From Orrella marina (GTDB taxonomy: Bacteria; Pseudomonadota; Gammaproteobacteria; Burkholderiales; Burkholderiaceae_B), in contig NZ_CP028901.1 in assembly GCF_003058465.1 (NCBI RefSeq), positions 2,418,001 through 2,482,000 on the forward strand: 64,000 bases of DNA, given 5' to 3'. The notes beneath the pieces were generated by a model. It saw only the letters and a program-made list of their open reading frames with translations. It did no database searches and was not told the origin of the DNA. Below, piece after piece: positions 1 to 64,000 of the stretch. Every line of letters starts with the position of its first letter. Within the stretch, counting starts at the first letter, position 1. The position numbers and the translations under genes are program-made.

Positions 1-72
1 ACGAAGTTGTCCCATGGCAAGACAGGTGAGCTTGGCGCGCTGTCTTATCGGGGTCACAAAGAGAATTTATGA
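1..72 (+). other. possible C-terminal tail of an upstream gene cut by the window edge
   Basis: Frame 1 is open from the first base to a TGA at 70-72 and encodes a 23-residue tail ending in HKENL. It could be the end of a gene lying upstream of glpK, but it is too short to assign to any family and may be chance. The bases from 73 to 154 hold no gene I can recognise and presumably carry the leader of glpK. Confidence 0.2.
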
Positions 73-154
73 TGGTCTCGAACGGATAAATTGCCACCGT
101 TTCAGAGGGACGGTTATGCTTGGCTTTCACTAAAACAAACAATAGACGCCACAG

Positions 155-1672
155 ATGACCTACGTCCTCGCTCTCGATCAGGGAACGACCAGTTCCCGTG
201 CCATTCTGTTTGATGCCAGTGGTCAAATCGTTGGCGTCGCCCAGAAGGAACTCCAGCAATATTTCCCAAACAGTGGGTATGTTGAACATGATCCGCGGGC
301 GATATGGGACGACCAGGTCCAGGTATCGCGACAGGTGCTGAAAGAAAGTCGAATTCCAGCAGACAGTATCGCGGCAATCGGGCTGACCAACCAGCGTGAA
401 ACGACTGTTCTCTGGGATCGTCGCACAGGTGAACCATTGGCCAACGCCATTGTCTGGCAGGACAGAAGAGCAGCCGCGTTCTGCGCAGAGCTGACCGAAC
501 GAGGTTATGCCGACAGAATTCATGCGGCGACGGGCTTGTTACCGGACGCCTATTTTTCAGCGTCCAAGCTCCGCTGGCTACTCGACAACATACCGAACGC
601 ACGATCACGTGCAGATCGAGGCGAACTGGCATTCGGAACCATCGACAGCTGGCTGGTCTACAAACTGACGGGGGGTGCTGCCCACGTCACGGACGTCAGC
701 AATGCCAGCAGAACATTACTTTTTAATATTCACACCCTGCAGTGGGACGATGAAATGCTGGAGCTATTTGACATTCCCCGCAGTCTTTTACCCGTTGTAT
801 GTCCGAGTTCGATGGTGGTTGGTCACAGCGAGGCGGAGATCTTTGGACACCCGATTCCGATTGGCTCTATGGTGGGGGATCAGCAAGCAGCAACGTTCGG
901 ACAGACCTGTTTTGAGACAGGCATGGTCAAGAATACATACGGTACAGGGTGCTTTCTGTTGCTAAATACAGGCGATATCGCTGTGACCAGCAACAATCGC
1001 ATGCTGACCACGATCGGATGGCAAATGGGCCCGAAGTCACCCGTTTCCTACTGCCTGGAGGGTTCTATTTTTATGGCTGGTGCGACCGTTCAGTGGCTAC
1101 GAGATGGTCTGGGCTTGTTTACCCGTACCGAGGATATCGAGCCGCTGGCCGCAAGCGTGACGAGCACCGATGATCTGTTCCTGGTGCCAGCCCTGACTGG
1201 TCTGGGTGCCCCGTATTGGGACGCCAATGCGCGCGGACTGATGATCGGCATGACACGGGGGACAGAACGAGCCCATATCGCGCGTGCTGCGCTGGAATCG
1301 ATAGCACTGCAGGTCAATGATGTACTGCAGGCCATGAGCGCGGACTCCAGACAGCCCATCACGCAGCTTCGAGTTGACGGCGGGGCATCACGGAACAATC
1401 TGCTGATGCAGATGCAGGCCGACTTCTCTGGCCTGCCCGTGTTTCGTCCCAAGGTGACCGAAACCACCGCACTGGGCGCAGCCTATCTCGCCGGCCTCGC
1501 GTGCGGAGTCTGGCCCGACCTTGAGACAGTGTCTTCACACTGGCAACTTGACCGGATTTTTGAACCGGCCTGGTCTGAAGACAGACGACAATCGCACATC
1601 GAGCGCTGGCAACAGGCGGTCGAACGCTGCCAGGAATGGACCACTGATCAATCCGGAAAGAACATCAAATGA
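155..1672 (+). CDS. glpK: glycerol kinase
   Basis: 505 residues, the normal size for GlpK, which phosphorylates glycerol to sn-glycerol 3-phosphate with ATP in the cytoplasm. The N-terminal phosphate-binding motif DQGTTSSRA is at residues 8-16, and the second FGGY-family ATP-binding segment is seen as DGGASRNN near residue 408. The protein starts directly with MTYVLALDQGTT, so the ATG at 155 is the natural start although the upstream Shine-Dalgarno sequence is weak. The stop codon overlaps the glpD start (ATGA), which indicates translational coupling and a two-gene glycerol catabolic operon. Identification is by family motifs and length and is secure. Confidence 0.97.
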   Translation: MTYVLALDQGTTSSRAILFDASGQIVGVAQKELQQYFPNSGYVEHDPRAIWDDQVQVSRQVLKESRIPADSIAAIGLTNQRETTVLWDRRTGEPLANAIVWQDRRAAAFCAELTERGYADRIHAATGLLPDAYFSASKLRWLLDNIPNARSRADRGELAFGTIDSWLVYKLTGGAAHVTDVSNASRTLLFNIHTLQWDDEMLELFDIPRSLLPVVCPSSMVVGHSEAEIFGHPIPIGSMVGDQQAATFGQTCFETGMVKNTYGTGCFLLLNTGDIAVTSNNRMLTTIGWQMGPKSPVSYCLEGSIFMAGATVQWLRDGLGLFTRTEDIEPLAASVTSTDDLFLVPALTGLGAPYWDANARGLMIGMTRGTERAHIARAALESIALQVNDVLQAMSADSRQPITQLRVDGGASRNNLLMQMQADFSGLPVFRPKVTETTALGAAYLAGLACGVWPDLETVSSHWQLDRIFEPAWSEDRRQSHIERWQQAVERCQEWTTDQSGKNIK

Positions 1673-3276
1673 GCAACAAGACAGTCAAACCAGCACTCGC
1701 CACAGACAGGGCCAGTCTTATCAAGCAGACTCAGTCCGAAGTGCCATTCGACATGGTCGTCATCGGTGGTGGTGCAACAGGTCTGGGTACGGCACTGGAT
1801 GCAGTCACTCGAGGATACAGGGTAGCCTTGTTCGAGAAGTTTGACTTTGCAAAAGGCACCTCATCTCGCTCGACCAAGCTGGTGCATGGTGGCGTGCGCT
1901 ATCTGGCTCAGGGCAACATATCTCTCGTCAAAGAAGCCTTGCATGAGCGAAGCACCGTTCTGAACAGTGCGCCCCACCTGGCCCAGCCGCTCGGCTTTCT
2001 GATGCCTTGTTACAAAACCTGGCAGGTTCCCTTTTACTGGACCGGACTTCGACTGTACGACACGCTATCCGGACGACACAGCCTGGGCAAGACGGAAATA
2101 CTGAACGCTGGCAAGACCCGCAGCCTCCTGCCCAATGTCCTTTCCTCCGGTCTGGTCGGCAGTGTCAAGTATTGGGATGGTCAGTTTGATGACGCACGCC
2201 TTGCACTGGCAATTGCGCGCACCGCCCAGCAGGAAGGTGCAACACTATTGAATTACTGCGAAGTTGTCTCCATTGAGCACTTTCAGGACAAAGTCAGCGG
2301 AGTCGTCGTCAAGAACACAGAATCGGGACAGACCTGGCAGGTCAAGTCTTCCTGCATCGTCAATGCCACCGGAGTGTGGGTCGACTCGCTTCGAAAAATG
2401 GATGATCACGCGGCGGGTCGTGAGCCCAGAAAGATGGTCGCACCCAGTCAGGGCGTACACATTGTCGTCGACCGGTCGTTCATGTCATCAGATCACGCAC
2501 TTATCGTCCCCAAAACAGCTGATGGACGAGTCCTGTTTGCTGTGCCATGGCTCGGGAAGGTGATTCTCGGTACAACTGACACGGCACGTGACCAGCCACT
2601 GACCGAACCACAGGCATTGAAGTCAGAACTTGATTTCATCCTGAAAGAGTCTGCTGCGCACCTGCAGAAAGCACCCGCAGTGCAGGATATCCGCAGCATC
2701 TGGGTCGGACTACGGCCGCTGGTAAGACCTCAGAACACCAACGAGGGCAACACCAAGTCGATCAGCCGTGAACATACGATCATCTCGAGCGCAACCGGCC
2801 TGGTTACCGTCACAGGTGGAAAGTGGACTACCTATCGGGTGATGGCGAAGGACACAGTCAATCACTGCATCAAAGCTGGTGTGCTGGCTGATCGCGCGAC
2901 GGTCTGCACAACCGACACGCTACGTCTGGTCGGAGCCCAGTCAGGTCGCAGGATGACACAACCAATCAGCCAGGCACCCGGGCTATCGATCTACGGCGAT
3001 GAACGGGATCAGGTCGAAGCAACCGAGGGAGCACACAATCAGCTCGCAGAGGGGCTGACCGAAGCAATGGTACGCTTTGCTGCCCGCTACGAGTATGCCA
3101 GAACCGTCGAAGATGTCCTTGCGCGTCGTTGCCGGATGCTTTTTCTGGATGCAGCCCTGGCAACACAATGTGCACCGCAAGTGGCACAGATCCTGCAATC
3201 CGAAACCGGCATCGATCCGCAGCTTGACGCATTTCTATCGCTTGCCGAACACTATCGCACGATCCCGTACCTGTAG
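1669..3276 (+). CDS. glpD: aerobic glycerol-3-phosphate dehydrogenase
   Basis: 535 residues. FAD-dependent, membrane-associated dehydrogenase that oxidises glycerol 3-phosphate to dihydroxyacetone phosphate and passes electrons to quinone. The Rossmann FAD motif GGGATGLG lies at residues 33-40, followed by the family signature around STKLVHGGVRYL, and VTGGKWTTYR occurs in the second half as in other GlpD proteins. The N-terminus has about 25 residues before the FAD fold, slightly longer than in E. coli. The start overlaps the glpK stop by 4 bp. A strong hairpin lies downstream, between this gene and the convergent serS. Confidence 0.96.
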   Translation: MSNKTVKPALATDRASLIKQTQSEVPFDMVVIGGGATGLGTALDAVTRGYRVALFEKFDFAKGTSSRSTKLVHGGVRYLAQGNISLVKEALHERSTVLNSAPHLAQPLGFLMPCYKTWQVPFYWTGLRLYDTLSGRHSLGKTEILNAGKTRSLLPNVLSSGLVGSVKYWDGQFDDARLALAIARTAQQEGATLLNYCEVVSIEHFQDKVSGVVVKNTESGQTWQVKSSCIVNATGVWVDSLRKMDDHAAGREPRKMVAPSQGVHIVVDRSFMSSDHALIVPKTADGRVLFAVPWLGKVILGTTDTARDQPLTEPQALKSELDFILKESAAHLQKAPAVQDIRSIWVGLRPLVRPQNTNEGNTKSISREHTIISSATGLVTVTGGKWTTYRVMAKDTVNHCIKAGVLADRATVCTTDTLRLVGAQSGRRMTQPISQAPGLSIYGDERDQVEATEGAHNQLAEGLTEAMVRFAARYEYARTVEDVLARRCRMLFLDAALATQCAPQVAQILQSETGIDPQLDAFLSLAEHYRTIPYL

Positions 3277-3328
3277 TCAGAATCTTGTCGTTCAGCATTC
3301 TGCACCCGAATGAGTCTGCAGGCACATG

Positions 3329-3365
3329 AACGAGAAGGGGGAGCCCGATGCCCCCCTTCTCGTTG
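3329..3365. terminator. hairpin between convergent glpD and serS
   Basis: A nearly perfect inverted repeat with arms AACGAGAAGGGGG and CCCCCCTTCTCGTT around a short loop, placed between the 3' ends of glpD and serS. It lacks a long T tract on either side, so it may act as a bidirectional transcript-end stabiliser rather than a textbook intrinsic terminator. Confidence 0.6.
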
Positions 3366-3423
3366 CTCAGCGCCATATCTGGTCGTCGGCAAGCCTCTCC
3401 TGTCAAGAGCCAGACTCTGCGAC

Positions 3424-4797
<1,374 letters not shown>

Positions 4798-4809
4798 CTA
4801 CACGCTGTG

Positions 4810-5001
4810 TCAGGGCATGATGGCCCAGCGGATGATCTGGCTGACCACAGTGAGTGCAAGCACGCTGGCCAGCCACAGCCCCAAAAACCACAGGAGCCGA
4901 CGACCCAGCGGCGTCTCTGCATCCGCCTTCTTGTTCTGACCGCAGCCATCATCCGGCGTGCGGTCAGGGATTGGTCGCTTGCGGTTAGTTGTGATAACCA
5001 C
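4810..5001 (-). CDS. DUF2474 small membrane protein of the cytochrome bd operon
   Basis: 63 residues with one predicted transmembrane helix near the C-terminus (LLWFLGLWLASVLALTVVSQIIRW) preceded by arginines and a charged, probably cytoplasmic N-terminus. The position directly after cydB and the single-helix pattern match the DUF2474 peptides that accompany CioAB-type oxidases. By analogy with CydX of E. coli it may stabilise the oxidase, which is inference. The start is a GTG with GGAG eight bases upstream, and it overlaps the cydB 3' end by 17 bp, which implies coupled translation. Confidence 0.75.
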   Translation of the reverse strand: MVITTNRKRPIPDRTPDDGCGQNKKADAETPLGRRLLWFLGLWLASVLALTVVSQIIRWAIMP

Positions 5002-5989
5002 TGCTTTGCTCCACTTTACCGCGAAAGACCCAGTAGCTATATGCGGTGTATGTCAGGATGATAGGAATCAGAAACGCCGCACCGATCAGCAGGAACTTCA
5101 GCGATACATCTGGCGCAGCCGCTTCCCAGAGGGTCACACTGCTGGGAATCATGTATGGGAAGAAACTGATCGCAAGACCGATGTAGGACAGTGTAAAGAT
5201 TCCGACAGCGGCCAGATAGGCATTCACGCCACGGGGACGCCTGATTCCCTTGAACAGTGCCCACGCGCATGCAACAACCAGCAGCGGGACTGGGATCACA
5301 TAAAACAGCTCTGGCCACTGGAACCAGCGCTGCGCAAAGTGCGCGTGCAAGAACGGCGTGTACAGACTGACGGCGGCAATACAAAACAGCGTACCAATGG
5401 CGGCAGTACGGGCATGGCGTTTGGCCGTTTCCTGCAAGGCCCCTTCTGTCTTGGACACGAGCCAGGTCGCGCCCAGCAGCGTATATCCGATCACCAGAGA
5501 AACACCAGTGAAAATGGTAAAGGGCGTCAGCCAGTCCCACCAGCCGCCCGCATACGCGCGTCCGTCGACAGGAATGCCTTCGATCAGCCCGCCAAGAACG
5601 ATCCCCTGCGCAAACGCTGCCACAGTGGAGCCTCCGGCAAACACCTTGTCCCAGGGATTTTTCTCGCTGGTGACCTTCCAGCGAAACTCAAACGCGACCC
5701 CGCGGAACACCAGCGCCAGCAGCATTGTAAAGATCGGTATGTACAGGGCAGGCATGATGATGGCGTAAGCAAGCGGAAATACCGCAAACAGGCCCGCTCC
5801 GCCAAGAATCAACCAGGTCTCATTGCCATCCCATACTGGCGCAACCGAGTTCATCATCTGATCGCGGTTGTCCTTACCCTTGACACAAGAAAAGAGAATA
5901 CCGACACCTAGATCGAACCCGTCCAGCACCACGTATGCCAGCACGGCAAATGCGATCAGTCCAGCCCATATCAATGCGTAATCAATCAT
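4985..5989 (-). CDS. cydB: cytochrome bd-type (CioB-like) ubiquinol oxidase subunit II
   Basis: 334 residues, mostly transmembrane helices. The N-terminus has the family signature YVVLDGFDLGVG, and the segment GNETWLILGGAGLFAVFP is typical of CydB/CioB. With CydA it forms the inner-membrane quinol oxidase that reduces oxygen to water, usually under low oxygen or cyanide. The start overlaps the cydA stop by 4 bp. Length and sequence are closer to the shorter CioB than to E. coli CydB. Confidence 0.95.
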   Translation of the reverse strand: MIDYALIWAGLIAFAVLAYVVLDGFDLGVGILFSCVKGKDNRDQMMNSVAPVWDGNETWLILGGAGLFAVFPLAYAIIMPALYIPIFTMLLALVFRGVAFEFRWKVTSEKNPWDKVFAGGSTVAAFAQGIVLGGLIEGIPVDGRAYAGGWWDWLTPFTIFTGVSLVIGYTLLGATWLVSKTEGALQETAKRHARTAAIGTLFCIAAVSLYTPFLHAHFAQRWFQWPELFYVIPVPLLVVACAWALFKGIRRPRGVNAYLAAVGIFTLSYIGLAISFFPYMIPSSVTLWEAAAPDVSLKFLLIGAAFLIPIILTYTAYSYWVFRGKVEQSSGYHN

Positions 5990-7425
5990 GCCCGGCTCCT
6001 CGAAGTTGCGCGCTTGTCAGTGATGGAAGGTGGAACAAAGCCGGCAGCACGTTCAGGGGAACCATCGTGCAACACGTCTTCCGAATAGACTGGCGGTTTG
6101 TGCATCTGCTTCAGTATGTACCGGATACCCGCACCAAATAGCGCGAAATACACCACGATGAAGGCGATCAGGCTGGCAGCAACTGCTGGCGCATCAACTG
6201 GCGACACCGAGTCAGCTGTTCTCAGCAAGTGATAGACCGTAAACGGCTGTCTGCCCACTTCTGTCACGATCCAGCCTGAAATCACCGCAATGAATCCAGA
6301 CGGCGCCATGATGATCGCCGCTTTATGTAGCTTTGTTGCCTCGTAAAGCTTGCCCCGCTTGCGCATGACCAGGCTCCAGATACCGATACCCAGCATCAGA
6401 AACCCGATGCCCACCATTACGCGAAACGCGTAGAAGGGAGGCGCCATAGGTGGCCAGTCTTCTCTGGGAAACGCATCAAGACCCTGAACTTCACCATCCA
6501 GATCGTGACGCAATATCAGACTGCCCAGCAACGGAATCTCGACCTTGTAATCCATCCGGGCCTCTTCTTCATTGGGAATTCCAAAAAGAACGAGTCCAGC
6601 CGGTTTTTGGGACTCAAAGTGCCCTTCTAACGCTGCAATCTTCATGGGCTGATACTTCAATGTGTTCAGCCCATGTGCATCGCCCGCGAATATCTGAATC
6701 GGCGCAACGATTGCGGCCATCCACATCGCCATGGAGAACATCTTGCGAATCGCCTCCTGATTCACCGACGGATCCACCTTGCCCTTGCGAGTCTTGAGTA
6801 AGTGGTAAGCAGCAACACCTCCAACCACAAATGCTGTTGTCAGATACGCAGCGAGAATCATATGCGCCAGACGATGCAGAAAAGACGGGTTGAAGATGAC
6901 CGCAAACCAGTCAACAGGTACAAACTGTCCCAGCTCATTAATGGTATGCCCGGCTGGCGTCTGCATCCAGCTGTTAACCGACAGAATCCAGAACCCGGAC
7001 GACAACGTACCCAGCGCAACCATCCCGGTTGCGAAGAGATGCAACTTTGCACCGACACGTTTGCGCCCGAAGAGCATGACCCCCAGAAAGCCTGCCTCGA
7101 GAAAGAAAGCGCTCAACACCTCGTACCCGATCAAGGGCCCTAGAATCGGGCCAACCTTGTCAGCGTAGACACTCCAGTTGGTGCCGAACTGGTAACTCAT
7201 CACAATGCCGGAGACCACGCCCATCCCGAAGGAGAGCGTGAAGATTTTCTTCCAGTAATTGAACATATCCAGATAGACCGGATTCTGTGTTCGGAGATGC
7301 TGCAGATTGAGCACAAACAAGAAACTTGCCAGTCCGATCGTGAATACTGGGAATATGATGTGAAATGCAACCGTGAATGCAAATTGCAACCGGGCCAGGT
7401 TCACAGCCTCGAAGAACCATTCCAT
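5986..7425 (-). CDS. cydA: cytochrome bd-type (CioA-like) ubiquinol oxidase subunit I
   Basis: 479 residues with about nine membrane segments. Conserved features include LARLQFAFTVAFHIIFP at the N-terminus (with the haem-ligand His), the quinone-binding region around PAGHTINE, and WIVTEVGRQPF near the C-terminus. The periplasmic Q loop is short, which marks the cyanide-insensitive oxidase (CioA) subgroup. It is the first gene of a three-gene operon with cydB and the DUF2474 peptide. The start methionine follows an AAGGA-type ribosome site at a slightly long spacing. Confidence 0.95.
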   Translation of the reverse strand: MEWFFEAVNLARLQFAFTVAFHIIFPVFTIGLASFLFVLNLQHLRTQNPVYLDMFNYWKKIFTLSFGMGVVSGIVMSYQFGTNWSVYADKVGPILGPLIGYEVLSAFFLEAGFLGVMLFGRKRVGAKLHLFATGMVALGTLSSGFWILSVNSWMQTPAGHTINELGQFVPVDWFAVIFNPSFLHRLAHMILAAYLTTAFVVGGVAAYHLLKTRKGKVDPSVNQEAIRKMFSMAMWMAAIVAPIQIFAGDAHGLNTLKYQPMKIAALEGHFESQKPAGLVLFGIPNEEEARMDYKVEIPLLGSLILRHDLDGEVQGLDAFPREDWPPMAPPFYAFRVMVGIGFLMLGIGIWSLVMRKRGKLYEATKLHKAAIIMAPSGFIAVISGWIVTEVGRQPFTVYHLLRTADSVSPVDAPAVAASLIAFIVVYFALFGAGIRYILKQMHKPPVYSEDVLHDGSPERAAGFVPPSITDKRATSRSRA

Positions 7426-7443
7426 ATTGGCACCAATCCTTAG

Positions 7444-7462
7444 TTAATTTTAAGGCAATTAA
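7444..7462. promoter_or_regulatory. AT-rich palindrome in the cydA leader
   Basis: TTAATT, seven bases, AATTAA: an exact 6-bp inverted repeat 19 bp upstream of the cydA start. It could be an operator for the oxidase operon. I see no FNR/ANR consensus in the 223-bp intergenic region (7426-7648), which otherwise holds nothing I can name. Confidence 0.3.
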
Positions 7463-7648
7463 AGCATGCCCTACACAAAACTTGAAACCACTTGGTCGAT
7501 GAGAAACGGATCTGAGTAAGTTAGTTCCAAAACGTTACAAATCGTGAGCTCATGTAACCATGTGGTCAATTGTGGGGGCTGGACAAGAATTTGCCAATAT
7601 GGATCTGAGCTGAAGGCTGTTCGAACCAAGGGGTCTGCACAAGAGCCC

Positions 7649-8986
7649 TTATTTACGATTCGTGTCGCTCACTGGCTTCGACCCGGCATGTCGTGTCACG
7701 TCATCAAGTTCACGCAATCGGGCGAGTTTGTCTGCGATTTTAGTCTCAAGCCCCCTGTCAACGGGGCGATACCAGCCAGGCTCGTCCATGCCGTCAGGAA
7801 GGTAGGTCTCTCCGGCTGCGTACCCGTTCGGCTCATCATGTGCGTATCGATATTCCTTGCCGTAGCCGAGAGATTTCATCAGTTTTGTGGGCGCGTTGCG
7901 CAAATGAACAGGGACTTCTCTCGTCTTGTCAGAGCGGACAAACGCTTTGGCCTGGTTGTAAGCCATGTAACCGGCATTGCTTTTAGCGGCAATTGCCAGG
8001 TACAGAACAGCCTGAGCAAGTGCGAGCTCGCCTTCTGGGCTACCCAGCCTCTCGTAGGTAGTCGCAGCATCGTTGGCAATCTGCAAGGCCCTCGGATCCG
8101 CAAGCCCGATATCTTCCCAGGCCATGCGCACAATTCGTCTGGCAAGATATCCAGGATCGGCCCCGCCATCAAGCATGCGACATAACCAGTAAAGTGACGC
8201 ATCCGGACTGGAACCTCGCACTGACTTGTGCAAGGCCGAAATCTGGTCGTAAAAATTGTCTCCCCCCTTGTCGAATCGACGGGTGCTAAGAGACATCGCA
8301 CTCCGGATAAAGTCAGCGTCCACTCTGGTGACGCCCGCCGCACCTGCAGCGGTCTTGCACTGTTCGAGCAGATTCAACAGGCGTCTCGCATCACCGTCTG
8401 CGTATCCGATAAGCGTACTGATCGCTAGTTCTTCAAACGCAAGGTCAGGCATTGATTTCTGGCGCGCCCGATCCAGTAGCTGCCTGAGTTCCTCATCCGT
8501 CAAGGACTTCAGCACGTAAACCTGAGCGCGCGACAACAAAGCAGAATTCACTTCAAACGAAGGATTCTCGGTCGTGGCACCAATGAAAGTGACCAGGCCG
8601 GACTCGGCATACGGCAACAACGCGTCTTGCTGAGATTTGTTGAACCGATGAATTTCGTCAACAAAAAGTATGGTGTGTTTATCCCGTTCCAGATGCCGCT
8701 GGGCCTGCTCCATGGCCGCCCGGATATCCTTGACCCCTGAAAAAACCGCCGACAATGCAATGAACTCGGCATCGAAAGCTGTGGCAGTCAGGCGCGCCAG
8801 CGTAGTTTTACCAACACCCGGTGGCCCCCAAAAAATCATGGAATGCGGTTGACCGGACTGAAACGCGAGCCGTAGCGGTTTGCCCGGACCCAACAGATGG
8901 GACTGTCCGATCACCTCGTCCAGGTGAGTCGGGCGTAGTGCCTCAGCAAGCGGAGGAGTAGGGTCGCGGGTAAATAAGTCTGTCAT
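7649..8986 (-). CDS. rarA: replication-associated recombination protein A (RarA/MgsA AAA ATPase)
   Basis: 445 residues, the usual RarA size. It is an AAA+ ATPase related to clamp-loader subunits and RuvB that acts at stalled replication forks. Walker A GPPGVGKT is at residues 54-61 and Walker [12 protein letters not shown] follows at about 105. The [16 protein letters not shown] sensor region and the C-terminal tetramerisation region ([28 protein letters not shown]) are intact. It lies just downstream of lolA on the same strand, as often seen in betaproteobacteria (ftsK-lolA-rarA). Confidence 0.95.
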
Positions 8987-9050
8987 GGCAAGCGCCCGGA
9001 ATAAAGTGAACCGCGCAGAGCGTCATCTACCGGAAAATCTGGCATCAACC

Positions 9051-9686
9051 TTACTGCACCCGCACCACGTCGGTGCCAGTGGGCGGTGAGAACTCGAAGG
9101 TGTCAGACGAAAAACTCGACTGGGCCCGAATGCGAGACAGATCGATACGCGTTGTCTGCCCAAAAGAATCTCGAAGTAACAAACGCGCTGGCTTGCCCTC
9201 GAACATTCCGATATCCACCTGATTCAATCCCGAATCAGGTTGTTCAGGTATCGCTCTCAACCACTCCATGCCGTCCTGCTCCGGTAGTGCCTCAATGTTG
9301 AACGCGTCATCAAGCGCAACGTCACCGAACAGAATGGCCGCTGGCGAACTGCCGATGGACTGGTCAACTGGCCGCACTGTCGCCTGGCGCAGATCCGGGT
9401 CATACTGGAACACAGAGCGACCATCCGAGACGACCAGTTGCGCATAGGGTTGCTCGACATCCCAGCGAAACTTGCCCGGCCGCTCAAATGCGAAAGAGCC
9501 ACTCTGTGCTCTGGTTGTCTGGCCCTGCCCGGTGACCGTGTACTGCTCGAACTGACCCGTGGCAGCAGAAAAGGCCTCGACGAACTGGCGGAACTGGTCG
9601 GCAGCCGGATTGGCCACGGCCATCGAGACGGTCGCTCCCCAGAACGAGACAACATATACGAGGTTTTTCAAGTACTTCCTGAACAT
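9051..9686 (-). CDS. lolA: outer-membrane lipoprotein carrier protein
   Basis: 211 residues from the ATG at 9686. A signal peptide (FRKYLKNLVYVVSFWGATV, then cleavage near SMAVA) precedes a mature LolA fold containing GQFEQYTVTGQG, SGSFAFERPGKFRW and QYDPDLRQATVRPV. It carries lipoproteins through the periplasm from LolCDE to LolB. I chose 9686 because AGGA lies eight bases before it. An ATG at 9695 is also possible and would overlap the ftsK stop. The open frame extends further upstream, but that part is ftsK coding sequence read in another frame. Confidence 0.92.
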   Translation of the reverse strand: MFRKYLKNLVYVVSFWGATVSMAVANPAADQFRQFVEAFSAATGQFEQYTVTGQGQTTRAQSGSFAFERPGKFRWDVEQPYAQLVVSDGRSVFQYDPDLRQATVRPVDQSIGSSPAAILFGDVALDDAFNIEALPEQDGMEWLRAIPEQPDSGLNQVDIGMFEGKPARLLLRDSFGQTTRIDLSRIRAQSSFSSDTFEFSPPTGTDVVRVQ

Positions 9687-9687
9687 A

Positions 9688-12060
9688 TTATTCATCCTGA
9701 GGACCCGCGGGCGCAAGAATCTCTCGATTCCCATTGGACTGCATCGCTGAAACCAGACCGGACTGTTCCATCTGCTCAAGTAGCCTCGCAGCCCGGTTGT
9801 ATCCGATTCGCAAGTGACGCTGGACCAGTGAGATCGAAGCACGGCGATGCTTGAGCACCACACTGACTGCCTGATCATAAAGTGGATCGGACTCCGAATC
9901 GCTAAATCCTGTCACACTGCTCGCACCATCACCTGAATCTCCTTCGACAGCTCCCTCAAGGAGACCTTCGACGTAGTCGGGCTCACCATCCTTCTTGAGC
10001 GCCTCAACCACCCGGTGAACCTCGTCATCTGATACAAAAGCACCATGAACACGAACCGGGAGCCCCGTACCAGGCGGCATATACAGCATATCCCCCTGGC
10101 CTAGCAGCGTTTCTGCTCCCATTTGATCAAGAATGGTTCTCGAATCAATGCGCGATGAAACCTGAAATGCGATCCTCGTCGGGATGTTTGCCTTGATCAG
10201 ACCGGTAATCACATCCACACTTGGACGCTGAGTCGCGAGAATCAGATGAATGCCGGCAGCACGCGCCTTTTGAGCAAGACGCGCAATCAGCTCCTCGATC
10301 TTCTTGCCGACCACCATCATCAGATCAGCCAACTCGTCAATCACCACAACGATCATTGGCAACTCTCCCAGTGGCTCTGGCGCGTCTGGCGTCAGTGAGA
10401 AGGGATTGGGAATCGACTCACCCTGTTTCTTGGCTTCACGGATTTTGGCATTGAACCCAGCCAGATTACGCACCCCCATCTTGCTCATCAGGCGGTAACG
10501 CTTTTCCATCTCGGCAACGCACCAGTTCAGGGCGTTTGCCGCGTGACGCATGTCAGTCACAACTGGCGCGAGCAGGTGCGGTATCCCTTCATAAACACTC
10601 ATCTCCAGCATCTTGGGATCAATCAGTATCAAGCGCGTGTGAGACGCGTCCGCCTTGTACAGTAATGACAAGATCATTGCGTTGATTCCGACCGACTTGC
10701 CCGATCCGGTTGTCCCTGCCACCAGCAAGTGCGGCATTTTGGCCAGATCGGCCACCACCGGGTTGCCGGCAATGTCCTTGCCCAGAGCCATGGTGAGAAC
10801 CGAGTTGCTGGAATGATAGGTCTGGGACCCCAAAATTTCGGACAGGCGTACCATCTGGCGTTTCGGGTTTGGCAACTCGAGCCCCATCAGGTTCTTGCCG
10901 GGGATCGTCTCGACCACACGGATACTGACCAGGCTGAGTGCGCGGGCAAGATCCTTGGCCAGATTGACTACCTGACTGCCTTTGACCCCGGTTGCAGGCT
11001 CGATCTCATATCGGGTGATCACAGGCCCAGCCTGGGCCGCCACGACGGTGACCTGCACACCAAAGTCCGAGAGCTTCTTTTCGATCAGCCGCGAAGTGAA
11101 CTCGATGGTCTCAGGCGAGACGGTCTCGATCAAGTCCTGGGCCGGATCAAGCAGGCCAATCTCCGGCAGACTGCCATCGCCTGGCTCGGTGAACAGAGTC
11201 TGCTGCTTCTCCCTGATGACCCGCTCGGACTTTTTGACGGTGGACACAGCAGGCTCGATACGAACTGGCTGCTCATGAACAATCTGCTCGTGCTTGGCTT
11301 CCACCTGAACACGGCGCTGCGCCTTGGCAACCGCACCCACTCGCCGGTCCTGCCGGGCGACATAGGCATTACGCACACCCATCACGATTTTTTCGAGCCA
11401 GGTGCCGATCGCCTCGCAAACAGCCCCCCAGGAGAACCCAAAAAACAGGCTAGCACCAAAAGCAATCAGAACGATCAGAATCAGTGTGCTGCCAGTAAAC
11501 CCTACTGTGTGGGACAACAGTTGCGCCCACGCGTAGCCAAGGACCCCGCCCGCGCCACTGGAAAACTCCGTACGTCCCGGCAAGTCCAACCCATAGGATC
11601 CGAGTCTCAATGCTTCAAGGCCCAGGGAGCCCGCTACCAGCATGAAAAAGCCGATCCCGTGTTCCCAGCGAACCCTTTCCAGTTCCTGAGACTTCTCGAC
11701 AGAAAAATGCCTCACCAGACGCCGATAACCCGCAAACACGCGGTGTATCAGAAGCAAAACCAGCAACCAGGAGGAATAGCCAAAGAGATAGAGCAGGATA
11801 TCGGCAATATAAGCCCCAAAAAATCCACCCCGGTTGTACTGCACAGACTGGCCAGACGCGTGTGACCAACCTGGATCCATAGGATTCCAGGTTGCCAGCA
11901 CAAGTGCAAGCCAGACCGCAAGAAGCGCGAACAGCACCCACCTCGCCTCTCGCACCAAACCAAGCAGCTTGGTCTGTAGCGGGGAGGGCCCATTTCGCAC
12001 ATTGCGCGAGCTTTTTGCTGTTCTGCCGGCCTTTGGCTCGGCAATGTTCGCTTTTGACAT
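9688..12060 (-). CDS. ftsK: DNA translocase FtsK
   Basis: About 790 residues. The N-terminal ~200 residues contain four membrane helices that anchor the protein at the division septum. A linker and alpha/beta motor domains follow, with Walker A GTTGSGKS near residue 450 and the RecA-type segment [15 protein letters not shown]. The last ~70 residues form the winged-helix gamma domain ([15 protein letters not shown]) that reads KOPS sites. It pumps chromosome termini and activates XerCD at dif. The exact start is uncertain: ATG codons at 12060 and 12069 are both usable. A TATAAT lies 7 bp before the 12060 ATG, so the transcript may be almost leaderless. It is divergent from trxB, only about 45 bp away. 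Confidence 0.95.
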
Positions 12061-12077
12061 ACTGAACATTATAATAA

Positions 12078-13064
<987 letters not shown>

Positions 13065-13080
13065 GCTGGCAGAGCTAGCG

Positions 13081-13641
13081 GTGAGCAAAAAGCAGGAGCC
13101 GGACGACATGGAACTATTCCGGCAGGCGATGCGTGATGTGACGCCGCTCAGAAATGCTGAGCGCGTTACCCATGCTGCCCGCCCGGTTCCTGAAAGTGTT
13201 CAAAGGCGCAGAACCAATGCAAGCGCTGATCAGCATCCGCGCGACGCGCCGCTTTCAGACTTTCAATATGACCCCGAGTCTCCCTCAAATGCATTTCATC
13301 GCGCCAACGGGGTATCAAGTGACGTTTTGCGCAGACTGCGCAAAGATGTCCGTTCAATCCGCGCCACACTTGACCTGCACGGCATGACTGTCGACCAGGC
13401 TCGCAACGAACTTGCACAATTCATCAAGCAGTGTTGTTTGCTCAATTACAGGCGGATTCGTATCATTCACGGTCAGGGGTTTGGATCTTCGGCGGGTGTT
13501 TCCATCCTGAGATTGCAGACACGTCACTGGCTCAGTCAGATGCCCGAGGTACTGGGCTACGTCTCGCCAGACTCAGCTAATGGTGGAGAAGGCGCGGTCC
13601 TGGTACTACTCAGGCCGCCTCAGAAAGTCGACCATGGCTGA
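13081..13641 (+). CDS. Smr domain protein (putative endonuclease)
   Basis: About 186 residues from a GTG at 13081; an ATG at 13108 with AGGAG nine bases upstream is an alternative start. The C-terminal half is an Smr domain with the signature TLDLHGMTVDQARNEL, then RRIRIIHGQGFGS. Such stand-alone Smr proteins are homologous to the MutS2 C-terminal nuclease and to SmrB, which cleaves mRNA at collided ribosomes. The exact substrate here is unknown. The N-terminal ~70 residues look flexible. It follows trxB by 16 bp and runs 36 bp into the 3' end of the convergent symporter gene. Confidence 0.85.
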   Translation: MSKKQEPDDMELFRQAMRDVTPLRNAERVTHAARPVPESVQRRRTNASADQHPRDAPLSDFQYDPESPSNAFHRANGVSSDVLRRLRKDVRSIRATLDLHGMTVDQARNELAQFIKQCCLLNYRRIRIIHGQGFGSSAGVSILRLQTRHWLSQMPEVLGYVSPDSANGGEGAVLVLLRPPQKVDHG

Positions 13642-15663
13642 CGCGCGCTGACCAGGTGCTGGCGTTAACAAAGAGATGACGAACATCACCGCGAAAGCCA
13701 GGGGAATGCCGAACAGCCCGGCAGCATTAGGCTGAATCCCGAACCATAGGTCAACCGGGGCACTGCGCGGCACATCGAAGCAAATTTCACGTAACCAAGG
13801 CTGCGTCAGTGCCATGTAGTAGAAGGTCATGGCGATCCCGGCAAGCATGCCCGTCGAAACTCCCCAGTAATTTGTTCGCTTCCAGAAAATACCTAAAACA
13901 AGTGCAGGGAAAAAGCTCGCTGCTGCAAACGAGAAGGCAGCGGTCACCATGAATATGATGTCAGCAGGCGTGCGCGTTGCAACCCATGCAGCAGCGAAGG
14001 CCACTCCCAGCAGAAAGACCTTGGACATGATGACCTGACGAGTGCTGTTCATGGCTGGCGACACGATCCGGAAACTGGTGTCATGCGACAACGCATTGGA
14101 GATGGTGAGTAGCAAACCATCCGCTGTGGAGAGTGCGGCTGCCATCGCACCGGCAGCAACCAGCCCTGAGAGGACCACCGGCATACCACCAATTTCAGGG
14201 CCAGCTAGCACAACCATGTCAGTACCCAGATGAATCTCGCCCAACTGGACAATCCCGTCGCCGTTCAAGTCCACCAGATCGATCAGTGAGCGATCCAGCG
14301 CTCCCCAGGCACTGATCCAGTCCGGCAAACCTGAATATGACAGTCCAACCACGTTCTGATAAATCTGATTCTTGACCAGAACCGCCAGCGCAGGCGCGGT
14401 CAGATACAGGACGAGAATGAAAAGCAGTGACCAAAAAACTGATTGACGTGTCGCGGACACAGACTGGGTTGTCAGAGAGCGCGCAAGAATGTGCGGCAAA
14501 CCCGCAGTCCCCAGCATCAGACAAACCAGTAGCGCCAGGAAGTTGTTTCTAGCCTGTACTGCCTTTTCTGGATCATCGTAATCAAACGGAAGGTGGTCAG
14601 CCTTTGGTGCGGCCGCCCTTGACGCATACATGTCTCGTTGTGTTGACCATTGCTCCAGAGCCGCCTTGGAGGTTTCCGGGTAGTTTGCAAGAGATCGCTC
14701 AAGCCGTCTGATCTCCAGCATAGGCGCGTCGCTGGCACGTGCCCTGACCAGATGAAGTCGCAGGTTCTCTCGCTCCGCCTGCCATGACTCTGGCAACGCA
14801 TCAAGCCGCATCTGCATCAACTGTTCCTGGGAGCCCCAGTAAGCACGCAGCGACATTTCCGATGAGTCATTGTTGATCTGGTTCTGCTTCTCGATCAACT
14901 CTGGCATCAGCTGTCCGGCGCCTACGTGGGGAACAACCTTACCGGTCTCACTGATCGATAACCAGACGACAGGCACTAGATAAGCCAGAACCAGAATGAT
15001 GTACTGCCCGACCTGTGTCCACGTCACGGCACGCATACCGCCCAGAAAGGAACAAATGAGCATGCTGCCCAACGCAATGAAAACACCGAGCTCGAAGGTG
15101 ATTCCTGTCAGACGTGTCGTAATGAGCCCTACCCCATAGATCTGCGCGACCAGATACGTGAAGGAACAGGCAAGAGTGCAAAGCACGCCAATCAACCTGG
15201 GAAGATCTCCTTCATAACGCGCACCAAGAAAATCAGGAACGGTATAATGCCCGAACTTGCGTAGGTACGGTGCTATGAACAAGGCCAGCAACACATAGCC
15301 TCCTGTCCACCCCAGGATATAGGCAAGCCCCTCATATCCCGCAAAATAAAGCGAACCTGCAACACCGATGAAGGAGGCAACTGACATCCAGTCAGCTGCA
15401 GTGGCCATGCCATTGAATACTGCCGGGACTCGTCGACCGGCGACGTAATACTCAACAGGGTCTGATGTTCTGCAAACAATTCCGATCGTCGCGTACATGA
15501 GAACAGTGACCAGCAGGAAGATGTAGCCTATCCACTCTCTTGCCAGCCCGAGCGTCTCGAAAGCCGCCAGCACTCCAATCAGAACAATGAAGCCAAACGC
15601 ATAGAAAGCATATGCTCGAATAAGCCCTGCTCGCCAGGTCTGATAGTGTTGACTGTCGCTCAA
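13606..15663 (-). CDS. VC_2705-type sodium:solute symporter
   Basis: 685 residues with about 13 membrane helices. It belongs to the SSS family, in the branch related to acetate permease ActP and always found with a DUF4212 partner. The sodium-symport core is visible (ADWMSVASFIGVAG, GLPHILARSLTT, STADGLLLTISNALSHD). Compared with ActP it has a long soluble insertion between about residues 240 and 365, rich in charged residues. A second loop contains DLNGDGIVQLGE, a perfect 12-residue EF-hand-type calcium loop. The substrate is probably a short-chain organic acid, but this is inference. The start overlaps the DUF4212 gene by 4 bp. Confidence 0.88.
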   Translation of the reverse strand: MSDSQHYQTWRAGLIRAYAFYAFGFIVLIGVLAAFETLGLAREWIGYIFLLVTVLMYATIGIVCRTSDPVEYYVAGRRVPAVFNGMATAADWMSVASFIGVAGSLYFAGYEGLAYILGWTGGYVLLALFIAPYLRKFGHYTVPDFLGARYEGDLPRLIGVLCTLACSFTYLVAQIYGVGLITTRLTGITFELGVFIALGSMLICSFLGGMRAVTWTQVGQYIILVLAYLVPVVWLSISETGKVVPHVGAGQLMPELIEKQNQINNDSSEMSLRAYWGSQEQLMQMRLDALPESWQAERENLRLHLVRARASDAPMLEIRRLERSLANYPETSKAALEQWSTQRDMYASRAAAPKADHLPFDYDDPEKAVQARNNFLALLVCLMLGTAGLPHILARSLTTQSVSATRQSVFWSLLFILVLYLTAPALAVLVKNQIYQNVVGLSYSGLPDWISAWGALDRSLIDLVDLNGDGIVQLGEIHLGTDMVVLAGPEIGGMPVVLSGLVAAGAMAAALSTADGLLLTISNALSHDTSFRIVSPAMNSTRQVIMSKVFLLGVAFAAAWVATRTPADIIFMVTAAFSFAAASFFPALVLGIFWKRTNYWGVSTGMLAGIAMTFYYMALTQPWLREICFDVPRSAPVDLWFGIQPNAAGLFGIPLAFAVMFVISLLTPAPGQRASAMVDFLRRPE

Positions 15664-15953
15664 GCCTGTCGCTCCGACGGCTTGATGGGCTCAACCTTGC
15701 GCGCGTCGCGGTCCGCTCGCCGTGCACACAGAGCGTACACCGCAATGATTGCGAGATAAGCCAGTGGTACTGCGAACGCAACGACTGCGTAGGCGAAAGG
15801 CCAGCCAAGGATGGACCAGCTATGCGGGATGGCAACCAGGAAGAGCGGCAGCAGCGAGACTAAAAGCCACGCCAACCCCAATGCTAGCGTCAGCACGGAA
15901 ATTTTTCGCCAGTAAACTGACGGCTCCGATTGATTTGAGTGACCTAGAGACAT
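15660..15953 (-). CDS. DUF4212 small membrane subunit
   Basis: 97 residues from the ATG at 15953, with two membrane helices (ISVLTLALGLAWLLVSLLP and FAVPLAYLAIIAVYALC) and a charged tail. DUF4212 proteins precede VC_2705-type symporters as a conserved pair and are thought to be small accessory subunits. The stop overlaps the symporter start (ATGA), which supports a two-gene operon. An upstream in-frame ATG at 15974 is possible but is not needed for the family match. Confidence 0.88.
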   Translation of the reverse strand: MSLGHSNQSEPSVYWRKISVLTLALGLAWLLVSLLPLFLVAIPHSWSILGWPFAYAVVAFAVPLAYLAIIAVYALCARRADRDARKVEPIKPSERQA

Positions 15954-15972
15954 AGACCTACCCCAGAAGCGC

Positions 15973-16001
15973 AAGCGGCTGACACACTGTGCCAGCCGCT
16001 T
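15973..16001. terminator. hairpin upstream of the DUF4212 gene
   Basis: Inverted repeat AAGCGGCTG / CAGCCGCTT with an 11-base loop. It has no adjacent T run and lies in the 5' leader of the DUF4212-symporter operon, so it may be an attenuator or mRNA-stabilising hairpin rather than a terminator. The rest of 16002-16257 shows no gene and no motif I can assign. Confidence 0.4.
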
Positions 16002-16257
16002 CGCAGATCGATTGTTTTTATCATCGATTCAGCTTGGATTTGACCGATGCCGCCAGTCTTACCTTGCAGATTTGTCTCCCCACCTGCATGTCGACAGTAT
16101 GCACTACCAACGTCAGAATCACATCCGGGAATGCCCTAAGTTTGTGCAAATCATACATTTATCAAGTTGATTTGCTGCCTGGCGCCAGTTGAACCGGTTC
16201 GCAGCTCACGCCCCCAAACGGGGCACACGGACGGAGGACCTCATGACCAACTGTGAT

Positions 16258-16496
16258 CAATCGGCATAGGAGATAGCCCATAGGCTACACCCCTGCCACA
16301 CCACCCGGCATGCGGGTCCGAACCGGGCGGTTCGAGAAGCTGAGGTCATGAGAGTCGGGGTAGACCCAGCCGGTCAAAGTACGCAATCAGTAGAACACCG
16401 GTGAGCGGCTTTGCGCTGTTGCGCTTCACTTTGCTCACTGTGACGAGCTCGCAGCGGGACTTTCACCCGCAAGTATGCGCCCATGCTGGGCGCATA
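16258..16496 (-). mobile_element. degenerate group II intron remnant (5' and 3' ends, no maturase)
   Basis: Read on the minus strand, the segment begins directly after the icd terminator T tract with a GCGCCCAGCATGGGCGC hairpin, followed by GCGGGTGAAAGTCCCGC. This is the style of domain I at bacterial group II intron 5' ends. It ends with GAACCGCCCGGTTCGG, then CCGGGTGGTGTGG, and a final hairpin before GCCGATT, which resembles domains V and VI. About 240 bp remain, so the reverse transcriptase/maturase frame and middle domains are gone. Insertion just 3' of a rho-independent terminator is the habit of class C introns. Assignment is from remembered sequence patterns and needs a covariance-model search. 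Confidence 0.6.
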
Positions 16497-16532
16497 AATA
16501 AAAAACCCCACGTTCCTGAGAAAGCGGGGCTC
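16497..16532 (-). terminator. rho-independent terminator of icd
   Basis: On the minus strand: CCCCGC, loop, GTGGGG followed by TTTTTTATTT, 35 bp after the icd stop codon. This is a textbook intrinsic terminator for icd. Confidence 0.85.
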
Positions 16533-16567
16533 TATTTCCGACTACAGTCAATCAGTTCGAAACATGA

Positions 16568-17824
16568 TTACATGTGGTCAATCATGACCTGACCGAACCC
16601 CGAGCACGAAACCTGGTTCGCACCTTCGAGCAAACGTGCAAAGTCATATGTCACGTTTTTGGACAAAATCGACTTCTCCATGCTGGAGATGATCAAATCT
16701 GCAGCTTCAATCCAGCCCATGTGACGCAGCATCATTTCAGCTGACAGAATCTCGGAGCCTGGGTTGACGTAATCCTTGCCAGCGTACTTTGGCGCAGTAC
16801 CGTGAGTTGCTTCAAACATTGCAACAGAGTCGGACAAGTTGGCACCCGGAGCGATACCGATACCGCCGACCTGAGCAGCAAGCGCGTCAGAAACATAGTC
16901 ACCGTTCAGATTCAGCGTCGCAATGACATCGTACTCAGCTGGACGCAGAAGGATCTGCTGAAGGAACGCATCGGCGATCGAATCCTTGACGATGATTTCA
17001 CGGCCCGTTTTGGGGTTCGTGAACTTGCTCCATGGTCCGCCGTCGATCAGCTGTGCACCAAACTCCTTTTGCGCAAGCGCGTAGCCCCAGTCACGGAAGC
17101 CACCTTCGGTGAACTTCATGATGTTGCCCTTGTGAACCAGCGTAACCGATGCACGATCATTGTCGATTGCATACTGAATCGCCTTGCGAACCAGGCGCTC
17201 GGTTCCCTCACGGGACACTGGCTTGACACCAATACCGGAAGTGTTCGGGAAGCGGATCTTGTTAACGTTGAGCTTGGTCTGCAGGAACTCGATCAGGGCC
17301 TTGGCCTGCTCTGATTCAGCTTCAAATTCGATACCGGCGTAGATGTCTTCCGAGTTCTCACGGAAGATGACCATGTTGGTCTTCTCGGGCTCACGCAACG
17401 GTGAGGGAACACCTTTGAAGTAACGCACGGGGCGCAGGCAGACATACAGGTCGAGTTGCTGGCGCAACGCAACGTTGAGCGAGCGGATGCCACCACCAAC
17501 CGGAGTCGTCAGAGGACCCTTGATCGACACAACGTAGTCCTTGACTGCATCAAGGGTTTCCTCTGGCAGCCACACATCCGGGCCGTATACTTTAGTTGAC
17601 TTCTCACCAGCGTAGACTTCCATCCAATGGATCTTGCGCTTGCCACCGTAAGCTTTCGCAACAGCAGCGTCCACAACCTTCAGCATGACCGGGGTAATAT
17701 CCATGCCGGTGCCATCACCCTCGATATAAGGGATGATCGGCTGATCAGGAACGTTGAGCGAATAGTCCGCGTTGACGGTGATTTTGCTGCCCTCAGCGGG
17801 CACTTTGATGTGCTGGTATGACAT
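16568..17824 (-). CDS. icd: isocitrate dehydrogenase (NADP-dependent)
   Basis: 418 residues, the E. coli Icd size. It oxidises isocitrate to 2-oxoglutarate in the TCA cycle with NADP. Key features are [16 protein letters not shown] near residue 33, the phosphorylatable-Ser/substrate region [37 protein letters not shown], and the nucleotide-binding segment [21 protein letters not shown] perfect GGAGG lies five bases upstream of the ATG. It is followed by a strong terminator. Confidence 0.97.
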
Positions 17825-17893
17825 GAAGCCTCCGGAAATGGGGGTTGACCTAACCCAGTATTTTAGCTTGCATTACAACTAACGGTTACCGAC

Positions 17894-18316
17894 GTGTTTG
17901 ATCCCAGCAGAGACCAGGTCAGAACATTCTTTATTGAAGCCTGGAAAAAACGTAAAGACAGCCAGATTATGACGCCACTGGAAAGCATGGCAGCCAATCT
18001 GGTGGCCATGCATCCTGAATACCATGAAGACATGGAAGACCCTGATGCTCTGAACCGGGAGTTTCCGGTCGAACAGGGTCGAACCAATCCGTTTCTTCAT
18101 CTGTCCATGCATCTTGCAATCGCAGAGCAGATCTCCATTGATCATCCGCCTGGAATTCGTCAGGCACATCAGAAACTCGCAAGTCGCCTGGATGATCACG
18201 AGGCGGCACACGAAATCATGGAATGCCTCGGGCAGGTCGTCTGGGAATCACAGCGTCTGGGAAAGCCACTGGATAACGACACATATGTTGACCTGATATT
18301 GCGACGAGCTTCCTGA
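17894..18316 (+). CDS. DUF1841 family protein
   Basis: 140 residues starting at a GTG. The sequence (FDPSRDQVRTFFIEAWKK, HPEYH, NPFLHLSMHLAIAEQ) matches the DUF1841 family of small soluble proteins common in beta- and gammaproteobacteria. The conserved histidines and acidic residues give it a hemerythrin-like look, but no function is established. It is divergent from icd, 69 bp away. About 130 bp downstream hold nothing recognisable. Confidence 0.85.
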   Translation: MFDPSRDQVRTFFIEAWKKRKDSQIMTPLESMAANLVAMHPEYHEDMEDPDALNREFPVEQGRTNPFLHLSMHLAIAEQISIDHPPGIRQAHQKLASRLDDHEAAHEIMECLGQVVWESQRLGKPLDNDTYVDLILRRAS

Positions 18317-18445
18317 CAGAAAACCTACACTGCAATACCAGAACCAGCGCGACTGTTCCTGCACACCATATCACCGCCTCGTCGGAAGGCCGTGCTCAAC
18401 CTTGAACAGAAGCACTGGCCTTGACTGACGCTTTCAGGAACTGGA

Positions 18446-18808
18446 TTATCTGCGAACAGCCAGCGGGCCTGGCAGAGAAGAGAGCCATGCAGAGACGTTC
18501 TGAATGTCCTCTTTGGTCAACTGCGTGGCAAATGCTGCCATGATCGCGTTGTTGCGGGTATTGGCAGAAGCCGGCAATCCTTTCGCACCACGCTGATAGG
18601 CTGTCAGAGCATGCGCCAGATAATCAGCGTGCTGGCCAGCCAGAATTGGATAAGACGGATCAATCGACTTGGTCGCATCGGCGCCATGACAGGAAGCACA
18701 GTTGAGCTTATCCCAAACGGCTTTGCCTGCTGCGAGATCAGCAGCTCCTGCCTGAGACGCAGAAAACGCGCCTGCGATTACCAAAACACCGGTCGCAATG
18801 AATTTCAT
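18446..18808 (-). CDS. periplasmic monohaem cytochrome c (class I)
   Basis: 120 residues with a cleavable signal peptide (MKFIATGVLVIAGAFSASQA, cleavage after AGA) and one haem-binding motif CASCH near residue 37. A distal methionine ligand candidate is in NNAIMAAFATQLT. It resembles the small c-type cytochromes that shuttle electrons in the periplasm, similar to half of a cytochrome c4. The gene starts 12 bp after the end of a second small cytochrome gene on the same strand, so the two form an electron-transfer pair. Confidence 0.88.
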   Translation of the reverse strand: MKFIATGVLVIAGAFSASQAGAADLAAGKAVWDKLNCASCHGADATKSIDPSYPILAGQHADYLAHALTAYQRGAKGLPASANTRNNAIMAAFATQLTKEDIQNVSAWLSSLPGPLAVRR

Positions 18809-18820
18809 GGTCGTTTTCGC

Positions 18821-19189
18821 TTACTTCAGATTGGAGTAATAGGCTGCCAGGTCAGCAATGTCCTGCTCTGACAGACTCTTGGAAATGGCATCCATCGTCG
18901 GATGAGTGCGCTCTCCCGATGCATACGCCTTGAGTGCCACAACCAGGTATTCCTGATTCTGCCCGGCAATCATCGGAACGGAGTACACCTCCGGGAAGCT
19001 GGCCCGGTACCCGGGGATACCATGACAGCCGATGCACATGGAGACTTTTTCACGTGCTGCCTCAGCGCTGCCCTTGATTTCGTCGGCAGCGACGGCAGTA
19101 CCTCCAAAGGCACAGGCCAGAAACGCCAGTGACACGCTAGAGAGAGTCCGACGGAGCGGCGCAGATGCTTTTGCAGAGAACGACGTCAT
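18821..19189 (-). CDS. periplasmic monohaem cytochrome c (class I)
   Basis: 122 residues, signal peptide of about 34 residues (cleavage near TAVAAD) and a single CIGCH haem motif near residue 53. The segment GERTHPTMDAISKSLSEQDI contains a likely axial Met. It is the upstream partner of the second small cytochrome. Together they look like the two halves of a dihaem cytochrome c4 carried on separate genes, which is an inference from size and order. Confidence 0.88.
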   Translation of the reverse strand: MTSFSAKASAPLRRTLSSVSLAFLACAFGGTAVAADEIKGSAEAAREKVSMCIGCHGIPGYRASFPEVYSVPMIAGQNQEYLVVALKAYASGERTHPTMDAISKSLSEQDIADLAAYYSNLK

Positions 19190-19337
19190 GAGTGTAGGCT
19201 CTTCAATTATCTAGTAACAAAACCTGCAGCGATACTCCACGGATTTGCTGCAGCAGGTCTGCCGCATTGTACGATAATTGCTGAGTACATATGCAAGCGG
19301 CAATATTTACTAGATTACAGGACAGGACACCATATAT

Positions 19338-20219
19338 ATGACCGAGCAGAATACAGCGCAGCAATCTCACCGATTTGAGGGATCCGACCGTTACGTCACC
19401 ACCGATGATCTGAAACTCGCCGTCAACGCAGCCCTTGCCCTGCAAAGGCCGTTATTGATAAAGGGCGAGCCCGGCACGGGAAAGACCATGCTGGCTGAAG
19501 AAGTCGCGAGCGCGCTGGGACGGCCTCTTTTGCAGTGGCACATCAAGTCGACCACCAAGGCACACCAGGGTTTGTATGAGTATGACGCTGTCTCCCGCTT
19601 GAGGGACTCCCAGCTCGGCGATGAGCGCGTCAAGGACATACACAACTATATTATCAAGGGCGTGCTGTGGCAGGCGTTCAGCTCCGAGACCCCGACCGTG
19701 TTGCTGATCGACGAGATCGACAAAGCAGACATCGAGTTCCCGAACGATCTGTTACGCGAACTGGACCAGATGGAGTTCCATGTCTACGAGACGCGCCAGA
19801 CCATCAAGGCCATACACCGTCCGCTCGTGATTATTACGTCCAACAACGAGAAGGATCTTCCAGACGCATTCCTGCGCCGTTGTTTCTTTCACTATATCCG
19901 CTTCCCTGACCGCGATACACTCAAGGATATTGTTGCGGTCCACTTTCCGGACTTGCACGCGGACGTACTCAGGGCGGCACTCGATGCATTTTTTGCCCTG
20001 CGCGAGGCGCCCGGTCTCAAGAAAAAGCCCTCCACCTCCGAGTTTCTGGACTGGTTGCGGTTGCTGATTGCAGAGGACATCAGTGCAGAAGAAGTCGAGG
20101 CCCATAATGCTACATCGGTACCCATTCTTGCGGGCGCACTGCTCAAAAACGAGCAGGACGTGCAACTGCTCGAGCGTCTTGCAGCCGTCACACGCAACTC
20201 AACACGCCGCGCGCCATGA
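19338..20219 (+). CDS. MoxR-family AAA+ ATPase
   Basis: 293 residues. Walker A GEPGTGKT is near residue 43, Walker B VLLIDEIDKAD near 121, and the sensor region is VIITSNNEKDLPDAFLRRC. MoxR ATPases act with von Willebrand factor A (VWA) proteins as chaperones that mature enzyme complexes or insert metal cofactors. This member is close to the CoxD-like branch. The stop overlaps the start of the next gene by 4 bp, and a VWA gene lies one gene further, so the three appear co-translated. The client is not visible in this window. Confidence 0.9.
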   Translation: MTEQNTAQQSHRFEGSDRYVTTDDLKLAVNAALALQRPLLIKGEPGTGKTMLAEEVASALGRPLLQWHIKSTTKAHQGLYEYDAVSRLRDSQLGDERVKDIHNYIIKGVLWQAFSSETPTVLLIDEIDKADIEFPNDLLRELDQMEFHVYETRQTIKAIHRPLVIITSNNEKDLPDAFLRRCFFHYIRFPDRDTLKDIVAVHFPDLHADVLRAALDAFFALREAPGLKKKPSTSEFLDWLRLLIAEDISAEEVEAHNATSVPILAGALLKNEQDVQLLERLAAVTRNSTRRAP

Positions 20220-20824
20220 CGACATTTCGCACTCCTCCCCAACCCTGCACGCTCACGCTTGGAGACATTCGGCTTGAGCCGCTGGACACCCTGCACACCG
20301 CTGGTCTCGAGACAGCAGCGATGGACGGTGAACTCTGGAATCTGCGTGTGACATCAGTTCCGGAACCCAGGAATGCAGAGCAGTACATTCGCGATGCGCT
20401 CAAAGGTCTGGCAGATGGTCACATGCTGCCTTTTGCTGTGATTCATGTTCCAACGAACACTGTCATCGGCAGCACGCGGTACCACGACATCATCACACCC
20501 GTTGCCAGGCTTGAAATCGGGTACACCTGGTATGGTGCCAGTTGGCAACGCTCATCCGTGAACACATCCTGCAAGTTGATGCTGATGACCCACGCATTCG
20601 AAACCCTTGGCGCCAGAGTCGTTGGCTGGCGGACTGACAACTTCAACTTTGCATCCCAGCGCGCCATCGAGCGACTGGGTGCAAAGCGAGATGGAGTGTT
20701 GCGCGGCCACGCATTGCGTCGTGATGGCACGATCCGGGACACGGTGATGTACAGCGTCACTGCTGGTGAATGGCCTGAGATCAAGGCACACCTGAACTAT
20801 CTGATGGCTCGTTATGCTCGTTGA
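20216..20824 (+). CDS. GNAT family N-acetyltransferase (RimJ/RimL type)
   Basis: 202 residues of the RimJ/RimL-like acetyltransferase fold (IRLEPLDTLHTAGLETA at the start, RLEIGYTWYGASWQRS in the acetyl-CoA core, NFASQRAIERLGAKRDGVLRG towards the C-terminus). It probably acetylates a small molecule or a protein N-terminus, but the substrate cannot be predicted. It overlaps the MoxR gene by 4 bp and the VWA gene by 11 bp, so it is embedded between two genes whose products normally work as a pair. Confidence 0.85.
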   Translation: MTTFRTPPQPCTLTLGDIRLEPLDTLHTAGLETAAMDGELWNLRVTSVPEPRNAEQYIRDALKGLADGHMLPFAVIHVPTNTVIGSTRYHDIITPVARLEIGYTWYGASWQRSSVNTSCKLMLMTHAFETLGARVVGWRTDNFNFASQRAIERLGAKRDGVLRGHALRRDGTIRDTVMYSVTAGEWPEIKAHLNYLMARYAR

Positions 20825-21982
20825 CTTCTTCTACCACCTTCGTTCCGAAAAGCTAAAAGTCAGTGTCAAAGAGTACCTGGCACTACTTGAGGCGCTACGG
20901 GAACCTTTGATGGTGCCTTCGCTTGAGCAGTTTTACTACCTGGCCAGGCTCACCCTGGTCAAAGATGAGGCACTCTTTGATCGTTTTGACAAGGCGTTCG
21001 GCTCTTATTACCGCTCCATGCAGGTAAAACTACCCGGAAAGCAGATACCGCTAGACTGGCTCGTCAAGGAAGTTGAACGACGACTCACACCCGAACAGAA
21101 GGCAGAAATCGAGAAACACGGCTGGGACAAGCTGATGGAGCTGCTGCAGGAGCGTCTGAACGAGCAAAAGGAGCGTCATTCCGGCGGTAACCGATGGATC
21201 GGGACCGGTGGATCCTCTCCGTTTGGCAACAGCGGCTACCATCCGGAAGGTATCCGGATTGGTGGAAAGTCTGCTGGCAACAGGACGGGAGTCAAAGTCT
21301 GGGACGAGCGACAATTTCGCGACTACGATGACCAGCTCGAACTCGGTACCCGCAATTTCAAGGTTGCCTTGCGACGTCTGAGACGCTTCGCCAGAGAAGG
21401 TGCTGAAATGGAACTGGACCTGGACGATACCATTCGCCGGACTGCCCGCAACGCGGGTTATCTTGACATCAAGATGGTTCCGGAGAGGCATAACAATGTC
21501 AAGGTTCTGATGCTGCTTGACGCTGGGGCAGCATGGACGACCACATCGCCCGGGTTGAGGAGCTGTTCTCGGCAGCGCGCAGCGAGTTCAGGAACCTGGA
21601 AGTCTACTATTTCCATAACTGTCCGTACGAGTATCTCTGGAAGTCCAATCGCCGACGCCAGATGGAGCGGTTCGAGACTTGGGACATCTTGAGAAAATTC
21701 AACGCCGACTGGCGCCTCATCTTTGTAGGTGACGCAGCCATGAGCCCGTATGAAATCCTGCAGCCAGGAGGCTCTGTCGAACATTACAACAAGGAACCAG
21801 GCGCGGAATGGCTCAAGCGGATGATTCACGCCTGGCCAAAGTCAGTCTGGCTCAACCCTGAACCCCAGGCGTCCTGGCAGTACAGGCAGTCCACCACCTT
21901 GATCAAGAACATCGTGCAGGACAAAATGTACCCGGTCACCGTGTCCGGCATTGAACAAGCGATGCGATTGCTGTCAAAATAA
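20814..21982 (+). pseudogene. VWA domain (CoxE-like) protein with a one-base frameshift
   Basis: The first 240 residues (MLVDFFYHLRSEKLKVSVKE onward) match the N-terminal region of CoxE-like VWA proteins. The frame breaks inside the metal-site (MIDAS) motif: VLMLLDAGAAW is read where VLMLLDAGGSMDDH is expected. Adding one G to the GGGG at 21525-21528 restores an uninterrupted protein of about 390 residues, continuing in the next frame (MDDHIARVEELFSAARSEF) to the stop at 21982. The gene is therefore either intact with a sequencing error or freshly mutated. It is the normal partner of the MoxR ATPase two genes upstream and overlaps the GNAT gene by 11 bp. Confidence 0.8.
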
Positions 21983-22014
21983 TCCTTATATCGAGTCCGG
22001 AGTGCGTTACAACA

Positions 22015-22039
22015 GGGAGCGGTCACGCTCCTTTTTTCT
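22015..22039 (+). terminator. rho-independent terminator after the MoxR-GNAT-VWA operon
   Basis: GGAGCG, GTCA loop, CGCTCC followed by six T residues, 33 bp after the VWA stop. Confidence 0.9.
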
Positions 22040-22187
22040 TGGGCCCGATTCAGGTTGTAACTAAACCAAACAGGAATACCCTGCTTCGAATGATGGAACC
22101 TTCCTGGGTCCATTGCGTTCCAATCTATGCTTCAGTCTCGACTTACAGCTCTTTTTACCGTCACGTCTTACGTACTGGGAATGTTTC

Positions 22188-24956
22188 ATGTCTGACACTT
22201 ACCGAACTTACAGCCTGAGATGGATAAGTTTTACTGTTCTGTATTTTCTGGCTGCATTCGCCGCCCTTGCCTCCCCGCTCCCCGAAGGTGTGCGGGAAGT
22301 TCGCCATCTCGAGGGCATCACTGAATACAAGCTGGACGCCAATGGGCTGACCATTCTGCTGGCCCCCGATGCATCAAGCCCATCAGTGTCGGTCAACGTA
22401 ACCTATCTGGTCGGCTCCAGGCACGAAAACTACGGGCAGACAGGCATGGCTCATCTGCTCGAGCACATGATCTTCAAGGGCACCCCGACCGTCCGCAACG
22501 CCATGGCGGAGTTCTCAAAACGCGGCCTGCAATTTAATGGCACAACCAGTGCCGACCGGACTAACTACTTCGCGACATTCGCCTACAACCCGGAAGTGCT
22601 GGACTGGTACATCCGCTGGCAGGCCGATGCAATGGTCAATTCGCTGATCCTGCGTGAAGATCTGGATTCCGAGATGACGGTGGTGAGAAACGAAATGGAG
22701 CGCAGTGAGAACAATCCTGTTCGTACGCTCATCGACAAGACTCGCAGCGCAGCATACCAGTGGCACAACTACGGTAAAACCACAATCGGTGCCCGGTCTG
22801 ATGTGGAAGAAGTTGACATCGAACAACTCAGGGACTTCTACCGGCTTTACTATCAGCCGGACAATGCTGTCCTGACCGTTGCTGGCAAATTCGACCCGCA
22901 GCGAACCCTGGTGACGATCGCGGATGCATTCAGTGGCATACCCAGGCCCGACCGGACTCTACCGAGACAGTACACTGTCGAACCTGTTCAGGACGGTGAG
23001 CGACGGATAACCCTGAGACGCAATGGTGGAACACCGGTCGCACTGTCCGTCTACCATATCCCTGCCGCCACCCACCCCGACTTCGCGGCCGTGGAACTGG
23101 CCACAAACATTCTAGGCGACACCCCGTCGGGACGTCTGTACAAGGCACTGGTGACCACAGAACTGGCCGTCAGTGTCGGCTCTGGCGCATGGGATGCTGC
23201 CGATCCGAGCACCGCATTGTTCCTCGCTTCCATCGGAGTCGATCAGGATACTGAAAAGGCACTTTCGGTGATGAACTCAACTGTTGAGAACATCCGGGGA
23301 AACCCCTTCACCGAAGAGGAGCTCAAACGCGCCAAGGCCTCATGGCTCAATAACTGGAACCAGACTTATAGCGACATGACACGCGTGGGTATTGTGCTTT
23401 CGGATCCCATTGCCCAGGGTGACTGGCGCATGTTTTTCAAGCACCGCGATCAGATTCAGCAAACCACTCTCGAAGAGGTGCAAAAGGCAGCCGAAACCTA
23501 TTTCCTGCAAGCCAACAGGACTGAGGGCATTTATATACCGACCGACAAACCCGTTCGCGCGCCTGCATTTGAGCCAGTTGACTTGCAGGCCCTGCTCGAA
23601 GGATACGAAACAGAACGAGTGGACAGCCTGGTTGGCTCATTTGACCCATCTCCTGCGAATATCGATGCGATGACGCAACGCAAGGTTCTCAATCTGCCTA
23701 GCGGCGCGATCAAAGTTGCACTGCTGCCCAAAGAAAGTCGCGGTGACCGGGTCGATGCATCGATCGAGGTGCGGTTTGGCAACGCTGAAGCCCTCAAAGG
23801 CAAGGCAACCATCTCGTCAGTAACCGCCGCTCTGCTCGACTACGGAACACAACAGCTGAATCGGGAGCAGATACGAGACCGCTTCAACGAACTTGAAACC
23901 GAAGTCTCCTTTGACGGAGGAGGAACCGGAGTTCGGATTGATCTCTCAGGTCGGAAGGGGACGCTGCCAGAGGCGATCAGGCTTGCCTTGCATGTGCTCA
24001 AAAAACCGTCCTTTCCGGAAGATCAGTTTGAAGAATTTATCAATCGGGCCATTACACAGACCCAGGCAGCCATGACCGAGCCCAACGCGATTGCCGGTAA
24101 CACTCTCGCACGCTACGGCAATCCATGGCCAAGCGATGATTTGAGATATGTGCCCACGTTTGAGGAATCGATTGATCTATACAGAAGCCTCAAGCGTCAG
24201 GATTTGGTCGACTTCCATGAAAGCTTTTATGGCAATGGCGCGATCACCATGGCCGTTGTCGGATCATTCGATCCGGAAACGATCGAGCGAGTCATCAAAG
24301 AAGAACTTTCTGACTGGAAAAAGGCACCGGAATACACTCGTGTGGGTGACCCGTTCGTCGAACTCAAGCCCGATCAGATCGTCCTGGAAACGCCGGACAA
24401 GGCCAATGCCATTTTCCTTGCAAAGCTTCCGATTCCGATGCAGGATACCGATCCAGACTATCCGGCCATGGTTCTGGTCAACTACCTGATCGGTGATCAG
24501 GGAAGCTCCAGACTCTGGATGCGTATCCGCGAAACAGATGGGCTCTCGTACGGCGTAGGATCATCCTTTAGCGCATCGGCTTTTGAGTCAAACGCCGACT
24601 GGCAAGTCTATGCGATCTACGCCCCGGAGAATCGCGCTCGTCTGACAAAGGCCTTCCAGGAGGTTCTGGAAGGCGCAATCCGGGATGGATTTACTGAGGA
24701 GGAGCTCAAGACCGCTGTCCAGGCAATGCTCAACCAGAGAGCGCTGGCACGATCCAGAGATAGTGTTCTCACCAACACATGGATGAGCTACCTCACCACC
24801 AACCGGACCTTCGAATGGTCCCAGGCATTTGATGACAAGATCAAGGCACTTACACTGGATGACGTCAATACAGCGCTTCGCAAGTACATCAAACCGGAGC
24901 AACTGGTAGAAGTGTTCGCTGGTGACTTTGCGAAAGACGCAAGAAAAACAGACTGA
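22188..24956 (+). CDS. M16 family zinc metallopeptidase (pitrilysin type, fused double unit)
   Basis: 922 residues from the ATG at 22188, chosen because a signal peptide (WISFTVLYFLAAFAALASPL) follows it and GGGA lies just upstream. The first M16 unit has the inverted zinc motif HLLEH (in GMAHLLEHMIFKG) with the downstream glutamate in EMTVVRNEME. The second half is an M16 C-terminal unit (GDQGSSRLWMRIRETDGLSY) without its own zinc site. A single periplasmic chain of this size resembles PqqL/YmxG-like double-unit peptidases that degrade short or misfolded peptides. A terminator follows, so it is monocistronic. Confidence 0.92.
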   Translation: MSDTYRTYSLRWISFTVLYFLAAFAALASPLPEGVREVRHLEGITEYKLDANGLTILLAPDASSPSVSVNVTYLVGSRHENYGQTGMAHLLEHMIFKGTPTVRNAMAEFSKRGLQFNGTTSADRTNYFATFAYNPEVLDWYIRWQADAMVNSLILREDLDSEMTVVRNEMERSENNPVRTLIDKTRSAAYQWHNYGKTTIGARSDVEEVDIEQLRDFYRLYYQPDNAVLTVAGKFDPQRTLVTIADAFSGIPRPDRTLPRQYTVEPVQDGERRITLRRNGGTPVALSVYHIPAATHPDFAAVELATNILGDTPSGRLYKALVTTELAVSVGSGAWDAADPSTALFLASIGVDQDTEKALSVMNSTVENIRGNPFTEEELKRAKASWLNNWNQTYSDMTRVGIVLSDPIAQGDWRMFFKHRDQIQQTTLEEVQKAAETYFLQANRTEGIYIPTDKPVRAPAFEPVDLQALLEGYETERVDSLVGSFDPSPANIDAMTQRKVLNLPSGAIKVALLPKESRGDRVDASIEVRFGNAEALKGKATISSVTAALLDYGTQQLNREQIRDRFNELETEVSFDGGGTGVRIDLSGRKGTLPEAIRLALHVLKKPSFPEDQFEEFINRAITQTQAAMTEPNAIAGNTLARYGNPWPSDDLRYVPTFEESIDLYRSLKRQDLVDFHESFYGNGAITMAVVGSFDPETIERVIKEELSDWKKAPEYTRVGDPFVELKPDQIVLETPDKANAIFLAKLPIPMQDTDPDYPAMVLVNYLIGDQGSSRLWMRIRETDGLSYGVGSSFSASAFESNADWQVYAIYAPENRARLTKAFQEVLEGAIRDGFTEEELKTAVQAMLNQRALARSRDSVLTNTWMSYLTTNRTFEWSQAFDDKIKALTLDDVNTALRKYIKPEQLVEVFAGDFAKDARKTD

Positions 24957-24980
24957 GAAACATTCTTGATTGAAATCAGC

Positions 24981-25021
24981 ACCCTTCGCGGACACTCACC
25001 TGTTTGCGGAGGGTTTTTTAT
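24981..25021 (+). terminator. rho-independent terminator of the M16 peptidase gene
   Basis: ACCCTTCGC and GCGGAGGGT arms followed by TTTTTTATT, 24 bp after the stop codon. Confidence 0.85.
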
Positions 25022-25491
25022 TAGTTCACCACGCTTGTACGATCGTGCTACAGGACTGAATCCCCTGCATTTTCGTTCGCGCGGGGTTACCGACCGTGAA
25101 CTGTCTGATGGATCCTGAGCTTGCGTTGGCTCAATCGCAGACGTCCTGTTGTAGCGCAGAGTTCAACGCGCCAGACAGAGGGCACGCGAAGTCCCGCCTT
25201 GGTGCGAGAACGAACTTTAGTGAATTTTCAGGTCGGTAAACTAACGTACCAGATGTACGACTCGACCTTACTACCAAGGCTGAGCAGAACTGACTTGCCT
25301 GGCTCCCATACTCAGCCAGAGCAGGCGGATACCTGGATCATCAGAAAAATAGAATGAGTTTCGTTGCTTAGCACTCACGCCGGAGTTACGACAAAAGCCA
25401 GCCACCAGCAGAGGAGAGTGCGCCGAAGATGGGATGGTCTGACCTGCTACTGCACATATCGCGACGCAACCAGTCAGGCCATCCCTGCATA
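25022..25491. other. 470-bp intergenic region without a recognisable gene
   Basis: The stretch between the M16 peptidase terminator and the end of dnaJ has only short unconvincing frames and no tRNA, repeat or known RNA fold that I can see. It contains TTAGCACTC at 25368-25376, an exact half of the CIRCE operator, but the matching inverted half is missing. Confidence 0.5.
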
Positions 25492-26613
25492 TCAAGAGAA
25501 GAATTCCTTGACACGATCTGTCCAGGATTTACTCTGAGGCGAGTGCCTGTCACCGCCCTCACCCAGAGAACTCTCGAACTGTCGCAGAATTTCCTTCTGG
25601 TCTTCAGTCAGACGCACAGGCGTCTCGACAACGACGTGACAGTACAGATCACCAGGATAACCCGCCCTGACACCTTTAATGCCCTTACCGCGTAATCGAA
25701 ATGTCTTTCCGGATTGCGTTCCTTCCGGAATCGTGATTTCAGCCTTACCTGTGAGAGTAGGTACCTGAACATCCCCACCGAGTGCCGCCGTAGTGAAAGG
25801 AATTGTCAACTCGCAATGCAGATCATCATTGTCACGCTGGAAAATGTTGTGCTGCTTGATATGGATTTCAACGAACAGATCACCCGCAGGGCCACCGTTT
25901 ACACCAGGTTCGCCATTGCCTGTTGAACGGATCCGCATGCCTTCATCGATACCAGCGGGAATCTTGACTTGCAACGTCTTGTTTTTGCGGATGCGTCCAA
26001 CGCCGTCACACTTGACACATGGATCTTTGACTTCCTGACCTGACCCATGACAAGTCGGGCACGTCTGCTGAACACTGAAAAACCCCTGCTGCATCCGTAC
26101 AGCACCTGCGCCATTACAAGTACGGCAGGTGACTGGAGAAGTACCAGGCTTGGCTCCGGAACCTTTGCATGTGTCACAAGTCTCCCAACTCGGGACGCGA
26201 ATCTCGGTTTCGAAACCGGCCGCCGCCTGCTCCAGAGTAATCTCCAGCGCATACTTGAGATCGGCGCCCTTGTACACCTGAGGTCCACCGCCGCCTCCTC
26301 GTCGACCCGCACCAAAGATCTCTCCAAAGATGTCACCAAATGCATCCGAAAAATCGGCTCGACCGCCACCCATACCTGCGGCGTTCGGATCAACCCCCGC
26401 ATGGCCAAACCTGTCGTAGGCAGCGCGCTTGTCAGGGTCGGAGAGAATCTCGTACGCGTGCTGGACAGACTTGAACTGCTCCTCGGCGTTCTTGTCATCA
26501 GGATTGCGGTCAGGGTGCCACTTCATCGCAAGTTTGCGATAAGCCTTCTTGATTTCGTCGTCGGAAGCGTTCCTGGTGACGCCCAGTACTTCGTAAAAAT
26601 CTCGTTTTGACAT
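25492..26613 (-). CDS. dnaJ: chaperone protein DnaJ
   Basis: 373 residues. J-domain with HPD in KWHPDRNP near residue 33, a Gly/Phe-rich linker with RRGGGGG, and four zinc-finger repeats [24 protein letters not shown] and CVKCDGVG. The C-terminal substrate-binding domains include [13 protein letters not shown]. It stimulates DnaK ATPase and delivers substrates. It is the last gene of the hrcA-hemH-grpE-dnaK-dnaJ run, 84 bp after dnaK. Confidence 0.98.
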
Positions 26614-26644
26614 AATTGCATTTCTGATGGGTTCAACGGTAACG

Positions 26645-26673
26645 CCCGGTTACCCTTTTGACAGGATACCGGG
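26645..26673 (-). promoter_or_regulatory. hairpin in the dnaK-dnaJ spacer
   Basis: GCCCGGT arms that pair across a short AT-rich loop between dnaK and dnaJ, with no T run. Such spacer hairpins often lower dnaJ expression relative to dnaK by attenuation or by protecting the dnaK mRNA end. Confidence 0.45.
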
Positions 26674-26697
26674 CGCCACTTTCAGCTAGGCGGGTGA

Positions 26698-28620
26698 TTA
26701 CGAACCGTCGCGCTTGACTTCCTTGAAGTCTGCATCGACGACATCATCATCAGCCGGCTTGGCACCCTGAGCGCCGTCAGCCTGCGCCTGAGCCTGCATG
26801 TCGGCATACATCTTTTCGCCAAGCTTCTGTGCCGCAGTCGAAAGCGTTTCGACCTTGCCGTCAATAGCCTCCTTGTCAGCGTTGTCCTTGAGAGCTTGCT
26901 CAACATCCTGAATGGCCGCTTCGATAGTTTCCTTTTCGGATGCTTCAAGCTTTTCGCCGTGTTCTTCCAGAGACTTGCGGGTCGCATGCACCAGCGCATC
27001 AGCCGCGTTGCGGGTCTGAGCCAGTTCAGCCATTCGATGATCCTCAGCTGCGTTAGCTTCAGCATCCTTGACCATGCGCTGGATCTCTTCTTCCGTCAAG
27101 CCAGAGTTCGCCTTGATCGTGATCTTGTTCTCCTTGCCGGTACCCTTGTCCTTGGCCGACACGTGAACAATACCGTTCGAGTCGATATCGAACGTCACCT
27201 CGATCTGAGGAACGCCACGCGGTGATGGCGGAATACCCTCAAGGTTGAATTCGCCCAGGAGTTTGTTACCCGAAGCAATTTCACGCTCACCCTGAAACAC
27301 CTTGATCGTCACGGCTGGCTGGTTGTCATCAGCAGTTGAGAAGGTCTGTGAGTGCCGGGTCGGGATCGTGGTGTTCTTCGTGATCATCTTGGTCATCACG
27401 CCACCCAGGGTCTCGATACCCAGCGACAATGGCGTCACGTCCAGCAGCAGCACATCCTTGCGGTCACCCGAAAGCACAGAACCCTGAACTGCGGCACCGG
27501 CGGCAACTGCCTCATCCGGGTTGACGTCCTTGCGAGGATCCTTACCAAAGAACTCCTTGACTTTCTCCTGGACCTTGGGCATGCGAGTCATACCGCCCAC
27601 CAGAATCACATCATCAATGTCACTAACCTTCACACCGGCATCCTTGATGGCCACGCGGCAGGGGTCAATGGTGCGCTCGATCAAGTCTTCCACCAGCGAC
27701 TCAAGCTTGGCGCGAGTGATCTTCAGGCTCAGGTGCTTGGGACCGGACGCGTCTGCTGTGATGTAAGGCAGGTTGAATTCCGTCTGCTGGCTGGAAGACA
27801 ACTCGATCTTGGCTTTCTCGGCAGCCTCTTTCAGGCGTTGCAAGGCCAGAACATCCTTGGACAGGTCCGTTCCTTGCTCTTTCTTGAACTCGGCAATAAC
27901 GTAGTCAATGATGCGCTGGTCAAAGTCTTCACCACCGAGGAAAGTGTCACCATTGGTGGAAAGCACTTCAAACTGTTTCTCACCATCCACATCTGCAATC
28001 TCGATGATTGACACGTCAAACGTACCACCACCCAGGTCATAAACGGCAATTTTGCGATCACCTTTCTCGGTTTTATCCAGACCAAACGCCAATGCCGCGG
28101 CGGTCGGTTCGTTGATGATGCGCTTGACCTCAAGGCCTGCAATCCGGCCTGCATCTTTGGTGGCCTGACGCTGGCTATCATTGAAGTAAGCCGGCACGGT
28201 GATCACTGCCTCTGTAACAGGCTCGCCCAGGTAGTCCTCAGCGGTCTTCTTCATCTTGCGCAGCACGTCAGCCGACACCTGTGCAGGCGCCATTTTCTTG
28301 TCCAGAGCTTCCACCCAGGCGTCACCGTTGTCTGCTTCGATGATTTTGTAAGGCATGAGGTCGATGTCTTTCTGGACAGCCTTCTCGTTGAACCGGCGTC
28401 CAATCAGGCGCTTGACTGCGTACAGCGTGTTCGTTGGATTGGTAACGGCCTGACGCTTGGCCGGAGCGCCAACCAGCGTTTCACCCTCTTCCAGATAGGC
28501 GACAATCGATGGTGTGGTACGGGCACCTTCTGCGTTTTCGATGATCTTGACTTGTCCGCCGTCAACAATTGCAACGCAACTGTTGGTTGTGCCAAGGTCG
28601 ATACCGATGATTTTGCTCAT
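26698..28620 (-). CDS. dnaK: chaperone protein DnaK (Hsp70)
   Basis: 640 residues. The nucleotide-binding domain begins [13 protein letters not shown], with [34 protein letters not shown] and the adenosine motif [11 protein letters not shown]. The linker [14 protein letters not shown] leads into the peptide-binding domain and a C-terminal lid ending in an acidic DDDVVDADF tail. AAGGA lies nine bases before the ATG. The upstream spacer carries its own near-perfect sigma-32 promoter (28674-28701). Confidence 0.99.
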
Positions 28621-28673
28621 TTTATGGATTCCTTAACTCGTAAATTGGGTGCGATTCAAACTCGATGACAGAT

Positions 28674-28701
28674 AGATGGGGGCGTCGCTGGAAAATTCAA
28701 G
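28674..28701 (-). promoter_or_regulatory. sigma-32 heat-shock promoter of dnaK
   Basis: Read leftward: CTTGAAT, a 13-base spacer, then CCCCATCT. Only one base of the -35 differs from the sigma-32 consensus CTTGAAA / CCCCATNT. The expected transcript start is about 45 nt before the dnaK ATG at 28620. Confidence 0.85.
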
Positions 28702-28766
28702 ACAGTTTGAAGCTGATCAGCTAAAAGCAGTCCTGGCAGAGTCCGGTTCCCGACGCGCTCGGACCG

Positions 28767-29336
28767 TCAACTCGCCACGGTCACGAGTGCCGGGCGCAGT
28801 ACGCGATCCGTGATCAGATAGCCCTTTTGCAGAACTGTCACGATTGTGTTCGAGGGCTGTTCGGCAGGAACAGTCGCAATAGCCTGATGATGGTGCGGAT
28901 CAAACTTGTCGCCGACTGCTGGCATAATTTCTTTCAAATGGTTACGCTCGAATGCCGAGTTCAACTGCTTGAGGGTGGTCTCAACACCTTCGCGCATGGC
29001 CTCAAGGGTCTGCTGCTCGACCGCCAGTGCGGCTTCCAGGCTGTCACGCACAGGAACAAGACTCTCTGCAAACGATTCGATTGCAAACTTCCGCGCCTTT
29101 GTAACTTCCTCCTGAGAACGTCTGCGGATGTTTTCGGATTCCGCGTGAGCACGCAACATCATGTCGTGCTTGTCCGAGAGCTCAGCCTTCAGGCGCTCGA
29201 TCTCCTGAACGGGATCCTGATTCACATCAGCCTGCTGCTCCGGGTTCGGTTCGCACTGACTAGCTTGGGCTTGATCATTCTGGCCTGGAACATCCGCCTG
29301 ATCAGACGGTCGATTGGCATCTGGATGCGAAGTCAT
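28767..29336 (-). CDS. grpE: nucleotide exchange factor GrpE
   Basis: 189 residues from the ATG at 29336, which has GGAG eight bases upstream. After a low-complexity, Gln-rich N-terminal ~55 residues comes the long dimerisation helix ([20 protein letters not shown]), then the family signature around [26 protein letters not shown] and the beta-wing [15 protein letters not shown]. It releases ADP from DnaK. The open frame extends upstream of 29336 but includes the promoter, so the longer version is not real. Confidence 0.96.
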
Positions 29337-29372
29337 GCAACTATCTCCAAAAAAATACGGTCGATTTCGGGA

Positions 29373-29400
29373 ATATGGGGACGTCAGCCCCGTTTTCAAG
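29373..29400 (-). promoter_or_regulatory. sigma-32 heat-shock promoter of grpE
   Basis: Read leftward: CTTGAAA, a 13-base spacer, CCCCATAT, an exact match to the sigma-32 consensus. The start of transcription would be about 30 nt before the grpE ATG. The element also rules out the longer grpE reading frame. Confidence 0.88.
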
Positions 29401-29446
29401 AGCTGCACCACACGCCCATGGAAATACTTGCGCTGCCCTGATGCAA

Positions 29447-30538
29447 TCAGTCGCCGTGCGCCCGGGTCGGCCAGCCCTGCAAGTGATCAAGAACCAGACT
29501 GGTCAGACCCTCTACCCATTGCTGGTCATCATTCAGACAGGGAATGTACCGAAACTGCTGCCCACCTGCATTCATGAACGCATCCCGACACTCAATGCTG
29601 ATTTCTTCCAGCGTTTCCAGACAGTCCGCCAGAAAGCCCGGACAGACGACATCGACGTGCCTGACACCAGACTCTGCCAGTTTGATCAGCGTCGGTTCCG
29701 TATAAGGCTGCAGCCACTCTGCAGGCCCGAACCGGCTCTGAAACGTGACAAGATACTGATCATCGGTCAGATCCAGTCGTTTCGCAAGCGCCCTTGCTGT
29801 GCCGTAGCTGTCCTTGCAATAGGGATCCCCTAGATCAGCACAACGCCTGGGCAACCCATGAAAGCTCATGACCAGCTTTTCTGGTCGCGAACCCTCCGAC
29901 CACGCATGCTCGATTTTTGAGGCAACAGCATCGATGTAAGGTTCGAAGTCATGAAAGCGCTTGATAAAGCGCATTTCAGGCTGGTTACGCATTCGACTGG
30001 CGATGCGACAGACCTCGTCGACTACCGTAGCCGTGGTGCTGGCTGCGTACTGGGGATACAGAGATAAGGTCAAAATCCGTTCACAGCCCTTGTCACGGAG
30101 CTTCTGCAGCGCAGACTCCAGGCTCGGGTTGCCATAGCGCATGCCAATTTCCACTTCCACTTCATGGCCACGCGCACGAAGCGTTTTCTCGAGGCCAAAC
30201 GCCTGTCGCTGGCTATAGACGAGTAAAGGCGAGCCTCCTTCCATCCAGATACCGGCATAGCGCTCAACCAGCTTGCGCGGACGACTTAGAAGGATTGGCC
30301 CGTTCAAAATCGGCCACCACACGAGCCTCGGGATTTCAATCACTCGCGGATCGGAGAGAAACTGCCGCAGATAGCGGCGTATCGCAGGCGCAGTAGGTTC
30401 ATCGGGTGTACCCAGATTGACCACCAGCACACCCACCTTGGGAACTGACATGTCTGCAGGCCACATCACCAATTTGCTCGGTGCAGGCTCTTTCCAGTCC
30501 CGACCGCGGCTGGGATTCACATCTGCTTGTTCGGACAA
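29447..30538 (-). CDS. hemH: ferrochelatase
   Basis: 363 residues. It inserts Fe(II) into protoporphyrin IX, the last step of haem synthesis. It contains [14 protein letters not shown] near the start of the catalytic core, the signature [16 protein letters not shown] with the catalytic His, and [17 protein letters not shown] with the catalytic Glu. An N-terminal extension of about 30 residues precedes the core. A start at [10 protein letters not shown], about residue 30, is possible. Its place between hrcA and grpE is a familiar betaproteobacterial arrangement. Confidence 0.95.
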
Positions 30539-30618
30539 AGAAACACCTCATGCTACTGATTGACGGGCCGAAACCGGCCGATGAGTCCGGTCACATACTG
30601 CCTTGATACGAAGCAAGA

Positions 30619-31635
30619 TCAACGTTCGGATGCATATTGACTCAACGCATTGGACAGCAGTCTGGATGTGATATCAACGATCGGAATGACACGTTCGTAT
30701 GCCATGCGCGTCGGACCAATCACACCGAGTGTGCCGACCACCTTACCGTTGACACCGTATGGCGCAGCCACAACGGTCAGATCTTCCATCGGCATGAGAC
30801 GAGACTCCCCACCGATGTAAATTTGAACGCCCTGAGCACGACTGCTAGCGTCGAGCAGTTGTAACAACTCGGTCTTCTGCTCGAACAGCGAGAACGTACG
30901 CCTCAATCGCTCAAGATCGGAGGACAAGTCCGAAATATCGAGCAACCGCATCTCACCAGAAATTACAACCGAGTCAGCCTGGTCAGGCTCCTCGGATCCG
31001 GCATCGACCGCAGCCTGCATCAGTCTCGACAGGTCCTCGCGAAGACGCTGCAACTCGACTGCCAGGGACTGTCGCACTTGCGCAAACCCCATACCGCTGA
31101 AATGCTGGTTGAAGAAGTTGCTGGCCTCCACCAGTTCGGCATGAGAATAATCCCTTGTCAAGGACAGGATCCTGTTCTGAACATCCCCTTCCGGCGTCAC
31201 GATGATCAACAGGATCCTGCGTTCCGACAGTCGAATGAACTCGATATGCTTGAACACCTGGGAACGACGTGGCGCCAGCACAACACCTGCGAACTGGGTC
31301 AGATTCGAAAGCAGTGAGGCAGCTGCATTGACCGCTTTGGTGGGATCTGCAGATGGCAGCATGTCGCGCAGGTTGTCAACATGCAACAACTCGAACGGCT
31401 GTGACGCCAGCATGCTGTCCACAAAAAGCCTGTACCCTTTTGGCGTGGGAACCCGTCCAGCGGAAGTATGCGGACTCTGTATGAGACCAGCCTCTTCGAG
31501 GTCTGCCATCACGTTGCGGATCGTCGCAGGGGACAGATCAAAGACTTTTGAGAGCGCACGAGACCCCACCGGCTGACCGTCGGTGATGTATTTCTCGATT
31601 AGAGCTTTCAGTAAAGCGTGGGCGCGATCATCCAT
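30619..31635 (-). CDS. hrcA: heat-inducible transcription repressor HrcA
   Basis: 338 residues from the ATG at 31635. The N-terminal winged helix contains [38 protein letters not shown] and [17 protein letters not shown], all hallmarks of HrcA. The remainder is the GAF-like regulatory domain ([15 protein letters not shown]). HrcA represses heat-shock operons at CIRCE operators and is kept active by GroEL. No complete CIRCE site is present in this window, so its targets (usually groESL) must lie elsewhere. It is divergent from nadK. Confidence 0.95.
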
Positions 31636-31662
31636 GTTGCTGTAGATTGTACCGTCCAACCC

Positions 31663-31668
31663 TATAAT
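31663..31668 (+). promoter_or_regulatory. -10 element upstream of nadK
   Basis: An exact TATAAT 34 bp before the nadK ATG in the short hrcA-nadK divergent spacer. No convincing -35 box is seen at the usual distance, so the assignment is tentative. Confidence 0.4.
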
Positions 31669-31702
31669 CTTCCGAATAAATGACCGTCTGATCAAGGGCC
31701 GC

Positions 31703-32602
31703 ATGCAATTTTCGACCATCGCGCTTGTGGGGCGCTATCAAGACTCTCAACTCGCGGATCACCTGCGCAGCCTCGCGCGCATGGTTAATGCAGCTGGCAG
31801 AGAGGTGCTGATCGAGGCAGAAACAGCAAAAAATACCGGGCTGACAGAGTTTCCGGTTGCATCCTTCGAGGAGATTGGCCGTCGCGCTCAGCTTGCCATC
31901 GTGATGGGAGGCGACGGAACCATGCTCGGCGCGGCACGCAGCCTTGCACCAGCTGGCGTTCCAGTCGCAGGAATCAACCATGGAAGACTTGGGTTCATCA
32001 CCGACATTCCTCTTCAAGACACGCATTCTGCACTGGAAGACCTTCTGCAAGGCAACTTCGAGATCGAGTCTCGCATCCTGCTCGAAGGCGAGGTCATGCG
32101 CGACGGAAAATGCCTTTACAGCGCCACAGCACTCAATGACGTTGTTCTGAATCGGGCAGGCCGCGGCGGAATGATCGAGGTACGCGCCGACATCAACGGG
32201 CAGTTCATGTTCACCGTTCGCGCAGACGGCCTCATTGCCGCGACGCCCACAGGCTCAACGGCATACGCCCTGTCCGCCCTCGGACCCATCCTGCACCCGA
32301 CCATACGGGCGATCCTGCTGGTTCCGGTCGCCCCTCAGACTCTGTCAAACCGCCCGATTGTTCTGCCCGACTCCAGCCAGCTGAATCTGACCGTTCTGTC
32401 GATGAGCAGAATCGAAGCGGGCGCCAGCGTTCACTTTGACATGCAGACCTGGTCCGACGTCCAGCCCGGTGACCAGGTCAACGTCCGCAGGGCACAGAAT
32501 ACCGTCAACTTCCTGCATCCTCGCGGTTACAGTTTTTTTTCGACACTCAGAAAGAAGCTAGACTGGAACCGCCTGCCTGCTACGGGTCACAACGGAGAGT
32601 AA
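31703..32602 (+). CDS. nadK: NAD kinase
   Basis: 299 residues. It phosphorylates NAD to NADP with ATP. The GGDGT motif is at residues 69-73 ([14 protein letters not shown]), and the second conserved motif is [16 protein letters not shown]. It is followed after two bases by recN, forming a nadK-recN pair that is common in proteobacteria. It starts 67 bp from the divergent hrcA. Confidence 0.96.
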
Positions 32603-32604
32603 TC

Positions 32605-34263
32605 GTGCTTCGGGAGCTTTCAATTCAGGACTTTGTCATTGTCAGGGAGCTGAATCTGGATTTCAGTGCGGGACTGACTGTTCTGACTGGTGAAACGGGT
32701 GCAGGAAAGTCAATTCTGGTCGACGCTCTCGGACTGGTACTTGGAGGCAGGGTCAACACCTCGGTCGTTCGACCGCAAGCCAGGCGTGCACAAATTACCG
32801 CCGTATTTGAACCCACCTCCGCCGCACAAGCGTGGCTTGCCGAGTACGACCTGGACCAAGAAGACGAGCTCGTTCTGCGGCGAGTGATTGATGCGCAAGG
32901 CAAGGGGCGCGCCTACATTAACGGCGCACCTACAACAGTCACTCAGCTCAAGGAACTGGGTGAACGACTGGTTGACATTCACGGCCAGCATGCTCACCAG
33001 AGCCTGCTCAAACCCGAAAGTCAGCGCGATCTGCTTGACGAGTTTGCAGGGTTGTCCGGAGAACGACGTGAGATTGCCCAGATCTGGCAAGACTGGCAAC
33101 AGACAAACGAGCAACTCGAGCGCGCCCAGCAAGACCAGCGGGTTGTTCTGACCAGACAGGAAGAACTCGAATGGCAACTCGACCAGCTTGACAAGCTGGC
33201 TGCACAAGAAGGCGAATGGGTCACTATCAGCGAGGAGCACGCGCGCCTGTCGAATGGCCAGGCACTGCTTGAAGGGGCTCAGACCGCCTTGCAAACACTG
33301 GACGACGACGAAAGCGGTGCCCAGCGCATCATTGATCTGGCCTTGCATGCCATCAACCCGCTGGTGGCACATGACTCGCGACTGCAGGATGTTGCGCAAG
33401 CGCTCGAATCCGCCAGCATTTCTGTTCGTGAAGCCAAGTCGGATCTGAACCGCTACCTCGATCACGTTGACCTGGACCCAGACCGGCTGAGTCAGGTTGA
33501 AGACCGGATGCGTGCGCTATTTGACGCAGCCAGAAAGCATCACTGCGAGCCAGCCGACCTCCCTGCTGTTCGCATTCGCTGCCAGCAAGCACTTGAAGAA
33601 CTCGTGCAAGGGCAGGACCTCGAGGCAATCCGCGCCAGACAGGCTGAACTCGAAGCAGCGTACAAAAAGGTCGCTTCCAGACTGCATACCGCGCGCACCA
33701 AGGCAGCCAGAAAACTTGGCGAATCGGTCACCGCAATGATTCGCCTTCTGGGCATGCCCGATGGGCGATTCGCGATTCAAGTAGAACAGGCACAACCCGG
33801 GCCTGGTGGCTCTGACAGGATCACACTAACAGTGGCCGGCCATGACGGAGCAGCCCTGGCACCGTTATCAAAGGTGGCATCGGGTGGTGAGCTCTCCCGT
33901 ATCAGCCTGGCACTATCCGTACTTGCAAGCGAAGCCACCCGTGTACCCACCTTGATCTTCGATGAAATCGACACAGGCGTGAGCGGTGCAGTCGCAGAAA
34001 AAATTGGTGAGCTGCTACGTCAACTTGGCCAGACATTTCAGGTCCTATGCGTCACGCACCTGGCACAGGTCGCATCTTGCGCACACCATCATTGCGTAGT
34101 CACAAAAGAAAAGGATGCACAAGGGGTCTATTCGAACGTTCAGTCGCTTTCTGAGGCATCTGACCGTGTTGAAGCCATTGCCAAGTTACTCGGCGGGGTG
34201 AAGTTGACGCAAACCACACGTCAGCATGCAAGGGAAATGCTGGAACGCGTCGGGACAGTCTGA
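32605..34263 (+). CDS. recN: DNA repair protein RecN
   Basis: 552 residues, the usual RecN size. SMC-like ATPase for double-strand-break repair. Walker A GETGAGKS is at residues 29-36, a central Gln/Glu-rich coiled coil spans roughly 150-380, the ABC signature is ASGGELSRISLAL and Walker B is PTLIFDEIDTGVSG. Both halves of the ATPase are complete. It starts two bases after nadK. Confidence 0.97.
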   Translation: MLRELSIQDFVIVRELNLDFSAGLTVLTGETGAGKSILVDALGLVLGGRVNTSVVRPQARRAQITAVFEPTSAAQAWLAEYDLDQEDELVLRRVIDAQGKGRAYINGAPTTVTQLKELGERLVDIHGQHAHQSLLKPESQRDLLDEFAGLSGERREIAQIWQDWQQTNEQLERAQQDQRVVLTRQEELEWQLDQLDKLAAQEGEWVTISEEHARLSNGQALLEGAQTALQTLDDDESGAQRIIDLALHAINPLVAHDSRLQDVAQALESASISVREAKSDLNRYLDHVDLDPDRLSQVEDRMRALFDAARKHHCEPADLPAVRIRCQQALEELVQGQDLEAIRARQAELEAAYKKVASRLHTARTKAARKLGESVTAMIRLLGMPDGRFAIQVEQAQPGPGGSDRITLTVAGHDGAALAPLSKVASGGELSRISLALSVLASEATRVPTLIFDEIDTGVSGAVAEKIGELLRQLGQTFQVLCVTHLAQVASCAHHHCVVTKEKDAQGVYSNVQSLSEASDRVEAIAKLLGGVKLTQTTRQHAREMLERVGTV

Positions 34264-34280
34264 AATCAGCGAATCAAAGA

Positions 34281-34320
34281 TTGGTGATTTGAGGTCCTTT
34301 CCCTCCCCTCATATCACCAA
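34281..34320. terminator. hairpin between convergent recN and fur
   Basis: TTGGTGATTTGAGG pairs with CCTCATATCACCAA across a pyrimidine-rich loop (one mismatch). It could terminate or stabilise both transcripts, but no long T run follows. Confidence 0.5.
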
Positions 34321-34338
34321 GCCCTCCACACTTACCTT

Positions 34339-34770
34339 CTACTTGCCAGCCTTAATGCAGTTCGGGCACTTGCCATAAAGAACCAGTGCGTGGCTTTCCA
34401 GATCAAAACCATGTGTATCAGCTATTTTGTGCTGTAAAGATTCGATCTGCTCGTCAGAAAACTCCTCAACCAGCCCACAATGTGTGCAGATCAAGTGATC
34501 GTGATGATCTCCATCATTAAGTTCAAAGATGGCCTTGATGCCGTCAAACTGGCTACGACTCAGAATACCCGCCTGCTCAAATTGCGTCAGCACCCGGTAT
34601 ACCGTTGCCAACCCGATCTCGACATTCTCGGCAAGCAGCAGCCGATATACGTCTTCTGCGCTCAGATGCCTTTGTTCGGAGCGTCTGAATACGTCCAGAA
34701 TTTTCAGTCGAGGAAATGTCGCCTTCAAACCAACGGTCTTGAGGTCGCTCTGATCGTTGTCATTCTCCAC
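34339..34770 (-). CDS. fur: ferric uptake regulator Fur
   Basis: 143 residues. Winged-helix domain with [11 protein letters not shown] and the recognition segment [16 protein letters not shown]. Metal-binding residues are seen in [14 protein letters not shown], and a structural zinc CPNC pair lies at the C-terminus. Fe(II)-Fur represses iron-uptake genes, so it is the likely controller of the Fur-box-like sites in the siderophore locus at 62-63.7 kb. It is divergent from bamE. Confidence 0.97.
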
Positions 34771-34853
34771 GTGATCTCCTTGTGAATTTAGTCAAGCGGC
34801 CTTTTGCCCTATGATAGCGTCTTTAGACAATGCATAAACAGAAGAGGTTGCCC

Positions 34854-35420
34854 GTGCAGTCTTCCCCGCACAACGCCATGCTTCGCTACGCAGTCGGTTT
34901 CGTCCTGACTGCAACCGTACTCGTCTCCGGGTGCTCCTCAAACCGCTGGGGATTCCCCTATCGGGTGGGGTTACAGCAAGGAAACTGGGTAACCGAACAG
35001 CAAGTCGGTCTGCTTTATCAGGGCATGACTCGAGAACAGGTTCGCTTTGCACTAGGCTCTCCGACACTCACCAATGTCCTGCACGCAGATCGTTGGGACT
35101 ATCCGTATTTTTACAGGGCCCCCAACCGCAGCGTCGAAGTCCGCAATTTCACTGTGCTTTTTAGTGGCGACCTGCTCGTGAGCTGGCACGGAGACGAACA
35201 GCCTGCTCTGGAGCCATTCCAGATTGCCCAGGAAGAGGTCAGGAAGTCACAGGCCGAACAAGCCGAGGTCGATCTCGAAGAGGAGCGACTCAAGAGCGAG
35301 GGCAGCGAAGTTCAGATTGCCCCAGGCTTTGACATTAGCCTGAGCAATCCCGCCCTACCATCCAGCGATCCGTACGCGCTGCCTGATGCACCAGACCAGG
35401 TACCGATCCCATTGGAATAA
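34854..35420 (+). CDS. bamE: outer-membrane assembly lipoprotein BamE (SmpA/OmlA)
   Basis: 188 residues from a GTG at 34854. A lipoprotein signal peptide ends in VLVSGC, and a BamE fold follows with [26 protein letters not shown]. The C-terminal tail beyond about residue 130 is charged and Pro-rich and is not part of the conserved fold. I prefer GTG 34854 because AAGAGG lies six bases upstream, while the in-frame ATG at 34830 sits only ~14 bp after a TATGAT -10 candidate. It is divergent from fur; the fur-bamE order is conserved in this group. Confidence 0.9.
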
Positions 35421-35448
35421 TCTGAAACGACCGACCAGAGACTTAACT

Positions 35449-36243
35449 ATGAAACTTGCAATTGCTGGCGCCAGCGGAAGAATGGGGCGGATGCTGATTG
35501 AATCAGCGCTTGCCCAGCCGGATGCTTTTGAACTGGTCGTGGCACTCGACCACTCGACCAGTCAGTCAATCGGACAGGACGCAGGCGCATTTCTTGGCGC
35601 CAGGACCGGCGTGATGATTACGGACGATCTTCAGGCGCTGGCTAGTGCCGACTGCCTGATTGACTTCACTCGCCCAGAAGGCACACTGGAACACCTGAAA
35701 GTATGTGTTGAGCACGGCGTCAAGGTGATCATTGGCACGACCGGTTTTGATGATGCCGGCAAACAGGCGATTCAGAAGGCAGGTGAATCGGTGGCCATCG
35801 TGTTCGCCCCCAACATGAGCGTTGGCGTGAATGCGACACTCAAACTGCTCGAAGTGGCCGCCAAGATTCTGGCCTCCGGATATGACGTAGAAGTGTTTGA
35901 AGCACACCATAAACACAAGGTCGATGCACCATCAGGTACGGCCCTCAAGATGGGTGAGGTCATTGCCAATGCCTGGGACAAACCACTAGACGAATTGGCG
36001 ACCTGGACCCGCCACGGGCATACCGGAGCCCGGGAGGATGGGTCGATCGGGTTTTCTGTTGTCCGCGGAGGCGATATTGTGGGTGACCACACGGTCTACT
36101 TTTGCGGGGTTGGGGAGCGCATCGAGATCACGCACCGGTCGACCAGTCGCGCCACATACGCACAAGGCAGTCTTCGTGCGGCCCGGTTCCTTGAAGACAA
36201 GCCCAAAGGAGTCTATGACATGCAGGCTGTACTTGGCCTTTAA
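35449..36243 (+). CDS. dapB: 4-hydroxy-tetrahydrodipicolinate reductase
   Basis: 264 residues from the ATG at 35449. NAD(P)H motif [11 protein letters not shown] is near the start. The signature [19 protein letters not shown] contains the catalytic His and Lys. It reduces the lysine/diaminopimelate precursor in the cytoplasm. The gene follows bamE by 28 bp. After it, 140 bp (36244-36383) separate it from convergent murB with nothing notable. Confidence 0.96.
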
Positions 36244-36383
36244 CTGGCCATCCATCGCCTCAGTGCCCGACAATCTGAAGCACACCTGTGACAAACCTGA
36301 GAGCATTTCGCACACCAAGCGCCTCACAGGTTGTCACGCAGGCCAGCGCTGCGCCTGACAAGCGCAGACCAATGACTTACTGG

Positions 36384-37415
36384 TCAGCAATCCCAGCAGA
36401 CGGGTTCAATCTCCAGCGAAACGCCGAATCTGGCCTTGACATCACCCGAGATCAGTCTGGCAACATCCAGAACATCAGCTTGCGTAGCGCCGCCAGTATT
36501 AGTTAGAACCAGTGCCTGCCGTTCATGCACCATCACTGGACCCACTGCGTGACCTTTCCAGCCACACTGATCGATCATCCATCCCGCTGCAAGCTTGTAG
36601 TCACCGCTATCCAGCCGAAACGAGACCAGATCAGGGTGGGACCGCCTGAGATCCTCATATCGGTGCTCCGATACAACCGGGTTCTTGAAAAAACTCCCGG
36701 AATTGGGAATAACGGACGGGTCAGGCAGCTTTCTACGGCGAATATCCACCACTGCATCAAACACCTCTTGTGCAGAGATGGCCTCTCCCTGCGTCCGGGC
36801 GTGCTCGAAATGAACAAGGTCCGGATATTTCAGAACCGGCTGCCAATCGACAGGAAGCGCGAAGCGAACTGATACGATCAACAGGTGACTGTTTTCATCG
36901 CGTTTGAATATGCTGTCCCGATACTGAAATCCACACGACTGTCGTGCCAGCGTCTTCATCTGCGCGCGCTGCAAGTCCCACACTCTGATGGAATCGATGA
37001 ATCGCTCGACCTCCACTCCGTAGGCACCAATATTCTGTACTGGAGCAGCCCCGACCGTACCAGGAATCAAGGCAAGATTCTCCAGCCCGTTCCATCCCTT
37101 GCCAAGTGCATGAACGACCCAGTCATGCCAGACCTCGCCCGCTGACACATCCACGTACCTGACACCCCCACTCTCTTGCACAAGCGACACACCGCGGTTT
37201 CTCACCAGAACAGTAAATCCCTCCAGAACAGGCGGCAAAACCAGATTGCTCGCCGATCCGATCAGATGCACCCGCTCACGAGAGGCCACTGCCTCTGACA
37301 AGGCAGGTAGATCTGCCTCCGATCGCAGCACAAAAACCCTCTCCCCCCGGCAAGGCAAGGACATTGTGTTGGAAATATGACACAACTGCTCTACAAAGTA
37401 TTCTGGATTGGACAT
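36384..37415 (-). CDS. murB: UDP-N-acetylenolpyruvoylglucosamine reductase
   Basis: 343 residues in the version starting at ATG 37415. E. coli-type (type I) MurB, an FAD enzyme of peptidoglycan precursor synthesis. FAD-binding segments are HLIGSASNLVLP and ENLALIPGTVGAAPVQNIGAYG. The catalytic Ser region is IPNSGSFFKNPVVS, and the YRDSIFK segment is typical of type I. A start at a TTG at 37475 would add 20 residues. Neither start has a clear ribosome site. It ends convergent with dapB. Confidence 0.93.
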   Translation of the reverse strand: MSNPEYFVEQLCHISNTMSLPCRGERVFVLRSEADLPALSEAVASRERVHLIGSASNLVLPPVLEGFTVLVRNRGVSLVQESGGVRYVDVSAGEVWHDWVVHALGKGWNGLENLALIPGTVGAAPVQNIGAYGVEVERFIDSIRVWDLQRAQMKTLARQSCGFQYRDSIFKRDENSHLLIVSVRFALPVDWQPVLKYPDLVHFEHARTQGEAISAQEVFDAVVDIRRRKLPDPSVIPNSGSFFKNPVVSEHRYEDLRRSHPDLVSFRLDSGDYKLAAGWMIDQCGWKGHAVGPVMVHERQALVLTNTGGATQADVLDVARLISGDVKARFGVSLEIEPVCWDC

Positions 37416-37549
37416 CAACGAAAATTCTGTGTTAAAGTTTTGTTCTTCGCTGGTGATGTTAACCGGTTTTAGCAAAAGGGTTCGAGCAAAAACAGCTTAA
37501 AACCATTTTCAAAAAATCAGTTATCATTCTGTTTTCAAGCGAAAGTATT

Positions 37550-37625
37550 GCGGGAATAGCTCAGTTGGTAGAGCGCAACCTTGCCAAGGTTGAGGTCGCG
37601 AGTTCGAGACTCGTTTCCCGCTCCA
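37550..37625 (+). tRNA. tRNA-Gly (GCC)
   Basis: A 76-nt cloverleaf: acceptor GCGGGAA / TTCCCGC, discriminator T, encoded CCA, D-arm AGCTCAGTTGGTAGAGC, anticodon loop TTGCCAA with GCC at 37583-37585, and T-loop GTTCGAGAC. The 3' end is directly followed by foreign-looking DNA with an integrase, so this gene is the probable attachment site of the island to its right. Confidence 0.97.
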
Positions 37626-37667
37626 ATTTATGCTCTATAGATTTCCACTGAGGTCTATAGGTCGTTG

Positions 37668-37693
37668 AAAAAAGGGGCGAAAGCCCCTTTTTT
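37668..37693. terminator. terminator after tRNA-Gly
   Basis: AAAAAAGGGGC, GAAA loop, GCCCCTTTTTT: symmetrical intrinsic terminator 43 bp past the tRNA. Confidence 0.9.
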
Positions 37694-37813
37694 AGTTCCA
37701 GCGAAAGCCACAGAAACCCACCTACAACCAGCGTTTTTGAAGCCAAAGAATGCGCGCGACGTCCGTTCCGGGTCGTTGCTGGGGTTGGATCGGGAGGATG
37801 GGCTGCATCAGGA

Positions 37814-37830
37814 CTAAGTCCATGACTTAG
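37814..37830. repeat. perfect inverted repeat before the integrase
   Basis: CTAAGTC / GACTTAG around CAT, immediately upstream of the integrase start. It overlaps the AGGAG ribosome site, so it could sequester the integrase start or be an operator. The preceding 37694-37813 shows nothing else. Confidence 0.4.
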
Positions 37831-37836
37831 GAGCTG

Positions 37837-39246
37837 ATGATGGCACTCTCTGATCTGGTGGTGCGGCAAGCTTGGGCCGCTGAAAAAACCTACAACCTCC
37901 CCGACACCGACGGCCCTAGCCTGGTGGTTGCCCCTACCGGGGACAAGTCGTGGCACCTGCGCTACTACTGGCTCGGCAAACAAAAACGCATATCCCAGGG
38001 TAACCACCCCGAGATCGGCCTGCGCGAGGCCCGTGCCTTGCGCGACGAAGCCAGAGCGCTTCTGGCCAAGGGCAACAATCCCCATACCGACCGTAAGCAA
38101 AAGCGCCATGCCGTGAAGCTGGCATCGGACTGCACCTTCAAGGCCGTCTACTACGCCTGGGTTGAACACCGCTCGAAGGAACTCAAGACAGGCCGGAACG
38201 GCACGCTGTCGCAGATCAAACGCATCTTCGGCAAGGATGTGCTGCCCACCCAGGAGAAGATGTCGATCTACGACATTCGTCGGCATCAACTTCTCGGGGT
38301 TCTGGCAAGGATCGAGAAGCGCAAGGCCTTCACCACCGCCGAGAAGGTTCGCACCTGGCTGCGACAGTTGTTCCGCTATGCCCTAGTCGTGGTCAAGGGC
38401 ATGGAATCCAATCCAGCGACAGATCTGGACGTCGTGGCCAAACCCACCTCCCCTTGCATCCCGCCAGCGCTGGCCAAGCCCATTGTCGTAACCCCGAATA
38501 ACGTGAGCATCACATTCCAGCGGCTGTCGCAGGTACCACTGCCCCCTGCGTATGCACCCGAGCCCGTAGTCTCCGCAATTCAACTCGAGCGCGAGGAAAT
38601 GTTGGCTATGTACGAATCGCCGAGCAATCTACCGGTTCCCTTGTTCGAGAAATTGGCTAGGAAGTCCAAGGATCAGATCAACCGCGAGATGAAGTCAGGA
38701 AAGCTGCTGCCCATCAGTCTAGGCAACCGCGGACAGCATGTGCCCGACTGGCAGTTGGTGCCGCTCAAGCACAAGCTGGCGCAGGTGCTCATGAACCAGT
38801 GCCCATATGCAGACTCATGGGAGCTGTACCGCATGCCGACCCGGCCCCACCCGGATCTGGGGAATCGCGCGACTATCGATGTGATCACCGCCACCAATGT
38901 GCCGGCCATTGTCCGCGCAATCCTGGGCACTCATCAGCCCCATGCGGGTGCGCACGAAGCCGCCGAATCACAATCCGTTCCCGAACAGGTGCGACAGAGC
39001 ATTCGGCGGATGATGGATGATGCCTTGGTCGTTGCGGGGGTGAACCGCTTGTCGATTCGGTATGGATGCATCCGCTCTAGATGGATGCATCCGAGCCACC
39101 CACCTCATCCTTGCGCCCTGGCATGCAATCGAGCAATGAACCGTTCCAGTGGTGGCGCCATGGCGACGTCGCTCGGGCGAAGCAAACAAGTGGTAATGAC
39201 GGCTGACGCCACGGCCAAGGGCCGGGCAATGACATCCCGATGCTGA
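37837..39246 (+). pseudogene. truncated P4-type integrase fused to an Xre/MbcA/ParS-like (DUF2384) domain
   Basis: The open frame of 469 codons is a chimera. Residues ~1-205 are the N-terminal arm-binding (DUF4102) and core-binding regions of a P4/CP4-57-type tyrosine recombinase (LRYYWLGKQKRISQGNHPEI, EKVRTWLRQLFRYALVVVKG). The catalytic domain with R-H-R-Y residues is missing. Residues ~220-375 look like a different protein, with LFEKLARKSKDQINREMK and a C-terminal part (WELYRMPTRPHPDLGNRATIDVI) like the antitoxin toxin-binding domain. The last ~90 residues are antisense to the LysR remnant and are probably meaningless. An AGGAG precedes the ATG. The integrase part is non-functional. Whether the second part is expressed is unknown. 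Confidence 0.7.
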
Positions 39247-39906
39247 CTGGACGCAAGGCTCACGTTGCAGCGGCCGCAGCAAACGCATCAGTTCTCGCCA
39301 GTATCCCGCACATACAAGGGGATCGCACAGGATCAGTGGGTGGACCGCGAGCTTGTGCAGCGGAATTGCCTTGTGTTCCAGTAGCTCGTGGCGGGCAGGG
39401 ACGGCAACCAGCAAGGGATCGTGCCAGATCGGCTCGGCGACGATGCCTTCTCCCACATCAGCCGTGTGCGCAAATCCGGCTGTGAAGTCGCCGGAAAGCT
39501 GGCCGCGAATTTGCCCTGCCAGGGGAACTTCGGACAGACGCACCTTGATTTCGGGCTCTTCCTCTCGGCAACAAGCCAGAAAAGTAGACAGCCGGCGATC
39601 GACCGAACCGTCGGAAACCGCGATTCGCAGACACGCCTTCAGGTCCGCCGCGATAGTCCTGGCGTTCTCCTGCGCATGCTCCAGAACGGTAAACAACCGG
39701 CGGACATCCTGCAAAAAAGCCGCACTGGCTGGTGTCAGCTGAGTTCCACGACGATCACGATCAAAAAGGGTAACGCCCAGATCATCTTCCAGCTCCTTGA
39801 TTGTTCTCGACAGCGGCGGTTGCTCGATATGCAAACATTCGGCTGCGCGGGTGAAATGTAGTTCTTCGGCCAATGCAAGAAAGCACTTGAGGTGTCGTAG
39901 CTCCAT
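39105..39906 (-). pseudogene. LysR-family transcriptional regulator with an internal deletion
   Basis: From the ATG at 39906 the protein MELRHLKCFLALAEELHF is a normal LysR winged helix (HIEQPPLSRTIKELEDDLG) and most of an effector domain up to YWRELMRLLRPLQREP. The frame then goes wrong. The genuine C-terminus (QHRDVIARPLAVASAV, ending LHARAQG) continues in another frame to a TGA at 39105. About 40 residues around the expected substrate-loop GYGVG motif are absent, so this is a deletion rather than a one-base slip. It sits between the integrase fragment and the siderophore operon. Confidence 0.75.
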
Positions 39907-39937
39907 GTGGGCAATGTTCCGATTGATCGTTGCATCT

Positions 39938-40690
39938 TCAAACTTCAGGCTGCGTGATTGCCGCAAGAGTGATGCGTGAATGAATGGACGATACGCGCGG
40001 TATGCAGACTGCCGTCAGTACCTCACGGTCCATCCATGCGTATCGAACCTCCACGCAGGCTCCACCTCGCCACGATCCACACCAGTCCTCAGTCAATCGC
40101 AGTACGAGTGCATTGGCTTGGCAGGAAACGATTTCGGCGGCATGGAAGTCTTTGTATTGGCGCGAGAATGGATAAAGCGCCTTGTAAAGAGCCTCCTTGG
40201 CGGAAAACAGAAGTGTCAAAGAGCGAGCGCGGCAGGGAATGTTTCGCTCCAGGCACTCCAGTTCGCGATCACGGCCGACGCTGTGCCGTATATCCTGCGC
40301 GATCTCGGCATCGATCAACATCTCCACATCAATGCCCACGGCATGGAATCTGGTGGCCGGCGCCGCCATGGCGACGGCCACCGACGCGCAATGACTGATG
40401 CTGCCGAGGATCCCAGGGGGCCAGATGGGAAGTCGATCTTGCACGGGCAATGGAAACTCGGCATCGACCCCCATCTCCGATAACGAATGGAAGGCACAAA
40501 GCCGCCCTGCAAGGAATTCTGTTCGCCGCTTGTGACTCATGCCCGTCACCATGGACTGCCCCAGCCAACTCGTCGGGGCATGCACGAGGACATCCATCGA
40601 CGTCCGGCTGGTTGGCAGTGCCAGCCCGGACAGTCTGATGTCAGGCGACAATTCCAGAAGATCGGCCAGTCCGAGAATCCACGCCGTCAT
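39938..40690 (-). CDS. 4'-phosphopantetheinyl transferase (Sfp/EntD type)
   Basis: 250 residues. The two family motifs are present: VGIDVEMLIDAEI and FSAKEALYKALYP, the Mg/CoA-binding residues of Sfp/EntD enzymes. It would attach the phosphopantetheine arm to the carrier domains of the HMWP2/HMWP1-like synthetases encoded upstream on the same strand. It is the last gene of the siderophore operon, 36 bp after the salicylate enzyme. In Yersinia the equivalent gene (ybtD) lies outside the cluster; here it is included. Confidence 0.9.
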   Translation of the reverse strand: MTAWILGLADLLELSPDIRLSGLALPTSRTSMDVLVHAPTSWLGQSMVTGMSHKRRTEFLAGRLCAFHSLSEMGVDAEFPLPVQDRLPIWPPGILGSISHCASVAVAMAAPATRFHAVGIDVEMLIDAEIAQDIRHSVGRDRELECLERNIPCRARSLTLLFSAKEALYKALYPFSRQYKDFHAAEIVSCQANALVLRLTEDWCGSWRGGACVEVRYAWMDREVLTAVCIPRVSSIHSRITLAAITQPEV

Positions 40691-40726
40691 GCGGCTGTCG
40701 GGATAAGGGAATGCGGGAGCAATGTT

Positions 40727-43666
40727 TCAATGCTCCTTCGAGGAAATCAGGTAGGGGCCGACTGATGTCAGCTTTTCGCAGGTTTCCTCCCACTCGCGCT
40801 CTGGCGTCGAATGCGGCACCAGTCCCGCACCGGCCTGTAGCGACGCACGGCCTGCATCTCGATACGCAGAACGAAGCACCAGGGCCGCATCCAGCGAACC
40901 GTCGCTCTCAGCGATCAGCACGCAGCCACTGTAAAGCCCCCGCGCTCGGCCCTCATGCCTGTTGATGCTTTCCAGTGCTTCCCTCTTCGGGATACCGGAT
41001 GCCGTGACAGCGGGAAACAGCTTCTCGAATGCAGTCCAAGCGCTGGCGCCAGGGGTTAGAACGCCCTTCACATGCGACGCCAGATGCTGCACGCTGCCGC
41101 GCTCCTGGACGGTCATGAACTCGTCCACGACGACAGATTCGGCCTGGCATGCCTGCAGCATCTCCTGGACGGCGAGCTTCACCGAAACCGCATGCTCCGC
41201 GATCTCCTTCACATCCGATTCCAGTTCTTTGCGCAACTGCTGATCTTTCTCCGGCGCACCTGTCAATGCGCGGGTTCCAGCCAAAGGCTGAGTCGCTACG
41301 TTGCCCTCAGCATCAACGGTCACGACGATCTCAGGACTAAAGCCATAGGCCTGGAACTCGCCATCTTTCAAAAGGAATGATCGGACCGGCGTATTGGATT
41401 TGCGCCCGGCGTAGTAACTGGCCACCATATCCACCCCGGACGGAATTTCGACAGCGCGGGAGAGGATGACTTTCTGATACCGACCCTGTCTCATGTCCTG
41501 TACCGCCGAAGCCACGATATCGCGGTACTGCACACTCCCCGTAGAGCGCACGTCCAGAGCGATAGGCGAATCGACTCGTGGAAGCCCGTTCTTTTCGGCC
41601 GCTTCAACGATCGCTACCAGCTGAGGCATTTCTGCGCTGTCCAGCGTACGCAGTTGCACAGTTCCAAGTCGAATGCGGATTTCGCTTTTCGGTATGACGA
41701 TGGTGAGCAAGGGGCCTGCGCTGTGCGGATTTTCCAGGCCATACGTCAGATAGGCGAACTCGAATTCGGCACGGCCATAAGCACGCCAGTTATCGAACGG
41801 GATGTCGGCCAGGGCCTGTTCGATGCTCTCGCTGACAGACGTTGATCGCCACGAATTCCCATCACTGCGGCAAACCGTTCCATCCGAATCTACTGTGATC
41901 CTCATGGCGCATTCCAGACCCAATGTCCATTCGCCGTGACGTTCGTACAAGACGTAGTTGATGGTTTCGTGCCGAATAACTTCGGCCACTTTGACCGCCA
42001 ACTCGAACGGCGGCGCATTCGTTGTCATCGACTCATGCAGGTAACTCGAAGACTTGGCATCCGGAGAAACTGAGGCGCGTTGGAGGGCGACCGCGACCAG
42101 GCGGCGCTTGTCGACCTTCTTGGCCGCGGTCAGGGGCCATTCGAAGATGGTTTCGATCTGATCCGGCACCTTGTAGTCGCTCAAACCACCTTCGCGCAGC
42201 GCCGTCTTGATGTGTAGAGGGTCAATCGTCTGACTACCTTCCGGCTTGATGAAAACGCAGATGCGTTCGCCCAGCAGTTCGTCTGGGACACCGACCGCGG
42301 CGGCGACATGGACGCCGTGAAGCAAACTGATCGCTTCTTCGATCTCGGCCGTAGAGATTTTTTCGCCGCAGCGGTTGATCTGTTCCTTGATGCGACCTTC
42401 CACAATCAGATTGCCATTCGCGTCGCGACGTACCAGGTCGCCGGAACGGTAAAAGCCATCCTCGGTGAAACTGGACGCGTTCTGTACTGGTGCCCGGAAG
42501 TAGCCACGAATCGTGTACGGACCTCGGGTAAGCAACTGCCCGGCTTGACCTTCAGGAACGTCATGGTCGTCCTCATCGACGATTCGAACCTCATCTTTGG
42601 GGGACAAGGGGCGCCCCTGGGTCTGGATGATCGTGTTCAGCGGATCGTCCAGGCGCGTGTAGCACAGCAGCCCCTCGGCCATGCCAAAGACCTGCTGCAA
42701 TTTGCAGCCGATGACATCGACCAGTTGCCGGGCCAATCCCGCCTCCAGACGGGCACCGCCCACCTGTATCAGCTTCAGGCTGGATAGGTCACTATCCTCC
42801 CATTCGCGGCCCTCCACCCACAGCTTGGCCAGCGGCGGCACCAACGCTACATGCGTCACCTTGTACTTCTCGATCAGCGGCATGGCTTCATCGCAACTGG
42901 CAGAGACCGATGTCACGACGGTGCCGCCGCACTGAAAGGTTCCGAGCACACCCGGAGATGCGAGCGTAAAGTTGTGCGCGGCCGGAAGCACCGCCAGGAA
43001 CACCATTTCCCGATCGAATCCACAAAGTCTGGCGGAAGCGGTGAAGTTGTAGAAATAGTCCCCATGGGTGCGGGGAATCAGCTTTGGCATTCCCGTTGTG
43101 CCGCCCGAAAGCAGCAGTACAGCGGTGTCGCGCCCATCCTGCTCGGGCCAGGGGCATGCGGAACCCTTGAGTGCAGTCAGGATCTGGACGTTGCGTGTTT
43201 CGTGCTCGACGTCTCCATCCATTACAACCAACCGGAGGCTCTCATGCCTGGCCTGCATGCGTTGTGCCAGCGTCAGATAGTCATGTTCGCCAACATCATC
43301 GGGAATGAAGTAGGCCGTCGGTTGCGCCAGGGCCATCAATGCATCGATGTCCTGCTCCCGTTGATTGGGCATCGCCATCACGGGGATGACCCCCACACGC
43401 AGGAGCGCGAAGAACGAATAGAAGAAGCCGAAGGTGTTTGGCATATGCACCATGGCATGGTCGCCAGCACGCAGGCCAGCGGCATGCAAGCCGCTGGCAA
43501 TGTGCTCGACACGGTCGTGCAACTGCGCATAGGACAAGCATTGACCCGTCTCATTGATCAGCGCAATTCGGTCGCCGTAGTTGCGTGCCCACTGCGCAAG
43601 ACAATGCCCAAGAGGCATGGGTTTATCGCATGTGCTCATGGGCAATTCGGAAATGTCGGCTTTCAT
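40727..43666 (-). CDS. fused salicyl-AMP ligase / salicylate synthase (YbtE-YbtS fusion)
   Basis: 979 residues from the ATG at 43666, with AAGGAG six bases upstream. Residues ~1-535 are a DhbE/YbtE-type aryl-AMP ligase: LLLSGGTTGMPKLIPRTHG, the A-loop FYRSGDLVRRD, GRIKEQINRCGEKIS, and the catalytic Lys region PLTAAKKVDKRRL. After a short linker, residues ~560-979 are a YbtS/Irp9-type salicylate synthase of the chorismate-utilising family: RYQKVILSRAVEIP, GSVQHLASHVKG, TASGIPKREALESIN, YSGCVLIAESDGS. One chain would convert chorismate to salicylate and then to salicyl-AMP for loading on the HMWP2 aryl carrier. In Yersinia these are two proteins. No frameshift or stop lies at the junction. Confidence 0.9.
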   Translation of the reverse strand: MKADISELPMSTCDKPMPLGHCLAQWARNYGDRIALINETGQCLSYAQLHDRVEHIASGLHAAGLRAGDHAMVHMPNTFGFFYSFFALLRVGVIPVMAMPNQREQDIDALMALAQPTAYFIPDDVGEHDYLTLAQRMQARHESLRLVVMDGDVEHETRNVQILTALKGSACPWPEQDGRDTAVLLLSGGTTGMPKLIPRTHGDYFYNFTASARLCGFDREMVFLAVLPAAHNFTLASPGVLGTFQCGGTVVTSVSASCDEAMPLIEKYKVTHVALVPPLAKLWVEGREWEDSDLSSLKLIQVGGARLEAGLARQLVDVIGCKLQQVFGMAEGLLCYTRLDDPLNTIIQTQGRPLSPKDEVRIVDEDDHDVPEGQAGQLLTRGPYTIRGYFRAPVQNASSFTEDGFYRSGDLVRRDANGNLIVEGRIKEQINRCGEKISTAEIEEAISLLHGVHVAAAVGVPDELLGERICVFIKPEGSQTIDPLHIKTALREGGLSDYKVPDQIETIFEWPLTAAKKVDKRRLVAVALQRASVSPDAKSSSYLHESMTTNAPPFELAVKVAEVIRHETINYVLYERHGEWTLGLECAMRITVDSDGTVCRSDGNSWRSTSVSESIEQALADIPFDNWRAYGRAEFEFAYLTYGLENPHSAGPLLTIVIPKSEIRIRLGTVQLRTLDSAEMPQLVAIVEAAEKNGLPRVDSPIALDVRSTGSVQYRDIVASAVQDMRQGRYQKVILSRAVEIPSGVDMVASYYAGRKSNTPVRSFLLKDGEFQAYGFSPEIVVTVDAEGNVATQPLAGTRALTGAPEKDQQLRKELESDVKEIAEHAVSVKLAVQEMLQACQAESVVVDEFMTVQERGSVQHLASHVKGVLTPGASAWTAFEKLFPAVTASGIPKREALESINRHEGRARGLYSGCVLIAESDGSLDAALVLRSAYRDAGRASLQAGAGLVPHSTPEREWEETCEKLTSVGPYLISSKEH

Positions 43667-43677
43667 CACAATCTCCT

Positions 43678-44463
43678 TTATTTGAAAGCGCACGTCGCTA
43701 AGTGCGCGGAATGCGGTTCAAAACGCCGTCTGATGTGCTCCATAAAGGCTCTCGGGCGACGAGTGACATAAAAGTGTTCGCCAGCGATGGCTACCGGCCC
43801 ATCGACGTCGGATAGCAAGCATCTCCATGCTTCGACTTCCGATCGCCATGCCTCCTGGTCTGCGCTGCCGTAGATCAGCAACGCCGGCGTTTGCAGTCGT
43901 CGGCGTTCCCCCAGTTTCTGGGGATGCCAATAGCTTTCGGTTGCCTTGAAATCCGCCCGCAGCATTGGCATGAACACAGACCACAAGTCCGGCTCGTTCA
44001 ACAGTTCCTGTGCGTTTCCACCAATGGCGACCAATTGCTCAAGGAATGCGCGATCTTCAAGGTGGCTGATGAGGCGCCGGCCATGCAGGTGCGGCGCATG
44101 GCAACCGGACAGAACCAGGCCGAGCGGCGCCGCGCCGCGCTGTTCCAGCCGAACGCAAACCTCGTAGGCCACCTGGGCGCCCATGCTATGACCGGCGACC
44201 ACGAGTTGCTGTTGGGCGATCTGATGTGCGTCGATGGCCATCAGAACCTGATCGGCCAGTTCGGCAATACCTGCCGCGCAGGCCTCGCTCATTCGTTGAT
44301 CGCGTCCGGGATAGACTGCCAACCAGACCTGCCAGCCACAAGGTCGCAGATCGCGCCAGCTGCGGAACGCGCTCGCACTCCCTCCCGCGAAGGGGCACAG
44401 CACGAGATGGATATCCTCTGCGCAGGGTTCGCTTGTTGCGCACAACGGCATCAGGTCAGCCAT
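43678..44463 (-). CDS. irp4: type II thioesterase of the siderophore operon
   Basis: 261 residues of the alpha/beta-hydrolase fold: LVLCPFAGGSASAFRSWRD at the start, nucleophile elbow VVAGHSMGAQVAYEV with the active Ser, and a late His in IAGEHFYVTRR. It matches YbtT/PchC-type editing thioesterases that remove wrong acyl groups from carrier domains. It overlaps the imine reductase gene by 8 bp and is followed after 11 bp by the salicylate enzyme. Confidence 0.9.
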   Translation of the reverse strand: MADLMPLCATSEPCAEDIHLVLCPFAGGSASAFRSWRDLRPCGWQVWLAVYPGRDQRMSEACAAGIAELADQVLMAIDAHQIAQQQLVVAGHSMGAQVAYEVCVRLEQRGAAPLGLVLSGCHAPHLHGRRLISHLEDRAFLEQLVAIGGNAQELLNEPDLWSVFMPMLRADFKATESYWHPQKLGERRRLQTPALLIYGSADQEAWRSEVEAWRCLLSDVDGPVAIAGEHFYVTRRPRAFMEHIRRRFEPHSAHLATCAFK

Positions 44464-45589
44464 CCGTGCCTCCTGCGCTTCCGTGATCCGTCTGCGCCCC
44501 GTCCCAGGTCACGACTTGGGGTGGCGACAGGCGTCGCTCGGCTGCAGGCGGAACAACGCGCAGGACGTCGAGCCAAAGACGCGCCAGAGCCAACTGGTAT
44601 GCGGGATCGAATCCCGTCGGTACGCGCTCGCCGTCCAGAACCCGGCAGAAGTTCTGCAGAACGCCGGCAACGCCAACGGCGCCATCGACCTCAAAGGCAT
44701 CCCGCCAGGTGGCGGGCGCATCGTGCAGCACCTCGCAGGTCGGACGCGCATAGACGGCCTCGTCCGGGGCATAGCGATACATCGTGCGCTCCTGGCTGTC
44801 GTGTTGCGCGTCGTGGAAATGACCTGTCCACAGCACCGGCCCGTAGCTTGCTTCCAGCGTGAGATAGCCCGCAGGCCACATCAGACTGGCCTGGTGCATC
44901 ACCAGGCTGTGCATGTCGGGATCGGACGGATCGAGAAAGGCTTGCAAGCGCAGTACCGCCCGGCATCCATCCGGCAGCGCCAGGCTCACGGGCACGAAGT
45001 GCGAGTCGGCGCCCTCCAGCGTCTGAACCTGTACTTGACTGCCATCAGGGATACCGCAGGCTTGCAGCAGCAGATCCAGCGTGGAGTACAACAACTGGCG
45101 ACTGGTCGTCAGATGCGCCGCGCATGGCATCTCGTCGCCAAGGAGCTGCATGACATGGGTTGCCCGGTCTATCCAGCAACGGCCCGCCGGCAGGTGCGGA
45201 TAGAAGCTGTTGACCCAGTACCGCAGCCCACGCTGTTCGGCGAGTTTCTGGAGCCGTTCGACATCATCGGGATGCAAGGGGTGTTCCTGCACCACATGAA
45301 TGCCACGGTTCAACAGTTCAGCAGCCAGTTGACTGCCTTCGCCCTGGGCTACCGTGGATCGAACCACCACGCAGGCAATGTCGATGTCTTCGGGAAGCTG
45401 CTCCAGATGGGTGTAGAGCGGGACGCCAAAGTCGTGCACCAGTTGCTGCGATCTTCGGCTGCCTCGGGCCAGCAGGCCTGCCAACTGGAGGCCTGGCCGG
45501 GACTGAAGGAAGGCATTGAGATACACCTCGCCGAACTTCGCGCCGACGACCAATACGCGCCGGCTCTTGCTGGATTTGAACCGGATCAT
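44456..45589 (-). CDS. irp3: thiazolinyl imine reductase (YbtU/Irp3/PchG-like)
   Basis: 377 residues from the ATG at 45589, which overlaps the HMWP1 stop (ATGA). The Rossmann start is RVLVVGAKFGEVYLNAF, characteristic of this Gfo/Idh-related family, and VVQEHPLHPDDVERL and YWVNSFYPHLPAGR follow as in Irp3. It reduces one thiazoline ring of the siderophore to thiazolidine with NADPH while the intermediate is bound to the synthetase. An in-frame ATG at 45625 would only add residues overlapping HMWP1. Confidence 0.92.
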   Translation of the reverse strand: MIRFKSSKSRRVLVVGAKFGEVYLNAFLQSRPGLQLAGLLARGSRRSQQLVHDFGVPLYTHLEQLPEDIDIACVVVRSTVAQGEGSQLAAELLNRGIHVVQEHPLHPDDVERLQKLAEQRGLRYWVNSFYPHLPAGRCWIDRATHVMQLLGDEMPCAAHLTTSRQLLYSTLDLLLQACGIPDGSQVQVQTLEGADSHFVPVSLALPDGCRAVLRLQAFLDPSDPDMHSLVMHQASLMWPAGYLTLEASYGPVLWTGHFHDAQHDSQERTMYRYAPDEAVYARPTCEVLHDAPATWRDAFEVDGAVGVAGVLQNFCRVLDGERVPTGFDPAYQLALARLWLDVLRVVPPAAERRLSPPQVVTWDGAQTDHGSAGGTDG

Positions 45590-48500
45590 TTCGTAGACTC
45601 CGTGGAATTCGTGCTGGAGAACCACCGCTGAACATCGCCTGCCAGCGCAATGGCAATATCCGCATCAGCCATGAGTTGCCAGTGCGTGGCCGTCACGGTC
45701 AGGGTCTGCGCGTGTGCCTTCCAAGCCGACCATTCGCGCACCGCCGTCGTCCAGTGAGCGGGATGACGGTCTGCCTCGATCCACAAGACGGGATCCGGAA
45801 TGGATCGCCCGATATGGTGCTCCGCCAGCAGGTTCAGCAGCCGGAAAATGCGCGTCAGCCACTGACGCGCATTTTCCGTGGGCATTGCCTGAGCGATGAC
45901 GCCCGCCTGAACTGCACCGACAACGAACGCTTCGATGCGGGCCGATTCGTCCAGTGCTTCCCAGTTTTCTGGCAGAACGATCTGGTGTTCGCCGGCTAGC
46001 ATCACCATCAATGCGGACAGATCCTCGACCGCGAAGTCAGCCCCGTACACCGGGTCTATCAACACCAGGCGAACGGCCTTGCCGCGACCATGCAGCATGC
46101 GTGCGACCTCGGCAGCGACTGCGGCGCCGTAGGACCATCCCACCAGGATGTGTGGCTCCCGGCCGAGTTTCGTCCTCATCGCGTGCAGGTAGCCAGAGGC
46201 CAGAGCCTGAAGGCTGTCGACTTCGATCTGTTCCGGAGCCTGCAAGCCCCACACCTGGGCATCCAATGCTTCGGCAAACGACATGTACGAAGCCACGCCG
46301 CCGTCTGAAGCGTGAAAGACGAACACGCGTTCGTGCGTATGCCCTTGCGTCAAGGGTACGAGAACATTTTTCATATCCGGGCTCCTGATTCCTTCGAGCG
46401 TGCCGCAGAACGCCGCCAAGGTGCGATGGGCGAACAGCGCCTGCAGGCTGGCGCCCGCAACGCCCATGCGGTTGAGCTGGGCAATGACCCGCGTAGCGAT
46501 CAGGCTGTCGGCGCCGCTATGGAAGAAGTCACTTTCCGGGCTGACCGGCCTGCCGAGGAAGGCCTGCCATACCTGCGCGACGCTATTGATCAGCGCATCG
46601 TCCGATGCTTCGCGGGCGTTGGACGATATGGCCGCGCCATCGACCACTGGCTGCGTGCTCGTCGCGGGTACGGCCGCGGCCAAGGCCCGCGCGCCTGCAG
46701 AGGCATCGACGGCGAACATGTGCTGAGGCTCGCTTTGTCGCACTTCGACATCCGGCAACGTCTTACCAAAATGCCGCACCAGCGACTGCCTGATCGCCTG
46801 GCAATCGACGTGGGCGGCGCGTACCAGGCGGGCCACGATCACATGCTGATGGATGGGAGAGTCCGCGGTTTCCGGCCAGGCCAGTTCGAGCGAGAAGCCG
46901 CTACCTTGCAACGCCTCGCACCACTGGGCCAGATTCAGCATGGCCCGGTCGTCGATGATCCGGTGATCCTGGTAGTTGCCCAGCCCTTCGATGAAGCCCA
47001 CGCTGGCCATCTGCAACAGGCTGTCCCGGTGAGTGGCCTCGATCAGCACCAGACGTGCGCCTGGCTTCATCAGGCTGCCGATACGGCGCAGCGACCGTAC
47101 GACGTGGCTGGCGTCGTGCATGACCTGTGCGGCAACCACGAGGTCGTGGCTTTCGGCCGGGTACGTCGCATAGTCAATCGGCTGATTGATGTCGAAAATG
47201 CTGTAGGTCAGTTCGTCGTGCCCAGCGAATCGCTTGCGGGCTTCATCCAGGAAGAGCGTCGAGACATCGGTGAAGTGATAGGTTTCCAGGTGGTCGCCAA
47301 GTGCTTCCAGCACGGTGCCCGTGGTGGCTCCGGTGCCGGCACCAACCTCCATGACGCGCAGGCGGCGCTCCGGCCGGGCCGACTGACCCAGCCTCTGCAT
47401 AATATGCGCCACGTTGCGAATCACGCATTGCGCAGCCGGGTTCTCCGCATAAAGTGCTCGCGTGATCGCGTAGTCATCGACAAAGAACAGTTCCAGGGCC
47501 GAGCAAGTGCCTTGCAGCAATTGCTCATGCCGCTCCACGTTGCGGTCCAGGTAGTGAGCCAGCGTGTCGCCCCAGGCGCTGGGCGGCATGGCTGGCGGGG
47601 CCGGCATGTCATTCAAGGGCCGCAGGCACATGAAGTTCCCATCGTCCTGGCTCAGCCAGCCCACCGTCGTCAGCGCCCGAAGCCATTGGCGCACGATGCG
47701 CTCGAACTGCGGCAGCACTTGCAGGCATCGGTAGATGGCATCCAGTGCCACCGCCTGGCGTTCCTGCACGAACAGGCCATGGTTCGCCAGGGTGCTGGCA
47801 ATGCCGTGCAGCGCACGGGTTTCCAACGCCTGCCACACCGCATCGAAGTGGCTCTGCTCGGCTGGCTCCAGGCCAGCCAATTCCGGCAGAACCCCCAGGT
47901 CAGGCTCCGTGAAACCGGCCGGGTCGTAGCTGCGAGGTTTCGCCACCACCTTGACCAGCAGATTTCCGCCAACGCCATCGTGCTGGGCATCGGCCTGAAA
48001 GACGCCCTGCTGCCGGAGTGCGACGGCCTCGATTTCTCTCGGATCGACTTGGCTTGCGGCCGCGAACCACGCGTAACGCGCGAAAGGCAGAGGCTCACCT
48101 TGCCCCTCGGGGTGTTTCCATATTCCGGGCTCTTGCATACGCTGGGGAGCGCTCGCCACCGCTTTCAATATGGCATGAAAATCCCTGAACATGGCCTGTG
48201 CGGCGCCTTCGGCCAACACCTCGTCCATGCAATACCAGCTGAACACCAGCTCACCGCCGATCTCCATGACCTGGTGATCCAGCCACACCTGTGGGGTCTG
48301 CGTGAACACATGCACGGGGTCGCCCAGCAGGCTGGTCATGGCCTGATCGATGTCTAGCCCATCCAGCGTCATGCCCAGCATGCTGGTGAATACCACCGGC
48401 ATCAGCGGCTGATGCGATTGCCCACGAATGCGGCCAAGCTCCCGCAGCAGTTCGACGCCATTCACCTGGCTGTGTGCCAGGTGCTGGCGCAAGCGCCGCT

Positions 48501-48729
48501 GGGTTCGCTCGATGCGCTTGCGCAGGGTGCGGGATTCATCGCCCAGATCGAAATCGACCAGCAGTACAGAGGTAAAGTCGCCAATCAACTGGCTCATCTG
48601 CGGATGCACGGGACGCCGATTGAAGAAGGTGAGGTTCAAGGTGAAGTTAGGCCAGCGCGCCCAGCGCTCCAGCGTCACGGCGAACAGCGTCATCAACGCA
48701 GCCGAAGGGGTCACCCCCAGGATCGCCAT
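45586..48729 (-). CDS. irp1: HMWP1-like synthetase, C-terminal segment (Cy3 end, MT, PCP, TE)
   Basis: 1047 codons in a frame different from the preceding segment. It opens in the middle of a heterocyclisation domain (VTPSAALMTLFAVTLERW, FTLNLTFFNRRPVHPQ). An SAM methyltransferase follows with VMEVGAGTGATTGTVLEAL, then a peptidyl carrier with SGADSLIATR and a type I thioesterase with ILVGWSYGAAVAAEV. This is exactly the end of Yersinia HMWP1. The apparent ATG is probably not a true start: the AAGGAGG before it has no spacing, and one extra base in the CCCCC run at 48714-48718 would join it to the upstream segment. The thioesterase would release the finished siderophore. Confidence 0.85.
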   Translation of the reverse strand: MAILGVTPSAALMTLFAVTLERWARWPNFTLNLTFFNRRPVHPQMSQLIGDFTSVLLVDFDLGDESRTLRKRIERTQRRLRQHLAHSQVNGVELLRELGRIRGQSHQPLMPVVFTSMLGMTLDGLDIDQAMTSLLGDPVHVFTQTPQVWLDHQVMEIGGELVFSWYCMDEVLAEGAAQAMFRDFHAILKAVASAPQRMQEPGIWKHPEGQGEPLPFARYAWFAAASQVDPREIEAVALRQQGVFQADAQHDGVGGNLLVKVVAKPRSYDPAGFTEPDLGVLPELAGLEPAEQSHFDAVWQALETRALHGIASTLANHGLFVQERQAVALDAIYRCLQVLPQFERIVRQWLRALTTVGWLSQDDGNFMCLRPLNDMPAPPAMPPSAWGDTLAHYLDRNVERHEQLLQGTCSALELFFVDDYAITRALYAENPAAQCVIRNVAHIMQRLGQSARPERRLRVMEVGAGTGATTGTVLEALGDHLETYHFTDVSTLFLDEARKRFAGHDELTYSIFDINQPIDYATYPAESHDLVVAAQVMHDASHVVRSLRRIGSLMKPGARLVLIEATHRDSLLQMASVGFIEGLGNYQDHRIIDDRAMLNLAQWCEALQGSGFSLELAWPETADSPIHQHVIVARLVRAAHVDCQAIRQSLVRHFGKTLPDVEVRQSEPQHMFAVDASAGARALAAAVPATSTQPVVDGAAISSNAREASDDALINSVAQVWQAFLGRPVSPESDFFHSGADSLIATRVIAQLNRMGVAGASLQALFAHRTLAAFCGTLEGIRSPDMKNVLVPLTQGHTHERVFVFHASDGGVASYMSFAEALDAQVWGLQAPEQIEVDSLQALASGYLHAMRTKLGREPHILVGWSYGAAVAAEVARMLHGRGKAVRLVLIDPVYGADFAVEDLSALMVMLAGEHQIVLPENWEALDESARIEAFVVGAVQAGVIAQAMPTENARQWLTRIFRLLNLLAEHHIGRSIPDPVLWIEADRHPAHWTTAVREWSAWKAHAQTLTVTATHWQLMADADIAIALAGDVQRWFSSTNSTESTK

Positions 48730-50048
48730 TCCTCCTTCAAGGTCGTCCAGCTCTGGCGATCCAGGGTCGCCTGATAGGTCGTGAAACTGGGCTGATAGCC
48801 GTCCGGATCGCCATTGGACTGCGGCAAACTCGGCGCAGGCGGAAGCTCAGCCAGCAAGTCCTGCCAGTAGCACCAGGACCTGAGCCAATCCTCGGTCTGG
48901 CGACGTGCCTGTTCACCGAGCACGTAGTCGCGGAAGGTGATCTGCAACGGATCCGGACTGCCACCACGGTAGAACGCCGCCAAGTCGTCCATCATTACCT
49001 TGAAGCTCTGCACGTCGAACAGTAGTAGATCCAGATTCATGTGCAGCCGGTAGCGTTCGCCATCCAGCTCCGAAGCGATCAGCTCGAACAGCGGCCAACG
49101 CTCTGCCGGCAGCACACGATAGGACAGCTCTTGCCGGGTTTGCGCCAGCGCCCGTTCCTGTTCGTCGGCGGAAAGTGCGGACAGGCTGCTGCGCTCGATA
49201 CGGTACTCGGGGACATGTTCCAGAATCCGCTGCTGACCATCGTCGCCAATCACCATGCGAAGCATGTCGTGACGCTGTATCAGGGCATTCCAGGCCTGCT
49301 CAAAACGCTTCAGGTCGAACTGGTCATGGCGCAGGTCCCACTCGAACAACACATGGCAGGCCACGCCGCCGTAGTCGATCAGGCTGGTGCGTCCCAACCA
49401 GTACGCATGCTGGATCGGCGTCAGCGGGAATGGCTGGAAGCGACCGGCTGCATCGTGAAGCAGCCGCGTCGGTTGCGACGGCCCCTCGGTAGCTTGCGCC
49501 GCTTGCCTGGAGATCAATCGGCTCAGGCCTGCGATAGTCATCTCCCGATAGGCTTGTTCGGCGTCGAGGCGTACCCCGAGGCGGCGCTGGATGGTGCTGC
49601 TCAGTTCCAGGAACAACAGCGAATCCAGCCCCAATTGCACCAGATCGCGTTTGGCCGAGAGCCGAGATGAGTCATCCAGCCTCAGTTGAGCCGCGATCTG
49701 CGCTGCCAACCACTGCTCCACCGTGCCGGCATCTGCCAGCTTGTCCGCCGACAGGTCCGGGGCCTGCGCTTGCACGGCCTTGGCGGGCTTGCCTGCCACC
49801 GGCACCGCAGGCTGCCGCGCCGTCTCACGCTGGAGGCCCAGCAACTGCTTGCGGCCATCATCCAGATGCTCGGTCAACACCCTCATCGCCAGGCGATAGG
49901 GAGTCCCGCGCGACAGTGCCTGCTCCAGATGCCAAAGGCCTTCGGCATCACTCAGTACCCCCATGCCGTCCTGCGCGAGAGCTGCCTGCAATGCTTCGTC
50001 AGCTGCACGTCCGGTTTCGCCCCAGGCGCCCCAGCCGATGGAAATCAC
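48711..50048 (-). CDS. irp1: HMWP1-like synthetase, middle segment (KR end, ACP, Cy3 start)
   Basis: 445 codons bounded by frameshifts on both sides. It begins at a GTG inside the ketoreductase tail (ISIGWGAWGETGRAADEAL) and contains an acyl carrier with LVQLGLDSLLFLEL. The first part of a heterocyclisation domain follows (FPLTPIQHAYWLGR, with the cyclisation motif DLLLFDVQS). It ends at LKEEWRSWG, where an uninterrupted Cy domain would continue GVTPSAAL, which is how the next segment begins. On its own it could not be a working protein. Confidence 0.85.
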   Translation of the reverse strand: MISIGWGAWGETGRAADEALQAALAQDGMGVLSDAEGLWHLEQALSRGTPYRLAMRVLTEHLDDGRKQLLGLQRETARQPAVPVAGKPAKAVQAQAPDLSADKLADAGTVEQWLAAQIAAQLRLDDSSRLSAKRDLVQLGLDSLLFLELSSTIQRRLGVRLDAEQAYREMTIAGLSRLISRQAAQATEGPSQPTRLLHDAAGRFQPFPLTPIQHAYWLGRTSLIDYGGVACHVLFEWDLRHDQFDLKRFEQAWNALIQRHDMLRMVIGDDGQQRILEHVPEYRIERSSLSALSADEQERALAQTRQELSYRVLPAERWPLFELIASELDGERYRLHMNLDLLLFDVQSFKVMMDDLAAFYRGGSPDPLQITFRDYVLGEQARRQTEDWLRSWCYWQDLLAELPPAPSLPQSNGDPDGYQPSFTTYQATLDRQSWTTLKEEWRSWG

Positions 50049-53000
50049 CTTGACCGGACTTTCGTCCCCCAGGCGGCGGCTTCATACGCCAGACCATCCA
50101 GATAGGCGCTCGCCAAGGCATGGCCGGCCTGTCCCGCACTGCCCAGGGCGGCGGCGGCCGATGAGTACAGTAGCAGGTAGGGCCTGCCACCGGCCCGGCT
50201 CAGTCTATCGTACAGATGCCGCGCCGCGCGAGCCTTGACCGCCAGCACAGGCGCAAGCCGACGGGCATCCCAGGACAAGATCGGTCCATCGTCGAGCACG
50301 CCAGCGGCATGCACGACACCGGCCAGCCCGCCGTCAGCCGACAGGCGATCCAGCGCACGATCGAGATCGGCCGGATCAGCAACGTCGCAGACCACGCACC
50401 TCGCCAAGATCGAATGGTGCTGTTGCAGCCTGGCGATGAAGTCAGCGGCGTCCTCCTGCTTCCGATGCGCAAGCAATGCGATTCGACCTGCGCCGCGACT
50501 GGCCAGCCATTCAGCGGTCAAGCGACCCAGGCCGCCTAGCCCGCCCGTCACCACGTGCCAGCCGTCGCCCCGCAAGCTGTGTCCATTCAGCGCGGGAGCG
50601 GCATAGCGGTGTGGCTGTAGTCGCGGCACCCATGCGTGGCCTTCTCGCACGGCAACCCACTGCCCGGATTTCGCCGCCGCATGCAGGCCAACGACCAGAT
50701 CCTGCCAGGGCGCGTCCGCCGCGAGATCGACCATCAGGATGGAACGCGTGGCAGCTGCTGGGGCGGCAAACTCGATCGACGCGGTGCGTGCCAGACCCCA
50801 GACAGCGTGATGAGCCGCACTGACGTTCTCGTCGCCAACCATCGGCCAGGCCGCCCGCGTGACCATCACAATGCGGCTGCCGTCCAGACCCGAGGCTTCT
50901 TGAATCGCACCGAGCACGGCTTCGGCAACGCCATCCAGGCCAGCGTGTTCCGGAAGCAGCACCAGCATGTCCCCGGCGTCCTCATCCAGGGTGACGCCCG
51001 CCTGAGCCAGTTCGGACGCCAGACCGGGGGCCTTTTCCCCGAACAGCCGCAGCCGCCTGCCGGCAACGGCATCCGTTGCCCGGCCAAGTTGATCCCAGCA
51101 CCAGTCGTAGTGAGTGCCTGGCGTTGCGGAGAGCTTCGGCAATCCTTCACCGTCATCACCGAAGGACGCCAGTGGACTCTGCCAGAGGCCATTGGGCCCA
51201 AGCAACGTCAGGTCGATGCTCGGCTGCTGGTGCAGACGGGCCTGCCATTGCAGGCGAACCAGACCCAACCAGTCAGGTGCCTGTGGTGGAACATCGATCG
51301 TGGGAACGTGTCTGCCATCGCCGTGGCGGCGGGCCATTTCACGACTGGCCTTGCCAACTCGGTCAAGCAATTGACTGTCCTGCCCAGCGCAGTCGGACCA
51401 ATCCGCCAGATAGCTGCCGTCATTGGCGAGCGCCTGGCCCAATACGCCAGAGCCTAGCCGCACCGGTGTGGACTGTTCAGCGGACGTACCGGGCGCCGTC
51501 GCGAGCACAATGTGCTCGCTCATGCCGGACGTGGCAGTACCGTCGTCCGGGAGCCATTCGACGGTGGCGAAGCCGGCGGCAAGACATTGACCGCGCCAGT
51601 GCGCCGTGCTCAGGAACAGTTCGCCGCCACGGGCCTGCTCATCATGCAACGGCAGAACCAGCGGCCCGAACACAAAATCGAACAGGCGCATGGGCCGGGT
51701 GATCTCGCGCATCAGCAAACGGCCACCCGGCTTGAGCAAGAGCAGCAGGTTCGCCAGTGCATCCCCCACATGCTGCGTGGCGTGAATGACGTTGGCGGCC
51801 ACGATCAGGTCAAAATCGCCAGCCGTGAATCCTTGGACCTCGGCACGTTGCTGAAGATCGAACTCCCGGTACTCAACGAAGCCGTAGTCGGCGAACTTCT
51901 GCTCGGCGCGGCGCGTGAAGATCGGCGAGATGTCCGTGAACACGTAGTGCACGTCCGGCTGGCTGGACAGTGCCGGCAGTACCCAAGCAGTGGTGCCGCC
52001 CGTGCCGCCGCCCACCTCCAGCACCCGGTATGGCGGCAGCGGTTTTCCGGGTTCACCGCGGCTGCGCACCAGGTCGGCGACCACACCCGCGGCTATCTGA
52101 TTGAAATAGCGCCCGAAGCTGAAATCCTGATACAGGACTTCCACGCCGCTGGAGGCGCCCTCCGGGAAGATCACGGCGACGGGTTCGATCGCGCCGCTCA
52201 TCATTTCGTACAAGCTGTCGCCCGCGCGCTGCACGGTTTCCGCGATGACGTCCAGGCCCTCGCAGTAACTTTTAAGCTCGGCGAGCAGTTGTTCATATTC
52301 TGCGTGAGGTGCGGCAACCCGTGTGCGGTAGCGGCCGTCCTGTTGTTGCAGGTAGCCATCTTCGGTGCAGGCATTGAGCATCCGCACCAGCAATTGGCGA
52401 TGCCGGGGCAGGAGCCGTCCATCGCGCAGGATATCCACTGCAGTCACGCCCAGGTCAATACGATCTCCCGCGCAGCGGCGCAGCAATCGGTCGATACAGA
52501 TGGCATGCAGCTTGACCACGCACCGATACAGGGCCTCCAGGCGGGGCAAATCCAGCTCGCGTGCTTCGCGTGTCACGACATTGCGCGCAGTCGGCAGTTG
52601 CGTGCCGCGCGAGAATTGCGGCGCCGCGCTCGATGCAGCGACGGCGGCTTCACGCCAGTAGCGTTGGCGTTCAAAGGGATACAGCGGGGCATGACATTTA
52701 CCCCCCGAGCCTCGCAGCAGTTGCGGCCAGGCCAGATCGACGCCCGCGACGAACAGTTGCATCAGGGGCTGGCGCAGCGATTGCCTTGCGGACTGGTTGC
52801 GTCGGGCGCTGGCGATCCAGTGGGCGCCAGCGCCCATCTCCCGTTGCCCGATACCGACCAAGGTAGCGTCCGGCCCCATTTCCAGGAACAGGCTCGCACC
52901 GTCGTCGATGGCCTTGCGCAGGCACTGGACGAAGCGCACCGGGTTGCGCATGTGCCGCGGCCAGAAGTCCGCTTGATTCAGTCGCGCGGCATCCACTACC

Positions 53001-55303
53001 TCGCCGGTCAGGCCGGAGATCAGCGCGATATCGCTCTGTCTCGCCTGCAGCGCGCCCGCTGCATGCCGGAACTCCGGCAGAATCGGGTCGAGCATCCGCG
53101 AATGTGCCGCGCCCGTAACCGCCAGCGGATTGCTGCGCACGCCCATGCCTTCGAGTTCGGTGGCCAGTTTGGCGATCAGCTCGCGTTCGCCGGAGAAGAC
53201 CAGGTGACGCTCACCGTTGCAGGCCGCAAGGTCGAGGCCCAGCCGCACGGCAACCGGCATGACTCGTGCCTCGTCGGCAAAGACCGAAAGCATCGCACCG
53301 CCGCGGCAGCGATCCATCAGTGCGCCACGCCGCCGCACCAGCGGCATGACCTGCTCGTGGCTGTAGTGGCCGGCCACGACCGCCGCTGCGAATTCACCGA
53401 CCGAATGACTCAGCACCATGTCCGGCGCCATCCCCAAGGCCTGCCAATGCGCAGCCATCGCCAGTTCGAAGGCGACGATGGCGGGCTGTGCGTACTCCAT
53501 GCGCTGGAGCAAATCGCTGTTCGGCTCCACCAGCGCCGTTCGCAATTGCTCGGCGAAAGCACTATCCAGGGTCTGGAACACCGCCAGGCAGCGATCCAGG
53601 CCTTGGGCAAAGGCGGGAGAGGCTTCATACCAGCTGCGTGCCATGCCCGGCCACTGCGACCCCTGGCCGGTGAAAAGCCATGCCCGTTTGCCTGCTTCGC
53701 CGCATCCGGCCTGGATCAGAATGTCGTCCTCGCCCTGGGCGAAGGCGTTCAAGGCATCCACCGTCTCACCGCATACGGGCACGGCCAGCCGCCAGGGCAT
53801 ATCGAGCAAGCGGCCCGTCAGCGCCGTATGGGCCACGTCAGAGACAGGCTGGGTTTTCAATGCCTGTGCATAGGCGCCGGCCAGGCGCCGCAACGCGCCT
53901 TCGTTGTTGGCACTCAGCAGCAGCACGTCCTCATCAACGCCATGGGTTTGCCCATCCTTGGGCTGATGCATCGAACGCAGGGCCTGCGGCAAGGACGCCA
54001 CAACCATATGGCAGTTGGTGCCGCCGATCCCGAAGGACGAGACGCCTGCGATGCGAACCGGCGCCTCCCAGGGCTGGGCCTCGCGCGGCACGTAGAAAGG
54101 ACTGTCTTCCAGGTGCAATGCCGGATTGGCCCGCTGGAAGCTCACGCACGGCGGGATCGCACCGCGCTCGACCGCCAGCACCGCCTTGAGGAAGCTGGCG
54201 ATACCGGCAGCCGTATCCAGGTGCCCCATGTTGCTCTTGACCGATCCCAGCGCGCAGGCCGGCCCCTTGCCGACGGGATGGAATACACCCTGCAGCGCCT
54301 GCACCTCGATCGAATCGCCCAGCGGAGTGGCCGTCCCGTGCGCCTCGATCATGCCGATCTGCTCACTGCGCACTCCGGCAAGCGCCCACGCATCGGCAAT
54401 CACCTCCCGCTGCCCTAGCACAGAGGGCGCTGTATAGCCGACTTTCTGGCTACCGTCGTTGTTGATGGCGCTACCCAGTACGACCGCCACGACCGGATCG
54501 CCGTCGCGCAGCGCATCTGACAGGCGCCGCAGCACCACGGCTGCCACGCCATTGCCGCCATAGGTGCCCTGGGCCTGTGCATCGAACGGGCGGCAATGCC
54601 CGTCGGGCGAGAAGATCATGCCCTGTTGGTACAAGTAGCCGCTCACCTGCGGGAAGGAGACGGCCACACCACCGGCAATGGCCATGTCGCATTCGCCGGA
54701 TCGCAGGCTCTCGCATGCCAGGTGGGTAGCCACCAATGAACTGGAGCAGGCCGTCTGCACGGACAGGGCCGGGCCGCGAAGATCCAGCTTGTAGGCGGCG
54801 CGTGTCGCCACGTAGTCCTTGTCATTGCCCATCAGGGACTGCAGGCTGCGCACGTGCGCCACTTCGGCGATGTTGATCGCCTCGCGCCCTGGATAGGTGC
54901 TGATCCGGGCAGAGCCGAACACGCCGGTCTTGTGTGGCACAGCTCGGGGTGCATAGCCAGCGTGCTCCAGCGCGTGCCAAGCCATCTGCAGGAACAGGCG
55001 CTGCTGTGGGTCGAGCAGTTCGGCTTCCTGGCGGGAGTAGCCGAACAGCTCGGCGTCGAAAGCCTCGGCGTCGGGCACCACGGTTCCGCGCGGCACAAAG
55101 GCCGGATCGTCGATGACCGATGCCGGAATCCCAGCATCCAGCAGTTCCTGTCGCGAAAACTGCCGACTGCATTCACGCCCGGCCAGCAGGCTGGCCCAAT
55201 AGGCGTCGCTGTCGGCCGCTTCCGGGAACCGGCTGGCATGACCGATCACCGCGATCGGCTCGCAGTCCGGATAGTGCTGCTTCAAGCGTTCTTCGATAGT
55301 CAT
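50045..55303 (-). CDS. irp1: HMWP1-like synthetase, N-terminal segment (KS, AT, MT, KR)
   Basis: 1752 codons. Ketosynthase with active Cys186 in VQTACSSSL, EAHGTATPLGD and SNMGHLDTAAG. Acyltransferase with LSHSVGEFAA (SHSxG instead of the usual GHSxG). A C-methyltransferase with VLEVGGGTGGTTAW near residue 1125, and a ketoreductase with VVTGGLGGLGRLTA near 1580. These would add and dimethylate a malonyl unit. The KR segment GSAGQAGHALASAYLDG lacks the expected catalytic Tyr and Asn. The frame ends at WGTKVRSR; restoring one base at 50056-50057 gives WGTKVPVKVISIGWG, continuous with the next segment. The ATG, preceded by GGGGAG, overlaps the HMWP2 stop. Confidence 0.88.
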   Translation of the reverse strand: MTIEERLKQHYPDCEPIAVIGHASRFPEAADSDAYWASLLAGRECSRQFSRQELLDAGIPASVIDDPAFVPRGTVVPDAEAFDAELFGYSRQEAELLDPQQRLFLQMAWHALEHAGYAPRAVPHKTGVFGSARISTYPGREAINIAEVAHVRSLQSLMGNDKDYVATRAAYKLDLRGPALSVQTACSSSLVATHLACESLRSGECDMAIAGGVAVSFPQVSGYLYQQGMIFSPDGHCRPFDAQAQGTYGGNGVAAVVLRRLSDALRDGDPVVAVVLGSAINNDGSQKVGYTAPSVLGQREVIADAWALAGVRSEQIGMIEAHGTATPLGDSIEVQALQGVFHPVGKGPACALGSVKSNMGHLDTAAGIASFLKAVLAVERGAIPPCVSFQRANPALHLEDSPFYVPREAQPWEAPVRIAGVSSFGIGGTNCHMVVASLPQALRSMHQPKDGQTHGVDEDVLLLSANNEGALRRLAGAYAQALKTQPVSDVAHTALTGRLLDMPWRLAVPVCGETVDALNAFAQGEDDILIQAGCGEAGKRAWLFTGQGSQWPGMARSWYEASPAFAQGLDRCLAVFQTLDSAFAEQLRTALVEPNSDLLQRMEYAQPAIVAFELAMAAHWQALGMAPDMVLSHSVGEFAAAVVAGHYSHEQVMPLVRRRGALMDRCRGGAMLSVFADEARVMPVAVRLGLDLAACNGERHLVFSGERELIAKLATELEGMGVRSNPLAVTGAAHSRMLDPILPEFRHAAGALQARQSDIALISGLTGEVVDAARLNQADFWPRHMRNPVRFVQCLRKAIDDGASLFLEMGPDATLVGIGQREMGAGAHWIASARRNQSARQSLRQPLMQLFVAGVDLAWPQLLRGSGGKCHAPLYPFERQRYWREAAVAASSAAPQFSRGTQLPTARNVVTREARELDLPRLEALYRCVVKLHAICIDRLLRRCAGDRIDLGVTAVDILRDGRLLPRHRQLLVRMLNACTEDGYLQQQDGRYRTRVAAPHAEYEQLLAELKSYCEGLDVIAETVQRAGDSLYEMMSGAIEPVAVIFPEGASSGVEVLYQDFSFGRYFNQIAAGVVADLVRSRGEPGKPLPPYRVLEVGGGTGGTTAWVLPALSSQPDVHYVFTDISPIFTRRAEQKFADYGFVEYREFDLQQRAEVQGFTAGDFDLIVAANVIHATQHVGDALANLLLLLKPGGRLLMREITRPMRLFDFVFGPLVLPLHDEQARGGELFLSTAHWRGQCLAAGFATVEWLPDDGTATSGMSEHIVLATAPGTSAEQSTPVRLGSGVLGQALANDGSYLADWSDCAGQDSQLLDRVGKASREMARRHGDGRHVPTIDVPPQAPDWLGLVRLQWQARLHQQPSIDLTLLGPNGLWQSPLASFGDDGEGLPKLSATPGTHYDWCWDQLGRATDAVAGRRLRLFGEKAPGLASELAQAGVTLDEDAGDMLVLLPEHAGLDGVAEAVLGAIQEASGLDGSRIVMVTRAAWPMVGDENVSAAHHAVWGLARTASIEFAAPAAATRSILMVDLAADAPWQDLVVGLHAAAKSGQWVAVREGHAWVPRLQPHRYAAPALNGHSLRGDGWHVVTGGLGGLGRLTAEWLASRGAGRIALLAHRKQEDAADFIARLQQHHSILARCVVCDVADPADLDRALDRLSADGGLAGVVHAAGVLDDGPILSWDARRLAPVLAVKARAARHLYDRLSRAGGRPYLLLYSSAAAALGSAGQAGHALASAYLDGLAYEAAAWGTKVRSR

Positions 55304-58300
55304 GGTGTCTCCCCGCGGCGACGTTGCGCACGTGCCCTGCGCTGCGCCAGCAGTTCGCGGCGCTCGTCTCCGGGCGCTGCGGTGTCATCTGTCGTGTTCG
55401 ATCTGCCGTGCAGGTGCGCTGCCAGGGCCAGCGGCGTGGACTGGGCAAACAGATCAGTGACCAGCAGGCCGGTGTGGCCCGTCTGGGTCAGGTGCACATG
55501 CAACTGAACCAATTTCAAGGACGTGGCGCCTGCATCGAAAAAGGACTGGCGAGGCAGGATCGGCCTCCCGACCACCTGCTCGAAATGCCGGCACAGTGCT
55601 TGTACCAAGGCGTCATCGGCCCGCAGCGGCGTGGCCGCGGCTGACGGTTTGGCAGCGCGTTGCGCAGGTGCGTGATCTGCGCAATGCGACATCCCCTCCA
55701 GGCGGGGTACCAATGCCTGCAACGGCTGATCCCAGGCCGAGTCTTCGCGCGCCAGCCGCTGCAACAAGGAGACGTAGCGGTCGAAGGCGGCCTGGATCTG
55801 CTGCGGTTCGAACAGCTCCTGCACGTAATCCCAGTTGAAGCGCAACTCGCCCTCGGACTCGTACACCTGATGGTCGAGCCAGACCTGGGGGGTGTGTGAC
55901 AAGCCCCAGCGTGGCTTCATCCAGGACGCATGGGCGAGGAATCGGTCCTGTTCAAAGCCCAGGGCGCTGGTGAACACCACGGGCATGGAGGCAGCCGCCT
56001 GTCCAGCGCACCGGGCCAGTTGGCGCATAACTTGAATGGCCGAGACATCGCGATGCAACAGGTCCTGGCGCAGGCGTTGCTGCAAGCCCTGGGCGCTGCT
56101 GCGCCAGTCCGCGGCCGGCTGCCAGGCCAGCAGCAGCAACGTCGTGAAGTCGCCCAATACCTGCTCGATCTGCGGATGAAGCGGCTCGCGGTCGAACAGG
56201 GTGAGGTTCAGGCTCAGCTCGTCGTGGCCGGCCCAGGCCGACAAGGTGGCGGCATACGCCGAGAGCAGCAATGCCGACGGGGTCAAACCTTCGGCACGCG
56301 CACGCGCCTTGAGCGCCTCCCACTGCGGGGCGGCAAGCGTGGCGGACATTCGTGCGAAGCGCGGCAGGCCCACGTCGCCCGGGTCGCAGCGCAATGGCAG
56401 GCGCGGGGCCGGCGGCAGATGATCCAGGCGACGCGCCCAGTACGCCAACGAGACGTCGTCGACCGGCCGCTGCTGCACATACTCCAGATAATCGCGCAAG
56501 CCAATCTCCAACTCTGGCAGCGACTGCCCGGGTTCGGTGTAGATCTGTTCCAGTTCGGCAAGCAGGATCTGCATGCTCAGGCCGTCGAGCATCAGGTTGT
56601 CCAGGCACACGAACAGGCTGGCCTTGGCGCCGCCATCGACCAGGGCGGCCTGAATGTCGAAGACGGGCCAGCGCGATGGATCGAGTACCTGCCGGGCCAG
56701 ACGCTCGCGCAACGCCACGGCTTCTGGGGCGTCCAGGTCGGTCACCGGATGGCAGGGCAGCCTGAAGTCCGGCACCTGCGGCAAAACCTGCTGCATGCCA
56801 TCGCGAACCACTGCCCGCAGGGTGTCGTGCCGGCTGACCAACCGATTCATGGCCCGCTCGAAGCGCGCGACATCCAGATCGGCCACCTCGAATTCGACGA
56901 AGAAATGCGAGCCGATCCCGCCCAGTGCGAACCCTGGCTGCCGCCCCACCAAATAGGCCTGCTGCACATCGGTCAGCGGGAAAGGCGCGTAGCGCCGTGT
57001 GGGGTCGTGCCGCAGGCCAGGCGTACTGATGGTGTCGCCGCAGCGCACGGTCTCGGCGAATGCCGCCAGGGTCGGGAAGTCGAACAGGTCGCCGAGCGCC
57101 GCCGAAAATCCGCGCCGGTTCAGTTCGCCGATCAGGCGCGTCGCCAGCAAACTGTCCCCGCCCAGACTGAAGAAATGACTGTCCCGGTAAAGGTATTCCA
57201 CCTTCAAGAGATCGCGCCACAGACTGAACACAGCCTGTTCCGTGACACCCTGGGGCAGTTGCCGCTCGACGCCGGTCTCGGGGGCGCCATGAGTGCAGTG
57301 CTCCAGCAGGCCGCGCTGATCCACTTTACCGTTGGCGGTCAATGGCAAGGCATCCAGGAAGTACAGCCGTTGCGGCACCATGTAGCCTGGGAGCAACCCA
57401 CGCAGCGCCCAGGCCAGCCGGTCGGCATCCGGCCTGAGCACTTGCTGCGGTGCACGGGACACCAGGCACTGCATATGCCCCAGCACCGTCTGGGCTTCGT
57501 TGCGCATTCCCTGTCTTGCCAGCAGGTCCTGCCACCAGGGCGTCTCGTGCAACCGGCGGGCCAGGCCTTCCTCGTGGCCGTCCGCCAGCAGCTCGGTGGA
57601 AACCAGCGCCAGGCACGAAACCCGATTCAGTTCCTGGACAAACACCATGGCCGAAGGTGCCGCCAGGGCCAGCACAGCCCGCACCCCGGCGTCGCCCACG
57701 CGGTGCAAGGCATTGTTGGCCCATACCAGATCGGCCTGATGCAGATCCTCCTGCGCCACGCCGGCATGCCAGCGCCGAACCTCGGCATGCGCATGCCGCT
57801 GCAACCGTTCCGTGGCGCGAAGCACCAGCTCCGGCGAATCCTCCCACGCTGTATAGGCCACTTCGCCCGTATCCAAGTGCCGGAGAAGCTGCTCTGCAGC
57901 CAGGCCGCTGCGTGCGCCGACCTCATGCATTCGTACCGGACGGCCCAGCGTCTTCGCCAGCGTCCGAATCAGGTTGGCCAGCAGCGCGATGGCCGCGTGC
58001 ATGCCGGGGGCCCGCAGCAGCAACTGTTCCGGCGCCCAGAATGGATGGCTCAGCAGCGTTCGCGCAGGTCGTTCGCCGCGGATGATCTGGGCCAGCGGCG
58101 CATGATGCGTCAACAACATGTTGGCCGCTTCCCGCAGCGGATGTTCGCCGCTCGGTTGCCAGGCCTGCGGCATGCTCTCCACCGGCGCATAAACGCCATC
58201 GTCCAGGCGCTGCAGGTATCCGTGTCGATGTAGATGCTCCAGCCAACGCGCCACCAGGCCGGCCCACTGCGGCTGCGCGCCGTAATCAGCGATCACGCTC

Positions 58301-61300
58301 TGTGCGGTGACGCGGCCGGTCAGACTCACCCCTTGCCGCATCAGATGCTCGTACAGGAAGCCGGCCACGAGGCGTGCCATATCCGCTTCGTGATCCGCTT
58401 CGGCCGGCCCCGCATGCCAGGCCTCGCCTGGCAGCAGCGAGGCGTAGTCCGCGGGCAGCGACGGGTCGTCGGGCAGTGGACTGGACAGCGCAGTTCCTTG
58501 CAGCACTACGAATCCCACCAGGGATTTCTCGCGCTCTCCCACGGCCAGCGCCACCGCGCTCTTGACGCCCTCGACCCGCAACAGGGCCGCTTCGATCTCG
58601 CCAAGCTCTATGCGGTAGCCGCCCACCTTGACTTGCCTGTCACGACGGCCAAGGAATTCCAACCGGCCGTCCGGCCAGTAGCAGCCCATGTCGCCGGTGC
58701 GATACCAGCGCTCGCCTTGCCAGCTCACGAATTGCTGCGCAGTGCGCTCCGGGTCGTTGAAATAGCCCAGCGCCACGCCTTCGCCGCCAATCCACAGCTC
58801 GCCCGGAACCCAGTCCGGACAATCGCGGCCTTGTGCATCGACCACGCGGTACTTCTGCCGCGCCAACGGATAGCCATAGGGAATAGAGCGCCATTGCGGC
58901 GGCACGGTGTCCACGTCGAAGACGTTGGACCAGATGGACGCCTCGGTCGCGCCGCCCATGGCCACGAACTGCCCATCCTGGCGAAACGCGCGGTAGCGGC
59001 CGGGCAAGTCCAGGCCGATCCAGTCGCCGGAGAGCATCACCATGCGCAGGCAGGCGGGAACCTGCAGCTCGAAACCCTCGGCATAGGTCAGTAGCATGTC
59101 CAGCAGCGCCGGAACCGTGTTCCAGACCGTCACGCCATGCCGCTCGATGACCTCGCACCAGCAGGCCGGGTCGCGCCGCTGGCCCTCGTCGACCAGCACC
59201 AGCGCACCGCCGGCCGAGAGCAGCCCGAAGATGTCGTACGCCGACAGGTCGAAATGCAGCGCCGACAATGCTAGTACCCGGTCATTTGCCGAAACGCTGT
59301 AGCGCCGGTTCAGCTCCGCGCAGGTATTGAGCGCCCCCCGGTGAGAAATAATCACACCCTTGGGCATGCCGGTGGAGCCCGACGTGTAGATGATGTAGGC
59401 CGGCTCGCGCACATCGACCTGCACGGGTTCGCCCAGCGGGGGATAGTCCGTGGCCTCCTGCCAGGCCAGGAAGGTGACGCCGGCCACGGCGTCGTTCAGG
59501 CCGTCGTCCCGGCATACCAGTACGCGCTTTGCCCCCGCGCCCAGGTAGATGGTGCGCAGTCGCTCCAACGGCTGATCCGGCGACACCGGCACATACACAG
59601 CGCCCACATGGAGAATGCCCAGCGCGGCCACGATCTGGCCGACGCCCTTGGACATGCTGATCGCCACCCGGTCGCCCGGCTGCACACCTTGCGCGGCCAA
59701 TGCGCCGGCACAACGACGTGCCAGGGAGGCCAGCTCGGCGTAGGTCAATCGGCGCTCACCATGCACCAGCGCCAGGGCATCCGGTCGCGTCCGCGCCTGC
59801 TGCCAGAAACCCTCGTGCAGCAATCCATCGGGCGCCGGTACGTCGCTATGGGAATTGACCCGCTCACGCACCGCCCGTTGCGCCTGCGGCATGGGATCGG
59901 GCAAGGGCTCCCGCCAGGCCTGCGGATGCGCCAGCAGGTGCCGCACCAGGCCCACATAGGACTGGAACATCGCTTCAAGCAGGCCAGGCGGGAACAGAGC
60001 CTCGTTGCTGTCCCATTGCAGGAACACCGAGCCGGCATGTTCGTAGGCCAGATGGTCGATCCAGACCTGTGGCGTTTGCGTAATCCCCCAGCCGGGAACG
60101 CCCAGCGTGCGCTTGACGTCCTGGCCGAACAGCGGACGGCCCAGGTTGCTGGTGAACACCACTGGGGCGCCGTGGGGATGGGCACCCGCTGTCTTGCGCA
60201 GTTCGCGCAGCAGTTCCACGCCCGACCAATGCCGATGCTCGTAGGCCTCGGTGAAGGTCTGCTGGTTGCCCCGTGCCAACGTATCGAAACTCGATCCCTC
60301 GCCAGCGATGTCTAGCAGCAGGATATTGGTGAAGTCGGCGATCATCCCGTTCACGGCGGGATGCAGCGGCTGGCGGTCGAACAGCGTCAGGTTCAGCAGT
60401 AGCCGGGGCTGGCTGCACCAACGTGCCAGCACCGCGCCGAAGCAGGTAGCCAGCGCCATCGTCGGCGTCACGCCGCATTCGCCCGCCAGGGCCTGGAACC
60501 GCGCCCAGTCCCCGGCGGTGATCTCCGCCCGCTGGCGCGAGATGCGAACCTGCTTGATCTGCGTCGGTTCGCAAGCCAGCGGCAACTGCGGTACATGCGG
60601 CAAACTGCCCGAGTGATCCAGCCAGAACGCCTTGGCCTGCTGGCGGGCCGCCTCGTTCTCCTGCGCCGCTTGGGCCAGGTAGCTGCGGAAATCGTAGTCG
60701 TCGGGGATCGCCGGCAGGCATTCGCCGCGAACCAGCGCCGCCAGTTCATCGAACACCAGGCTGAAGCTCGCGGCATCCAGCACCAGCAGGTCGATGTCCG
60801 CGTGCAGGCGGTGAAGCCCATCGGGCAACAAGCTTAGCTGAAAGTCGAAGTTCTCGCCTTGCCCGACGGCCAGAACCCGGTGGCCATGTCGCGCACGCAT
60901 GGCCAGCAAGTGGGCCTCGCACTGGGCGGGCGATGCATTGCGCAGGTCGTGCAGCGTCAGGCCGCGCCATCGGGTGCCTGGACGGCGCTGCTGGCGGCCA
61001 TCGTCCAGGAACGTCACCGTCAGCATGGGATGCCTTTCGACCAGCGCACTGATGGCCTGCTCCAAGGCATCGGCATCCAGACCCTGGCCGTCGAACTCCT
61101 GGTACAGATGGCAGCCGACACCTCCCAGCGTCTGGTGTGGCGCACGACCCACCAGGTAGGCGTGCTGCACGGGTGTCAGTTCGAAGGGGTGTCCATCGGC
61201 CATGGTCGGCCAGACGACACCGGCTGCGGACGTGAAGGAGATGGAACCGCTTGGCTCCGGGGATGCCGCCTGGGCAGTCGGTGCCGTGGCCGGGCAGTCC

Positions 61301-61548
61301 TGCAGAAGTTGGCTCCACCCGCGCACCGTGGGCTTCTGGTATAGATCGCGCAATTTGATCTTGTGGCCGCGCTCGCGCAGTCGATGCATCCAGGCCATCA
61401 GGCGCATCGAATCCATGCCCAGCTTCAGGAGGCTGACATCGGCATCCAGTTGCCCGCTGGACATCCCGAGGCTGGCGGCGATTTCCTCACGAAGCGTCGC
61501 TTCGATATGCCCCCTCGATGGTGTGTCGTTTCGTCTCGCGTCCGTCAT
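55300..61548 (-). CDS. irp2: HMWP2-like non-ribosomal peptide synthetase (ArCP-Cy-A-MT-PCP-Cy-PCP)
   Basis: 2082 residues from the ATG at 61548, close to Yersinia HMWP2 (about 2040). Domain order: aryl carrier with Ser47 in LKLGMDSMRL, Cy1 (FELTPVQHAYLVGR, DIDLLVLDAASF), adenylation domain (IIYTSGSTGMPKGVIISHRG), a methyltransferase-like insertion, PCP1 (SLGGDSLLATR), Cy2 (FPLTDVQQAYLVGRQ, DNLMLDGLS), and a C-terminal PCP (FFDAGATSLKLVQ). Adenylation pocket residues HFDLSAYD, WNTVP and MLSGDW suit cysteine. The insertion has a degraded SAM motif (HEVGARSG). It would build salicyl-thiazoline-thiazoline and pass it to HMWP1. The frame stays open upstream of 61548, but there it overlaps the TolC remnant. 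Confidence 0.93.
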   Translation of the reverse strand: MTDARRNDTPSRGHIEATLREEIAASLGMSSGQLDADVSLLKLGMDSMRLMAWMHRLRERGHKIKLRDLYQKPTVRGWSQLLQDCPATAPTAQAASPEPSGSISFTSAAGVVWPTMADGHPFELTPVQHAYLVGRAPHQTLGGVGCHLYQEFDGQGLDADALEQAISALVERHPMLTVTFLDDGRQQRRPGTRWRGLTLHDLRNASPAQCEAHLLAMRARHGHRVLAVGQGENFDFQLSLLPDGLHRLHADIDLLVLDAASFSLVFDELAALVRGECLPAIPDDYDFRSYLAQAAQENEAARQQAKAFWLDHSGSLPHVPQLPLACEPTQIKQVRISRQRAEITAGDWARFQALAGECGVTPTMALATCFGAVLARWCSQPRLLLNLTLFDRQPLHPAVNGMIADFTNILLLDIAGEGSSFDTLARGNQQTFTEAYEHRHWSGVELLRELRKTAGAHPHGAPVVFTSNLGRPLFGQDVKRTLGVPGWGITQTPQVWIDHLAYEHAGSVFLQWDSNEALFPPGLLEAMFQSYVGLVRHLLAHPQAWREPLPDPMPQAQRAVRERVNSHSDVPAPDGLLHEGFWQQARTRPDALALVHGERRLTYAELASLARRCAGALAAQGVQPGDRVAISMSKGVGQIVAALGILHVGAVYVPVSPDQPLERLRTIYLGAGAKRVLVCRDDGLNDAVAGVTFLAWQEATDYPPLGEPVQVDVREPAYIIYTSGSTGMPKGVIISHRGALNTCAELNRRYSVSANDRVLALSALHFDLSAYDIFGLLSAGGALVLVDEGQRRDPACWCEVIERHGVTVWNTVPALLDMLLTYAEGFELQVPACLRMVMLSGDWIGLDLPGRYRAFRQDGQFVAMGGATEASIWSNVFDVDTVPPQWRSIPYGYPLARQKYRVVDAQGRDCPDWVPGELWIGGEGVALGYFNDPERTAQQFVSWQGERWYRTGDMGCYWPDGRLEFLGRRDRQVKVGGYRIELGEIEAALLRVEGVKSAVALAVGEREKSLVGFVVLQGTALSSPLPDDPSLPADYASLLPGEAWHAGPAEADHEADMARLVAGFLYEHLMRQGVSLTGRVTAQSVIADYGAQPQWAGLVARWLEHLHRHGYLQRLDDGVYAPVESMPQAWQPSGEHPLREAANMLLTHHAPLAQIIRGERPARTLLSHPFWAPEQLLLRAPGMHAAIALLANLIRTLAKTLGRPVRMHEVGARSGLAAEQLLRHLDTGEVAYTAWEDSPELVLRATERLQRHAHAEVRRWHAGVAQEDLHQADLVWANNALHRVGDAGVRAVLALAAPSAMVFVQELNRVSCLALVSTELLADGHEEGLARRLHETPWWQDLLARQGMRNEAQTVLGHMQCLVSRAPQQVLRPDADRLAWALRGLLPGYMVPQRLYFLDALPLTANGKVDQRGLLEHCTHGAPETGVERQLPQGVTEQAVFSLWRDLLKVEYLYRDSHFFSLGGDSLLATRLIGELNRRGFSAALGDLFDFPTLAAFAETVRCGDTISTPGLRHDPTRRYAPFPLTDVQQAYLVGRQPGFALGGIGSHFFVEFEVADLDVARFERAMNRLVSRHDTLRAVVRDGMQQVLPQVPDFRLPCHPVTDLDAPEAVALRERLARQVLDPSRWPVFDIQAALVDGGAKASLFVCLDNLMLDGLSMQILLAELEQIYTEPGQSLPELEIGLRDYLEYVQQRPVDDVSLAYWARRLDHLPPAPRLPLRCDPGDVGLPRFARMSATLAAPQWEALKARARAEGLTPSALLLSAYAATLSAWAGHDELSLNLTLFDREPLHPQIEQVLGDFTTLLLLAWQPAADWRSSAQGLQQRLRQDLLHRDVSAIQVMRQLARCAGQAAASMPVVFTSALGFEQDRFLAHASWMKPRWGLSHTPQVWLDHQVYESEGELRFNWDYVQELFEPQQIQAAFDRYVSLLQRLAREDSAWDQPLQALVPRLEGMSHCADHAPAQRAAKPSAAATPLRADDALVQALCRHFEQVVGRPILPRQSFFDAGATSLKLVQLHVHLTQTGHTGLLVTDLFAQSTPLALAAHLHGRSNTTDDTAAPGDERRELLAQRRARAQRRRGETP

Positions 61549-61619
61549 GAGAAACCCTCTTCCTCTCCGTTTTCCTTGGGATTCCCCGGTACCGCGCCTG
61601 GGCGCATCACCCAGGGGCC

Positions 61620-62209
61620 TTATCGAACCTCCGCCAAGAAATGCCGGTTGAGCACCAGCACGTCTTCTTCCGAGAACCTGCCGGCATAGAACTGCAACTT
61701 GGCGTAGGCCTGGAACCACTCCACGTAGGTCCGCAGCAAGGCCAGCCGGGCCTGGTAGGACTGGCGTTCCGCCTGCAAGGCGTCGGTGTTGGTGCGTTCC
61801 CCGCCGTTCACGCTCTTGCGCATTGCGTCCACCAGCGCCGTGGCGTCGCTCACGTTCTGGCGCAAGGTGCGTATGCGCTCGGCGCTGGTGCTGAACACGC
61901 GGTAGTACTGCTCCAGCGTGGTGATGGTGGTGATGGTGGTGTTGGCGGTGTGTTCGAGTTCATAGCTCGCCTGTTCCCGCCGGTTGTTGGCCTGGCGCGT
62001 GCTGTAGTAGCTGGAGCCGCCGCTGAACAGCGGGATGGTGACCCGGATGACGAAGGAGGCGTCGACTGCGCGCACACAGCCTGGCTTCCCAGTGCCAGGG
62101 CCATCGCTAGGCACAGGCGTTTGGGTTGCAGGTGGAATGCGCCTCTAGGTGAGCGCTCCAGCGGAACCATCAAGGGGCTGACTGCGCCCCCATCCATCCT
62201 CGGTAACAT
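61620..62209 (-). pseudogene. TolC-family outer-membrane efflux protein with a large internal deletion
   Basis: The ATG at 62209 has GGAG nine bases upstream and encodes a plausible signal peptide (LCLAMALALGSQAVCAQ). Immediately afterwards, in a different frame, comes the C-terminal ~155 residues of a TolC-like channel (ASFVIRVTIPLFSGG, then long Gln/Asn-rich helices) ending at 61620. A complete protein would be about 430-480 residues, so about 750 bp are missing and the junction (~62060) is out of frame. It lies first in the siderophore operon, where it may once have encoded an exporter channel. Confidence 0.75.
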
Positions 62210-62247
62210 GTACGTTTCTCCAGTCTCGTGATGCGAATGAAAGTGCA

Positions 62248-62266
62248 AATGAGACGAAATTACATC
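62248..62266. promoter_or_regulatory. weak Fur-box-like site before the siderophore operon
   Basis: AATGAGA followed by a diverged middle and ACAT: about 12 of 19 positions match the Fur consensus. It lies 40 bp before the first start codon of the leftward operon, where Fur repression would be expected, but the match is modest. Confidence 0.4.
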
Positions 62267-62438
62267 GATAGGATAATGAGTCCCAATCAGCCGACCGGGC
62301 CGGCCCTTCCCCAAACCACAATTCCGTCAGGAACCGGGTGCGGTCAAAACATTCACGTTGGATATGCTCGTGCGCGGGGAGCTTACAGTCGCTGTAATCC
62401 CACTTGTCTAGATCAATGATCCGAAAATTCCCAAATCC

Positions 62439-62466
62439 GTGCTAACGGTTTCGGGAAAAAATTTGA
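62439..62466 (-). promoter_or_regulatory. AraC-regulator operator candidate facing the biosynthesis operon
   Basis: Read leftward it contains TCAAATTTTTTCCC followed by GAAACCGTTAGC. The same 28-bp element, 25 of 28 bases identical, occurs at 63600-63627 in the opposite orientation. Each copy points away from the AraC gene towards a different siderophore transcript. The copies are probably binding sites of the YbtA/PchR-like regulator. The rest of the 62210-62567 gap holds no gene. Confidence 0.7.
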
Positions 62467-62567
62467 CTTATCGAGGATTTTTGTTGCGGCGCGTCATGGT
62501 GGTCGCCACGGCCACCATCAAAGGCAGGCCCTGCATGGCGGCGCAACGCCCGCCATGGCCGGCAAGT

Positions 62568-63581
62568 TCAGACCACGCGCACCACCGCGGTGCCCTGGTG
62601 CGAGATGCGCGGGCTGATGCCCAGGGCGCATTGCTTGGGCGTGATGCCGGTGTGGCCGCGGAACATGCGGCTGAAGTGGCTGAGGTTGGCGAAGCCGCAG
62701 CAGGCGGCGGTTTCGGTGACGCTGGTGCCGCGCTTGAGCATGGCGACGGCGGCGTTGAGCCGGATGCGCGTCAGGCAGGCATGCACCGGGCAGCCGTAGA
62801 GCGCCTGGAAGCCTTGCTGCAGGCGCTTCTCGTTCAGCCCCACGGCGCGTGCCAGTGACTGAACAGTCCATTCCTGACCGTAGTTCTGCTCCAGCAGCGC
62901 CCGCGCTTCGATCAGCCGCCGCCGGTCGCCCGGTATGGGCAGGGGCATGTCGGCCTGTTCCAGGTTGTCCTGCACGAAGCAGGCGATGGCTTCCATGGCC
63001 TTGGCGCGCAGGTAGAGGTCGCGGGACAGGCAGGGGCCGACATGGCTGCAGCCGAAGCCGAGCAGGTCGCAGGCCACGCGTTGCAACGTGCTGGAGGATG
63101 GCACCACGCCGAGTAAGGCGTCGATGTGCGACCGGTCGCCCGACAGCGTGCGGGTGCGGCGGCGCAGTTCGTCCATGCTCAGCCCAGTCAGGCTGGCCAT
63201 GGCGTCCGCCGGCATGTAGATGCTGACCAGGCGGAAAGCGCCGTCGGTCTGCCCATCGAGCACGTCCCAGCCGGAGGTGGGCTCGCCCGAGGCCATCAGG
63301 ATGGTGGAGCCGGCACTGACATCGACGACCGCGCCATCGTCGAAGGCGGTTTGCATGTGCCCTTCGAGCAGGATGTTGACACTGAAGGCGGCGGGACCGG
63401 AGGCCTGGAAGGACCATTTGCCGCCGGGGCGGCCGCTGATGCAACTGATGTAGAGCCCTTCGCTGGGCTGATACATGTGCACGGCGTGCCGCCAATCTTC
63501 AGGCACGCAGTCAAGGCCATCTTCCTGCAGTTTGCTCGGATCAAGTGCTTGATCCGAAGCCGGTTCACTGATCTCACCCAT
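62568..63581 (-). CDS. AraC-family regulator of siderophore genes (YbtA/PchR-like)
   Basis: 337 residues. The N-terminal ~230 residues are a ligand-sensing domain typical of PchR/YbtA regulators (FSVNILLEGHMQTAFDDG near residue 65). The C-terminal ~100 residues form the double helix-turn-helix (WTVQSLARAVGLNEKRLQQG and ETAACCGFANLSHFSRMFR). These activators use the internal siderophore as co-inducer and usually repress their own gene. Its promoter region contains one of the two repeated operators and a strong Fur box. It is divergent from the MFS permease. Confidence 0.92.
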   Translation of the reverse strand: MGEISEPASDQALDPSKLQEDGLDCVPEDWRHAVHMYQPSEGLYISCISGRPGGKWSFQASGPAAFSVNILLEGHMQTAFDDGAVVDVSAGSTILMASGEPTSGWDVLDGQTDGAFRLVSIYMPADAMASLTGLSMDELRRRTRTLSGDRSHIDALLGVVPSSSTLQRVACDLLGFGCSHVGPCLSRDLYLRAKAMEAIACFVQDNLEQADMPLPIPGDRRRLIEARALLEQNYGQEWTVQSLARAVGLNEKRLQQGFQALYGCPVHACLTRIRLNAAVAMLKRGTSVTETAACCGFANLSHFSRMFRGHTGITPKQCALGISPRISHQGTAVVRVV

Positions 63582-63599
63582 AAATTTATCCTGAAAAAA

Positions 63600-63627
63600 T
63601 CAAATTTTTTCCGTAAACCGTTAGCGC
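63600..63627 (+). promoter_or_regulatory. AraC-regulator operator candidate facing the permease gene
   Basis: Contains TCAAATTTTTTCCG followed by TAAACCGTTAGC; the partner copy is at 62439-62466. It lies 19 bp upstream of the AraC start codon and in the correct orientation to activate the rightward permease gene, so it may serve both activation and autorepression. Confidence 0.7.
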
Positions 63628-63644
63628 AATTTGCCTGATTGCCA

Positions 63645-63663
63645 AATCATAACGATTCTCATT
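63645..63663. promoter_or_regulatory. Fur box in the divergent AraC/permease promoter
   Basis: AATCATAACGATTCTCATT: 16 of 19 positions match the Fur palindrome as written in AATGATAATAATTCTCATT. It would let Fur (encoded at 34.3-34.8 kb) repress both the regulator and the permease when iron is plentiful. Confidence 0.75.
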
Positions 63664-63772
63664 TTACACCGGGGATGGGCTGCTGATCACCTGAAGTGAT
63701 CGTGTGAATTGCAGCGGACCGTCAACTAACCATTCGCCACGACGGCTATTCGAGCCGTGGATTCCGCATCGC

Positions 63773-64000
63773 ATGTCAACGACTTCTTCTGCCACACGCC
63801 GCCTGACAGCGGCTCGCTTGCTGCTGGCCATTGGCGGCATTTATATCAGCCAGACCATCGTCACGGCATTGACCACACAGGCGTTGCCGTCGTTGCTGCG
63901 CAGCGAGGGCGCTTCGCTGACGGTGGCAGGGTTGACCGCTCTGCTGTGGGTGCCGTGGGGCGTCCGCTTTCTCTGGGCGCCCTGGGTGGAACGCATGCGC
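63773..64000 (+). CDS. MFS siderophore permease, N-terminal part (YbtX/FptX/RhtX-like), cut by window end
   Basis: The ATG at 63773 opens a frame that runs to the edge (76 codons): a basic start (SATRRLTAARLLLAIGGIYI), a first membrane helix, and LLWVPWGVRFLWAPWVERM, which matches the beginning of the MFS permeases found beside yersiniabactin and pyochelin loci. It would import the ferri-siderophore or affect its transport across the inner membrane. Divergent from the AraC gene, with the operator and Fur box in between. A TonB receptor gene is expected beyond the edge. Confidence 0.75.
   Translation, partial: MSTTSSATRRLTAARLLLAIGGIYISQTIVTALTTQALPSLLRSEGASLTVAGLTALLWVPWGVRFLWAPWVERMR

What the first reader, a model, noticed from the sequence alone, without database searches (positions are those of the whole stretch)
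40727..43666. Salicylate synthase and salicyl-AMP ligase fused in one chain
A single uninterrupted 979-residue protein carries an aryl-AMP ligase half with all core motifs and a chorismate-using salicylate synthase half with its catalytic segments. In the classical yersiniabactin system these are two genes (ybtE, ybtS), and in pyochelin PchA/PchB/PchD are separate. A fusion would channel salicylate directly into activation. The clean Shine-Dalgarno start and good junction make a sequencing artefact unlikely.
Basis: partly seen in the sequence, partly recalled or inferred. Interest (0 to 1): 0.7.

Follow-up and report, generated by a model that had tools for sequence, protein, structure and literature searches.

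The report
Two-in-one siderophore enzyme, already known
One bacterial protein appears both to make salicylate and to activate it for building an iron-scavenging molecule; the two-in-one design is real here, but it occurs in many related bacteria and was already described in insect-killing bacteria.

Summary
Window 43666..40727 (minus strand) is one open frame of 979 residues: an aryl-acid AMP-ligase half (about 1-523), a variable joint (18 residues), and a salicylate-synthase half (about 542-979). The aligned active-site residues are kept and both halves look selectively maintained. It sits in a yersiniabactin-type locus on a genomic island at tRNA-Gly.

Likely mechanism: chorismate to salicylate to salicyl-AMP, then loading onto the aryl carrier domain of the Irp2-like synthetase. 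Channelling is possible but not shown here; the joint is variable.

Two side points. The ligase has a mixed specificity code (Ser where YbtE and PchD have Cys, plus Leu), shared by 55 of 122 fused sequences examined. And the Irp1-like synthetase reads as three frames here but as one in 5 of 5 relatives that cover both junctions, so the pathway may not work in this strain.

The parts
40727..43666 (-). fused gene, 979 residues: salicyl-AMP ligase plus salicylate synthase
42098..43666 (-). aryl-acid AMP-ligase half, residues 1-523 (P-loop 187-195 SGGTTGMPK, Asn232/Phe233/Ser237/Leu334 in the acyl pocket, Lys517)
   Evidence: roles of the motifs recalled except the specificity code (PMC3672683 passages)
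42044..42097 (-). joint, residues 524-541, 8-34 residues long in 52 fused proteins
40730..42043 (-). salicylate-synthase half, residues 542-979 (Lys732, Glu779, Thr798, Glu821, Glu824, His861, Tyr912, Arg932, Glu958, Glu961, Lys965)
43673..43678 (-). ribosome-binding sequence AAGGAG
43678..44463 (-). type II thioesterase (YbtT/Irp4-like)
44456..45625 (-). thiazolinyl imine reductase (YbtU/Irp3-like), TIGR01761 346 bits over cut-off 188.8
45586..48729 (-). Irp1-like synthetase, third piece: end of Cy, MT, carrier, thioesterase
48711..50048 (-). Irp1-like synthetase, second piece: carrier, start of Cy
50045..55303 (-). Irp1-like synthetase, first piece: KS, AT, MT, most of KR
55300..61719 (-). 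Irp2-like synthetase, 2139 residues: three carrier domains, two condensation-type domains, one adenylation domain with a methyltransferase insert; likely acceptor of the salicyl group on its first carrier domain
   Evidence: acceptor role inferred from yersiniabactin
39938..40690 (-). phosphopantetheinyl transferase (EntD-like)
62568..63581 (-). AraC-type regulator (YbtA-like position)
37550..37625 (+). tRNA-Gly (GCC), insertion site of the island

Best explanation
The protein is a bifunctional starter enzyme of a yersiniabactin-type siderophore pathway. Its C-terminal half turns chorismate, by way of isochorismate, into salicylate; its N-terminal half spends ATP to make salicyl-AMP and passes the salicyl group to the first carrier domain of the Irp2-like synthetase next to it. 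The fusion keeps the two enzymes in equal amounts and close together. Shown here: one frame, both folds by sequence, intact key residues, the gene neighbourhood, maintenance by selection. Inferred: the reactions, the substrate and the acceptor. Neither shown nor excluded: direct transfer of salicylate from one active site to the other.
For: Domain content and scores. The residues aligned with MbtI K205, E252, T271, E294, E297, H334, Y385, R405, E431, E434 and K438 are present in the window protein (roles recalled) and invariant in all 52 fused proteins aligned. dN/dS against Azoarcus taiwanensis is 0.26 for the gene, 0.21 and 0.28 for the halves. The neighbours form a yersiniabactin-type set: Irp2-like, Irp1-like with an MT domain beside KS-AT, reductase, thioesterase, PPTase, AraC regulator, and just past the window an MFS protein, two ABC half-transporters and a TonB receptor. 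No other match of the own genome to the salicylate synthase model passed the cut-off. Deleting pxbJ, the gene of the same architecture in X. szentirmaii, abolished compounds 1-6 and complementation restored them (PMC9396620 passages).
Against: No biochemical data for this protein. The ligase code is mixed: Ser237 is the residue of DHB ligases, Leu334 that of salicylate ligases. The Irp1-like gene is in three frames in this assembly, so the pathway may be dead here. The neighbouring PPTase shows dN/dS 0.94 against Azoarcus (250 codons), so relaxed selection in part of the locus is possible. The structure prediction did not finish.
Confidence: 0.9

Rival explanations
1. The fusion channels salicylate: the product passes from the synthase pocket to the ligase pocket without mixing with the cell's pool.
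For: Both activities in one chain; the architecture is kept across distant Pseudomonadota.
Against: The joint is 8-34 residues long and poorly conserved in 52 fused proteins; the one conserved spot near it, Tyr542, is also found near the N-terminus of many stand-alone synthases, so it is not a feature of the fusion. Vibrionaceae (7 of 33 loci) and Actinomycetota (11 of 33) have the two as separate neighbouring genes.
Confidence: 0.12
2. The ligase half prefers or also takes 2,3-dihydroxybenzoate, so the cluster makes a catecholate form.
For: Ser237 matches DhbE and EntE at code position 239 (PMC3672683 Table 1, passages). Vibrio anguillarum Irp5 is reported to use both acids (PMC12421891 passages).
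Against: Leu334 and Phe233 are the YbtE letters. All 21 Photorhabdus and 7 Xenorhabdus fused proteins that I looked at have the same letters, and the pxb products are built from salicylic acid (PMC9396620 passages). The own genome has no DHB dehydrogenase over the model's cut-off (best 177.5 of 300 bits). The Vibrio enzymes, seven rows, have Cys and Ile, so Ser is not needed for the dual use.
Confidence: 0.1
3. The gene is a passenger in a decaying island and does nothing in this strain.
For: Irp1-like gene in three frames, integrase without its catalytic domain and LysR gene cut short, PPTase dN/dS 0.94.
Against: The fused gene itself is open, with dN/dS 0.26 against Azoarcus; the three Irp1 pieces still show 0.17-0.23, so any break is recent or is a sequencing error. 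Selection before the break would leave the same ratios.
Confidence: 0.3
4. Assembly or sequencing artefact joining two genes.
For: None found for this gene.
Against: The same single frame in L001-L006 and in 115 of 120 listed matches.
Confidence: 0.01

Closest known systems
PxbJ of Xenorhabdus szentirmaii (piscibactin/photoxenobactin pathway)
   Same: Described as a bifunctional enzyme equivalent to YbtS plus YbtE (PMC9396620 passages). Xenorhabdus and Photorhabdus matches of 965-996 residues have both halves and the same ligase code letters.
   Different: About 49-51% identity for the Xenorhabdus and Photorhabdus matches (PxbJ's own sequence was not fetched). The pxb Irp1-type enzyme lacks cMT1 and has an extra module; the window's has an MT domain beside KS-AT.
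YbtE and YbtS (Irp5 and Irp9) of yersiniabactin
   Same: Same two activities by homology and same kind of neighbours.
   Different: Two separate genes there. Plasmid-borne YbtS is about 42% identical to the synthase half. YbtE has Cys at code position 239, the window Ser.
Irp9 and Irp5 of Vibrio piscibactin
   Same: Same activities; genetic evidence published (PMC12421891 passages).
   Different: Separate genes, synthase first, in 7 of 7 Vibrionaceae loci.
MbtI of mycobacteria and PchD of Pseudomonas aeruginosa
   Same: Solved relatives of the synthase half and the ligase half.
   Different: Stand-alone enzymes.

Membership tests
PxbJ-type fused salicyl-AMP ligase/salicylate synthase | ligase half then synthase half in one frame | tested here: met
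PxbJ-type fused salicyl-AMP ligase/salicylate synthase | ligase half groups with other fused ligase halves | tested here: met
   70 fused rows plus P0044 form one clade (SH-aLRT 99) among 81 rows; only 11 unfused rows, without YbtE or PchD
PxbJ-type fused salicyl-AMP ligase/salicylate synthase | synthase half groups with other fused synthase halves | tested here: inconclusive
   11 changes on a 99-row tree (15 with the stricter label); fused rows are clustered but not one clade
MbtI/Irp9 salicylate synthase | TIGR03494 over its cut-off and catalytic residues | tested here: met
MbtI/Irp9 salicylate synthase | makes salicylate from chorismate | not testable with these tools
   needs enzyme assay
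salicyl-AMP ligase | specificity code with Cys at 239 and Leu or Ile at 330 (GrsA numbering) | tested here: inconclusive
   Ser and Leu: one of the two letters fits
2,3-dihydroxybenzoate-AMP ligase | TIGR02275 over its cut-off | tested here: not met
   577 bits against 723.55
yersiniabactin-type gene cluster | Irp2, Irp1, reductase, thioesterase, ligase, synthase, AraC regulator, ABC pair, TonB receptor | tested here: met
   Irp1 in three pieces
yersiniabactin-type gene cluster | product is yersiniabactin | not testable with these tools
   needs chemistry

The most novel reading that the evidence does not exclude
Fusion changed the ligase's gatekeeping: because salicylate is supplied by its own second half, the pocket residue that shuts out dihydroxybenzoate (Cys) could drift to Ser, so that in many fused enzymes selectivity comes from supply in place rather than from the pocket. 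In one search Ser occurs in 55 of 122 fused ligases and in none of the 18 free-standing ligases of Actinomycetota (11) and Vibrionaceae (7). Against: many of the 55 are near-copies (13 of 70 fused rows in the thinned set, five C/S changes on the tree), and the free-standing sample is small.
Probability: 0.1. Interest if true: 0.4.

Novelty: new member of a known kind. Interest (0 to 1): 0.15.

Why it matters
It adds a horizontally moved, yersiniabactin-type example near Orrella to a known fused-enzyme family, and shows that the fusion is the usual form in a broad set of Pseudomonadota rather than an oddity. The family offers natural unfused relatives (neighbouring genes in Actinomycetota, reversed order in Vibrionaceae) for testing whether joining two successive enzymes helps, and whether it loosens ligase specificity.

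Tried and rejected
Sequencing artefact: rejected, because the same frame is seen in relatives. Conserved linker motif: Tyr542 looked conserved in 96% of fused proteins, but it also stands near the N-terminus of many stand-alone synthases, so it was dropped. One origin of the fusion: the ligase tree agrees, the synthase tree does not; left open. DHB substrate: see rivals. A second copy of the tRNA-Gly 3' end to mark the island's far side: none with up to 3 mismatches. Structure prediction of the fused protein: not finished after 26 collecting calls, so no model is used and no fold search was run. Paper searches: six; apart from PxbJ I saw no other explicit account of the fusion, but I saw listings, abstracts and passages only, and most subscription papers are not held. 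The NCBI-style names (salicylate synthase or salicyl-AMP ligase for the whole chain) show that databases already hold such proteins under one-half names.

Limits: one search scored only the 7999 candidates sharing most words and listed 120; loci came from six peptide patterns, so proportions are not prevalences. The labels fused and alone rest on my BLAST thresholds. The four non-PxbJ-type leftovers of the 120 (P0023, P0034, P0037, P0048) have both halves, one of them shorter than my threshold; P0044 has the ligase half only.

Full report
What is there. The frame 43666..40727 on the minus strand is open for 979 residues with AAGGAG six bases before its ATG. Pfam and NCBIfam place an AMP-ligase in residues 17-523 and a salicylate synthase in 559-974. 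The salicylate synthase model scores 498.5 bits, over its cut-off of 325.15; the dihydroxybenzoate-AMP ligase model scores 577, under its cut-off of 723.55. By sequence the nearest solved structures are a salicylate-AMP ligase (5wm2), DhbE and PchD for the first half, and MbtI and Irp9 for the second.

Are both halves sound? Aligning the second half with MbtI and counting along the alignment, MbtI residues K205, E252, T271, E294, E297, H334, Y385, R405, E431, E434 and K438 fall on K732, E779, T798, E821, E824, H861, Y912, R932, E958, E961 and K965. Their roles are recalled from the MbtI literature. All eleven, and K517 of the ligase half, are invariant in 52 of 52 aligned fused proteins. Against the Azoarcus taiwanensis copy, dN/dS is 0.26 for the gene, 0.21 for the ligase half and 0.28 for the synthase half.

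The joint. Between Leu523 and Tyr542 the 52 fused proteins have 8 to 34 residues (window: 18) with little conservation. Tyr542 and the letters after it occur near the N-terminus of many stand-alone synthases, so they belong to that half. I see no sign of a special connecting structure, and no structure model was obtained.

How common is it? Of 120 listed matches among 7993, 115 have both halves by my thresholds, 115 of 115 in the same order; four more have both with one half short, and one has the ligase half alone. Names in that list include Photorhabdus, Xenorhabdus, Xanthomonas, Burkholderia, Ralstonia, Erwinia, Cupriavidus and Methylophaga. Of 33 loci fetched from named genomes, 6 are fused (Azoarcus, Comamonas, Pollutimonas, Erwinia, Pseudothauera, Cupriavidus), 11 (Actinomycetota) have the ligase gene followed by the synthase gene in another frame, 7 (Vibrionaceae) have synthase then ligase, and 9 are single or weak matches. 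Salicylate synthases are rare overall: 2 of 200 related genomes pass the cut-off, the window's own and G068, both fused; in a phylum sample 3 of 398 do, the own one included, two with frames of about 1000 codons (the second not checked for its ligase half) and one of 474. None of the eight other same-genus genomes has one over the cut-off, though several are incomplete.

History. On a tree of 81 ligase halves, the 70 fused ones form one clade with a single unfused row, P0044, at SH-aLRT 99; the unfused sample is small and lacks YbtE and PchD. On a tree of 99 synthase halves the label needs 11 changes, or 15 with a stricter label, so a single origin of the fusion is not shown; the Vibrionaceae synthases lie next to a fused one (P0115) there, while their ligases lie outside the fused clade.

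Surroundings. The gene is the sixth of a minus-strand run: Irp2-like synthetase, Irp1-like synthetase, thiazolinyl imine reductase, thioesterase, the fused gene, phosphopantetheinyl transferase (sixth if the Irp1 first two overlapping pieces are counted apart, fifth if Irp1 is counted as one). An AraC regulator stands upstream, and just outside the window come an MFS protein, two ABC half-transporters and a TonB receptor. G+C is 0.55 left of tRNA-Gly and 0.63 right of it to the window's end. The stretch 39257-53646 is 94.6% identical over 14,410 aligned bases to Azoarcus taiwanensis, where the locus also lies beside tRNA-Gly (GCC) and an integrase. This points to recent transfer of one island into the same tRNA gene. 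The host is a member of Burkholderiales near Orrella (RecN 63% to Orrella sp. 11846); it is not named by the tools.

Is the pathway alive here? The Irp1-like synthetase reads as three frames (50045-55303, 48711-50048, 45586-48729). In L001, L002, L003, L005 and L006, five of five loci that cover both junctions, one frame spans them. The pieces still show dN/dS of 0.17-0.23. Either the gene broke recently or the assembly has errors; the data cannot tell. Intact copies exist in the relatives.

Specificity. PMC3672683 (Table 1 and passages) gives Ser and Val at code positions 239 and 330 for DHB ligases and Cys with Leu or Ile for YbtE and PchD. By alignment with DhbE the window has Ser237 and Leu334, a mixed code. 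Of 122 fused ligases, 55 have this five-letter pattern (NFSAL), 64 have NFCAL and 3 others; the 18 free-standing ligases of Actinomycetota and Vibrionaceae all have Cys. All 21 Photorhabdus and 7 Xenorhabdus sequences checked share the window's letters, and their pathway uses salicylic acid (PMC9396620 passages), so the code does not argue against salicylate. The own genome has no DHB dehydrogenase over the cut-off.

Known or new? PMC9396620 (passages) states that PxbJ is a bifunctional enzyme equivalent to YbtS and YbtE and that its deletion abolished compounds 1-6, with complementation. So the architecture is in print. What I did not find in six paper searches is a test of channelling in such a fusion; that is a statement about these searches only. 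The V. anguillarum work (PMC12421891 passages) treats Irp9 and Irp5 as separate genes, which agrees. The sorangibactin paper (PMC10127202 passages) and the eLife metallophore survey (PMC12971057 passages) describe salicylate synthases without mention of the fusion in the passages I saw.

Verdict. Interest 0.15; the mixed code in fused ligases is the one thread worth a cheap test.

Noticed in passing
45586-55303: The Irp1-like synthetase reads as three overlapping frames; in 5 of 5 relatives covering both junctions it is one frame. Recent break or assembly error.
   Followed up: partly
37837-39246 and 38968-39966: Integrase frame with arm and core-binding domains but no catalytic domain, its end overlapping a LysR gene cut short. 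Azoarcus taiwanensis L001 has both with full domains; the window lacks most of about 800 bases present there.
   Followed up: partly
37550-64000: Genomic island at tRNA-Gly (GCC) with G+C 0.63 against 0.55 to its left; same island and same tRNA in Azoarcus taiwanensis at 94.6% identity over 14.4 kb. No second copy of the tRNA end was found.
   Followed up: partly
L017-L023: Vibrionaceae carry synthase then ligase, the reverse of the fused order, as separate neighbouring genes; their synthases group with a fused protein, their ligases do not.
   Followed up: partly
P0044 and P0121: Azorhizophilus paspali ligase alone (557 residues, 83% identity) and Brenneria salicis synthase alone (458 residues, 70%) fall among fused proteins: possible later separations or broken genes.
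   Followed up: no
39938-40690: The phosphopantetheinyl transferase gene shows dN/dS 0.94 against Azoarcus (250 codons), unlike its neighbours (0.17-0.40).
   Followed up: no
37650-37632 region, about 37547-37633: About 80 bases just after tRNA-Gly (query 148-233 of window 37400-49400) match plasmid-collection records of Neisseria, Acinetobacter and Clostridioides at 92-99%: this is the tRNA-Gly gene itself.
   Followed up: partly
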